From Dysidea avara (Eukaryota > Porifera > Demospongiae > Dictyoceratida > Dysideidae), in the NCBI RefSeq assembly GCF_963678975.1, contig NC_089276.1:21207226-21271225 (forward strand): a stretch of 64,000 bases of DNA. The letters are read 5' to 3'. Positions 1-64,000 of this stretch are shown here, one piece after another. Numbering within the stretch: the stretch's first letter is position 1; each line of letters opens with the position of its first letter. The notes under the pieces were generated by a model. The model worked only from the letters and a program-made list of their open reading frames with translations. It was not told the DNA's origin and made no database searches. Position numbers and translations under genes: made by a program.

Positions 1-1610
1 TCTAGCTGATCTTTCTACAGGGTGATTTGTTTGTAGCTGAATTCTCTACAAGGTGATTTATTTGCAGCTGAGCTCTCCACAAGGTGACTTCTTCTAGCTG
101 AACTCTCTACAGAGTGATTGATTTTTTTGCATCTGAACTCTCTACATGGTGGTTTCTTTGTAACTGAACTCTCTACAGGGTGATTTGTTTGTAGCTGAAC
201 CCTCTACAGGGTGATCTGTTTATAGCTGAACTCCCTATAAGGTAACTTCTTCTAGCTGATCTTACTACAGGGCGATTTGTTTGTAGCTGAGTTCTCTACA
301 GGGTGATTTGTTTGCAGCTGAACTCTCTACATGGTAGTTTCTTTGTAGCTGAACTCTCTACAATGTGACTTCTTCTAGCTGAACTCTCTACAAGGTGACT
401 TGTTTCTAGCTGATCTCTCTACAGGGTGACTTGTTTCTAGCTGAACTCTCTACAGGTGATTTGTTTGCAGCTGAACTCTCTACATGGTGGTTTCTTTGTA
501 ACTGAACTCCCTGCAAGGTGACTTCTTCTAACTGATCTCTCTACAGGGAGATTTGTTTGTAGCTTAACTCTCTACAGGTGATTTGTTTGCAGCTGAACTC
601 TCTACATGATGGTTTCTTTGTAGCTGAACTCTCTACAAGGTGATTTCTTCTATAGCTGATCTTTCTACAGGGTGATTTGCTTGTAGCTGAACTCTCTACA
701 TGATGGTTTCTTTGTAGCTGAACTCTCTACAAGGTAATTTCTTCTAGCTGATCTTTCTACAGGGTGATTTGTTTGTAGCTGAACTCTCTACAGGTGATTT
801 GTTTGCAGCTGAACTCTCTACATGATGGTTTCTTTGTAGCTGAACTCTCTACAAGGTGATTTCGTCTATAGCTGATCTTTCTACAGGGTGATTTGCTTGT
901 AGCTGAAACTCTCTACATGATGGTTTCTTTGTAGCTGAACTCTCTACAAGGTAATTTCTTCTAGCTGATCTCTCTACAGGACAATTTGTTTGTAGCTGAA
1001 CTCTCATATGATTGTTTCATTGAAGCTGAAATCTCTACAAGGTGATTTCTTCTAGCTGATCTTTCTACAGGGTGATTTGTTTGTAGCAGAACTCTCTACA
1101 AGGAAACTTCTTCTAGCTGATCTCTCTACAGGGAGATTTGTTTGTAGCTGAACTCTCTACACGTGATTTGTTTGCGGCTGAATTCTCTACATGATGGTTT
1201 CTTTGTAGCTGAACTCTCTACAAGGTAATTTCTTCTAGCTGATCTCTCTACAGGGTGACTTGTTTGTAGCTGAATTCTGTATAGGTGATTTGTTTGCAGC
1301 TGAGCTCTTTACAGAATGGTTTCTTTGTAGCTGAACTCTCTACAAGGTAACTTCTTTTAGCTGATGTATCTACAGGGTCACTAGTTTGTAGCTGAATTCT
1401 CTACATGGTGGTTTCTTTGTAACTGAACTATCTACAAGGTGACATCTTCTAGCTGATCTTTCAACAGGGTGATTTGTTTGTAACTGAACTCTCTACAAGA
1501 AAACTTCTTCTAACTGATGTCTGAACAGGGTGAATTGTTTGTAGCTGAACTCTCTACAGGGTGATTTGTTTGTAGCTGATCTCTATACAGGTTACTTATT
1601 TCTAACTGAT
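1..1610. repeat. minisatellite array, about 30-bp units
   Basis: The sequence is an almost continuous array of imperfect units built on the core TAGCTGAACTCTCTACA followed by a GGTGATTT-like spacer with alternating TTTGT and CTTCT linkers, so two neighbouring variants often form a unit of about 60 bp. The array starts before the window. Units diverge by substitutions and small indels. Three units in the reverse orientation lie at 63776-63858 beside an inverted copy of the adjacent repeat body, so the array belongs to a larger repeat family rather than to a local satellite. Small ORFs across it are incidental. Confidence 0.93.
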
Positions 1611-2465
1611 CTCTTGAATTCTGTTCAGGGTGACTGCTCTATTAGGATGACTGCTCTATTAGAGTATCTCGATCTCGCACTTGCTACACCAAGTTGGATT
1701 TCGTGTTATAACTCCGTGGCTTTAAGTCTGATTCTTCTACACCATTGAAGAGCCTTTCTAAGATGATAACTCCATCTGTACAGTGAATTTTAAAGCATTA
1801 CCCCAAACGGTTTATCTGGTAGGCGTGGCAAGTAGTCGTTTTTTATTAGCTATTCTCGGTTGCGTAATTGTTACACACTGTTGATTTAGTTGTTGTATCT
1901 TCCTGGTTTTTAGCTCGATTTCTTTCAAACCACAAAAGGTTTGAGGTTCAATAGTTAACCTATTCATCCATCGATTTTCAACTTCTTCCCATACGCGGTT
2001 TACCCTGTAGGCGTGACAACATATTGGTGTTATTTTTCGTAAATAATCGCTTATAACTCTTTGCCTGTTTATGGTATTCCAGCCAAAGTTGGTACCGAGA
2101 TGCGCCTTTATACCCCCCTTCTGTGTGCCAAATTGCAAGGCCATCGGATAACGCGTTCTTGTTTTATAGCAGTTTTTGTAAGTGTGCGAAAAGAGGAAGA
2201 AAAATAAGAAGAAAAAAAAACGAAGAAACTAATCCAATTTTTGAAGTCGCATATCTCAGGAATTCCTGAAGCGATTTCGCTCAAATTCGGAATGTGGAGT
2301 ACTGAAGTTGGAGGGAATGTACATAGCAAAATTCGTCTTGTTTCATCAAGGCAGCACAGAGCTACGGAGGTGCGAAAAGTGCGTTTTCTTTCTTCCTGTC
2401 AATATACTCACGGGGTTGCGCACCGGCTTCTTGGGCCGCACGACACACTACCGTGTGTCTTGATT
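1611..2465 (+). repeat. body and hairpin end of a dispersed repeat
   Basis: This non-coding body follows the minisatellite directly and recurs in reverse orientation at about 62935-63775, in the same order relative to its minisatellite. It ends with a conserved segment containing CTTCCTGTCAATATACTCA and a small hairpin with GACACAC and GTGTGTC type arms around 2443-2460. The terminal segment alone recurs at about 12150-12230 and 51615-51710. Minisatellite plus terminal hairpin is reminiscent of non-autonomous Helitron/Helentron elements, but the canonical CTRR terminus is not obvious, so the class is a guess. Confidence 0.75.
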
Positions 2466-4965
2466 AGCCCTACGTCACTAACAACCAGGCAGCCTTTCAG
2501 CAAAAAACTGACTCTTTTCTAGTCCTGATACTGTCCATGTAATCTAGTAAATACTGTCTTTACTAATTTTTATGAGTTTCCCAGCACAATAGTGCATAGT
2601 CAAATGTGTGGCTACAATCATAGTAGCTACTAGTCATAATTAAACTCCATCATGAGGACTGAGGATATCATTGTTAATAATCCAAGGCTGCTGTTATAAT
2701 AACTAGATGCCATGCAAGTTTATATATGTGGGATCCAGTTGGCTTCTTAATGTAGCCACCTCATTAATGGTGCATTTATTTTTGGTCCCACAGGTGTACC
2801 CTTTTCATAGTTTACATTTTGTTAAAGAATTACCTTTTGCACTGACCTATATACTAATATGCTTCAATTCTAATATTTAAAGGCTTCTGCAAGGGATTTT
2901 CAGTGCTGGAGTTTAGCTACCATATACTCCTGATGTAGAGCTTCAGTGGGATAGAATTGGATATAATATTGGTAAACTCATCAGTAAAATCAATGGATTA
3001 TTGCATTTGACCTGTCATTCAACCATGTACATGATCATGACAGCTAATTTATGTCATTACAAATTGGTTTTGGTTGCACTTCGTCATGATGACCTCAACT
3101 TTATAGTATGCACAAACAAATCATCCATTTAGCAGCAGACAGAAGACTGATAAAAATAATTATCAATATGTAGACTGTAGTCCATTAACCAGATGGTGAA
3201 GATAATTATATAAGGAAACATTATGAGTTATTATTTATACCAGTTTCCTGTACTCTGAGGAGTCACACTCATTAATGGGTATGATGCAGGATGAGCAAGC
3301 TATAATGCCATATATGGATGACTTACTTTCACAGTTCTTGTCTAATAACATTTTAATCAGTCTCACCATTGAAAATTATTTTTGGGTTGCATATACACAC
3401 ATACATGTAGTAGAATTACAAAACGACAGTAAAACACGACACTCCATGGTTTACAGCATGCATCATCACCATAAGTAATTCAGGATTGACCAGATTCCTA
3501 TAAATAGATTCTAGAATTATCTTGTGGCATCACATATAATGTACATACATACACAATGTAAGTCAGGGATCCGCTAATGAAGAAAAAAGCAATAGAAGAT
3601 ATCATCATAAGCCAATACTAAATTAATAAAGCTACACAGGAAACTATGTTTCATCCTCCTCCTGTATAATGACCTACACTGATGAATGATTTACTCGCTG
3701 ACGTCAACAGCAAACCATTAAAAATTAACCATGACAATAAGTGGCTTTTAGATTATAGCTACCATTCTAATGTAAGACCTGTTGAATCTGATTTTTTAAT
3801 GTGCAACCATACTCCGTTGCTAGCTACAAGAGCTCACAAATTTACACTCCACTTTTTCTCCACTGGATTCCATTACCAGTATAGGACAGACTATATATAT
3901 ACATCTCAGTCTTCACCATCTGTAGTCAACATATATTTAAACGGTGTGTTTCAAAGGGTGTAAAGAAATTCTAATAGTCTTAAAATATTTATCATGTTAC
4001 ACAAGTAAACTCTTTCTTATGAGACCAAAAAGGAGACACAGATTCCCTCTCCAAGGGCACACGAAATAGCTGTACTAACTTATTATGCATAATAACTAAT
4101 GAGTCTTGATTTGCTGAATAACACCCATGGCCAGTGGTGATTCTATACCTGACCTACAATGGGGGCCAAGTAGGGAACAGTATGACTATTGTGTAGTAAA
4201 AACATGAAAAGTGCTAAAAAATAACAATGCCAATCTATACTGCAACTTTTCCTTAAGATTATTTAAAAGTTATATTTCAGGATGGGGCATGGGCCATGCC
4301 CTACCTTAGAATCGCCTATGCCCATGGCCACTGATGCAGTGTCATTTTGACAGTACAGAGTAATAAATCACTTACAACACATGCATAAATACAATGGATT
4401 TCACTACTTCACTGAAATTTATTAATACTATAGCCAAGTTAAGGGGAATATAATATGGCATGATGGTATGAGTGAGATACTATTAGCCTTGAGAATATTT
4501 TGTGCTATACTATATCTTGGACGTATTCCACCTGTCATCAAAAGGTGGACATGACTTTTCCTGTACTGTTATAGGCCAAAATGTATAGTAGCTTCACCCT
4601 TCTATAGCTTACTAGCTTCAATGTTTCATCATAGCTAACAGTACATGAATCATTCAGCACATCATCACAACTAATGCAGATGTCATAACGTGAGCTAGCT
4701 CGTATGCTGTTTGGAATGTGCTAGCTGGCTTGAGGATATTAAGGCACATCTTGGCAAATGCACCATGTGGATGCATATTCTGCACATCTTTTGAAGCTTG
4801 AATTACAAGAAACATAGACTCAAAATATATGACCAGATCTGCAAAAGGGGGTCTCATAGCCTTTCCAAATTTCCACGTTTGCTGAGTCATAACTCATCAT
4901 GTGTTAGACCCATTGTCTTACAATTACATCCAGGATTAGTGCTATGTTAGAAGTGTAAGGTGACC
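2466..4965. other. no recognisable gene
   Basis: AT-rich sequence with only short, unrecognisable ORFs, the longest about 93 codons at 3682-3963. I see no family motif, no signal peptide paired with good splice sites, and no RNA gene. It is probably intergenic sequence upstream of the large gene. Confidence 0.55.
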
Positions 4966-4967
4966 AA

Positions 4968-5762
4968 ATTTCAGGCTGGTACCATATAAGTTATGGATTG
5001 CCAAATACATGCAATTGGAAAGGCAATAAGACCCCTTTTTCACATATGTAGATTAGTTTGTAGACATCCTTCCAGGTATTTGTCCCATTTCACTTTAGTG
5101 AACAATTTTCACTTAGGTTCCTTGGCTCATGGTAAGCACCTTGTACAGGCTTTGCCTCCAGTGTTTGCCCTCAGTGCCTAACTGGTAAACCATGCAGATA
5201 AAATGCACATCTTTAAAAGCTTGAATTGACACGGTGAATTACAAAGTTCTAATTGTTTCACGTGTAACATTAAGACTTTATTTACAAAATCCAATCACAA
5301 TTATCTTTACCAACCTAAAATGCACATCTAACATATTACAGACTAGCTACCGTCTTGTGGTGGATTAGAGATAATTAGCCACAAACATATACATAATTAT
5401 AACTATGTATTCTGCTGGCTAAAGTACCATTACTGTAATCATTATCTTCTAATGTATATTTAGCTAAATTCATGATCAAGTTCAACAATGTATGTTCTGC
5501 AGTTATGTAACTTCAATCCTCTAGTCTTCATCACCAACATGTACTCTCACAACTTTATATGTAACAACTTTAAACAGGCTGTAGGACCAGGTGCACTACA
5601 GACCTTCATACTTGTGCTGCAAAGCCTTAATAGATAAAAACAATGTACCACAATACAGTAAGTTTACAAATGAAGTTTATGTGATTTTCTGTGCCTTTTG
5701 GATACTTACATCTCTTCCTACAGAATATGGCCCAACTTGTTATACTATTTATTCTATTGTCC
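4968..5762. repeat. segmental duplication, copy 1
   Basis: About 0.8 kb beginning near TTCAGGCTGGTACCATATA and ending near ACTATTTATTCTATTGTC is repeated with high identity at 6162-6992, a period of about 1.2 kb. Both copies include a short GGACCAGGTG ... CTACAGACCTT segment followed by GCAAAGCCTTAATA, which also forms the 3' tail of SINE-like copies elsewhere in this window. No coding content is recognisable. Confidence 0.85.
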
Positions 5763-6161
5763 ATCATGCACTAAATTAAGAATGTCTAATTATGTGACCC
5801 AGTCTGAGAAAACTGGTCTTATCGCCCATGTCAGCAGATTCAATTTTTCACCCAGGACACAAAGCTACATGAATAAACTATCTAATTCCACAATCAAAAT
5901 CAACTAGACTTGAGTGGTCTGGTTTTGCTGGCTACTTTTCCCAAGCCCAGTGGCGATCCATACGTGCGGTGTGGGCCTTAATGGAGCTCTGGTCAGCCTG
6001 GGGATGACTGTATGTGGCTGTACAGCACTGTGGTGTTGAATAAGTACCTCTGCTGTGAATTTCCTTTCATTTTAGCCAATTTTGAGACCTGAATGGTCCA
6101 AAACGTGGCCTAATTCATCCCTATGCCTTCCTTTTCAATTCTTGAACACCATCTTGCCCAC

Positions 6162-6992
6162 CTTCAGGCTGGTACCATATACACAAGTCAAGTTATGGAT
6201 TGCCAAATACATGCAATTGAAAAGGCAATAAGACCCCTTTTTACATATGTATAGATTAGTTTGTAGACATCCTTCTAGGTATTTGTCCCGTTTCACTTTA
6301 GTGAACAATTTCACTTAGGTTCTTTGGCTCATGGTAAGCACCCTGTACAGGCTCTGCCTCCAGTGTTCGCCCTCAGTGCCTAACTGGTAAACCATGCAGA
6401 TAAAAACAATATTCTGCACATCTTTAAAAGCATGAATTGACACGGTGAATTGCAAAGTTCTAATCGTTTCACGTGTAACATTAAGGCTTGTTTTTTCCAA
6501 AATCCAATCACATTACCAAACTAAGTACACCTAAAATGCACATCTAACATATTACAGACTAGCTACCGTCTTGTGGTGGATTAGTGATAATTAGCCAAAA
6601 ACATATACATAATTATAACTATGTATTCTGCTGGCTAAAGTACCATTACTGTAATCATTATCTTCTAATGTATATTTAGCTAAATTCATGATCAAGTTCA
6701 ACAATGTACGTTCTGCAGTTATGTAACTTCAATATAGAATCCTCTAGTCTTCATCATCAACATGTACTCTCACAACTTTATATGTAACAACTTTAAACAG
6801 GCTGTAGGACCAGGTGTCCTACAGACCTTTATAATTGTGCTGCAAAGCCTTAATAAATAAAAACAATGTACCACAATACAGTTACTGTAAGTTTACAAAT
6901 GAAGTTTAATAAGTGACTTTCTGTACCTTTTGGATACTTACATCTCTTCCTACAGAATATGGCCCAACTTGTTATACTATTTATTCTATTGT
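6162..6992. repeat. segmental duplication, copy 2
   Basis: Same orientation and order as copy 1 at 4968-5762, with small indels. The roughly 400 bp between the copies (5763-6161) holds nothing recognisable. Confidence 0.85.
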
Positions 6993-9234
6993 CTAATTCG
7001 TGGTACCATATATTTCATACATGCTTATTATATTTGTGACAAGCTTTGAATAATATATATAAATATGCATATATGTGACTGATTGTATGCAAGCATATTT
7101 AAAAAGTTCTCTATACTCAAAAACTAAACCGTTGAATGTGATGAACAAGAAACATGACTATCATGCAGTGTATGTATAACTAACTGTCCATTGTGTTGTA
7201 TAATGGTGTGCTAGCTAATGGTGATAATGATATTTGTCTACATGTAATTAATAATTTTGTTGATGGCTTGTCTATTACATTTTTAAGGAAAGTACATATA
7301 CACTTCAAAGATATCTTTCACCCACATGCATCTGTTCAGTGTATACATGGTAGTCAGAGGCGGGCATTCAACTGTACAATTAATTATTTTTATCACATGT
7401 CTGGCACCATTAATTCTTTCCTTTGCCATGTGGTAAGTGCTGGTTCACCAGTCATAACTACATTACAACTACAAACAAGTGTCAACAGGGAAAATATTAG
7501 AAATTTAATTATAGTAGGAATGGTAGAAATCAAAAGCAATACAAGGGAAGTCATCTAGCCACACCTGCAGCTTACTATTGGACATGTAATCCCTATGGCT
7601 ACGCTATTGACAGGCTGTATATGACTGAGGAATTAAATGTCCACTAGTATAGCTGCAGGCTTATATTGCAATGGTCACGGTAAATTATTTCCATATTTTG
7701 ACACTATAACCAAAACATGAAGAATAGTAGCATACATACACTATGCCAAATAAAATACCATAACACATTAAAATGCAAACCTGATGCGACTCAACCTATC
7801 AGCCTATAGTGCAGTTAGCTCTGGTAATGAGAGCTGAAGCTCTAAAGGATGGCTACACCACTGGATTTCCTTTCGATATGTGCATACAAGTTGCAAGGGA
7901 AGTGCATAACTAAGCTAGGTACATGACAACATGCACGTGCCGTAATGTTTGTACAAAATCCCTTGGTTATAATCTTAGTTCTTTTAATGGTGTACATGGA
8001 ATGCATACGCTGTACTTAATAAATTCTTACCCAATAATCTTTAAGCATGTTAGCTTTTACCAATGTGTGTATTGCAGTGGAAATAAATTGAGCAATCATA
8101 CGATATAAGCCTCTCTGATCCTCTATTATATTAACTCTTGATGTATGAAATGACATAAACTTATCAGTAGAGAATAATATTAATTTTAGGTTTGTCTAAG
8201 GCAATCCATACAAGAGGAACATCAGTGGTCAATTATGTAAGCAGCGTAAATCTGACAAAACAAACACTGTCTACATTTCAATAAGGTTATGACCATTTTC
8301 CAGCAATAATGCGGGATGTGATAATGCACATTGCCCACACATTAGGAAGTTATTGTATAGTCTGTAATATAGTCATAATCAATTCCACATGCTTGTTAAT
8401 TTTAATTTCATGACTCTGTATTGACATTAATTTTGTGTTTTCTGAGTCTACAGTGGAACCTCTCTTAAAGAACTCCCTGAATTAAGGACACAGTATCATA
8501 CAGTACAGTAGTATGGTATATTTTATTATTATTAGGCATCATGGAGATCACACTTTCTTGCAAAATTTAACCACTCACAATACCTTCATGGTACCTTGGC
8601 TGCATTAGTAAATCAGAGTCAAGTACAAAAGTGTCTTCAGAATGGCTAAAAATGCTTCCAATAGGTTGCTATGAATTTAAAAATATATATTTAGTGTACT
8701 GACTGACCTGATGCCTTTGAAGCATAATAGCCACTTCAGTTATTACAGATTGGGGCATGCATTCAGACATGAAATCACTATTATGATAAGTCTGGCATTA
8801 TTCTTTCTTTTGGCATAATAAATTATGCAAAACTTCATCAGTTGTAATCATGTTATAAAAAATAAACAAGCAAGTACAAGAAAACACCACAAATAGATAG
8901 TGGTAAAAGAGGGGGGTCACCTATACCTGCAGATATGTCATCAATATAAACTGAAGTAGAAATTAAATGTCCAATAGTACACTTGCATGCAGCGGCTTCC
9001 CTTGTTTCAGTACTTTTGATCCTTAAACCTTTATAGAAAAAACCTTCAGAAAAAGGACCAAGTTCTTGTCCCCAAAAGAGTCTAGCTCTATACATATTTA
9101 CATCTCAAAAAGTTGTATTACATACAGCAAAGTTAACATATTATAGGACTAAATTCTGAGTCTCAAAAGTGTCTGTATTATAGAAAGGTTTATTGTACAA
9201 TGTACCACTTTCACACCTCAGATCAAAGGAAAGC
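6993..9234. other. no recognisable gene
   Basis: AT-rich sequence. A 121-codon ORF at 7193-7558 has no recognisable motif and no obvious gene context. At about 8452-8495 the string CAGTGGAACCTCTCTTAA resembles the end of pogo/Tigger-type DNA transposons, but no partner end was found. Confidence 0.45.
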
Positions 9235-9400
9235 CAGTGCATATATATCACATATCGCACTGACTCAAAATGTTAACGAGATATACGCACTGCTACCAGT
9301 GCATATATCTCATTAAGGCAGTGCATATATCTTGTTACACACTGCCTTAACGAGATATATGCACTGCCACCAGTGCGTATATCTCGTTAATTTGAGACAT
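9235..9400. repeat. cluster of alternating inverted repeats
   Basis: A unit of about 18 bp, close to GTGCATATATCTCGTTA, occurs at least four times in alternating orientation (about 9235, 9274, 9295, 9318, 9345, 9372), so several nested stem-loops can form. No coding role is apparent. Confidence 0.8.
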
Positions 9401-9463
9401 TGCATACCTAATAGGTGTGCACACTATATCCAGAAATCATTAGATTTCTTTGATGTTATACTG

Positions 9464-9766
9464 TTATCCTCTTCTCTTATATAGGGAATCAAGCAAGCTG
9501 TGATTGTGCATGGGATTGAATTCTGCTAAATAACCTGTGATTGTGGGATTCAATTTTAATACATCAACAGTAGTTTGTTTTTTACTTTTGTAAATGTAAC
9601 AATTAAAGTAACATAAATAACACTAGTCTCTTAAAACTGTATTTGCAATAATAAAATCAAACTACTGTTTGATGTATTAAAATTGAATTCCACAATCACA
9701 GTTTGTTTGGCAAAATTCAATTCCACAATCACGGCTTACTTGGTTCCCTATATAAGAGAAGGGTAT
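9464..9766. mobile_element. foldback MITE
   Basis: About 300 bp with long inverted arms. The left end TTCTCTTATATAGGGAA is answered at the right by TTCCCTATATAAGAGAA, and the inner parts carrying TTCAATTTTAATACATCAA and its complement also pair. This is a typical non-autonomous foldback element without an ORF. Confidence 0.85.
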
Positions 9767-9822
9767 AGCAACTGAAGATTTTGCCAATTAGGTGAGTCTA
9801 CATGCTAAAGTAGAACATATTA

Positions 9823-9933
9823 GTTATACCACAGGCACTCATGCTTTGCCTGTATATACGCACTCGCCCTCGGGCTGCGGCCCTCAGGCTTGTGCGTATA
9901 TATCAGGCAAAGCACTCATTCCTGTGGTATAAC
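9823..9933. repeat. near-perfect 111-bp palindrome
   Basis: Begins GTTATACCACAGG and ends CCTGTGGTATAAC. Two arms of roughly 50 bp, including ATATACGCAC and GCCCTCGGGC elements, pair with few mismatches around a very short centre. The arms are much richer in GC than the surroundings. It is probably a small foldback element. Confidence 0.87.
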
Positions 9934-12840
9934 CATTACGTATACTAACTCGTGTGACTAATTAAATGATGTTGATCAGACAAAACAAACATTTCCTGCA
10001 TTACTTATTATATTTGCAGATAGTAATGGAAGGAAGTTAATGCCAATAATGGAACTTTTTTCCCACACACATATTATTTAATTGTGTGGGTGGTTATCAT
10101 TTGGGTATTAAGTAACTAACACAAAATCTTAATGGATCTACTAAAGTGACAGGATTTTTATTGTTGCAGATATAATACATCTCCTCAGTACCTTGCATGG
10201 TATAATATACTTTCACTAGTCACTACAAAAAGTGTGAATCTAGAGTTACCTAATCACTTATACAGCTACATATAAAACATGTACAGGTATTGCAATTACT
10301 TTCTCAATAAGGCTGCACTGCATGGCAACCATACTAATGTTGTTTAAACTCAGGGTTGTTGTTAGAATCTGCTAGATCAGAACTTATAATATCCATTATT
10401 GAGATAAAATAGATTGTTTCACTGTTCCATGACAAATACATAGGTAATTATAGTGATGGAATCATAAAATACAACAAGAAAGTGTCTAATTGAAATGTTA
10501 TGTCACACTTGAGCTCTAACAATGCAAATCAAGATATTACAAGTGTGTTGGAAAGTTCAGCACTGCACAAACTATTTGTATAAACTCTACCAATATTATA
10601 GAAACCACACAAAAATGTTATTATAGTAGTCTACTTGTGGTTCAAAACAGGATATCACTGTGGTTTACTAATTACTCCTATATACAGTATAGATGCTTTT
10701 TTAGTGGTGGGATGTGATTTTTGTGGAACAAATGTTTTTGTAAGTATACTAACATTTCCTCGCTGCGAATACAAGGAATACAAAAAGGTATTGCAATAAC
10801 CAACACCATTTTATGGGCATCCACAGCATTCAGCTGTTAGGTCATACACAATTAAGGTCTACAAATGAACTGGTCTTTATTCCAGTTCAATTAAAGACCT
10901 TAAAATGCATTATTAGTGTTAATAGTGTAAGACATAAAATCAAACTCTTACTCTAGTACTCCCATCCAACTCCATTCTGTTGTGACCTATTTACCCATTA
11001 CAAATATGACTTTATAATGCACATAATATATAAGTCATCTACTGTATGAAAGACTCAACTAAACCAGTGTACCTACTGACCTGGATCTGAGACATATCAA
11101 GGGCACTCCATACTAAGTAAACAGGTAGCTATAAGGTAACTCAGTAACAATCAATTAGTGGCTGTGGTTCTGCATAAGCATCTTGTATTAAGTGAGCATG
11201 ACACTGTGTATATTTACATACCTCAACACGCCTTGTTGATAAATGGAGGTGGTTCAACATATGTCTATGACAGTAAAAATTGAGGTGGTTCAACATAATT
11301 ATGTCTATGGACAGTAAACAGTCCTGATAAGTGAGTGTGTGGCTAACCAATTAAAGTGGATCACATAAATTATGACATGTACATACACCATTAATGGTCG
11401 ATTAGTATGGGTGTGCCTCCATGTCAGGACATGGCTCCGTGCATACCTACATACTGCAATATAAGTTGCTGTTGAAGAGGTGTAGCTCCACGAATGCATT
11501 TGAAAAGTGATGTGGACACTGTGCTTCGTTTTCAGATATGTTCAACCCACTACACAGTGTTATAAATGAAGAACACTTTGAGAAATTCAACCTGCAATGA
11601 ATATGGAAAATATGGACTCCAACAATTCCATTATGAAAGCCTAGGGAAGCCATCATACACTAGCTACCACAAATTGACACCTTGTACTGTCAGCAAAGAT
11701 AAATGAGACACAAAGGAGGACAATAAATCCATGATGTGTGCATTGTATACTATGCAGTATGCCAAAAAAACACCTGCATGTCAGGCTGAAGTTACATTTA
11801 ACAGTGAAAAATCAAGCCTGTAGCCATAGCTGTTACTGAGTTACTCCTGTCTGAAAACATTGGTATGTAAGCAAGCAAGCAAGCCAGTTAGTCAGGAAGT
11901 AGAAAATTTCTCTAAATAAAAAAATTGGAAGTATACCAGGTCATATTGCAGGCATGGTTAAACCTAACCAACTGCCATGGTGCTATGAATGCATTGTCAG
12001 GCTGGTTTCTTGCCAATTCTTTTTTGTGGCAAAGTGCATAATTTATCTTCATGATCCTTATTATACAGATACAATCGTACAGTATGATATAGTGGGTCAG
12101 GTTCATAAAGGCAGTATGGAGCCACGTTGCGTGAAAATTGTGTTATTGTTCTTCCTGTCAATAACACACTGGTATGATCAAGTGATGTACCAGCTTCTTG
12201 GGCTGCATGACACACTGCCGTGTGTCTTGATAGACATTGAAAAACAGGAACATAAGAAATGCTAGCTAGACTCTTTGTATGCCATGCAATATTGTACACA
12301 GGCATAGGAACATTCTCAAGTCAGTACACTTAGCCCTTCGAATTTCAAAAACTCCTACTGCAAGAAAAGAAGTACATACCCATGCGGCCATGCCCCACCA
12401 CATTAAAAATACTGTAGTAATTTTATTGTAGCTACAGTAGCTACAATAGTATAGTCACAATCCTATTGGAGAGATTGCGCAAGATTTCAGTAAATGGATA
12501 CAAGGAGATCTCTACTCTTACTTATCTCTCAGAATATCATATTTGGGGTCAGATAGTAGATATATACATATAAGACGTATGGTTGCAAAACATGCTCATT
12601 TCAGCCCACACTTGATGACCTACTGACGAGAAGTACATTACCTCAAACCTCAAGCATGTAGAACTAGATGTGCGAGCTCAGTCAGCATATCAAAGATACC
12701 ATAGAAACTGTCTTACCTGGTGGGTGTGAAGAGACCATATGGTCAATCAACCTCAAGAGCTTGAAGCTAACCACAACACCAAAAGAATGGGCTTTGTTAA
12801 CTGCACACATCCTGCATCTGCTATTTTAATATCGTTTTGG
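9934..12840. other. intergenic sequence with decayed repeats
   Basis: No gene recognised. About 11480-11870 is a diverged copy of the dispersed repeat seen at 28554-29290 (shared GCTTCG..TTCAG and GTTCAACCC stretches). About 12140-12230 holds the hairpin end of the repeat described at 1611-2465. Short ORFs here are incidental. Confidence 0.6.
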
Positions 12841-12875
12841 TATAAAAGTTTATCTTGTTGGATACCTCACTTCAG
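12841..12875 (+). promoter_or_regulatory. TATA box and initiator of the large gene
   Basis: TATAAAAG at 12841-12848 is followed 28 bp downstream (T of TATA to A) by CTCACTTC, a good initiator match with the A at 12869. This would give a 34-nt leader before the ATG at 12903. The spacing is what RNA polymerase II core promoters use. The transcription start itself is inferred, not seen. Confidence 0.62.
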
Positions 12876-12902
12876 TGCTTGCATTCTTTATGAGGTGCAA
12901 GA

Positions 12903-13094
12903 ATGATAGGCAAAGCAAGTGGAGTTTTCTTGTTGTGCTTGCTAAAGCACGCTGTCTCTGTTCCAATGAATGACTTCTTTATGCTTGGAACGGGAACGTT
13001 CTCTACACTTGGAGATGCTGAAGAGTCAGAGTGTGTACAGGGTAGTCAAAGTATTGTCTCCGAATATTGTGGCGACCCCTTTGATACAATATGC
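12903..13094 (+). CDS. exon 1: signal peptide and start of NIDO domain
   Basis: Sixty-four codons from the first ATG after the TATA box. Residues 1-20 look like a signal peptide (hydrophobic GVFLLCLL core, small residues at AVSV). The rest has the look of a NIDO N-terminal half: DFFMLGTG, GDAEES, then CGDPFDTIC, which joins the next exon's VTRDGGLQL to give the usual pattern of an aromatic patch followed by a strand and a G-rich turn. The exon ends at GC|GTAAGT with complete codons (phase 0), exactly as the next exon requires. The join to 22033 over an 8.9 kb intron is inferred from phase and domain completion. Confidence 0.7.
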
Positions 13095-13679
13095 GTAAGT
13101 TAAAAATGCCTCCTCAGTTAAAAACTATATCAAATAATACTATCAATGTCTAAAAGTCTAGATAATAAAGTAGCTATCTAGCATAGCTGCATGACTGTTA
13201 TAAGCTATCATGTGTATCAGTGTATATGCTATAATTGTTGGGCAATATTGGCTGATAGCTGCATGTCCTAGAAGACTCAGTCACTGATATAACCTCCACG
13301 TACATTGTAGCTAGTGACAAACATGAAAGGATTTCGTGTGGCTGAAGTGACCTTTGAAAGCCACTGCATAGCTGCCAGCTTATTCGGACAACGTCATGTG
13401 CAGGATTCGATTCTAGCTACCTTTCCAATACAACCAGAGAAAACCACAAATTTTGACCACCATCACATCAGATGTGATATTGATAGTTCACATAGAAGAT
13501 TCCTATACTCTTCTGGAGAGTTCTATACTGTAGATTAGGTATTGCATGCAAATTTTCAGACTTGCAGCTTCCTTTGTGTGGCTGTACTGAGGAGAAGCAA
13601 AAGTGACCCGTCCGCAAAAAAAAAAAATGGTTACTGAAGTGAAAGTTTTTATTTTCAAGAATAACACAAACTACTCTAC

Positions 13680-13899
13680 AAGGGGTAGTCACTACCAATA
13701 GTCCTGTAGAACCATCTGCGACCAGGATCTAAATCAATTCAAGCAATGAAAAGGTAAATTAGTACTGAATCAAGCGATTAAGACATCCTTGAAAGTGGTG
13801 ATTAAGCTAGCTCACAAACAAAACTAGAATTTCATTAATCAAAACCTTGATCCCGGTTACAGACGGTTCTACAGGACTATCATTAGTGACCTCCCCTTG
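13680..13899. mobile_element. MITE with about 45-bp TIRs
   Basis: The left part AGTCCTGTAGAACC is matched in inverse by GGTTCTACAGGACT near the right, and the outermost AAGGGGTAGTCACTA pairs approximately with TTAGTGACCTCCCCTT. No ORF. Lies in intron 1. Confidence 0.8.
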
Positions 13900-14686
13900 C
13901 TCTAGTACTCAAGCACACTAGTTGTATGAAGGTAAGAACTCTTCTTACTATAATTATAGCATACATGTTGACTCCTCACATTTATAGGAGTAGCTAAAAA
14001 AATTTCTTGGGAAAGTGGGCAGCTAACACTGCAGGTTTAGCAGCACTATTAGTACCCAGGGTTCAAGCTAGGGTTTTTTTTCGCTTCGTTTTAGCAACCT
14101 TAAGTTTTACTGTCGATTCAAATCATAGCCAGTAGCTAGCTATACGTTATTGAACCCGAAAGTCGTCTATTACCTTCAGTGCTGGTCACTGTAAAGCATT
14201 AATACAATAATACAATACAATATTATAGATCAGTGCTATCCGTTTACGTCAAGCTGTCTCGTTTTAAGTTAGTAACGGTTACTAGACACCATGTTTTTAA
14301 TGCAAAAATCAATGGGACCCCATGCGAGAAAATGAAGTGATTTTACACAATTTTAAAAAAATATTATTTTTAAAAAAATTATTTATTATTATTCCGGCCC
14401 TAATAGAACTCCCATCTTCCTCGATCTCTAGCTAGAAGTTAAACCTAATTTAATTTATAAAAGACAAAAACAGCTAAATTGAAGAAAGACTTGGGGGGAT
14501 TACTACACCGAGCGAGGGGTCGCCAACGAAAACTTATAAATTGTGTACGAGTCCCAATATTTAAGTATTTCACCACGTAGCTATTTCTGTATTATTTCAT
14601 GTATTTATAATTGGATTTCTCAGATAGTGTACGAGAGTCCCAAGACGTTAGCTACCCCTCCACACCGAGTGAGTTACTTATAGTAA

Positions 14687-15070
14687 GGCCACTCCAAATA
14701 AATTCTCTGTTTCCCGTCCTGGACTCGGGCATATCTGCATGCGGGCGGGCGAATCATTTCCATTATTTAATTATACTGAAGATTAGCAGCTTTTCAAGCC
14801 ATTAGCTATTTGCCTGGCACAACGTTACAAAACTACATAAAAGCATGCTTAAGCTTGTTCCTTCCTTTTTAAGCAAAAATAACAAAAACGTGCATTTGTG
14901 CCGACTCGATAGCACTGCTGATACTGTTTACAAGATGGCTTTTACTGAGCCTGTCAGTATGCAAGAATAACCGGAAAATAATGGAAAATACGGAATAATG
15001 GAATATTTAGAGCTGACAGTAACCAGACGCGGGCGGTGGACGGGAAACAGAGAATTTATTTGGAGTGGCC
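14687..15070. mobile_element. PIF/Harbinger-like MITE
   Basis: Terminal inverted repeats start GGCCACTCCAAATAAATTCT and continue through CTGTTTCCCGTCC; the right end is the reverse complement. It is flanked by TAA on both sides, fitting the three-base TWA target duplications of PIF/Harbinger. Relatives with TTA duplications occur at 43662-44001 and 45894-46230. No transposase is present. Confidence 0.82.
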
Positions 15071-15886
15071 TAATAGCCGAGTGAGTTATAGCCGGCCAAT
15101 TGAAGAGCGCGAATAAAGGGGACTGGGTTAATGCAGCGGTACAAGCCAGCGAGCAGCTGGGGTTTAATGGCCCTGTTTCTTCCAACTGCGAAGCGATATT
15201 ACTAAGCAACAAATATAAAAGCTTTCTTATTTTCACTAGCGTTATTCGGCTTGTAACCCACTCTTGCTTCACGCATTCACGAAGATACTGAACCTGTAAT
15301 TATACGGAAAATATTTAGTGTGACGTCAAACGGATAACCTCATTATAGAACGGTACCTATTATGAACTTATTTATTTTATTTTTGACTTACAGCATACAG
15401 AATTACAATGCTACATGGTTACAGATTAGTGGCTACAGGTATGCCGAAGGTCCACTGGAAACCTGTGCCAGTGGCCTAAAATAATTACAATTAGCTAGTT
15501 ATAGTTATATAGTGATTAGTTAAGGGGAAAAAATAGCTACTTAGTGAGCTGTAACAGCAAACAATACAACATTTACAATTCTTTTCTTCTGTTTCTACGA
15601 GGATTTCTATTGGTAAGAGGGCTCCAGCTAGGCCAAGTGAGCTAGGCTCTAGTGGACATTCGGTGTGACGAATAGAACAAAATAATTATTATTATCAAAC
15701 ACCTTGATAACTTCTCACCACAACAACGCACATATTTCCGGTTAGGACCTTTCTATAGAGTGATCTTTGTTCTTCCTGAGTCCCAAGTTTTAAGTAGCAT
15801 GAGTAGCCGGCAGCCGAGGCTAGAAACCTCAAAGCAGTGGGGTAATTCCCTAGTGAGTAATGTACCTTATGCGCATTGACGTCGTA

Positions 15887-16264
15887 ATGCACTTATCAAT
15901 TTCATGCCCCACCCCCCACCCCCGGGCGTCCCCACACCCCAGGTGGGGATTTGACATTGCTTCTTGTCCCCACCCCTGGGGCAATTGACAGTTGTCCAAT
16001 TCACTGACCGATTTTCGGTAGTTGCATTTCTAAACGATAAAATCGCACTTGCTATAATTTTACTAGCTACAGGGCAGGTTTATTACTAGTTGCATGCATG
16101 AAATATATGCGCTTGAGGTGTTGTCAAATCCCCTACTTTAGGGGTGGGGATTTGACAGCCGATTTTGCCCCAGTAGTGGGGAATTTGACACCACGATTTG
16201 TCAAATCCCCTGTATTCCCCCACCCCCCGGGGTGGGGGGTGGGGCATGAAATTGACAAGTGCAT
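15887..16264. mobile_element. MITE with C-rich TIRs
   Basis: The left end ATGCACTTATCAATTTCATG leads into CCCCACCCCCC; the right end is its inverse with one change (CTTGTC). Internal segments carry repeated GGGGATTTGACA and its complement. Lies in intron 1. No ORF of interest. Confidence 0.82.
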
Positions 16265-17645
16265 GTTAGTGTGGGGACTTCGTCACGTTTTCATTCGTAG
16301 TAACTAAAGTGAGCCTTGTTTTCGGCTTTAACAACATGGGAACATTGGATAATGAAGGTAAGAGGCTAGTTAGCGCGATGTGGCGATGCGAAATGCCACC
16401 AGGCGAAATCAGACCCAAGTTTTGAAATGGTGCGCATTCGTCTTGTAAAGAAGTATGTATGCCTCACCTTGCCCTTTTTTTTCTTTCTTTTTTATAAAAA
16501 TTTTTTAACCCGGGCTTGATGGACTGCCCTTACCTACCACCCCCAGCACAAAGAAAGGAACGTGCTGGACAACTGTAAAAGACAATTAATAGAAAAACAG
16601 ATTAACGCAGCGTCGCAGCCAGCATGTTACTCTTGTTGCTGTATATTAACATTATTATATTATAGCAAAATGCCACCTCTCCCAACACAACCCTGTATTT
16701 TTACGTTGTGATATCATTGCGGGATAACTTTTACGTCACAAAATTACGTTTAAAGTGTAACCGCAACTTTCGTGGGGAGGTGGCATTTCGATGGCATGGC
16801 CTGACTCCTTCAGGAGGCTACAACTCGGCTTCTGGTAATTCATTCCACATGAAACTTACTCAGGACATAGAACAGAACTTGAAAAGATGATGGAAAACGT
16901 TTTTTGGCAATCAGGTTGGTTTTACCCAGTGTATAAGGTAAGTGCGTCTAATTCCAGAAGGTTTTTGTTTTCGGTGCTGTATCTCCGCCATGCAAGCGAA
17001 TTACTTAAACCTTAAAGTATGGTGATAAAGCCTATCCTATGGTGTATCAGTCCTGCAAGTTTTATCAAAATATGTCCATCCGTCGAAATGCTGTAGACAG
17101 TTTTAGAGATATCACGCCAAACACTTGAGGGTCCGGAGTTAGGATCTGTCCGGAAATAGGCGCACTTATCTTAACGAGTTTTTTTTGTTTAAAAAAAAAA
17201 ATTATTAACGTTTTACAGCACATAGGTACTGAAAGCCAATGGCAAGTACTGCCAAAGGCTAAATTACACTAACATAAAAATAATTAACTACAAAATTTTG
17301 GACTTAACTTGACTCCGGAAATCGATTGTCATCAAACAAAACTTCAGTGACAAAGAATGATCAATAATGAACTATTGTGCGTTGATTTGTCTATATAGTT
17401 CTAAACGTTGTGGGACTTTTCTATGTTACTTTTGAAAGTGTCAAAATCCTTGTGCCCACGCATTTTTTGCCAATTATCAGCCATAACTCGCCAAACTAAC
17501 CTGCACCACTTGAATATTTGTTATACTACTACAGCCTCGACAAACCTGAGGCAAAGTAAAGTTTTTTTGGCAGTGGATACTGAACCAAAAGTCAGTTTAA
17601 TAAGCATATTGAACTGACAGTGAAACTTAGACAAAAAAGGGTCAA

Positions 17646-17967
17646 TAAGGGGGCATCTCCAAACTGATTTTGGTATGCTTAACATCATAATGATGCTAAC
17701 TTCAGACCCCCCCCCCCCCCCCCCCCTTCTTAACGTCACACTATGAAAACAATGCATCGGCAATAGAAGCACAAAACGTTATATTCTTTACCTGAAAACA
17801 GTCTACAAACAGTATAGCTGCTTAATCACATCACTTTCTCTGTTCTATAGCTGTTTACACTATAACTGCTTTAATAAAAATTAATAACGTCATGGGCTGA
17901 ACCCACCTCCCCCCTAACATCATTATGACGTTAAGTGTACCAAAATCAGTTTGAAGATTCCCCTTAA
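17646..17967. mobile_element. MITE containing a poly-C tract
   Basis: Inverted ends share CAAACTGATTTTGGTA, then CTTAAC(A/G)TCATAATGATG. A run of 20 C residues occupies 17707-17726, close to one arm; the facing arm has a shorter CCTCCCCCC tract. Non-autonomous. Confidence 0.8.
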
Positions 17968-17984
17968 ATGGAAAAAAAAACAAC

Positions 17985-18230
17985 ACAAAACCACAAAATT
18001 CAGCTGAGGCTCGAACCCTGGACAACTGGCGTAGTGGTTAGCAAGCTTTAGGCAAGCATGCTAACCACTGTGTTACCGCTGCTAGTTACCCACCTCCCTA
18101 CTTTTCTATCTTATAAATGTTAGTTACTCAAGTAGTAGTCTCAGTATATAGTGAGAAGAAGGTAACCTAAAGGTGAAGAAAAAGCCAAAGCTGAACCCGA
18201 CTAATGCTAATACTACTTTTCGCATCTCCT
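17985..18230 (-). mobile_element. tRNA-derived SINE
   Basis: On the minus strand there is an A-box-like AGTGGTTAGC and, about 40-50 bases on, a B-box GGTTCGAGCC, followed (toward lower plus coordinates) by non-tRNA sequence. The part toward higher coordinates includes CTTTTCTATCTTATAAATG, shared with the copy at 51838-52080. The tRNA fold is incomplete, so this is a SINE head rather than a functional tRNA. Confidence 0.68.
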
Positions 18231-19868
18231 AAAGTCAAATGCTTGGGGCAACTACTAGACACGAAAATAAAAACCTTTCAGTTCAGTAACCACTTCCTTC
18301 TTTTTTTTGCAAAGTTTAGTTGTGTGGCTCCAATAGCATGTGTACATTTGCTGCCTCACATGAGTGATTATGTAACTACTGTGACATCGGGTGTTACCAC
18401 TCTATTGGAATGTGCAAACTGCAGTCTTGCGTGGTGTCATCAGATCCTTTATCAATTATTGCTTTACAACACCAGATACAAAATTAGCTACAAAATTAAA
18501 ATGAATTGTGCAAAACATAGTAGTGATTAAGTAATAAGATTCTTGGTGTTAATCTGCTTGCTAAGGATTTTAAATAACTCTCAATTCCTTGAATTACATT
18601 AAAAAATTTAAATATTTTAAAACTGGACCCTGCACTAAACAGCATCACCCAATCATTAAAAATGTAATGGTTTCATGCATATGATGGGAGTTTGAGAGAG
18701 CTTGCTTCTCTCCTCTGGTTTTTTCTGCTTGTGGAGGTATGGGACCAACTGCAATCATGGTATATAAGTAACTAGCTTTCATGTTGGCTGACTAGCGGGA
18801 AATCAATTATAGTCACTATTTGTACTGGTTGAGATGTAGACTTTGCTTTTCTATATTAAGGGTCAGCCATTATGTGCTTGAGGGGTTATCATTCTTCTGC
18901 ACGTCATCCTACATCTGCCAGTAGGCTTGAGCCAATTATACTTTGAAAATTGCCTATTATACTTTCAAGCAGTGCTCAAAAACCCAGCCTATTTTGCTCA
19001 AAATTATGCTCTCAAAATTAAGATTATGCTCGAGGTCTGACCATTTTATTAGAGTATATCTGCATTTCCTGACTGCTGTATTAGAGTAAAAGACTGCTCT
19101 ATTCGAGTATCTCGATCTTATTTCTATAAAATGTGAATAATCAGCCAAGAAATAGTAAAATAATAATACTGCAAGATTTTTTGATATGAAATGCACTAAC
19201 AATGTGCAGTATGTTCATGTAGTGCAGTATTTTTTGGTGAGCGCATTGCACATTTTTAATGTTCTTGAAGATCGTCCTATTATGCTGGCATAATACTTGA
19301 TGCTTTGGCTATGCTTGATGCTTTTGCTAGCCTATTATCCTCGTTGACTGGTTTTTACTTTAGCTATATCTCTCTTAGCTAATACTCTCAGTGCTTTCAA
19401 ATCACAAAAGGTTTTCACTACGATGGTCAGTCTATCCACATAGCAAATTTTAACTCACTTGTTTCTGTCAGTAGTTTATCCTACAGGCGTGCATAAAATT
19501 TTTGACAATATCACTTGCTTGTGTGGACACCTAGTGACTTGACCTCATAAGTCACAACATTGAAGGTCAATTACTTCCTTCACATTAGTTTGTCCAGCAT
19601 TTTACCATCTATGCTGGGGGGCTGTTTCGGATTGTATAATAAACCTGCACTAGCTACTTAATGTTTTTTTTACTACTCTCTTTCCTTGCTCCTGATAATA
19701 TGGTCAGATTTAGAAAAACAGTTTCAACAAATCTGCATGATGCATTGCACTACAATAGAATGTGTACACGAATTTCTGCCCCATGAAAGGTGTTTTTGCT
19801 CTATGAAACAAGGGAGGTCATCTACACCAGTAACTCTATACCAGCAACTATGCTAGTTGACATTGATT

Positions 19869-21308
19869 TTACCGTATAGCGGGATATTTTTGAAATGTTA
19901 CATTTTCGAAAAAGAGTGCTTGATTGGAAATTCGAAAAAAATATTTTCGAAACAATGTTTCTTTACCGCGCCGCACCGTAGATAATTAATTCACGGAGGA
20001 AGCTAACAGATCACATACGTACATAGCTAGAATTTTCTGCTTTGATTGTTCAGTACAGCTAGATAAACGTTCAATCTGACTTTGATAGAATCGCGTCTAG
20101 CTATCCTAGGGTCTTCCTTCGTAGATTGAACCATGTTGTTCGAGCCATAGCTAAGTACATGGCGTTTTTCAGCCCATATAGATGTTTACTGATAATTATA
20201 GTCTTTCCTAGTAATTTCTGGTCTCTCGAGCTCTTATGGGCTTCAAGACTCGTGGTGTCATTCGTGCTTGCTCATATGCGCGCGCGCGTGAAGGCGTGGT
20301 CGTTTTACCGTAAATTTTCCACATACTTTCCGAGTTGGCTAAGTCAAAAATGTATTACGGCTAATGGAGAAAATGAACGTTTCCTTTAACTTTAGCAAGC
20401 AAGAGTTAGCCAGCCTTCAGAACAGAAAGTATGTTATAGAGAAAGGTTCGAGCTATAACATATCCAGCGTGTAAGGTGAAGGCTGAACGAGAAGGTGCTT
20501 TTCTCAATCTCGGGTTTTTGGATAGCGATAAAACTCGCTGAAATCATTCTTAGTAAGACTTTGCTACTACTTAGAATGATAGACTGGATGATTTTTAACT
20601 CACCTTGTACCTTTGAAGAATCAAAAAACGTTTGTCAAACTATTTTTAAAATGGGTTGTTTGTTGACTAAATGGTGCATAGACAAGTTCACATCGATAAT
20701 GGAACCTATTTAATCCCAACAGCAAGCCAAACACGAGGTCACGATCAACGATTTTTGCAGCCACACTCCAGAATTGATTCTTACCTTTACTCTTATTACC
20801 CCTCTACAATTAAATTATGGAATAACCTATCTAGCAGTACTGTGGAATCACCTACCTTAAGCACATTTAAACAATGTATTAATTATAGCTAAGTACAATC
20901 ACTACAATTTATTCTTAATTTAATCTGTTGTACTATATACTCCATATGGAGGTTTCTGTACAGTAAACAAATAATAATAATGACTTCTTGACCAACATTG
21001 TAATCATGCGTAAAACGGAAAGTCGCGTTTTCTCGCGTTACACTAGAGATACGCCCTAAATAGGCAACCCGTCTATAGCTATATCGCTAGCTACTTGTGT
21101 GTGGCCCAGTGCCTAGCTATAATACATTAAGCCTATAGCTAACTGATCAGAAAGCTATGCATACGTGCACTCGCAAAAATCATTTATATATACCTAGCTA
21201 TACTTTCTTTGATTGTCACTTCAAAGCCGGGATGTACTATTTTCGAAAAAATATTTTCGAAAACATAGTTATTTTCGAATTTTTCGAAAATTTCCTGCTA
21301 TACGGTAA
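19869..21308. mobile_element. 1.44 kb TIR element with nested LINE tail
   Basis: The ends are exact 12-bp inverses, TTACCGTATAGC and GCTATACGGTAA, followed inward by TTCGAAA-rich arms on both sides. The interior contains short ORFs and, at 20690-20965, a fragment of a LINE C-terminus. No transposase motif recognised. Confidence 0.72.
20690..20965 (+). mobile_element. LINE 3' end fragment
   Basis: The translation includes RGHDQRF, DSYLYSYYPSTIKLWNNL and SPTLSTFK, the typical conserved tail of CR1/jockey-type LINE ORF2 proteins downstream of the reverse transcriptase (W-N-x-L with the following S.F). It ends shortly before an AATAATAATAATG tail. Strongly 5'-truncated. Confidence 0.82.
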
Positions 21309-22032
21309 TTCCTACTTCAATTGTATACAGCTTGTCAATAGTATGACTGAATTAGAGCTAAGTGTGGTCCACGGTATAGCTAGATGAGATCCCTCTCCTA
21401 CTCAAATTTAAAATTTCTAAATTTTCCTACACTTGTTTGCATAGTTCATTTCTGGTGAACCATCACACAAAAGCTTCTAGCCAAAATTTGTTCAACCTGG
21501 ACTATCTGTGGTTAGCTAGGCATCTTTTGCAAAAGTTTTTTTCTTTAAAATTTACAAGTTCTCAGTATAAACACTATAATGTAGAAGTGTTGGAAGATGT
21601 CACTATAGTAATGGGACATCCAAGTAATACCTGTAGATAGAGAAGTAAATATATCATTTCTGGATGATAACTTCTCAAAGTAACTTTTACGAACATAATT
21701 TTATGACATAATATCTGCTCTATTAGAGCATTTAAATGTTTTATTTGAAACTCTTTTCAGTCTCACATTCAAGAATATGATTTTGACCAACTCTCATTAG
21801 CCATCAATGGAGGTTAGACTTCTTTAAGCAACCAAATGGACTTCAGCCCACTGGCTATATTTCTTCCATTTGCTATGTCCTATGATGCTGATGTATCACA
21901 TATGTACAAAGTGCCATTATAAGTTGTAAATATATACTACTGACAGGGTTATAAAATTAAGCAATGCTAACTTGTTGATTAGAGATGCATATGGTTGATC
22001 ACATGTATATATAGCTAATTTGTTTGTTGTAG

Positions 22033-22338
22033 GTGACAAGAGATGGTGGCCTCCAACTGTATGATGGATTGTTTGGTGGACCAGCAATAGGAGTGCCACA
22101 TTCTGCTGGAGCACTCGAAGATGTGGGACCTTCCATGGTTGCACCGTATTGGTGTGATAGTTCTAATGGAGAGGTTACATATGGATCAGTACGTATGGGT
22201 GTTGCTGGTGCAGATGTACACCTTCGAAATGCTGATGACTGTGTGAGAAAAGGATTTCCTTTGAAAGCACCAGCCTTTCAGAGTGATGCATTATTTATTG
22301 CTACATGGACTAATGTTAGACCTCCTGGTGGTGGTCAG
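22033..22338 (+). CDS. exon 2: NIDO domain, central part
   Basis: 102 complete codons between TTGTTGTAG and CAG|GTAAAT, phase 0 at both ends. It carries the NIDO signature: a G-rich strand (VTRDGGLQLYDG), then VAPYWCD, equivalent to the family's I-A-P-F-W-x-D, and LFIATWTNV, equivalent to F-x-A-T-W-x-x-V. A Cys pair (CDSS and DDC) may form a local disulfide. NIDO domains occur at the N-terminus of nidogens, alpha-tectorin and mucin-4-like proteins, usually before vWD or EGF modules, as here. Confidence 0.85.
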
Positions 22339-23398
22339 GTAAATACTGTGTCTTGTTGTGGGGACTTTGGTGGAGGAACACTTTACAGTTGCATTTCCAA
22401 AGTTTAATACAACATTAGCTACATACATTCTCACAAATCATGAGATCTCTCTATGTTTGCTTTTGATATTCTCAAACTTCTCAAATACTCACATGTACTA
22501 GTTAATAATTTTAAGTTCAGTACCTTGGTGTTACGTGGATTAAATATTATTAAGAGGGGAAGAATCTGTTTATGGTTCCTTGCTATACGGAATGTAAAAA
22601 AGAATGTACAAAACCATGCTATCAGACTTGATTAGATACAACTAGTCTTAGAGTATAGCATCAGTGGTAATAATAGTGGGGAGGAGAGTGTCTAACACAC
22701 TCTCCTCTCCACTACTACTAACTCTTAGAGGTATGGTTAGCACAATATCAGTTTAGTGTTGTTCTAATTCTCAGTACTGGAACTAAAATTCCTTTACCAG
22801 TAGCTCTAGTACAGTTTTCCTCAATACTGGAATTAGAACTGGAAGATATCAGTACTGGAACTGGAATTGGTCATAATTATTGTAGTAAATTACAATTAGG
22901 CAAGACCAGAATTAGTGTTCTGTGAAAGGCAACAACTGATAAATAATGTTTATTAGAATAGAATGATCCAACAGGTTGTATAGCTACGATCACTGGATTG
23001 GACTGATGAACCATAGACTACTAGACTTGTACCTTTTTGTTTGCTATTTGGGCTAAGAGAACCCATTATGTTGTTGGAGTTAATTCTTCCTCCAACTTCT
23101 ATTTTCTCAGGACCTAAATGTCCATGCTCTTAAGTGTTGAACTTAGATACACTGATAGAAAATAAAGGATATTGATATAATGATTAGCAAAATTTTAATA
23201 GTATATATGACCGGCTTGCAAAAATAGAGCATATGGGCATTCCTACATTTTCAGACTTTCACATGTTATCATTTTTGCAGAATTTTGGTATGGCTATGAC
23301 AATTTCAGCAAATATTCAATGACTTGTAATATTGTCTAACAGTTTATTCAGTGTGTGTTCTTTGTAACATTGTAATTACAACTTTTTTTTCATTACAG
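22339..23398 (+). other. intron 2
   Basis: Starts GTAAAT and ends TTTTTTCATTACAG. Around 22660-22720 there is a short inverted repeat (GGGGAGGAGAGTGT and ACACTCTCCTCTCC). About 22740-22930 contains several AGTACTGGAACT / GTACTGGAATTAG repeats in a loose tandem arrangement. No other feature is recognised. Confidence 0.6.
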
Positions 23399-23660
23399 TC
23401 TAATACTTTTCAATCAGTTATTGCAACAAATGCGGCTGAAGATGAAACTTATGTAATAAACCAGTATCTTGACAATGGTATCAACTGGGGCCAGTGTAAT
23501 GGAATTAATGCACAAGCTGGAGTCACTTCAGCTACAGGCTCTTTAGGCCCTCCTTCCTCTAATACAGCTGGCATTGTTAATGTAGAAATGGGAAGTAATG
23601 TTGGTGAACCAGGCAAATATGTTTATTGTGTACACAATCAAGACAAAGAAGAACCAGTCA
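23399..23660 (+). CDS. exon 3: end of NIDO domain
   Basis: Begins with SNTFQSVIATNAAEDETYVI, the N-T-F-Q strand that closes NIDO domains, followed by NGINW and AQAGVTS, matching the family's ...I-x-W...A-x-A-G. It starts phase 0 and ends phase 1 at GTCA|GTAAGC; from here on all introns are phase 1. About 88 residues. The last part (GKYVYCVHNQDKEEPV) leads into the cysteine-rich linker of the next exon. Confidence 0.87.
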
Positions 23661-23879
23661 GTAAGCAACTTCATATTTGTTTTACACTAGTTATTCTGCT
23701 TGTTGTTTACCAATAATTCAACGTGATTATTGTATTAGAGTTAATAACTGTGTAGCTGCTCAATGAAGGTATCTCAGGCTGTAGGACCAGGTGTCCTACA
23801 GACCTTCAGCACTTGTGTCTTAATAAACTGAGTTCCACATGGGGTACTGAGAGATAATAAGTCACTCTAGTAGAGTTTA

Positions 23880-24115
23880 CAAATACACAAAATTGACAGA
23901 AAACATCCTGACCAACTGGCAGACTCCTGTAAGCGTTCGAGAGTAAATTGGATGGCTGTAGGTTCAAGGCTTCCCAGGTCTAGTCATGGATTTTTTTCTC
24001 CTTTCTTCCCCTTTTCAAATGTACTTAATATATCTTCTTTAAACAGGCATTAGGACCAGGTGTCCTACAAACCTTCAGCACTTGTGCTGTAAAGCCTTAA
24101 TAAATAAATAAATTA
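23880..24115 (+). mobile_element. SINE, with an extra tail fragment at 23778-23830
   Basis: A tRNA-like head with a B-box-like GTAGGTTCAAGGC is followed by CTTCTTTAAACAGGC and the tail GGACCAGGTGTCCTACA ... AAGCCTTAATAAATAAATAA. The tail also occurs alone just upstream at 23778-23830 and in the duplicated segments at about 5577 and 6797. The A-rich repeat end is typical of retroposition. Confidence 0.65.
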
Positions 24116-24530
24116 TGACCACCTTATTAGATTCTTTTAAAGCACATAATTCAACCTAGTGTCATTTAGTCAAGTTGGTCACCTTAATGGTAGTTACACT
24201 ACTATTAATTGTGGAATTGGATAATAAAAGCGGAAAGGAGAATCCACACTTAATGTATTTTCAGTTTTTACCATGAATTCGTTGCTATTTCCATGACCAA
24301 AGAAGGAAGTGAATTTACATAACCAGCCACTGGATAAACAGTAGATGCTTTCCTTTGTCTTTTTAGAGTTTCTTGGCACAGGTCAGGGTTGTTTCAAGAC
24401 ATTTGTAACAACCGGTCTCTTCAGTTTTATAACCATGTGGGTTAATGTTACTTGTATTAGTGAAGCTATTTTTCTAGTGCACATTAGAACACATTATTAT
24501 GTATATAATATGGTTAATGTTTTACTGCAG

Positions 24531-25439
24531 CTTGTACTAGAAATGGCATACAGTACCAAGTTAATGAAGAAGTAGTGACCAATTGTGCAGAAAGATGTAC
24601 CTGTCAGGCCTCTGGAATGTTTACATGTGTACCACAAAGGTGTCCATCGATTAATGGCCCAACCTGTACTGCCAGTGGTGATCCTCATTATGTAAGCTGG
24701 GATGGACGCAGATTTGACTTTCAAAGAGAATGTGAACATGTCATGGCTCAATCTTGTGGAAGCAATGACTTTGTGATTTCAGCAAATAATGATAATTGTG
24801 GAAGAGGTGTCTCATGTGTTAGAGGTGTGAGGATCAGTATTCCAGGTAGCAATCCAAGTGAAATTTATATTGACCAGGGATCAAGATTATTTTTCAATGG
24901 GGTACAACAGTCAGCTCATGATCAGACATACCCTTCTGATGTTGATGTTAACATACGACGTACTGGTGGACGTGTACATGTTATCTTAAGACAACACGGT
25001 GTCTATGTTTATTATGATGGAAATGGTTATTTAAAAATTCAGGTATCAACTGATTATCGTGGAACGAATAGGCTGTGTGGATTATGTGGCAATTACAATG
25101 GCAATCAGAATGATGACAGAACTACAATAGGAGATTTACGTTGTCCAGGTGGAAGAGGAAGAAGAAGTGCACAAGGAGATGGTACTGATCAATGTGACAA
25201 TAGTGCAGGTACTCAAGCAGCAGCCAGGGCAGAGTGTCGTGTAATGAATACAAGTAGTATATTTACTGTCTGCAATGCTGCAGTTGATCCTGGTCCATTT
25301 ATTAGAGACTGTGAATTTGATTACTGCTGTGGTGACACTAGTCTCCGTGAAGAGTATGTCTGTGATGCATTTTCTAGTTATGCTGCTGCATGCGCTGAGG
25401 CAGGAGCTCAGCCATCAAACTGGAGAGCAGAATTTTGTC
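24531..25439 (+). CDS. exon 4: cysteine-rich linker, vWD1 and C8
   Basis: 303 codons, acceptor TTTACTGCAG, donor TGTC|GTAAGT, phase 1 at both ends. First about 45 residues: a vWC/TIL-like linker with NCAERCTC. Then vWD: SGDPHYVSWDGRRFDFQ at the start, strands through HVILRQHGVYV, and LCGLCGNYNGNQNDD, the CGLC-type and calcium-loop region. Then C8: eight-cysteine pattern from DQCD through FTVCNAAVDP, RDCEFDYCC and SSYAAACAEAG to EFC. Between the two lies GRGRRS (about 25150-25170), a possible furin-type basic site. Complete and free of lesions. It would be extracellular and probably contribute to disulfide-linked assembly, as in mucins and von Willebrand factor. Confidence 0.95.
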
Positions 25440-26227
25440 GTAAGTTTGTAGAGAATTCTTAATGTTGTATATAATCTACTAAATCAAGTGTTTTTTCGAT
25501 GATATACATGTAATACTTGTGATCTTCATGGTATACTGCATTTATTTAGTTAAGCACTGCCCCTTGAATAGTAACCACCCTTGAGTAGTGCCACAGTCAG
25601 TTATAAAATAATTATTATGAGCTTAAACATCATTTTTGATTATCTAATATTCAAGTTCGATTAATTGCCCGATCAGTTAATAAATGCCACAGCATCTAAC
25701 CAAGCATATATGTATATGTCTAAACTCCAACACTTTTTTTACATAACTAAAAATGTTTTTTACCATTGTTACTATTTCACCAATCAAATATAAATAGAGC
25801 TGACAGAAGCTAGAGCTGACAGAAACATGTTAGAAGATAAGTGTGATTGATGCTACATGGGTTGTTGGAGATAGTGTGTTTTACTGTTTCACTATTCAGT
25901 AATATGAATCACTTACATATGTGAACTATGGAAATACACATGCAGTACTGCAGTACATTACATGCCACACTGAGCATCCTTGATCCTCAAATGTGTGAAT
26001 GTATGTACATTCCTAAGGACCATAATATGATCTTATATGATTACTTTATAGATTATTGGATCTTTGTGTTGGCAAGAGTATTATTTTTCTTTACACCATA
26101 CTGCAACATTTCTAGTCGTCACATTATTTTATTATGGAAAGAAATTGTTTTCATCAGCTTTGTTAATAAGCATTGTAAACAGTGGCATTATATCTATGTA
26201 CTTTAATGTACCTGTGATTTCCTTTAG
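25440..26227 (+). other. intron 4
   Basis: Starts GTAAGT and ends TTTCCTTTAG. AT-rich; no repeat class or exon recognised. Confidence 0.6.
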
Positions 26228-26401
26228 CTGCAAGTTGTCCAGATGGAATGATATTCCAACAGTGTGGCTCATTCTGTCCTAAGACATGTGAAGAGATGGA
26301 CTCTGATGAACTTTGTGAGGGAAGATGTGCTGAAGGTTGTTTCTGTCCTCCTGGTCAGTATCTACTTGATGGAAGATGTGTGGATGCTGAAATTTGCACA
26401 G
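26228..26401 (+). CDS. exon 5: TIL domain 1
   Basis: 58 codons, phase 1 at both ends, between TTTCCTTTAG and ACAG|GTAATT. Trypsin-inhibitor-like Cys-rich module in the usual place after C8: SCPDGMIFQQCGSFCPKTC, then GRCAEGCFCPPGQYLLDGRC and ICT. All ten expected Cys are visible. In vWD-C8-TIL proteins this module caps each repeat and is structural rather than inhibitory. Confidence 0.94.
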
Positions 26402-27164
26402 GTAATTTTAGTTAATGGCTATTGAATTAAATTGCACTGAGTGAGCAACAGCAGTAGCAGCAGCACATATTAATGGACTTCTGTACAGTATCAAGCAGCC
26501 ATGCTGATTTTATAGAATTGCATATGCATGTTCCACACCCAAGCTTTTGCGTGTGTATACACTGCTCAAGGAAAGAACAATAACTACACCAACTGGGTAT
26601 CAAACCTAGAGATTTTCAATTACTAAGCTAACGCTCTTTTGATTTGGCTATGCTGCCTAGATTCTGGGTTTACTACCCAGTTTTGAAAAGTTTGGTGTTG
26701 TTGTTGTTTCCTTGAGCAAAAAAAATATTCATGGTGGCTCTACCCAGCTGTAAATGGGTACCTGGTGGCCTAGTATCAAGCATCCCACCCAGCTGTAACA
26801 TCAATGGGTACCTGCATGGTGTTAACTAGGGGAAGAAAATGCCTGTCTTACTTAGTGGTTTTGGTAGAACTTTGGGTTCTGTGGTTTCTCTCCATCAAAC
26901 CTGGACAGTTATCCAATGGGAGATACTAGGTCCTGCCTCAGGTGGATTTGCCTGCATAAGACTCAAGTGTACATCCCTGACTGGTACACAAGCATCCCAG
27001 TGCTGGTTCACTGAGCAGAATTAGCTGTGTTTCATATGACTGTTGGAGGCTGTGCTTACATGTGTGAATGTGTGTGTGGGGGGAGGGGTGTATGTGCATG
27101 CATTATGCAAACCACTAATATTTCTTATATTATAATAATTACTATTATGTTATTTTGTTATTAG
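26402..27164 (+). other. intron 5 with SINE-like sequence
   Basis: About 26565-26610 and 26668-26725 form an inverted pair around a minus-strand tRNA-like head whose B-box reads GGTTTGATACC. Downstream, CCCAGCTGTAAATGGGTACC (about 26746-26770) is a motif common in invertebrate SINEs and is partly repeated at about 26787-26815. The intron ends with a TA-rich stretch and TTGTTATTAG. Confidence 0.6.
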
Positions 27165-28101
27165 CATGTGAGCTCAATGGAGTAACTGTACTTGATGGCC
27201 AGCAGATACAACCAAATTGCTCCAGCAAGTGTACATGTCAACGTGGAACATTTGTATGTGAAGCACAAACTTGCTTACTTGATGGACCTACCTGTGTTAT
27301 TGCTGGTGATCCTCACTATCAGACTTACGATCTTCGCTACTTTGATTTCCAAGGAGATTGTGAATATACAGTATCTAAGCCATGTAGCAGTAATGAGTTT
27401 GATATTTCTGTTCGAAATGAAGCACACAATGATAGAGTATCATGTGCTGATCAAGTGACTGTTACTGGTGGAGGTCTCACAATAGTACTAGGCAGAGGTA
27501 ATGGAGGAACGATCACCATTGATGGTGCACTACAGGCTAACGAAGGTGATGGTATAATTAGGGAAAACAGCGAGGTGCAAGTTCTACGAACTGGAGGACA
27601 TCCTAATGTATTATTCCCAACACATGGAGTTAGAGTGTCTTTTGATGGACTATATCGAGTTGAAGTAACTGTATCTACAAAATGGAGAGGCCAGCTTTGT
27701 GGACTATGTGGTAACTACAATGGTAATGATGCAGATGACAACCAGAGCCCAGGTGGAATGGCACGGTGGAATGGCACTCGGAACCATTGATTTTGCTAAC
27801 AGTTGGATTGTTGGTAACTCAGCTGGTTGCAATGCGCCTGATACTGATGTAAGATGAATCTGTCCAAGTACACTTCGAGTTGGAGTAGCTCGTGCATGTG
27901 GTGTATTTACTGGTGACTTCTTTAGTGTTTGCAATGCCTTGGTGGATCCTACATCTTATCAATCGAATTGTATTTTTGATACATGTGGCTGTAATGAAGA
28001 AGATCGAAAGGAATGTTATTGTGAGAGTTTGGCTGCTTATGCTGCTGCATGTGCTGCTAAAGGAGTACCCTTGCCAGACTGGAGAGCAAAATATCGCTGC
28101 C
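27165..28101 (+). pseudogene. exon 6: vWD2 and C8 with frameshift and stop
   Basis: Exon of the same kind as 24531-25439 and 36513-37442, with good splice sites (TTATTAG and TGCC|GTAAGT). Linker, GDPHYQTYDLRYFDFQGDC and LCGLCGNYNGN are intact. At 27752-27777 the 13 bases GGTGGAATGGCAC occur twice in direct tandem, shifting the frame by one and giving a stop at 27787-27789. In the other frame the homology goes on (TIDFANSW) but meets TGA at 27855-27857 before a recognisable C8 (FSVCNALVDP, CIFDTCGC, AAYAAACAAKG). Exon length is 937 rather than a phase-preserving length, consistent with the 13-bp gain. Either the module is dead and skipped, or the assembled allele is defective. Confidence 0.88.
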
Positions 28102-28232
28102 GTAAGTATGCATATTACAGCAATAAATAATGGTCTATATTAATGTTAGTGGAACTCTTGAACAATATAAATTTATTACCTATTAGCACCATTACAAGGC
28201 ATCATTAGTTTTACAAGGCATAATTATACAAG

Positions 28233-28518
28233 TACACAAAAAATTGGGAATTTTCAACTAGAGTAGGGACCATACCACATCAATGAAAAGTACTGAAACA
28301 AGTTGGAGTAGTGCATGATTTTAAATCACAGTAAAACAATAAGAAGTATTATATCCCTACTGTGCTCAAGATACCATAACGGAAATGCATAGTAGGGATA
28401 TAACACTTCTTATTATTTCACTGTGATTATTATCATGCACTACTCCAACTTGTTTCAGTGCTTCTTATTGATGTGCTATGGTCCCTACTCTAGTTGAAAA
28501 TTCCAATTTTTTGTGTAC
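28233..28518. mobile_element. foldback MITE, copy 1
   Basis: Long arms pair over nearly the whole element: left TACACAAAAAATTGGGAATT, right AATTCCAATTTTTTGTGTA, and inside them ACTAGAGTAGGGACCAT with ATGGTCCCTACTCTAGT. A second copy lies at 38374-38621 in the same gene. Confidence 0.88.
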
Positions 28519-28553
28519 GTATTTAACTTTTTTTTGTAAACAATTATTATGAC

Positions 28554-29290
28554 TGGTGAGCCCATGCATACTGCATCAAAAGAAAGAAATGGTGCCATGC
28601 ACCACAAGCCCCAGCTATATCAATTATCATCTGAAAAGTGAAGTGTCCATTGCGCTTCGTTGTCAGCTATGTTCAACCCGTTACACAACATTACGAATCA
28701 AGAACTGTTTGAAACGCACCTCTACAATCCACACATACCAAAATAGAAAAATGATTTCACACGCCCCAGTTATATCAATTACAGTATCATCTGGAAAGTG
28801 AGGTAGCTACTATGAAAAATACGGACGATTTTCATTACAAAGGGAAACCATCATCACATGCTACTGCCAAATCGACACTTTTCGCTGTCAACAAAGATGA
28901 ATGGGACACAAAGGAGGACACTGGTAAGTCCATGAAGAATGCATTTTATGTACTGTGGTATGCCAAAAGGCACCTCTCGGGCCAAAGCGATGCCGAACAG
29001 TGAAAAAATCAAGCCCATAGCCTTAGCCATTATCAAGTTACGCTTGTATGAAGGCATCAGTATGTTACTCAGTCAGTTACTCAGTCAATCAGTCAGTCAC
29101 TAGAATTTCATTTTTTTTTTAAATTCCGTAGCAACTTGTTGAAAGCATTTCGGGTTGATCTTAAGGCTTGTTTGGGCTTAGTTTTGCCTAACCAATACTG
29201 CCTCATTGCCATCTAGGAAACGTGAGGCTGGTTTTTGGGCAATGTTTTTTCATGGACCACGTCTACCTCTTTGTGGTCCCTACTATATAC
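28554..29290 (+). repeat. dispersed repeat, unclassified
   Basis: About 0.7 kb that recurs inverted at about 37590-38340 and, more diverged, at about 11480-11870 (same strand) and 55520-56120 (inverted). Shared landmarks are CAGCTATGTTCAACCCG, GACACAAAGGAGGACA and AGATCAACCCGAAATG. Short ORFs in it are not conserved between copies. Probably a non-autonomous transposon. Confidence 0.7.
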
Positions 29291-31046
29291 AGGGGCATAC
29301 TGAGGGGGGTTTCCAGGGGGTTTCAGGAAACTCCTTTGGATTTTACACACTACCTGAAACATTAAGAAATTAAAACTTCAGGTTTCCAGAATCTGGAATC
29401 CATCATGGAACAGGATACATTTTGAACTTTTATCTTAGTTAAATAATAGTTTCTCACCTGATAGCAACACTTATAGCTTATGATTTTGGTGAAAAGATCG
29501 AGATACTCTAATAGAGCAGTCAGGCAATATAAACTACTCTAATATAATAGTCACTTAGCTGTTGTGGAAACCCCTTTTCAAAATTCCTGCGTACGCCCCT
29601 GATATAGTACTATCGTACTGTATGATAACAATGACACAATATATTAGAAAAGCAATTACTCAGTATGTGTAGGGTTGCATGAGTTATTAAGCTAATTTAC
29701 AGCTGTTGCAATTAATTTTGCAAAAGAAATGTAAGCACATGATAAAAAAAGCATTGGCCTGTATAATTGTAATACTGTATACTAACAGACTGTTATAACC
29801 ACCCCATACAATTTAGTTTCTTTAACTTGTCATTGTTAAGTTGAAGGAGGTAAGGTCCATCTCTGACAATACAGAATAAATTTTCCTATGAGTTATGTGG
29901 ATATTTTAACAGTAAAAATTATTTTACGATTTCGTATGCATATGATATCAGGCACTTTGACTTGTGTTTTTTGGAGCAAAAATGCACAATTATTATATCA
30001 TCAACTTCCTACCCTCCTTTGTGTCCTATTTATTTTTGCCTCTAGTGAAAAGGTGTTAAAGTAGTTGGATGGCCTTGTGTGGTGATATAATTATGGAATA
30101 AAACAAAGTAATTTTTAGTGATATGCCTCCATATGTGTTCAAAGTGAGGGGATTGATTGTGAATGAGCATACCATAGTGTTCTCTATACTGTAACAAATA
30201 GAACATATGTAGCTGATATGTAGCTGACAACTAAGTAAAATGTCTACTAAAGCTTGTCAGTATCTAGTATTTGAGCAGCATACATATAATTATTGTTATA
30301 CAATTCACAGCCTATTGATACAAATGCCTGGTACTATTATTTTCTTGATGTGTTATATACACTCCCTGTACATATTTGGTTATGTTACAAAAACTCAACA
30401 AACAAATGTGAGGAAATTATAGTCAACATAAAAAATGATACACGTTGATATTGTGCTACTTCTTATAGTTAATCCAGATGCCTAACAATTATTAACATGC
30501 AATTGAATAAGCATTGATCATGTGAAATTCAGAACAAACAACTAAACACAATTACACAAGGATTCACATAGGTCAGCTGTTTTTCTCTTATCCTGCATAC
30601 TTAAACAAGACTCTTTGACTTAGTGCAAAACTCACTAAAGTGACACCTTAGCCTGAAAACCAGGCCCATAGTACCAGCATTAGTTATTGCTAAGTTGTGC
30701 CTGTCTGACTGACTGCATTAGCTGGTGAGTCATAAAATTGTAATAATAATTTTTAAAAATTCATAGCAACTTCTCAGAACATTGAGGACAAGTCAATTTG
30801 AGGTAATGTTTGAGTGTGAATATTCCTGCCAAGACATTGTGAACTTAGTATGAGACTAGTTTCTGGTCTATACAGTGTATTTTGAAGGGAAACAAAAACC
30901 TCCATAATTCCTACTGTTTTAAGTATATACTGTGTACAATATGTCTATCATGCAGCACTTTAGCATCATTTCAACTATTTGTCACTTTTTACATTGATAC
31001 ATGTATTTGAATTGTGTGGATAATAACTGTTATTGTTCTATTGTAG

Positions 31047-31200
31047 CTGTGACATGTCCAGCTAATATGGTATACCAGCAGTGTGGTTCTATCTATCCTC
31101 GGTAGACCAAGAATTAGTGGATGTGCTCAAGGTTGCTTCTGTCCTGTTGGACTAGTTGTTGATGACAATGGAAGATGTGTTGAACCAACAACCTGCCCTG
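31047..31200 (+). pseudogene. exon 7: damaged TIL domain 2
   Basis: Starts as a normal TIL exon after CTATTGTAG (TCPANMVYQQCGS), but the next conserved Cys is replaced (IYP where the other copies have a C-P pair) and TAG stops the frame at 31103-31105. The second half, GCAQGCFCPVGLVV and CVEPTTC, is intact in another frame and ends with a donor at G|GTTAGT. The exon is 154 bp, against 174 and 171 for the other two TIL exons, so roughly 20 bases are missing. It directly follows the damaged vWD2 exon, so the entire second repeat unit appears to be decaying. Confidence 0.85.
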
Positions 31201-32347
<1,147 letters not shown>

Positions 32348-32512
32348 ATCTTTGTTCACCACTTACTGCTCCTGGAAATGGAATGGTCGACTGCTCAAGT
32401 GAAGGCACCTGTGTTTTCACATGTAACACTGGTTTTACACTTAGTGGTAGTGCTGTTAGAAGATGTCAAGAAGATGGAACATATACTGGGACTCAGCCTA
32501 CATGCATACAAG
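32348..32512 (+). CDS. exon 8: sushi 1
   Basis: 55 codons, phase 1 at both ends, TTTCACTCCAG to ACAAG|GTATGT. Sushi/CCP module: LCSPLTAPGNGMVDC, CVFTCNTGFTLSG, RRCQEDG, PTC. It has six Cys (the usual four plus a pair framing the loop), like the other sushi exons of this gene. The core Trp near the C-terminus is Tyr here (GTYTG). Interposed between the damaged TIL2 and vWD3. Confidence 0.9.
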
Positions 32513-32799
32513 GTATGTTATATAATGTTGCAGAAAAATTGAGTTTGTGTACATATTAATTTTAATAGAAGAGTTTATGTTGCTAAATCAGGTTAGGGAA
32601 ACTGCATTTTAATATAATGACTCAGCTTGCATGATGTAAGAACTACTTTTAACATGACGATTGTATGATTTATTGATTGAAAAGGTATACACAATTCAAA
32701 TATGCATTATTTCCTACACTCCACACTGAGCTTTTAGTGGGGTTTTACACACAAAAGCTACAAGAAAACTAATAAATTGAAATCATCATGTTTAAGTTT

Positions 32800-33440
32800 G
32801 TCCTGTAGCTTGTAGTCTAGGGCCACTGTGGATTTTCAATTCATCTTTTACCATCTTGGTGTGCTGTGACTGACATACTTGTACCAGTGGAGTGGGGGCT
32901 ACTTCTTAACTTGTTTATGATGTGGAGAATCGGTTAATGAAGCGATAATTGTGGACCAATGTATTACTGTGTTGGGTGCAGATGTGATACTGACAGTGTG
33001 GTCCCACACTTGTGACCATGTCATATATTTTGTCCTTTGGTTTTATAGTGCTATGTTAGATCGAATTCAGATGCTTGAAAGTGTATAGGCTGTTTGGCTT
33101 TAATGTTTGGCCGCAACTTGCTGAGTTATTATCGCAGCTGTTTTCATCCTTTGTGATGCTTCGTTGCCACTCTAGAGTAAATTAATGGCGGTTGGCTGCA
33201 GGTTGTTAGGCCATATAATTTCTGTTCTGGTGATAACCCATCTTTCCTCAATAGTGCATTCCTGTAATGCAGTCGGTCTTTGCACATAGTTCTAGGTATC
33301 TGCCACCCTATGTGGAATGAATCAGCTTCTTCATCAATTTTACTGCAGATTCTGCTCTCCCATTACTCTGGGGATAGTGTGGGGTGGTACCTTATCCAGT
33401 ACCTCTAATCGGCACCAGGGAATCTGTCAAGTAGTTAAAA
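32800..33440 (-). mobile_element. Ty3/gypsy integrase fragment, degenerate
   Basis: On the minus strand the translation around 33345-33390 reads HYPQSNGRAESAVKLMKK, the conserved C-terminal part of the integrase core of Ty3/gypsy retroelements (the E of N-G-R-A-E is the third catalytic acid). Further 3' (lower coordinates) the spacer and WQRSITKDE-like residues continue but with stops and frameshifts. No LTRs found nearby. Dead fragment. Confidence 0.82.
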
Positions 33441-33990
33441 GGATCTGCTGAATTGGTTTTCATGTCTCCAGTTGTTATAACTGCTTGTGGCACCATGTTA
33501 GAACTACTGTTATTTATTTACTGCGAAAGACATACACAATTGAAATATACATCATTTTGTGCACATGATTCTTTGCAAATTATTAATAACTTATGGTATA
33601 GATGTAAGTTTACACTCATGTGCAAGTGGCAATTAATGCAGCCACTCAATACAAATTGGAACTCAATGTTTACGAGGCTGTAAGTGTTTTCCAGCAATGC
33701 ATCACTTTATGAGTGTGTTGCAGTTATCAAGTATTATTGGTGGTACTATAAGTATGTGCATAATTATATGGACAACAAAAGCCTAGTTTCCACTACTGCA
33801 CCTCCAATTTCACAAAGCGTTGTATGTTGGATAAATTGGCAACAGATTACAGTCCCACAACCGATATAATCTGCTGTAGGTGTTACTAAAAAGGATTGAT
33901 TCAACTTCTTTGATTTTGTGCTGTGCTTGTGATTATTGGAGCTAGTTACTAGCAACAGATTTTCCTTCATAAAACCATAAATAATACATG

Positions 33991-34650
33991 ATATGTGACT
34001 GGATTTTGGAAAAACAATCCAAATCGCACATTAGAAGTTTCGAGATAAACGGTTTTAAAGAATTGAAGCCAGCATAACTCTCCAAAGATAGCAAGCACGC
34101 GTATGAAATTTACACAAATGATGCATCAATCTGTTACCTTTCAAGCCACTTCCAGTACTTGTAGCTGCTTGTACAGTTTCCCGCCAAATAAGATAGAAAA
34201 TCTGAGCAGTTGGACGAGCGAAGTAGTATCACGAGTGCTCACAAAGGGGTGGAGGCTGGGGGGTGGCGGGGAGGGCAAAAGATAGATAGGTCTCAAAATG
34301 GAGGCAGACCACGATTGGAGTCCAGACACGAGATTACAGGGCTGTGCTGACTCCTTAGTGGCTGATATGTAGCAAAATCTACAGAGAACACGTCTGGCCA
34401 ACATTATAAGGCTGTCCACCAGTAAACCACTGATTCTTGCCAAGCCAGGTCCTTCACAAGGCCTGAAACCGCCATTTGGGCACTCCACACCACCCAGAAA
34501 AGACGTCTATTAAAACCAGCCTCGTGTAGTTTGAGTAGTGCTGAGGGTCAAAACTTGTAGTACGATAGTGTAGCTATCCACTGGTGGTGTTAGTTTCATT
34601 TTGCCTGATGTGCGATGTGGTTCGGTTCTGTAAAATCTGGTCACATATAT
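33991..34650. mobile_element. TIR element related to that at 47023
   Basis: Left end ATATGTGACTGGATTTT, right end AAAATCTGGTCACATAT: inverted and nearly identical. The ends resemble the ATGTGACC..GATCTTGG termini at 47023-47652. A 115-codon minus-strand ORF within it (34141-34488) has no recognisable motif. Confidence 0.62.
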
Positions 34651-35163
34651 GGATATTCCTGTATTAAGTACATATTTACAGAGTGATGTCATGAGTCACC
34701 CTCATTTGATGGTGCAAAAAGTTTATGGCCTCCAAAAGTTGAACATTTTTTAACCTAAAAATTGGTGTTTGTTGTTTACAGTTGGGTTTGTTACCACCTA
34801 CACTAATTGGAGGCTGGACAGGTAGGGATGCTGGCAAGTAGCATAATAAAAGTCAAGTTTTAAAAATATGCTGATTCATAGTAATTGTGAAAAAATTCCT
34901 GAAAGTGCAGTGTTGTTTCTTTGCTATTTTTACACCACTTGTAGCAGGTAGAGTGTAACTAATCAACTAACTAACTTGATATTTACTATTTTGTTGTACA
35001 TATCCACTGTTTTGGTAAAACGACAGAAAAACAGACACCACTTTGTGCAATTGATTAGGTCAGTGAACATGACTTTGGCTTAAGAATTATTTCAGTGTAT
35101 TGCTTTGAAGGTGATGCAAAGTTGGCTAATTGTACTGCTGCTGAAATATTTGCTGATGTGTAC

Positions 35164-35690
35164 TAGGGGTGCAACATTATATTGATATATCGATATATTG
35201 TAATACTTTCTATCAAAATACAATAAAATGTGTGTGATGAAACATATTGATATATTGCATATTTTAATATATTAATATATTGCATAATATTGCAGGGTTG
35301 TAATTGACTGTGGCTTGTGAATAATTAGCCTATTCAGCTGCCACCCTCCTGGAGGGTGGGAATCAAAGCCACCAGAATGTAATTGTTGATGTTTTAGAAG
35401 CCACATATCCGAAAAAAATAGTACTGGTTGTAGTACTGCCTACTTGTACTGTAATACCTATTTAATTACTGTTGGCCATTATAAGCAGCTTTTGACTGGT
35501 GGGTATATACCACATGACACTAATGCTATCTGCTGTATCTTATGAAGCTTAAATCCATGAGTTATTTACACAAGTATAGCACTTTAACATCACCAAAGGC
35601 CCTAATCCAAATATTGCAATACAGCAATATATTGCAATATTTTTTAAGGCAATACGCAATATGGTATTTACCCGTATTGTTGCATCCCTA
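35164..35690. mobile_element. hAT-like non-autonomous element
   Basis: Ends TAGGGGTGCAACA and TGTTGCATCCCTA are inverted. It is flanked by ATGTGTAC (35156-35163) and ATGTGTAT (35691-35698), an 8-bp target duplication with one change, as made by hAT transposases. The interior is AT-rich (ATATTGATATAT) without a transposase. Confidence 0.85.
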
Positions 35691-36512
35691 ATGTGTATCT
35701 GCTAATGTCCACCTGTCGCAAATGATATTCCCCCCACGTCCACAGACATGGTGTTGTCTTGTTCAGTACACAGTGCAACATACTAAACAAGGAATGTCCA
35801 CACCATCAGACAAGACAGAGAATTTAAATCAAACAGCCTGTCAGTACATTTCAACATATTTCTTAGTGTATTGGCACACTGCAATTAGGATAGTTAAATA
35901 ATTTAATGGGAATTTCCAACCCATTCGGAATGCACATATTATCTGTGTTTTAAGCTAACAACTGCTTTTTGAGTGGGATACTGGTGATGAGTAAACCAGC
36001 TGAACTCAACAAATGTAGGCAAATATTCAATCTGAGGGTCCAGAAAATTGTGAGTTGGAATTAAGTTCTGAGCAGTACCACCTCTGAGCAGTACCACATC
36101 TGAGCAGTACACATCTGAGCAGTACTGCATACTAGCCCATCTTGCATGTACCTTCTTTGTTACTATGGATAAAAAATAATATAACATTCTTTGAGCTTTC
36201 TGTCTTTATTTCCCACCAGATCCATATATTAGAAGTGTATGGTAGTTATTGCCTGAACTACAACTACATTATAGTCCATGAGATGTAGATGTTGAACTCA
36301 AAGATAGTTGTCAAAACACAGTATCAGATCCCAGCTACATTACTGAAGTCAGAAGCCTTAGTGGGACATAAGCTGGTTAAATCAAAATAACATGCAGTAA
36401 TACATCTGAGTTATTGACACTTGTTTATGGTGTAACCTCGGACTTGTGTCAATAACTAAGATGTTCTATTCCTATTGCACAATATGTATTACATGTTTTT
36501 CTTGCTAATTAG

Positions 36513-37442
36513 GATGTACTCACAATGGAGGAACAGTTGAAGAAGGACAACAAATCCAACCAGATTGTTCTATGAGGTGTACATGTCTTGGTGGAAACCT
36601 TCAGTGTGAACCACAAGAATGTCCAATTGATGGTCCAACCTGCTATGCTGTTGGTGATCCTCATTACAGAACATTTGATAGCCACTTTTATAACTTTCAA
36701 GGAGGATGTAGTTATGTTTTAGCTCAACCATGTGATAGTGATGACTTTTCTGTGATTGCTAGAAATCTAGCACACAATGAAAGAGTGTCTTGTGTTGACC
36801 AGGTGACAATTTCAGTTCCTCGTGAGAACAACTTTACAGTGGTACTTGGAAGAGGCGTAGGAGGAACTGTGACCATCAATGGTGATTTACAGACACATAC
36901 TGGTGATGGAGAAATTTATGCTACAAGAGATGTTCGGGTACTTCAAATTGGAAATAACCTTCATGTAATCTTACCAACAATTGGTGTCAGAATATTCTGG
37001 AATGGACGGTCACGTGTTGAAGTTACTGTCTCAAAACAATGGGCAAACAGAGTGTGTGGAATGTGTGGAGACTACAATGGTAATGCCGCTGATGACTTTC
37101 AGGATCCAGATGGCAATGCATTGGCTACTCCAAATGAATTTGGTGAAAGTTGGGAGACTGATGACACCAGGCTATTTTGCACGCCTACTGTAGAAGCAAT
37201 GTGTTCTCCTGAAGATGGAGCGCGAGCAAGAGAAAGATGTGCTGGAATGAAGTCAGCAGTTTTTAGTGCTTGCAACAAAGTGGTTGACCCTACTACATAC
37301 ATAAACGACTGTGTTGTTGATGGATGTAATTGTGAAGAAGAAGATAGAGAAGAATGTTTCTGTGAAAGTTTTGCTGCTTATGCTTCTGCTTGTACTAGTG
37401 CTGGTGTTCCAGTGCCAGGATGGAGGAATCTACTTGACTGCC
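36513..37442 (+). CDS. exon 9: cysteine-rich linker, vWD3 and C8
   Basis: 310 codons, phase 1 at both ends, TTGCTAATTAG to TGCC|GTAAGT. Linker CTHNGGTVEEG ... CSMRCTC, then vWD from GDPHYRTFDSHFYNFQGGC through FTVVLGRGVGGTVTI and VILPTIGVRI to VCGMCGDYNGNAADDF, a spacer with FGESWETDD, then C8: AMCSPEDGARARERC, FSACNKVVDP, CVVDGCNCEEEDREECFC, AYASACTSAG, and LLDC. Complete and uninterrupted. It is much closer to the damaged exon at 27165 than to vWD1 (shared AHNERVSC / AHNDRVSC, LGRG.GGT and EEDR.EC.CES), suggesting vWD2 and vWD3 arose by a later duplication. Confidence 0.96.
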
Positions 37443-37589
37443 GTAAGTGTGCATATTGTTATATGTGTAGTTCCAGCTGCTATGTATATCATTGTAGGGC
37501 CTGTACTATGTACAATACTGTTGCTATTTACTTTATGTGTATACATATTATGTGTATGTATCACACAGTACAATAGTATTGTATAGTAG

Positions 37590-38340
37590 GGACCACAAAG
37601 GAGTAGGCATGGCCCACAAATTAACATCACCCAAAAACCAGCCTCAATTTCTCTGACGACGATGAGGTAGTATTGGTTATGCAAAACTAAGCCTAAACAA
37701 GCCTTGAGATCAACCCGAAATGTTACAACAAGTTGCTACGGAATTTTATATTTAACGGAATTTTCTACTGACTGAGTAACCAACTGACTGACTGATGCCT
37801 TTAGACAAGTGTAACTCGACAACGGCTGGGGCTACGGGCTTGATTTTTTCACTGTTCAACGTTGCTTCGGCCTGAGAGGTGCCTTTTGGCATACCACAGT
37901 AGGTACAATGCATTTTTTCATGGACTTAAACAGTATCCCATTCATTTTTGCTGACAGCGAAAGTGTTGATTTGGTGGTAGCACGTGATGGCTTCCTTCGT
38001 AATGGAAATCATCTGTATTTTTCATGATGACTACTTTGATTGCAGAGGTACTTTTTGAACAGTTCTTGATTCGTACTGTTGTATAACAAGTTGAACATAG
38101 CCAACAATGAAGCGTAATGGATACTTCACTTTTCAGATGATAATTGTTATAACTGGGCCGCACGTGCACCATTTCTTTCTATGCATGTATTACAGAGGTG
38201 CTTTCAAACAGTTCTTGATTTGAAATACTGCATGACGGGTTGAACATAGCTGACAACGGATACTTCACTTTCCAGACAATAATTAATATAGCTGGGCGTG
38301 CAGCACCATTTCAGATCTGGTATGCATGGTTCACCAGTCA
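37590..38340 (-). repeat. dispersed repeat, inverted copy
   Basis: Reverse complement of the family at 28554-29290: it shows GTTGAACATAGC, TTCATTTTTGCTGACAGCG and TCAACCCGAAATGTT in matching order. A partial internal duplication near 38040-38280 repeats the GAACAGTTCTTGATT segment. Confidence 0.72.
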
Positions 38341-38373
38341 TAATAGTTATTTACAAAAAAGTTAACAAACAAG

Positions 38374-38621
38374 TACACAAAAAATTGGAATTTCCAGCTA
38401 GAGTAGGGACCATAGCACATTGATAAAAAGTACTGAAACAAGCTGGAGTAGTGCACGATATTAAATCACAGTAAGACAATAAGAAATGTTATATCCCTAC
38501 TGTGCTCCAAGATACCATAACAGAAATGCACAGTAGGAATATTACTCCAGCTTGTTTCAGTACTTTTTATCGATGTGCTATGGTTCCTACTCTAGTTGGA
38601 AATTCCAAATTGTTTTGTGTA
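38374..38621. mobile_element. foldback MITE, copy 2
   Basis: Same family and structure as 28233-28518 (TACACAAAAAATTGGAATTT at the left, complementary right arm, central CACAGTA... segment), slightly shortened. Inserted next to the dispersed repeat, as is copy 1. Confidence 0.86.
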
Positions 38622-39089
38622 TTTGTGTCCATTTATCTAGGGGGGGTCGGGGGCATGTCCCAGAACCCCTAAATAAAGCATGCTCTGTATGCTGAGTGTG
38701 CTTTGCACCCTGTCACTAGTTGTATATCAACCAGTTACCACTTTTTCTTATTCCCACAAGCATAGTTGTCTCTAGCTTAGCACACCCCTTGAGAAATCCT
38801 AGATCTGCCTTTGTATATGTACACCTTACTGGGCTGTATAGGCAATAACTAACGTACAATTCCTGTAACCTCTTTGACTCATGGATTTAATGGGATATAT
38901 ATGAAGATCATATCATCTTAGTGAGATGTGCATAAAATTGCAGACTTAAATTGGTTCCCTTGGCTGCACAAAAAAGCTACTGTGTGCTTAAAATAAATGT
39001 ATGTGTAAGATTAATTCATGACACTAATATTAACTATACCATCAATGTACATCAGCTACTTAAACTTTTATGAATGTACAATTATTTAG

Positions 39090-39260
39090 CATTGCCGTGT
39101 ACTGGAGATCAAACATTCCAACAGTGTGGTTCTCTCTGCCCTCAAACATGTGAGAATATTGGTGCCACCTGTACTGGAGGATGTGCTGAAGGATGCTTCT
39201 GTCCACTTGGACAAGTGATCAATCAAGATGGAAACTGTGAAGATGCATCAACATGTGAAC
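39090..39260 (+). CDS. exon 10: TIL domain 3
   Basis: 57 codons, phase 1 at both ends, ATTATTTAG to GAAC|GTAAGT. PCTGDQTFQQCGSLCPQTC, then CTGGCAEGCFCPLGQVI, GNCEDASTC. Cysteines all present. Completes the third vWD-C8-TIL repeat. Confidence 0.94.
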
Positions 39261-40017
39261 GTAAGTTATTAGTCAAATACTGTAGTAGACAGCTTCTATG
39301 TATCATACAGTACTGTATAATAACTAGTAGGGATCATGGAGGTTTGGGTTTTCTTGCCTTTCAATGTCACCCAAAAACAGCCTCACATTTCCTTCAAAAC
39401 AACTTGGTGGTATTACATAATTTTACCTATTATGCTTTTGAGCATTGCTTAACAATCAAGCCTATTATGCTCAAAAGCATTTCAATATCAAGGTTATGCT
39501 TGAGAAATGACTATTTTATTAAAGCACATTAATGTTTTTTGACCATTGTTTTAGAGTAATTGACTGCTCTATTAGAGTATATCAATATTATTTTTATAAA
39601 GTGTGAATAACCCACCAAGAAACGAAGTAAGTTACTATATCTGTTTCTAAATATGAAATGTGTACTGGCAGTGATCATTTGCTTTCTTTCAGGCACGCAC
39701 ATTGCATATTTTAATTAAATTTTCAAATATATTATAGTATTTCGTGGGTGCCTGGTTTTTAGAAACAACACAACGTCAACTTGCATAAATAAAACTGACA
39801 TACTATTCAAATTTGTGTGGTTTACCCATGCCTACTATTCAAAACTGTTCTGTACCTTCCATATAACATTTTCTTTTTATTTTCCATACATAACCCTTGC
39901 TACTTCATGTGAAATAAAGCACACTATAGCGCTTTGAACCTCCTATGTAAAGTTTAATGTCTTTAGAGTATGTAAATATTCAATAATTACTGTATGTACT
40001 TTGTTTACATTCAATAG
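39261..40017 (+). other. intron 10
   Basis: Has a short piece of the dispersed repeat near 39325-39420 and, near 39560-39585, the dispersed motif GACTGCTCTATTAGAGTATA. Ends TTACATTCAATAG. Confidence 0.6.
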
Positions 40018-40206
40018 CTATATGTCCAAGAATCTTTGCACCTGTTGATGGTACAATTTCCTGCCAATTGGGAGCCAACAATGTTGCTAATCCTGGAGAA
40101 ACTTGCCAGTTCACATGTGATGATGGGTTTACACTAACTGGTAGTTCTAGTAGGACTTGTCAGAATGATAGGACTTGGAGTGGCACTGAACCCATGTGTG
40201 GGACAG
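40018..40206 (+). CDS. exon 11: sushi 2
   Basis: 63 codons, phase 1 at both ends. ICPRIFAPVDGTISC, NPGETCQFTCDDGFTLTG, SRTCQNDRTWSGTEPMC. Six-cysteine sushi with conserved Trp. First module of the long sushi run. Confidence 0.94.
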
Positions 40207-42237
40207 GTACGATTTGCTCAATTAATATACAAGTAGAATTTTGAGTCACAGTAGTGATAAGATGTAGCTACCAGTGAATGGGTATTAAATAGAAGAAGTA
40301 CACTGTACAAACTTTCTGTGTTTATCATTATCAACACAGTTATTTGCATGTTGGCTACATTCTGTGCTGTATCATTAGTTGAGATGTGTGTGCGTGCGTG
40401 CGTGCGTGCGTGCGTGCATGCGTGTGTGTGTATGCATAATGTCTTTGTGTACATGTATTATTTCATCACTACACTTCCATTGCTTTTCTTTACAACTTAC
40501 TACACTTTCCATATCTCTAATATATAGCCTTTATTTCTTCTAACAGAGAAACTGTTGTAATCACAGAACACAGTATAGTGAGTTATGCAGCCAAAGAAGC
40601 TGGTAGGCCACACTAGTGTGCTATTAATCAACTTATTCATCACACGTTGAATAGCTACACTGTACTTCACTAGAGCCCAAACGTGTTCTTTGAAACTTCC
40701 AATTTGGTTCCATCCTAATTGATCAACCACTTCTTTGATACTGTATTATGATGGGTCAAACCTCTAAAAGAATGTCCATATATTATGCTAAAAGCATTTG
40801 ATTCTGGTAAATAGAGTAGCCATCAGGCACATATCTAGAGGGGTTTCAGTTTTTGGAAACTACTCAGTTTTTTGAACTCAAAAAAGCACCTTTCAGGGAA
40901 TTAAGTGCAGGGCCGGCCTTAAGGGTAGGCAGGGTAGGCAGCTGCTAGGGCCCTGGAGCTAAGGGGGCCCCCAAAGCTCTAAAACTAGGGTCCCAGTTCT
41001 CAAAATACAAATTCAGTGTATAAAACTAGATAGTTCTTACTTTTAAGAAGATAGAATCATAACATATAACTCGTCGCTCAAGGTGCGCATTGACATTAAA
41101 TATGGATCACGTGATATTCTAGCAATGAGCAATATTAAAGCAATAATTAATACTGGAATGTGTTGGTGGTTGCACATGATATTCATTGCACTTTGCACTA
41201 GGATGCAACCATACACATTAGGAACTAATTAAATGTCATTAGCTTTCTACTAAAATGGTTAATCAGGCAAGCAATCATGTGACTGTGTTTATTTAAATCA
41301 CACAAGGGAAGTCAGGTCTCACTGGAGTGCATGGTGGTCATTTGCTTTCAACTGCTCAACTGTGATGATGGGTGGTTAAGTAGTCACTTTATACACATGT
41401 GAGTTGAATGCATGCACTAATTTTCTGGGGTGCACTGAAATAATTATAATAATTGACCTTTGCATAGAGTGGGTCTATGGCAACCATGTTGGCTACTTCG
41501 TTTTGGCTTTGTGCTGAACCAGGCACATAAAGTTGGAGATCTATTGAATAGAGTCCATTAATATCTATAATATTGCATAAGTTGAGACTGCTGGATGGAA
41601 CAATCATGAGATCAGACATTGCCAGGTGAGCTATTTCGTGTGCAGGCTGTGGTTTGATAACTGCTTGAAGTAGTGGCAAGACTCTGCAAAGATTGAAGAT
41701 GATCATAATAGTACAATAGCGTATAACTGTAAGCTTTGATTTTACACAATCACATTTAGCGTAGTTAACTGGAGATAGGATACACTGCAGAAACAGCAGT
41801 ATGTGTACACGTAGCTAGCAGCTATTATTACAACAGCCAATGCTTAGCTTGTATAGATATTCTTTACACAACAAGTATATAAATGTATGTTATGCATAGC
41901 CCTACATGGGTTAAATGTTTTTTGTGTAGGATGGAAGGAAAGTGGTTAAGTACCACTTCCTCTGGGGGGCCTACCCAGTCGTTGCCTAGGGCCCCAGAAC
42001 ATCTAACCTCCGCCCTGATTGAGTGCCTCTAAAATTAATTAATGCTTTACTGCTAGTAGCTATAACCTGTAGTTATATCTGAGAGTGGTACCTTCTTATC
42101 CATGCATCTGAATTCACCGCTACATCACAGTAAGTCTCTGACCTCCAACTCTGGTTGAATACACCTTGTTGCTATGTTTTATATGCAATGGTTATTCATA
42201 TGTTGAAATACGTATTGCTTATTGCCATACTGAATAG
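40207..42237 (+). other. intron 11
   Basis: Contains a GTGC/GTGT repeat at about 40387-40432 and the hAT-like element at 40908-42017. About 42090-42237 is already the start of the 2.23 kb tandem repeat unit. Confidence 0.65.
40908..42017. mobile_element. hAT-like non-autonomous element, 1.1 kb
   Basis: Starts CAGGGCCGGCCTTAAGGG and ends CCTCCGCCCTG with further inward complementarity (GGCAGGGTAGGC, GCTAGGGCCCTGG against GCCTAGGGCCCCAG). Flanked by ATTAAGTG (40900-40907) and ATTGAGTG (42018-42025), an 8-bp target duplication with one mismatch. A 105-codon minus ORF inside (41389-41706) is unrecognised and I do not call it a gene. Confidence 0.86.
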
Positions 42238-42429
42238 GCCCAACATGTCCACCACTTACTGCTCCTGATAACGGAGATATTGATTGTTCACTGGGAGATG
42301 ATGGAGAAGCTAATCCTGGAGATACTTGTACCTTCACATGTGATGATGGTTATGAACTAGGAGGTAGTACCAGTAGAACATGTGGAGATGATGGTAGCTG
42401 GAGTGGTACTGACACTACTTGTACAAGAG
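42238..42429 (+). CDS. exon 12: sushi A1
   Basis: 64 codons, phase 1 at both ends (ACTGAATAG to AGAG|GTATGC). PTCPPLTAPDNGDIDC, CTFTCDDGYELGG, SRTCGDDGSWSGTDTTC. Six cysteines with selectin-type spacing. First of three nearly identical A exons. Confidence 0.95.
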
Positions 42430-42791
42430 GTATGCATGGTGTTATGGGTCAGGCTCACCAGACTATACGTATCACTTCAGTGTACCAATTCATAAGTTTA
42501 TAATGATATAAATTGACTACACTGCTATATATAGTACAATAACTAGTTCCCTTATATTCAATATGTAATGATCACCAAGAGTCTATTGTTATAATGAGAA
42601 GCTTCTTACACAATGGCTATTATTAGAAAACTGATATATATATTGCATAGCTAACTGTCTTGCCTTTACAAAACATATGTTTTTAAATGAAAAAATTAAA
42701 TATGTTACGATTTTATATGTGATAAGAAAATGTCCAACTACATATGGGTAGCTGTGTTCACATTTACATCAGTTCCTATTTTGATCTACAG

Positions 42792-42983
42792 TAGTAACAT
42801 GTCCACCACTTACTGCTCCCGATAATGGAGATATTGATTGTTCACTGGGAGGAGATGGAGAAGCTAATCCTGGAGACACTTGTACCTTCACATGTGATGA
42901 TGGTTATGAACTAGGAGGTAGTACCAGTAGAACATGTGGAGATGAAGGGAGCTGGAGTGGTACCGACACTACTTGTACAAGAA
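42792..42983 (+). CDS. exon 13: sushi B1
   Basis: 64 codons, phase 1 at both ends (TTGATCTACAG to AGAA|GTATGC). VTCPPLTAPDNGDIDC, CSLGGDG, then RTCGDEGSWSGTDTTC. Differs from A by GGDG for GDDG and GDEG for GDDG; A and B therefore derive from one ancestral exon before the larger unit was duplicated. Confidence 0.95.
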
Positions 42984-44467
42984 GTATGCTCTCTTTGCTG
43001 TTTAGTGTGCTAGTTGCTAATAATTATTGCAAACTTCTATGATAAATTTTTGCTTTCTGGCACTTTCCACCAAATATTGTGAAGTAAATAATTCCTATGC
43101 AACTTAGCTGTACAAATAGCCTGTGTTCATGAAAGTAAAAGTTTTTGGGTGGATATCTGTTGTGGCCCAAATTAATGTTAATGAAATTTGCTGTGATTAA
43201 TACAAGGTTTACATTGATGTTGTACAGTTATTCTTGCTACATTCCTGATTAACTCAGTACCATAACTACCTAATTTTATTGGAGTCAAATGTAAATACTC
43301 ATGACATAAGTGTTCTGTAGCTTCTGTCATGTACTTTGTAAGTGTTCTGTAGTTTCTGTCATGTGTCTTAGTAGCTACAGCACTTCTCTTTGACTGGTAA
43401 TGCTTCCAAGTAACTGGGAATAATTTCACTCACACTAAATCAGGTAGAATGATGTCATTGATAATCAGTCTTAGACAATTCTTCAAAGTAACGATGCTAA
43501 AACTGTGCACTGTGTGTGGTAGTAGATTATTTATTTAAGCATTGAAGTCCATTGAACACATTATTTGAGTGCAACATCACTAGTACATAGCGAAGCTACT
43601 CTATATGTAAGTAGGACTCACATCCTCACATTTAGCTAGTATATTATGTCTTTCCTCATTAGGCCACTCCTAGAGAATTCGTTGTTTCCCATTTCCCACC
43701 CGCTTGCAGATTCTCTTCCCACATGGTCATTCATTATTGCTGTCAATATTCATTATTTATCCTGTGACTGCATAGGCAGCATAGCAGTAACTAGTTTAAC
43801 ATTCAGAAAACCCTTTTAGCTAGCTTTTCACTGTTAAAGTTCTTAGTTTAAATATTTCTACTGTATTCTTACTTGTAAGTTAGTTTTGAATTTCGAAAAT
43901 TAGTGGAAATATCTATAATGAATAATGGATAATGAACTGCCCACCCGCATGTATTTTTGAGGTCAATGAAATGGGAAACAAGGAATTTTGTTGGAGTGGC
44001 CTTATAAGCTGCTTTGTTAAAGTAAAAAGTAATAATTATAAAGATGTTGTGACCTTATGCATACTAGCTTATTTATATAAAAATTATGGTAACTGCTGTG
44101 CCTATGATTACATAAAAATGGAATTTTCTTGGTTCCATAAAATGAGTGTGTCGCCTGCCCACACCAGCTGTACTTGGCCACACGGCACACTTGATATAGG
44201 CTATTTTCATTATTCTATGAATTATCCAATTATCCATATTTTATCCTCTTATCCATCATACATCTGAATTCGCCACTGTTCAGTCAGAGGGTCAGCCATG
44301 CACAATTTAGGATGTGTTAAACCATCGTAATAATATTATACTCACTTCATTACAGTGAGTTTGCTCTGACCTCCAACTCTGGTTGAATACACCTTGTAGC
44401 TATGTTTTATAATGCATAGGTTCTTCAGGTTGTCGAAATATGTATTGCTTATTGCCATATTGAATAG
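42984..44467 (+). other. intron after B1
   Basis: 1.48 kb. Contains the MITE at 43662-44001. Near-identical to the intron after B2 (45216-46697). An 83-codon minus ORF at 43178-43429 is present in both copies merely because the intron is duplicated. Confidence 0.75.
43662..44001. mobile_element. PIF/Harbinger-like MITE within tandem copy 1
   Basis: Ends GGCCACTCCTAGAGAATTCG and its inverse (TTGTTGGAGTGGCC), flanked by TTA (43659-43661) and TTA (44002-44004). Same family as 14687-15070. Confidence 0.86.
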
Positions 44468-44659
44468 TTCCAACATGTCCACCACTTACTGCTCCTGATA
44501 ATGGAGATATTGATTGTTCACTGGGGGGTGACGGAGAAGCTAATCCTGGAGACACTTGTACCTTCACGTGTGATGATGGTTATGAACTAGGAGGTAGTAC
44601 CAGTAGAACATGTGGAGATGATGGAAGCTGGAGTGGTACTGACACTACTTGTACAAGAG
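44468..44659 (+). CDS. exon 14: sushi A2
   Basis: 64 codons, phase 1 at both ends. Protein nearly identical to A1, with GGDG in place of GDDG after CSL. ACTTGTACAAGAG|GTATGC donor identical to A1. Confidence 0.95.
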
Positions 44660-45023
44660 GTATGCATGGTGTTATGGGTCAGGCTCACCAGACTATACGT
44701 ATCACTTCAGTGTACCAATTCATAAGTTTATAATGATATAAATTGACTACACTGCTATATATAGTACAATAACTAGTTCCCTTATATTCAATATGTAACG
44801 ATCACCAAGAGTCTATTGTTATAATGAGAAGCTTCTTACACAATGGCTATTATTAGAAAACTGATATATATATATTGCATAGCTAACTGTCTTGCCTTTA
44901 CAAAACATATGTTTTTAAATGAGAAAATTAAATATGTTACGATTTTATATGTGATAAGAAAATGTCCAACTACATATGGGTAGCTGTGTTCACATTTACA
45001 TCAGTTCCTATTTTGATCTACAG

Positions 45024-45215
45024 TAGTAACATGTCCACCACTTACTGCTCCTGATAATGGAGATATTGATTGTTCACTGGGAGGAGATGGAGAAGCTAAT
45101 CCTGGAGACACTTGTACCTTCACATGTGATGATGGTTATGAACTAGGAGGTAGTACCAGTAGAACATGTGGAGATGAAGGGAGCTGGAGTGGTACCAGCA
45201 CTACTTGCACAAGAA
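45024..45215 (+). CDS. exon 15: sushi B2
   Basis: 64 codons, phase 1 at both ends. Nearly identical to B1; the last module segment reads WSGTSTTC instead of WSGTDTTC. Confidence 0.95.
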
Positions 45216-45893
45216 GTATGCTCTCTTTGCTGTTTAGTGTGCTAGTTGCTAATAATTATTGCAAACTTCTATGATAAATTTTTGCTTTCTGGCACTTTCC
45301 ACCAAATATTGTGAAGTAAATAATTCTTATGCAACTTAGCTGTACAAATAGCCTGTGTTCATGAAAGTAAAAGTTTTTGGGTGGATATCTGTTGTGGCCC
45401 AAATTAATGTTAATGCAATTTGCTGTGATTAATACAAGGTTTACATTGATGTTTTACAGTTATTCTTGCTACATTCCTGATTAACTCAGTACCATAACTA
45501 CCTAATTTTATTGGAATCAAATGTAAATACTCATGACATAAGTGTTCTGAAACTTCTGTCATGTACTTTGTAAGTGTTCTGTAGTTTCTGTCATGTGTCT
45601 TAGTAGCTACAGCACTTCTCTTTGACTGGTAATGCTTCCAAGTAACTGGGAATAATTCCACTCACACTAAATCAGGTAGAATGATGTCATTGATAATCAG
45701 TCTTAGACAATTCTTCAAAGTAACGATGCTAAAACTGTGCACTGTGTGTGGTAGTAGATTATTTATTTAAGCATTGAAGTCCATTGAACACATTATTTGA
45801 GTGCAACATCACTAGTACATAGCGAAGCTACTCTATATGTAAGTAGGACTCACATCCTCACATTTAGCTAGTATATTATGTCTTTCCTCATTA

Positions 45894-46230
45894 GGCCACT
45901 CCTAGAAAATTCGTTGTTTCCCATTTCCCACCCGCTTGCAGATTCTCTTCCCACATGGTCATTCATTATTGCTGTCAATATTCATTATTTATCCTGTGAC
46001 TGCATAGGCAGCATAGCAGTAACTAGTTTAACATTCAGAAAGCCCTTTTAGCTAGCTTTTCACTATTAAAGTTCTTAGTTTAAATATTTCTACTGTATTC
46101 TTACTTGTAGTTGTAAGTTAGTTTTGAATTTTGAAAATTAGTGGAAATATCTATAATGAATAATGGATAATGAACTGCCCACCCGCATAGGTCAATGAAA
46201 TGGGAAACAAGGAATTTTGTTGGAGTGGCC
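45894..46230. mobile_element. PIF/Harbinger-like MITE within tandem copy 2
   Basis: Duplicate of 43662-44001, carried along in the segmental duplication, with the same TTA flanks. Confidence 0.85.
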
Positions 46231-46697
46231 TTATAAGCTGCTTTGTTAAGTAAAAAGTAATAATTATAAAGATGTTGTGACCTTATGCATACTAGTTTAT
46301 TTATATAAAAATTATGGTAACTGCTGTGCCTATATGATTACATAAAAATGGAATTTTCTTGGTTCCATAAAACGAGTGTGTCGCCTGCCCACACCAGCTG
46401 TACTTGGCCACACGGCACACTTGATATAGGCTATTTTCATTATTCTATGAATTATCCAATTATCCATATTTTATCCTCTTATCCATCATACATCTGAATT
46501 CGCCACTGTTCAGTCAGAGGGTCAGCCATGCACAATATAGGCTGTGTTAAACCATCGTAATAATATTATACTCACTTCATTACAGTGAGTTTGCTCTGAC
46601 CTCCAACTCTGGTTGAATACACCTTGTAGCTATGTTTTATAATGCATAGGTTCTTCAGGTTGTCGAAATATGTATTGCTTATTGCCATATTGAATAG

Positions 46698-46889
46698 TTC
46701 CAACATGTCCACCACTTACTGCTCCTGATAATGGAGATATTGATTGTTCACTGGGGGATGATGGAGAAGCTAATCCTGGAGACACTTGTACCTTCACGTG
46801 TGATGATGGTTATGAACTAGGAGGTAGTACCAGTAGAACATGTGGAGATGATGGAAGCTGGAGTGGTACTGGCACTACTTGTACAAGAG
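46698..46889 (+). CDS. exon 16: sushi A3
   Basis: 64 codons, phase 1 at both ends. Same as A1 except WSGTGTTC. Its downstream intron matches those of A1 and A2 only up to about 47026, where the sequence changes abruptly. No B exon follows on the plus strand; its match is at 54420-54611 on the minus strand. Confidence 0.95.
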
Positions 46890-47022
46890 GTATGCATGGT
46901 GTTATGGGTCAGGCTCACCAGACTATACGTATCACTTCAGTGTACCAATTTATAAGTTTATAATGATATAAATTGACTACACTGCTATATATAGTACAAT
47001 AACTAGTTCCCTTATATTCAAT

Positions 47023-47652
47023 ATGTGTGACCGGATCTTGGAAAACCTACCTTTTGGGCACAAGCAAACTTTTTGGGAAAACTCAAATGAAAATTTCAAT
47101 GATTTTTTTAAAATTGATTTTTTTGCACATTTAGATAAAGCAACTATTAAACCTTCTTGCTGTGAAGTTTCACACCCATAGCTTCTTTTTCCTAGGAGAT
47201 ATGGATGATTATATTAGACCATGTAGTAATTTTACATGCGTGGGACAACAATTAACTTACAAATTAGGTGATTTGTTCAGGTGCTGGAATGTCTAAAACT
47301 CAGTCTTAGACAATGATACATGGCATTTAATGGCAGAAAGTACCAAGAATACTTCATTAAACTATCAGAAATGTCTTTTAAGGTATTTTAGATGATAAGA
47401 ATGGAATTATTGCTAAACAAAGTGATTTGTCACCATTTGTCACCCTTAATCACTCACAGAACTCAATACATTACCATAAAAGTTAGTTTGTAATGTACAG
47501 GACAGCAAATTGGCCATATCTCAGGAATGCTTAAAGATATTAAGCTGAAATTTTAACACAAGATAGATGAACACCCAGTACCTCATTTAAGCTATAAAAC
47601 AGAAAATTGACCAATGTGCCAAAAAGGTAGGTTTTCCAAGATCAGGTCACAT
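47023..47652. mobile_element. TIR element at the inversion boundary
   Basis: Left end ATGTGACCGGATCTTGGAAA, right end TTTCCAAGATCAGGTCACAT: inverted repeats of about 30 bp with one or two differences, and AACCTACCTTTT further in. The first four bases (ATGT) also fit the native intron sequence, so the exact left edge is ambiguous. No transposase. Related ends occur at 33991-34650. Confidence 0.8.
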
Positions 47653-48567
47653 TTATGTAACAAACACCCAACACTATAATTAACAAACACATAGCTAAAT
47701 TAGCTGCATTGTTTGTAACTACATGTTACTACACACATACGTGATAACTAATGATTATTATCTATACCAAAACAGCTAAGCTGTGATGAAATGGTGCGGC
47801 CTCTAAAAAGACTTGGGTGAAAAAGTTGTAAAATCAAAGGTGGCGGCAAAGAAATGGTTGGAATGATACTAATGCCAATCATTTTTAATAATCACACCAC
47901 AATGTTCACTTAACCAACCTTTTAATGTTAATCAAATTAATGTGGAAATGTATTTTTGTGCTGGTGAGGGCTCTCAAGGAAATATAATTTAACATGGAAA
48001 TGTACTAATTTTGAGCCATAGCTAAATGTGTACCTCTCATCAGTACTCTTCAATCTCTCCCACTGTGTGTGCAGCAACATCAATACACTATTAGATGGTT
48101 TCACAGTCAAAATCAACTGGTCTACCTTTGCTTGATGTTATTTCTACACTATGTACTGTTTTTTGGATCTTTAAAATTGGATGACAATGTGTACTGTAAA
48201 ATTTAATTTGGCTTTCAGCCTTTATTTATCCACAACTTGGCCTACAGTAATTCTTGACTATGCTACAGTATCCTTTAAAAACAAATCAATGCTCGCACTG
48301 CTAATTCCCAATCAACCACCACTGAGAAGGATTTGCATGACACCTCAAACTCCCAAAATATTGGGTAATGTTCACTTGAGAGTGAATCCCTAGGAAGCTA
48401 ATTAGTGTAAATCTGGCAAGCATAGATAACATTACAATTATCTCATGGCTTCAACAATTAGCTAGCAAGCAACAACACCCTGAATAATTAAAATTCTCAA
48501 GCTATAGTTCTAGATGATAATATAAGATAGTTTGAATACCAGAGGTGCCTATAGATTAAACACATAC
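47653..48567. other. intronic sequence with a small MITE
   Basis: About 47772-47880 is a copy of the family whose complete member is at 53843-54040 (AAACAGCTAAGCTGTGA, GGTGCGGCC). The remainder has no recognisable feature; a 70-codon plus ORF at 48181-48393 lacks any motif. Confidence 0.55.
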
Positions 48568-48753
48568 CTCGTGTACACACAGTGTCAGTACCACTCCAGC
48601 TTCCATCAATCTGACATGTCCTATTGTTACTACCACTTAGCTCATAACCATCATCACATGTGAAGGTACAAGTGTCTCCAAGACTAGGTTGTCCATCATT
48701 TCCCAGTGAACAATCAATATCTCCATTTTCAGGAGTAGTAAGTGGTTGACATG
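48568..48753 (-). CDS. sushi exon, minus strand (downstream of vWA)
   Basis: 62 codons, phase 1 at both ends; acceptor TTTACTCACAG, donor ACGAG|GTATGT read on the minus strand. ACQPLTTPENGDIDC, CTFTCDDGYELSG, NRTCQIDGSWSGTDTVC. Six-cysteine sushi like the plus-strand modules. In the restored orientation it lies between the vWA exon and the sushi at 57992. Confidence 0.94.
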
Positions 48754-50180
48754 CTGTGAGTAAACAATGAAGGATGTATGAAAGGTGTGATGTAGTTTGA
48801 AGATACACCAGTTAAGTTTCTGTGTTAAGTTGCTATATGCACAAGTGTAGGTCTACAATGTACTCAGTTATTGCAAATTAGGTCTACATACATATCATTC
48901 TGTTAAGTTACTGAGTGCTATGTAGACCTATATTTACTACAAGTTTAATTGCAATATTTGATTAGAAATTGTGTAACATGCGTTACAACCAACCACCACT
49001 TGGGTACACAAGATTTAGTAAACATTAAATTCAGAGTATAAAAGTTTGTCAGTGATAAAAGATATATCAATCAACAGATACATCCTCTCGGTTTCTTGAT
49101 GATGATAACTGTCAAAATTCTGATTGACCATCGGTCCAATTTGAAGATAAATGCTTTACCATAATGGTATGTGTATCATATCAGTAAAAGTCATTGCCAT
49201 TATAAAGATCATTGTCAAGATTATTGGCTTTGTTTCTAGTGCTTGGCATAAAGGTTTATTCTACTAGGATTTCTCCTTTGGGGGTCAGAAATTTGAGGGG
49301 TAACTGAGTAAAAGTCTATGGGTAGCTTCCTATAGTTATCCTTTTCCAAGTTCACAACCATTCAACTGTCTGACATTGGATATGTATTTTGACCATTATG
49401 TGTGTCATTTTAAGAACAAGAATAACCTAAGTACAGTGAAGTTGTCCCTCACAATTATTTTTAAGTAGAATCTGAAATATTTGGAAAGTATCCCTCCTCC
49501 TACCAGCTCTAGAATAAATATACTGCTTGGTATGCAGCTCAAATGTTGAGAATAGCAGCAAAGAAATTAAACCCTGTGTTATCAGCCAAAAGTCTTTGTG
49601 CAAAATATCTATTCATTCTAACATGGTGTGAATATTAAGCCATGTGTATTAACTACTTTTGACAACTACTGCTGAGCAGTTTTGATATTTCATATATAGG
49701 CAGTATGATATTGTTACTTGATATTGTGTTGTAACTATATCATCGGCATGCCTTATATAGTTAGATGTCTTTCTGGACCTCTACTACAAGATGCAGATAC
49801 ATCTAATCATTTTCACTTAAGACAGAATTGTGTTGACAAGCTGTTTGTAGTATATTATTATCCACACAAAAACAGCCAAACTGTGAAAAAATGGTGCGGC
49901 CTTAAAAAGCCTGGGTGAAAAAAGTTGTGAAATCATAGGTTGCGGCCAAGAATTAAAAAATTTGTAGTTAACCACCAACCAACAATTACACTTTAAGACA
50001 TTAAAATATTGAAAGCTGTAACATCCTAATAAAAGCATGGTAGTTACAGTTGTGCAGGAGAAGTATTGACTGTACTTTGGTTTCTAGCTATAATAATTAT
50101 ATCATTCTAACCCTTCTTCTGGAATTATTCATACTTGCAAGTGCTTGCTTGCATTGTTTTACTATTGCTTATGGACTAAC
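48754..50180. other. intron between the minus-strand sushi and vWA exons
   Basis: 1.4 kb, AT-rich. About 49865-49965 is another copy of the AAACAGCCAAACTGTGA MITE family. Nothing else recognised. Confidence 0.6.
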
Positions 50181-50756
50181 TTTCTTCTTTGCATATCGTC
50201 TGAGTGAAGTTTTCTGTTAACTCAATAACAGTGTCCATATCAAACTCATCTGTGAAGAACACAAGTGAGGGGTCACTAGCAATGGCATTCAGTTCAACAA
50301 TGTCAGCACCACCCAATCCTGCAGCATAAACCTGATAGATACCAGCTGCATGAAGAGCATCAGCAGCAGCTGTTGTCCTCCTTCGATTATTAGATCTTCC
50401 ATCAGTCACAACAATAGCAATTTGGGTATGTCCATTTCTCACTCCCATTGTACCATCTTGTGCACTAGATAACAGAAGCTGTAAAGCAGCTGCTGTGTTA
50501 GTTCCTCCAGTGGGGTATGGTATACCAGGATTGATAGCAGGTAAAAGAGTTGCTTTACTGGTGTGTTGCTGTAGATTAAATTCGATAGATACACTACCAC
50601 TAAACACTATCACTCCAACTAAGCTATCTTGTAGACCAATGGTCAGAGTATCAGATACACTTTCAACAAATTCTCTTATCAACTGGAATCGAGTTGCTGT
50701 AATACTTCCAGAACCATCCAATACAAAAACCAAATCAATGCCAGAATTTTCACATT
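50181..50756 (-). CDS. vWA domain exon, minus strand
   Basis: 192 codons, phase 1 at both ends; acceptor ATTTTTTGTAG, donor GAAA|GTTAGT on the minus strand. Complete vWA fold: DLVFVLDGSGSI provides the D-x-S-x-S of the MIDAS, GGTNTAAAL the Thr, and IVVTDGRSNN the Asp, so metal-ion-dependent ligand binding should be possible. Further strands VGVIVFSG, VYAAGLGGAD and LVFFTDEFD are typical of collagen/matrilin/SVEP1-type vWA domains. If the donor were not used, the frame would stop four bases later, so a terminal exon is also conceivable. Single vWA in this window, and it lies in the inverted part. Confidence 0.95.
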
Positions 50757-51589
50757 CTACAAAAAATAATTTCAGGGTGTACATACAACCTTGTAATCTA
50801 TTGAACATTTCACAAGCAGTTTAATGTTAAACACTATCCCACCAGGGTCCCATAAGAAGACTGAACCTATTACTACTAGGAGTCAGATTTGTATCAGAGA
50901 TACTTCACTATTGATATTGATACAAACAAACAAAATATTCATGTCACACTTATATTATTTACATACAATGTAAATTTTAATAGGCACTTATAAAGAAAGT
51001 GAAATGACATGACATTGGCTAACACATTAATGGACAATTAGGTTTGTTTGAAGTAATTCTGTAAAAAGACCTGAAAGTTAAGAGGAGTACTTATAAGCAA
51101 TCAGGAGCGTATACTGTATTTAGTGGAATATGCAGTCTATCATTTCAACCATTCATCACAACAGTCGTTATCGTCTAATGATTAGGCAACTTTGTGTGAA
51201 TAGGATCACTAGGTACCCGCTGATTATGCCGGAATAATCATGAGCATAATAGGTACCTGAAAGCATTGAGCATAATGCTATGTAGCATAATAGGAAGAAT
51301 ATTTGAATCATACTACAAATCTTTGATGGTCAAAATACATATCACAGAAAAATATTGATATACCCTAATAGAATGGTCAATAATTCTAATAGAACAATCA
51401 AAGAGCTGATTGTTCTATTAGAGTATATCGGTCTTTTCTGTCAGATGCATTATGAAGAGCAAAGAGGTGCTTCAGCCACTTATTATGTGTCCATAACTAC
51501 AAAAAACATGGGAAATAAGGCATAAAGCTTGAGCATAATTTGAGCATAATAGGTAAAATTTTTGAGCAGTGCAGCATAGCATAATAGGG

Positions 51590-51715
51590 GCCATGGAACT
51601 ATGCATGCATGAAAAAGCTGTTTTCTTTCTTCCTGTTAATATACTCACGGTGTGATCGCCAGCTTTCTTGGCCGCATGACACACTACCATGTATCTTGAT
51701 AGTTAGACACCAATA
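51590..51715 (+). repeat. hairpin end of the dispersed repeat
   Basis: Matches the terminal part of the element at 1611-2465: TTTCTTTCTTCCTGTTAATA, CTCACGGTG, CTTGGCCGCATGACACAC, then TATCTTGATAG. The stem is slightly mismatched here. Confidence 0.72.
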
Positions 51716-51837
51716 CCAAGGGAACTAAGTGATTTAGTAACCCCGATGGCCCGAGGCTGTAGCGTCCGGGTATCACTCTTTTCACCCTATTTCATATCCC
51801 TATATAACTTATACAAAAAATGGTAACCAAAATGGCA

Positions 51838-52080
51838 AAAAAAAAGAAAGTGCAATCCTGATGGGGGATCAAACCCGGGATCCCAGTGTGATAGTCCAGT
51901 CTGCTACCGATTATGCTACCACTGCTAGCTCCCTTGATTCCCTTCTTTTCTATCTTATAAATGTGACTCACGAAGTAACCTGTCTAAAGGTGAAGAAGAA
52001 ACCAAAGCTGAACTCCAACCCTAACGCTAATGCTACTAGACACTTCCCCTAAAGCCAACTACTTGTGGCAACTACAGGAT
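51838..52080 (-). mobile_element. tRNA-derived SINE, second copy
   Basis: On the minus strand an A-box-like GGTAGCATAATCGGTAGC precedes a B-box-like GGGTTTGATCC. It shares CTTTTCTATCTTATAAATG, GGTGAAGAAGAAACCAAAGC and AACGCTAATGCTACTA-like segments with the copy at 17985-18230. Confidence 0.66.
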
Positions 52081-52109
52081 GTATCCCCTAAAGCATATAT
52101 TATCATTAT

Positions 52110-52640
52110 TATTATTATTGTTAATTAGCAAAGCCCTCTAGGGCCAACACGCTAATGAGCATTACAATCACATATTATATTACTTACTAGATCTATTGTG
52201 TCAATGTCAGGAATTTGAAGGGAGTTCCATCGAATAATTGTTTGAGGGAGGAAGGAGTATTTGTACACATCAACTCTTGTTTGCAATTGAGTTAGCTTGA
52301 GAAGATGTTGAGCATGGGTGTAGGACATTGGGGTTGGTGACAGTAAGCAATGATGAGGTATTACTATATAATAAGTTCTTGACAATCTTGAAAAGCAAGG
52401 TGAGTCTAGCAATTGTTCTTCTGTTTTGAATGTAGGCCATTTAAGACTGGTTAACATTTCTGTGATGCTATCATGGTTTTGGTTAGATCTGTTCCAGGGT
52501 TTATTCAAAACAAAGCGAGTGGCACGGTGTTAAATCATTTCTAGTTTACTAATACTATTGTGATGATAGGGGTCCCAGACAAGTATTCAGGATTGGAATC
52601 ATCTCACGTGAGCTCATTGACTGCAATACAAATGCGTTTG
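52110..52640 (-). mobile_element. LINE 3' end fragment
   Basis: Minus-strand translation includes HRATRFVLNKPWN-like residues (in pieces), DSITEMLTSLKWPTF, PHHCLLSPTPMSYTHAQH and VDVYKYSFLPQTIIRWNSL, the conserved tail of a CR1/jockey/RTE-like ORF2. Frames shift upstream. It ends near an ATTATTATTATTG stretch at about 52100-52120. Confidence 0.85.
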
Positions 52641-53842
52641 CTGGATCATTGCTACCCCCTTCAAAAAGGGTGGGATAGTGAAAGACGCCATTCACAATAC
52701 GTTTCTGTAAAATGTCAATATGTGAGAGTGTTTGTTTAGTTGGTGGTAAGCCTTCCTCGCGAAAGGGGATGGTTAATTAGCACTAGGGCCTATTTTGTAG
52801 GTGTGTCTCTTGATGCAGCTGGCAGATACATAGCCAACATTATCAAAGAAATCAGACTTATAATGCACGGCAACTAACTATTAATGTTTTAGGAAGTAGT
52901 CAAAAGAGTAGAACTAGTCTTCTGTGTGATAAATTCAAAGATATTGCTACTTCCGGTAACAATGATCCGGCACAAAAAACCAGATGATTCCAATCCCGGG
53001 TACTTGTCTGTATATCTATGCCTACAGTTGACTACTCGTGGCAACTACTGGACGCATCCCCTAAAGTCGACTACTTGTGGCAAATACTATACGCGTGCCC
53101 TAAAGTCGAAGAGAGAGAGAGAAACAACTACAGTTAAGAAGTCTGGATGCTTTTGAGCTTAATATTACGTAAGGGTTATGAAAGGTGGTGAAAAGAGTAA
53201 AACCCTGTAGGGTCCCGAGCGCAGCAAGGGCGATACTAAGGGCCAGAGGGGTTACTAAATCACTTAGTTCCTGTTGGTCGCAGTGTCTAACTTATTTAGA
53301 CTATGGTTTAAAAGTACGTACCTTTATAGCCAGAGCATGAATGTGGGGTGAAAGAGCAATGCAGAACAATGAAACAGTTTCTTCCTGAAGTCCTTACAGC
53401 GCCCACAAAAATAATTATTCGACCAGTAACCAAAGTAACAGCTAGAGTATATATGGCTAGAGCTACAGTACATATGCTGGTTTAGCCTATTATTTGTCCA
53501 GAATTATTTGTGGAACATGGAGAAGAAGAGTATTATACTATTATCAAGTACTGCAGTGTGCCTTTTGTGTTATAATTATTTATCATGTACAAAATTGCTT
53601 GAGGGCGGGTTACTAAATGAACATGTGTAGGTGACTAAATGAGCGTGTCAGGTGACTACATTGTAAGTGATTTAGTAACCCTGTAAATGAGTCGTATCAT
53701 AGTCTAATTACTGATAAAATCAAAAATAGTCAAAGTATTAAAAATTTGCTTTAACTCTTTTTCTTCTTTCTGTGGTAAAGCAAAAAAAAAGACAGGTTAA
53801 AAAGGCTCCCATTTTGGTGTATACAAATACAGAAAGAAGTGA

Positions 53843-54040
53843 TATCTAATCCAAAACAGCCAAGCTGTAAAAATAGGTGCAGCTCCCAAAAAGGCCATGG
53901 TGAAAAAAGATGTGAAATCCAAGGTGGCAGCCAAGAAATGGCTGTGATGGTAGGTTAATGGTAAAAATTTTAATAACGACAATTCGAGTGTATTTTGTGC
54001 CAAGACCAATTTTTACAGCTTGGCTGTTTTGGATTAGATA
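53843..54040. mobile_element. complete 198-bp MITE
   Basis: Ends TATCTAATCCAAAACAGCC and GGCTGTTTTGGATTAGATA are exact inverses and continue through AAGCTGTAAAAA. Partial relatives occur at about 47772-47880, 49865-49965, 58897-58990 and, inverted, 61715-61803, making this the most frequent small element in the right half. Confidence 0.87.
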
Positions 54041-54142
54041 CATACAACAGCCATGTAAGATATTCTAATAGAACAGTCACAAGTTACATTGTAGCTAGCT
54101 ATGCTAAAATCTAAACAAACTAGTATTTTTAAAAATATATTT

Positions 54143-54375
54143 AATTTAAAAATGAAGTAGGGATCTATGCAATAAAAAGTAGTGAAACAAGAGATGGATG
54201 ATGCATGCTATTACAGCGTAACTCGATGGGGAAGTCCCTACTTTGGCACATTAGCTATAAAATTATTTTATTCAGTGCCAAAGTAGTGAATTTCCCATCA
54301 AGCTATGCTGTAATACCATCATTCATCTCTTGTTTCACTACTTTTATTGCATAGATCCCTACTTCATTTTTAAAT
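54143..54375. mobile_element. foldback element, 233 bp
   Basis: Nearly perfect palindrome: AATTTAAAAATGAAGTAGGG at the left, CCCTACTTCATTTTTAAATT at the right, with the arms extending through AGTAGTGAAACAAGAGATG and TACAGC..AACT segments to a short AT-rich centre. Confidence 0.88.
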
Positions 54376-54419
54376 TAATAATTAAAAAAAAATACTAGTT
54401 AAATTGGCTTGGTACATAC

Positions 54420-54611
54420 CTATTGTACAAGTAGTGTCAGTACCACTCCAGCTCCCTTCATCTCCACATGTTCTACTGGTACTACCTCCTAGTTCATAAC
54501 CATCATCACATGTGAAGGTACAAGTGTCTCCAAGATTAGCTTCTCCATCTCCTCCCAGTGAACAATCAATATCTCCATTATCAGGAGCAGTAAGTGGTGG
54601 ACATGTTACTA
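54420..54611 (-). CDS. sushi B3, minus strand
   Basis: 64 codons, phase 1 at both ends; acceptor TTGATCTACAG as in B1 and B2, donor ATAG|GTATGT. Same protein as B1 apart from GEANLGD (for GEANPGD) and a last codon ATA for AGA. Its upstream intron (54612-54837) matches the A-B introns of copies 1 and 2. It is the missing partner of A3. Confidence 0.95.
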
Positions 54612-54837
54612 CTGTAGATCAAAATAGGTATCAATGTGAATGTGAACACAGCTACCCATATGTAGTTGGACATTATCTTATCACATAAAATCATAACACA
54701 TTTAATTTTCTCATTTAAAAACATATGTTTTGTAAAGGCAAGACAGTTAGCTATGCAATATATATATATCAGTTTTCTAATAATAGCCATTGTGTAAGAA
54801 GCTTCTCATTATAACAATAGACTCTTGGTGATCATTA

Positions 54838-57800
54838 ATGATGAAACAGCAAAAACATGATCTAACAATAACATTCTCTTTAGAGTAATTACTTTAGTAC
54901 TGTGCAATCACTCTAGCAGGAAACCCAGCTTTAACAGTCCTTCTTCTTGAATCTATGCATTCATACTATAGTAAGTCTTGGTGTTATTGCAAGTTACTGC
55001 GAAATACTTGTTATTATGCTTGAGAGTTTGTTTGATAAATGGATGAGTGACTACATGTTATGTAGTATAATCAATAGCCACAGTAGAATACATACAAAAA
55101 GCAGCATACAGAAACTGCAGTAGCAGCAGTAGTAAATCTGTAGAAACACCGAACAACTCACTATTATATACAACACAATCATACTAGACTGTATACTTTC
55201 ACACATGTGATTGCGATTAGCAGTTAAAACTGGCTATAGGTCTTAGCTTGCTCATTTTGAAACACTGATAGTGGTATAGGTAAAGTAATCGCGAGTCTTA
55301 CTGTGAAGTCAGTACTGTCCGTGCACTCATGCTCATCCTCACTTTTTCAAGTTGCAGATGCATTTCTTTCTAGTTTTACTTTAGCTCAAAAAAGTATGTA
55401 ATATAGCTACTACTCACTCAAGAGTGGGGTGTTATGTTAAAGCAGTATTGTATATAAATATGTGCAACTTAGAAACAATTGAAATTGTATTATTATACAG
55501 TATGGTACTACTGTATATTAAGGATCATGGAGATTTTGGCATTCTTGCATATAAGTATCACTCAGAAACCAGCCTCACGACAGCTTGGCAACATTGGTTG
55601 GGCATGGCCAAACCCACAAATGTGTTCAGACTGACCCCAAACCCTTCCAACAAGTTTTTGTGAAATTTTCATTTTTTTTAAAAATTATATAACTGATAGG
55701 CTACATGATTGATTTCCTCACTGTTCAATGTTGTTTCATCCCAAGATGTGCCTTTTGCCAACCACAGCATGTACAATACACACATCACAGGACTTATCTT
55801 TGTTCTCCTTTGTATCCCAGTTCTTTTCACTGACAAAGCAAGACGTCAATTTGCAATAGCATGATATGGCTTCCCTGTGGCTATGATGACTAACTATCAT
55901 GCTAAATATCTGTACTTCCTTAGCAAGTGGATTGATTGCAGAGACACTTCTCATACTGTTGTTTGTTTGTAACACTGCATAATGTGTGGAACATACTGTC
56001 AATTTCATGGGAAATTGCATATTGTGTAAAAGAAGAAATTTTATGGTGGGATTTTCAATGGAGATGAAATTCACAGTAGCTGAAAATCAAGTGTAATGGA
56101 CACTTTACTTTTCAGTAATTGATTGGGCACTTGTTCAGACACAAAATTAATTTTAAGGCATCCCTGGTGCCACACTTTAGACCTTAGGGAATTATGCTCC
56201 AAATTCATTATTCTATTCTAAATTTCTCGGAAAAAGTTATCATTATGCTCTTATTATTCCCAAATGTATCCATTATTCTCAAAATTATTCCCAATTTTTA
56301 TAAAAAATGTTCAACTTTTGCAATTTATGATGTTTAGCAGGATTTTGGTATAGTAATTATGTTGTTCTATTAGACAGGAAAGTTAGCTTTTAGCTGCTAA
56401 GATGCTTAGTTGCTGTTACAATACATACAGTAAAGATTACTCCGCTGACTGTTCTAGTAGAGTATAGTTGACTGCTCTATTAGAGTATCTAGATCTCAAC
56501 TTATGTGAAATTGCATATTATGCCAATTTATGATCTTCAATCACTTCAAAATTCCAGAATAATTCCCTATTCTTTTACCCCATCATTATGCTCAAAAGTA
56601 TGCAGGCATTACTCCCAGATCTCCAGTGCCATTCTTTTTTTTGATGCAGGTTCAGTAGTCATAATTGTGTTATAAAAATTAAACATCTAAAAAGGAAAAA
56701 TTAAGAATTTTTAAGTTAGATTTGGGATCAAAAGTGAAAAAGTTGTAATAGCTAAAAAGTAGTGAAACAAGTGAGGTTGCTATAGCTGCAGATTTACTAA
56801 TGGACATTTAATACCTAATTCATACAATGTTATTGACTGAAGAATGTCCATTACACCTCCAAACTCTCCACTTGCAGTCAAAATCAGAGACTTTATTTTC
56901 CTATATACTTCAATTCTTGCTGCTAAATTAGACCAATGATTCATGTGAAAGAGCATGCACATTGGTTATAGATTACAGCTCCATTGGGCACTTGTCGTAA
57001 TATTAACATGAATTAAACTTGCAAATAATGAGGTGCAATATATCACACCATCTGTGTTATTTAGTTACAATTATATGTCACTTAAATGATTCTGATAGTA
57101 GTAGTAGTAGTAGTATAAGTTTCATGGTGAAAAGGTTTTGTGGTTCATTTGAGAATTGACTAATATGTAGCTGTGAGATACGTGTACTGCTGTGTGCATA
57201 TGCAATCATAGGAAATTCATTCAATCTTGCAAAATCTATCATCTGTTGTAGTTATATTGAAATTAGTTTTATGGTATTCAATGTGTCTGTCATCAGTTTT
57301 GAAGCAATAAACCAATGTACCATAACCCAGAAAATTTTGCTTGAGATATTTCTATTATATTTTTGCAGGCTGCCTATACTATCAGCAAAATATTTTATCA
57401 GAAACTTTAGCAACTATTAAAATGCATTTCTATCACTTTGATGCTGTATTTTAAGTCAGTATGCTGCTCTCTGCACTATAGAATATTGTTGATCCCTAAA
57501 GCTCACATGTGTCCTTACAGTCTTGTGCACCATGGCCTGGCATAAACAGGAAGATTCATTCTACACATTCTATGCTTTGTTACAGGCACTGTGTGCCGTA
57601 TATAGTGAAGAACTGGGTGGTGGTTGTGTGCATGTTCATAATAGCAACTGAGCTACAAGAGTAGGATTAATGGTGTGATAGAGAGAGCTATGCAATGATT
57701 AAGATACCTCTGACTCATCCTCTACTGGAGGACCTAGTATGTATTTTTTTCCAATCTAAAGTACACTCATTCCTTCACTCCAACTGTGTAATATAATATT

Positions 57801-57991
57801 ATGGCCTCCAAAAGTGCTAAATCTATGACTATTTTCATTAGTAGACTACATTTCTGTGTACAGTGTCATGTAAGATGACCAAAGCAACCACGAAATACTC
57901 TTGCTAGTTGATATCACCCAATCTACATAATTAAATACCTTAAAGATTTAATTACATTCTAAACTAGCTCTTTTTATTTCTACTACTATAG
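54838..57991. other. intron sequence right of the inversion
   Basis: About 55520-56120 is an inverted, diverged copy of the dispersed repeat (28554 family). About 56455-56495 has two close CTATTAGAGTATC-type motifs. About 57095-57115 is a TAG trinucleotide repeat. No exon recognised; minus ORFs at 55736-56074 and 56780-56962 have no motif. Confidence 0.6.
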
Positions 57992-58195
57992 TGATAACGA
58001 TAACATGTCCCCCACTTGTTGATGCTCCTCGTAATGGAGATATTGATTGTTCACTGGGAGATGACGGAGAAGCTAATCCTGGAGACTCTTGCACTTACAC
58101 ATGTGATAATGGTTTTGGACTGCAAGATGGTAGTACCACTAGGACATGTCAGAATGATGGTACCTGGAGTGGAACAGAGCCTAGGTGTAGACGAG
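57992..58195 (+). CDS. sushi exon after the inverted segment
   Basis: 68 codons, phase 1 at both ends, TACTACTATAG to ACGAG|GTATAG. ITCPPLVDAPRNGDIDC, CTYTCDNGFGLQDG, TRTCQNDGTWSGTEPRC. Six cysteines. Confidence 0.95.
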
Positions 58196-60108
58196 GTATA
58201 GTTGTACTCATTATATGTAGGGATGCAGTTAAATATCATCACAGTAATAAGTATTTTTCTCCTAGAAAGTACATAAATTTTATTAGTATGTACTGTGCAT
58301 ACTCAGATAATAAAATGGAGGTTTCCATATTTTTTGATTATGTACATATTCAAAACATGAGACAGGCATACAGACAAATAAAATACATTGATTTTCCCAC
58401 TGTTATGGGGTAAACAGCTTATGGAACAGTTTGAAACATTGTAACAGTACCTTTAACAGTACCTTTTAAATTAGCAACTACAGAGCTACAAAATGAATAG
58501 CAAAGACGTATTAAATCATGGGGTTGAGATACTAGAGCAATCACCACTGGGTAGAAAATTGTTGAATAATGCTAGTTACAACCAAAATTTCATTTATTGT
58601 AAAAGCTGTTCAGTTCAATGAACTTCATACTTAACTCCCAAATCATTAACCACTGAACAATTGCTGTTTCTACGTTATAAATGAGAATTCTGGCTTAGTA
58701 TTAAAAGTTTGTAGATTTATCAATTGAAATTGTGTGCTTGAGTACTTGGAGTATTGCAATAGTGTTAATTGAAATATGCAACTTCTCTATTAAATAATCA
58801 TCATTGTATTTAATTAATTAAATAAGAAAATGTGGGTGAAAACAAAGTCCTAAAGTCTTTAGCGTTTTTAAAAGACAAAAAGAAGTAAAACCCATACCAA
58901 AACAGTCTACAGTAGCTATGAAGAAAGGGAAAATACCTGGGTTAAAAATTTCGTGAACACAAAGGAGGAAGCCAAGAAACAGTTGCAATAATGTTAACGA
59001 TAATTTATCAAACAGTATGGTAGTACTGTTTAAGTGGGATCCCCCAAATGTGACACATGCCGCCAATATTGCTGCCTTTTAAAATCATCCTAGAGAAATA
59101 TTACATGACAAAAATCACCTTTGCGGAATAATATTAGTCCATCTAACATGAAATTCAGCATTGAAAACAAGAAAACACTTACTGGTGACCGGATAAAGAT
59201 TTTTTTTAAATCGCCAAAACTCAAAATTTAGTCTGCCTCACTTCCTGACCACATTTGCAAGCCTAGAGGCAAAACAAAGTAGCACATGACCACCATTTTA
59301 CACCACAATAACAAACTGACCAGTGGGATGTGCCTTTTGGGGTTCTGACGAGTGTGTTCTCTCTGCACCTTATCTTTCCTTTTATCTTCAATCAGGTTGG
59401 TTGTCTTCTTCTTCAAGCATCAAAACCATACCGAGCCATTAATTTTTCATATCAATACTTTCCCTGAGCAGCGTATTTAGATGCCACAAAATTTGTTTTA
59501 GAAAGCACTTACACTGCTGAAAGAGTGGGGTGCTTATAGTTAAGGCTGCTGATACAGCAGCTAGGTTGTCACTTCAACTTTTGCCCTCGCTTTTGCCAAC
59601 TCCTGGACTGCACTTGACAAAGAGATTTATTACTTAATAGATGGACTGATACTCGATGGCTTGTTCCTCCAAACAAACTGACTTAGCCACTTGCTGCCGA
59701 ACGAGATTAGCGAGTGATTGGATAGTCTATTAAAATTAATACTCGACTAGCTAGTTTTTCTGACGAGAAGATTTTATTACTTCATCCTGTTACTCAAGAC
59801 AGCTGAAAGGGCCTGTTTGTTCGAACAACTTCCAGCTCGGGTGAATAGAGTGACCATCCCTCAAACTGAATACTAGTAGCTGCTCAGTCATACTGAGACA
59901 AGTCATAGATCTGAGTACCACTGCTACTACAATCAGAGGTGAGTTATGCATGGTACTACGGCCCTATGCACTTCCAATTTTGTCACAGTACATACTTAAA
60001 TAAGCCGGTCAGGAGCTTAATAGCTAGCTATATAGTTTAAATTTTATGTGTGAATACTGTGATCAGAGTGAACATAACATAACATGAAATGATACTTCTT
60101 GCTATTAG
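58196..60108 (+). other. intron
   Basis: Contains a partial MITE of the 53843 family near 58897-58990. About 59170-59420 and 59560-59940 look repeat-like but unclassified. The last 110 bp before the next exon are duplicated before 62050. Confidence 0.55.
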
Positions 60109-60309
60109 GTCGTGTATGTCCCACTCTAATGGCTCCTGATAATGGAATGATTGACTGTTCACTGGGAGATGATGGAGCTGCTACTAATGGAGACACTTGC
60201 ACCGTTACATGCAATGATGGGTTTACTCTACGTGGTGATGCTACAAGAACATGTCAAATTACACGTCGTCGGATAAGATGGGTTGGTGATGAAGCCCGCT
60301 GTGTATCAG
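60109..60309 (+). CDS. sushi exon, copy 1 of a second duplicated pair
   Basis: 67 codons, phase 1 at both ends, TTGCTATTAG to ATCAG|GTATGC. RVCPTLMAPDNGMIDC, CTVTCNDGFTLRG, ATRTCQITRRRIRW, EARC. Six cysteines; basic insertion RRRIRW before the Trp loop. Confidence 0.95.
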
Positions 60310-62049
60310 GTATGCCAGAGTAATGGTTTAATTGATGTATCTTTTAACTAAGAAGGCATCACCTGAATTGTCACTATTAAATTTGTCATCGATTAATTAA
60401 TTAAGTAATAATTTTGGTAAAACTTTGCATACATGGTAGACAATCGCCAACTCTTAATTTACAGAAATCAAAATGAAACTGTTGCCAATGTTCATAAAGT
60501 TTTTTTCTTGAATAGAAAAGATTAGGTGACTGTACTACGTATGTCTCTTGGGAGGCTGTTCTAATCATTGACTACTCTTTGAGAAAAGCTATATTTCCTG
60601 GTGTTTAGATGACTATACTGTTTATATAGTTTAAATCCATTGTTTCTTGTAGACATGCAGTTAAGAAATTTTTAAAGGAAAATCCACTTATGCCTCAAGC
60701 CATCTTATACACCATTATCATATCGATTCTGCTTCTTTTGTATATATAACAAACTTGGTAGATTAAGAGTGCTCAACCTTTCACTATATAGGGCATTCTT
60801 GAGTTGCAAGACTAGTTGTGTTGCTCGTCTCTGTACCTGCTCTAATAGATGTATATCACCCAACTAGTAAGGGTTCCAAATCACTGACTAGGTGAGAACG
60901 AATTAAACTCGTATACAATGTTCGCAGCATGGACACTCAAATGATCTCTTTAAAATTCCAGTAAGAGCATTAGCCTTATGAACAATATTTGAGATATGTT
61001 TATGAAACTTTTAATCAGGTGTAAGGAAAACACCTAAATCTTATTCCCCATATGTCCGTGTAATAGGAACAACACTATCTCCAGTAGGTCATTGTATATT
61101 ATTTGCAAGTGTCAGAGGAAAGCCCTATAGACATAGTGAAGCATTAAAGAACAACTGCAACACCACATTTGGAAGGTCATTAACAAAACAGGTAAGAATA
61201 GGTCCCAGTACACTACCTTTTGGTACACCACTAGTAATATTTATTCACTCTAAATGGGATCCCCAGATATTGACTCTTGGCTTTCTGTTATCTAAGAAAT
61301 GTTTTATCCAATCTGCCAACCTTCCTTCTAAACCGTTATGATTCAATTTACGTAAATATTAATCTACCATGAGGAACTCGATCAAAAGCTTTTTGAAAGT
61401 TAAAATAAATTATGTCAACCAACCCACCTGATTTCATAACACTAGTCCAGCCTTCCATCACATTTAGCAGTTGGGTGACACAAGAATGTCCAGGCCGAAA
61501 TCCATGCTGGCTTATACTTAAAAAGTTGTTATTTGTAAAATGTATCATTTCTGCGTCTTTAACACACAATGGATGTTAAACTAACTGGTTGATAACTTGT
61601 GGGAAGATATCCAGACCTTTTCTTGAATATTGGTGTCACGTAAGCTTCTTTCCATGCAGTACATAATCGACCTTCCTCCAATGATTTCTTAAACATTAAC
61701 TTACCATCACAGCCATTTCTTGGCTGCCACCTTTGATTTCACATCTTTTTTCTCCTTGGATTTTTTGTGGCCACACCCTTTTTCACAGCTTGGCTGTTTT
61801 GATATAGGTAAAACTATAATTATTAATATGAATTCAAACAACTAGCTTACAATGTCAGATAACAAATATAAGTTGACCACATTTTAGCTTTCTATATTTT
61901 GATGCAGAGAGAATAAGTGAATAACCATAACTGACTGACTGCATTAGCTTTACTGAGACAGTCACAATGCTATGTGTATGTATATATGAATACTGTGATT
62001 ATCTGAGTATAAAGTGAACATAACATGAAATGATGCTTCTTGCTATTAG
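60310..62049 (+). other. intron carrying a LINE insertion
   Basis: Apart from the LINE fragment at about 60480-61740, the intron ends repeat the flanks of the two duplicated sushi exons. About 61715-61803 is an inverted MITE of the 53843 family. Confidence 0.7.
60480..61740 (-). mobile_element. LINE reverse transcriptase fragment, degenerate
   Basis: Minus-strand translation in several frames gives WKEAYVTPIFKK, SQHGFRPGHSCVTQLL, DIIYFNFQKAFDRVPHG and GVPKGSVLGP, all typical of CR1/jockey-type reverse transcriptases, followed by DLGVFL and the C-terminal LLEQVQRRATQLV region. The Y-A-D-D box is not clearly readable, and stops and frameshifts abound. Longest open part is 61348-61569. 5' truncated. 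Confidence 0.9.
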
Positions 62050-62250
62050 GTCGTGTATGTCCAACTCTAATGGCTCCTGATAATGGAATGATTGACTGTT
62101 CACTGGGAGATGATGGAGCTGCTACTAATGGAGACACTTGCACTATTACATGTAATGATGGATTTACTCTACGTGGTGATGCTACAAGAACATGTCGAAT
62201 TAATCGTCGTAGGATGGATTGGAATGGTGATGAAGCCCGCTGTGTATCAG
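62050..62250 (+). CDS. sushi exon, copy 2 of the second duplicated pair
   Basis: 67 codons, phase 1 at both ends. Nearly the same protein as 60109-60309 (CTITCNDG, TCRINRRRMDWNGDEARC). The flanks (GAACATAACATGAAATGATG, CTTCTTGCTATTAG) are shared with the first copy. Confidence 0.95.
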
Positions 62251-62934
62251 GTATGCTTGAAATACTTGCTACCACCACAGTAATAGTTTAATTGATGTAT
62301 CTTAACTTGAACAATTAGTTGGATTTGTGTGTACTGTAGCAGACACTAGCAGTTAAAGTGTCTTACACACAAACTCTTTAACCAGCACTTCATCAAGCTT
62401 TGCTTATAAACACAAAAAGGTACTAATGATAGCTTTACACAGACACCCCAAGTCTGGGCACAAATAAGAAAGTTTAACTTCCTGACCATTCAGTATTATA
62501 AAGCCTCATACACTTGTATCATAGGTCATGGGAAGCCATTCCTCCTTCCCTTTTTATTTGTCAATATCCTTGTAACAAAAATTGAGGTACCCTAAAGGGC
62601 AGTCCACCACTCTAAAAGAACAATTACATCACTTAAAATGGTAAATACCTACCTAGTGAAAAAGTATTAAGAGCTTTAAAAGTCTCCTGAACTAAAAAAA
62701 AGCCAGAGTAATAGTAAATAATTAGAATTACAGTCAACTAAATACCTATCGTGTGACTTCTCTATTAGATTTCACAGCACTTGTATAGTGGTACAGTTCT
62801 GTACAATTTTGATGTTTAATGCTTATTATTTAAAAGCTACAGTAATTCCTCAGATTCCCTTTTGTGTTTGTCAGGATAACCTGTGTATTTTGTGCATGTG
62901 ACTTTATTGCATAATATGCTCCTTTACAAATACT

Positions 62935-63858
62935 ATATCAAGACACATACACAGTAGTGTGTCGTGCGGCCTATGAAGCTGGCACGCAACATCGTGAGTA
63001 TATTGACAGGAAAAAAGAAAACGCAATTTTTACACATTCATAGCTCTATGCTTCCTTTACAAAACAAGACGATTTTTGCTGTGAACACGCCCACCAATGG
63101 CAGTACTCCACATTCCAAATTTCAGCAAAATTTCTTCAAGTGTTCCCGAGATATGAGACTTCAAAAATTGGCTTAGTTTCTTGTTTTTTCTTCTTTTCTT
63201 CGAATTTTTGCACACTTACAAAAATTGCCATAAAACATGAATGCAATATCCGATTGCCTTAAAATTTGGCACACAGAAGGGGAGTATAAAGATGTATCTT
63301 GGTACCACGTTTGGCTGGAATACGATAAGCAGTCAAGGAGTTATTTGTGATTATCCATGAACAATAAAACCAATATGTTGTCATGCCTACAAGGTAATCC
63401 GCTAATGGGAAGAAGCTGAAAATTGGCACGTGAATAGTTTAACTATTGATCCTCAAACTTTTTGTAGTTTGAAATAAATTGAGCTAAATATCGTGAAGAT
63501 ACAGCAGCAACCAACAGTGTCTAACAATCACGCAATTAAGATTAGCTAATAAAAAAAACATGAATACTTGTCACACTTACCAGACAAACCACTCAGTGGA
63601 ATGATTTAAAAATAGGTGTACAGATGGATTAATCAACTTAGAAAGGCTCTTCAATAGTTTAGAAGAATCAGACTTAAACCCACAGAGTTAAAACACGAAA
63701 TCCAACTTGGTGTAGCAAATGACAGATCAAGATACTCTAATAGAGCAGTCATCCTAATAGAGCAGTCTCCCTGAAGAGATATCAGCTAGAAACAAGTAAC
63801 CCGTATAGGGATCAGCTACAAACAAATCACACTGTAGAGCTACAAACAAGCCACCTAG
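62935..63858 (-). repeat. inverted copy of the left-edge dispersed repeat
   Basis: Reads, in reverse complement, as three minisatellite units (63776-63858), the GACTGCTCTATT motif, the roughly 0.8 kb body and the hairpin end (GACACATACACAGTAGTGTG, 62940-62962). Order and orientation match 1500-2465. The two copies differ by many substitutions, so they are not a recent duplication. Confidence 0.82.
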
Positions 63859-63859
63859 G

Positions 63860-63903
63860 TATGTATGTATGTATGTATGTATGTATGTATGTATGTATGT
63901 ATG
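63860..63903. repeat. GTAT microsatellite
   Basis: About ten to eleven GTAT repeats with little interruption. Confidence 0.95.
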
Positions 63904-63978
63904 ATGTGTGTATGACCTTCTGAGTAATAAAAATGTAAAATGATTACATACCATGAAATGGTCTGTTCTTGTGTATAG

Positions 63979-64000
63979 AACGTGCATGTCCACCACTAAT
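63979..64000 (+). CDS. start of a further sushi exon, cut by the window end
   Basis: Acceptor GTGTATAG followed by RACPPL in phase 1, the same beginning as the other sushi exons. Only 22 bases are in view. Confidence 0.8.

Follow-up and report, generated by a model that had tools for sequence, protein, structure and literature searches.

A probable young inversion with a DNA transposon at one breakpoint in a vWD/sushi/vWA gene

Galileo-associated inversions of Drosophila buzzatii carry a copy of the element at each breakpoint together with exchanged target duplications, an arrangement ascribed to ectopic recombination in the excerpted account (PMC2775673). Excerpts of a second report describe maize inversions formed by reversed-ends (alternative) transposition of Ac/fAc, with elements at both breakpoints and matching 8-bp target duplications at the new site (PMC8225341). 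For inversions of Drosophila mojavensis, the breaks have been attributed to non-homologous end joining and two inversions carry inverted duplications at their breaks, according to part of the source (PMC3355041).

The locus described here resembles the Galileo case as excerpted in having a DNA transposon with disturbed target duplications at an inversion breakpoint, but differs in that a copy is found at one breakpoint and none at the other (PMC2775673). With the excerpted maize inversions it shares a break that falls precisely on a cut-and-paste element end, whereas here there is one element and no full new target duplication (PMC8225341). As in the D. mojavensis inversions, so far as excerpted, the breaks lie in non-repetitive DNA and end joining is the inferred process; unlike them, this locus shows just 0-1 bp at its left break and a few bp at its right one, and a transposon end marks one of the two breaks (PMC3355041). 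The kind of event is already known; this case is unusually well resolved. Among the papers listed in the literature searches, none concerned this locus or a vWA/sushi inversion in such a genome.

The window, that is the whole 64,000-bp stretch of DNA that was analysed, corresponds to C5:21207226-21271225 of a 550.8 Mb genome of 108 contigs, which was the genome searched. We consider it probable, judging from sequence comparison, that the window holds a real, young and nearly lossless inversion of 7,811 bp (47027-54837) in a multi-exon vWD/sushi/vWA gene, and that this inversion has a single-element history. Pfam domains found in the tested open reading frames are VWD, C8, VWA, Sushi, TIL and NIDO; together with general knowledge, this set makes an animal source probable, and a sponge would be our guess. 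RNA family models gave no match in the window at gathering thresholds.

Upstream of the left joint, the gene contains tandem units that each carry two sushi exons, named A and B and separated by intron i:

42136-44363, plus strand: tandem unit U1 (self-blastn), with sushi exons A1 and B1 and intron i between them
42238-42429, plus strand: sushi exon A1 (exon/splice model)
42792-42983, plus strand: sushi exon B1 (exon/splice model)
44364-46593, plus strand: tandem unit U2 (self-blastn), with sushi exons A2 and B2
44468-44659, plus strand: sushi exon A2 (exon/splice model)
45024-45215, plus strand: sushi exon B2 (exon/splice model)
46594-47026, plus strand: left part of U3, 433 bp, comprising A3 and the start of intron i and ending at the left break
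46698-46889, plus strand: sushi exon A3 (exon/splice model)

U2 and U1 are 97.6% identical over 2,673 aligned positions, in an alignment that extends into U3. Self-blastn of the window showed that U1 42136-42566 matches 46594-47026 at 95.4% and that U1 42566-42988 matches 54837-54415 on the opposite strand at 95.8%. This confirms the observation of the first-pass annotation that the intron after A3 follows its duplicates up to 47026 and then continues, with B3, on the minus strand from 54837. Duplicate base 42566 is the shared end of both matches, the overlap being 1 bp (a T), and the broken halves thus meet at one base of U1, as reciprocal breakpoints of an in-place inversion should. The half-unit found on the minus strand is exactly the one absent after A3, and the third unit, once re-ordered, aligns with both U1 and U2 without interruption through the left joint. 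By our own arithmetic, the chance of an agreement to within 1 bp is about 3/2228, assuming independent ends and a unit of 2,228 bp.

Up to the joint, 4 of 433 positions distinguish U2 from U3; beyond it, 1 of 137 does so, and then 17 of the next 285, where the limit of low divergence at position 570 was picked post hoc with the data already seen. The tract of low divergence spans the joint, which suggests that the two halves were still contiguous at the time of the array's last sequence exchange. A further uninterrupted relative, C5:20698952-20699059, reads through the left joint with 86% identity to U2 positions 411-512; the A3 side contributes only about 22 of these bases, and a small insertion lies close to the joint.

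The flipped segment, its transposon and the exons downstream are arranged as follows:

47027-47650, minus strand (arbitrary): transposon, 624 bp, inverted ends GTGACC...GGTCAC, at the left inversion joint and thus the left edge of the 7,811-bp segment
47651-54837, minus strand: genic part of the inverted segment, 7,187 bp (self-blastn and paralog comparison)
48568-48753, minus strand: sushi exon C, antisense to the gene (Pfam Sushi; splice model)
50181-50756, minus strand: vWA exon, antisense to the gene (Pfam VWA, 5.1e-38; splice model)
54420-54611, minus strand: sushi exon B3, antisense to the gene (self-blastn, unit alignment, Pfam Sushi, splice model)
54612-54837, minus strand: second part of U3 intron i, with the right joint at 54837/54838
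54838-58200, plus strand: right flank of the inversion up to sushi exon D, collinear with paralog C5:21597192-21600541
57992-58195, plus strand: sushi exon D (splice model)
60109-60309, plus strand: sushi exon E (exon scan; splice model)
62050-62250, plus strand: sushi exon F, which resembles E (self-blastn; exon scan; splice model)

For the right joint, the comparison is provided by a paralogous block at C5:21.597-21.605 Mb that is continuous through the joint and has no transposon. Window 54838-57732 (96.0%) and 57758-58200 (98.4%) match paralog 21600541-21597192, and window 47651-51588 matches 21600540-21604485 at 96.8%. The two edges of the right joint are therefore adjacent in the paralog (47651 at 21600540, 54838 at 21600541), with an overlap of 2 bp. 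B3 and a little flanking sequence (54412-54626) match a paralog B exon at 94%, and no collinear paralog match of at least 200 bp was found for window 51589-54411, about 2.8 kb of the segment; the interval 51588-54412 seems to hold insertions. Relative to the paralog, substitutions are similarly frequent within the segment (74 of 3,969 aligned positions) and beyond its limits (62 of 2,929), which fits a duplication of the whole block followed by a later flip of the window copy. Note that the uninverted arrangement of the right joint is seen in a paralog and not in an allele.

The vWA exon has 140 genome matches at E ≤0.001 (150 of 152 candidates scored). Among the matches scored, its nearest relatives besides itself lie at C5:21603066 and 21608711 (97%, minus strand), adjoined by many further matches on the minus strand up to 21.79 Mb. 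Scanning for vWA and sushi exons covered three stretches of C5: 21.59-21.64 Mb (six vWA exons), 21.750-21.758 Mb (one) and 21.10-21.208 Mb (four). All 11 of these other vWA exons share the strand of their sushi neighbours, and the order B-vWA-C is found for each of the seven on the minus strand. Set against these 11, the vWA exon of the window is the sole exception in strand.

The element at the left joint belongs to a family whose copies measure 624 or 625 bp; their ends, GTGACC...GGTCAC, resemble each other over about 35 bp. Window 46880-47220 matches at least 39 other places from about 47012-47027 onward at 93-98%, and the family is larger than that since only 40 of 1,294 candidates were scored. 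Twenty of the 39 matches listed were compared, and every one is flanked by a perfect 4-bp target duplication made up solely of A and T (ATAT in 15, ATTT in two, AAAT in two and AATT in one). Terminal inverted repeats and a target duplication of fixed length mark the family as TIR transposons, presumably non-autonomous. The target duplication of the window copy is mismatched: towards A3 it reads ATGT and at the opposite end ATTT (AAAT when read along the gene strand), and the empty site in the paralog is a single AAAT without an element. The right flank starts ATGATGAAAC, where an intact second duplication would read AAATGATGAAAC; 1-2 bp are missing, one A being ambiguous. These letters at the joint suggest that the C-D intron carried the element before, or at the time of, the flip, and that one of the breaks fell precisely at the outer end of the element.

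Two other placements of the insertion were considered. Insertion after the inversion was rejected: it should produce two identical 4-bp duplications, and the mismatched base on the A3 side is the ancestral one, as carried by U1 and U2. A first insertion into ATGT at the left joint is disfavoured by the absence of G or C from the targets of all 20 compared copies.

Of these 20, the two closest to the window copy show 1 and 3 differences in 624 bases, compared with about 2% between the window and the paralog. The insertion, and hence the inversion, looks young by transposon divergence, given that the nearest copy differs at only one position in 624; the earlier description of the structural change as recent is supported by the youth of the transposon.

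Both joints are collinear in relatives: the left in U1, U2 and, with its short A3-side match, C5:20.699 Mb, and the right at C5:21600540/21600541. Together with the mismatched target duplication, this argues that the order in the window is derived. An intragenic inversion is thus supported as the best explanation. The first-pass annotation had proposed a 7.8-kb inversion splitting the gene, which both collinear joints and the transposon with its mismatched duplication bear out, and had overlooked the 624-bp transposon and the uninverted paralog. Its statement that re-inversion restores the duplicate structure at base precision holds for the left joint, restored within one base, and does not hold for the right joint, which keeps the transposon with a clipped target duplication.

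We propose the following history. The ancestral order was A3-B3-vWA-C-D, as the duplicates and the paralog show. A 624-bp DNA transposon would then have inserted at AAAT in the C-D intron; the empty site is seen in the paralog and the order of events is the likely one. The chromosome would have broken at the outer end of the transposon, the target duplication being clipped by 1-2 bp, and a second time in intron i between A3 and B3. A cut by transposase at one transposon end is the likely source of the outer-end break. The ends would have been rejoined in reverse, in the manner of end joining, using about 1 bp of microhomology. The 1-bp overlap at the left joint and the 2-bp overlap with the paralog at the right joint are consistent with this, end joining being expected to show little or no homology and small gains or losses. 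The outcome would be B3, vWA and C in antisense orientation and, from the exon models, a sense transcript joining A3 to D in frame without them. This path with one element is the simplest; sequence alone does not separate it from two-step models.

One such model, which we regard as improbable, is ectopic recombination between two opposite transposon copies, one in each intron, with later excision of the right-joint copy leaving a 5-bp deletion. The mismatched target duplications of the window copy would fit an exchange between two copies, and by our own reading of the letters the right joint is compatible with excision and a 5-bp deletion. The model requires an insertion at ATGT, a target with a G such as none of the 20 compared copies has, and an extra excision that happened to leave the joint observed. 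There is no element at 54837/54838, in place of a copy at each breakpoint with exchanged duplications; the Galileo case, as excerpted, has one at each joint (PMC2775673).

Alternative transposition likewise seems improbable. Here, two ends belonging to different copies of the element, such as copies on sister chromatids, would have integrated in intron i and thereby turned the segment round, and the right-joint element would have been lost later. A break exactly at an element end speaks for it, as excerpts of the maize study place one break of each of six inversions at an Ac end. The same excerpts report elements and matching target duplications at both joints, whereas here one joint lacks an element (PMC8225341). 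With element ends expected at both joints and matching new duplications, the locus has one element and at most 1 bp of intron i duplicated, and a later excision would again have to leave, by coincidence, the observed joint.

We think it very improbable that the segment is collinear in the organism and was assembled in the wrong orientation. Repeats can mislead assemblers, and the 624-bp repeat does lie at one of the two joints, but no repeat of this kind is present at the right joint (40 of 579 candidates scored) and there is no N anywhere in the window. From an assembly flip alone it should also be possible to recover the 4-bp target duplications whole, yet 1-2 bp have been lost. Among the 57 matches to window 54400-55000 (40 of 579 candidates scored), neither a second copy of the joint nor an uninverted second haplotype was seen in the 108 contigs, and the right-flank part of this query (positions 434-599) matched the window and the paralog only, at the same scoring depth. 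Finally, a separate minus-strand gene, or an inverted copy that derives from the minus-strand array at 21.60 Mb and was inserted without any in-place flip, would account for the close vWA-exon relatives there (97%, minus strand) and is extremely improbable, since an insertion would not end both halves of intron i on the same base, the missing half would still follow A3, and the right flank continues with the same paralog as the segment.

Returning to the inversion and its consequences for the gene product, phase-1 AG/GT sites were found on both sides of all 11 exons (A1, B1, A2, B2, A3, B3, vWA, C, D, E and F). The restored order encodes 839 residues and the order as written, without B3, vWA and C, 521 residues, neither containing a stop. 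The splice-site script looked no further than 14 bp and kept only sites that gave phase 1 and an open frame, so these results express compatibility and are no independent test; the earlier claim that the vWA and sushi exons fall in frame with the others on re-inversion holds in that limited sense. Under the exon models, the reading frame can be preserved when A3 is spliced directly to D, skipping B3, vWA and C, and the product of the inverted allele is expected to lack one vWA and two sushi modules.

Since symmetric phase-1 exons are a workable model for these modules, a flip could drop the vWA domain without a frameshift, and the product may be tolerated or even useful. Going further, transposase acting on one end of a young element may have flipped the vWA-bearing module of an adhesion-type gene, with the flip still segregating alongside the uninverted allele and the population making two in-frame protein forms, with and without B3-vWA-C, in a large and fast-changing vWA/sushi family; we offer this as a tentative and rather unlikely scenario. 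More generally, a single genome reveals the two breakpoints, the unoccupied transposon site and the ancestral arrangement, making this a clean case in which to ask how one transposon copy can rearrange a gene. Gene finders may construct a false antisense gene out of the flipped exons.

Beyond this genome, a protein-based scan of the genome-contig collection found no relatives elsewhere, and a single 25-base pattern had no match in the genome-contig and viral-contig collections. In the protein database, P0002 contains a near-identical vWA exon with one residue changed (T to I) on a separate contig of 21,418 bp, which is perhaps another haplotype or individual.

The genome search with the window's vWA exon returned at least 140 matches for this vWA family (150 of 152 candidates scored). 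On C5, the contig holding the window, an exon scan located modules consisting of a sushi B, a vWA and a sushi C exon (B-vWA-C):

C5:21597192-21639146, minus strand, tandem array of B-vWA-C modules (L009-L012, L051)
C5:21750375-21757666, minus strand, further stretch of the tandem array (L052)

Units of this array are often spaced about 5.9 kb apart, and its vWA matches in the genome search reach 21.79 Mb. A vWA exon near-identical to that of the window, with one residue changed, is also found in the database protein P0002, encoded on a separate 21,418-bp contig which may represent the other haplotype.

Tandem units U1 to U3 (window 42136-47026) each contain sushi exons A and B separated by intron i, with U3 being split by the inversion. 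The sequence following B3 differs from that following B1 and B2. There is also an abrupt shift in divergence within intron i. This pattern fits a history of unequal crossing over between the units.

Three further features are located within the inverted segment (window 47027-54837):

52155-52529, minus strand, open frame, non-LTR retrotransposon-like by eye
53813-54009, repeat recurring at several neighbourhood sites
54118-54400, self-complementary stretch (84%, blastn self-comparison of the window)

Judged by eye only, the open frame resembles the C-terminus of a protein from a non-LTR retrotransposon; a Pfam search of the frame with an E-value cutoff of 0.01 returned no family. It falls in a part of the segment that lacks collinear matches of at least 200 bp to the paralog, the uninverted block at C5:21.597-21.605 Mb. 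The self-complementary stretch, close to exon B3, is possibly another small transposon. Neighbourhood copies of the 53813-54009 repeat are often arranged as inverted pairs, and window self-comparison found it again at 61684-61801.

The same self-comparison identified repeats elsewhere in the window:

1552-2456 and 62949-63839, two copies of an inverted repeat, each about 0.9 kb long, with 82% similarity
31389-31762, short repeats in a long tandem run

More copies of the inverted repeat are present nearby on C5.
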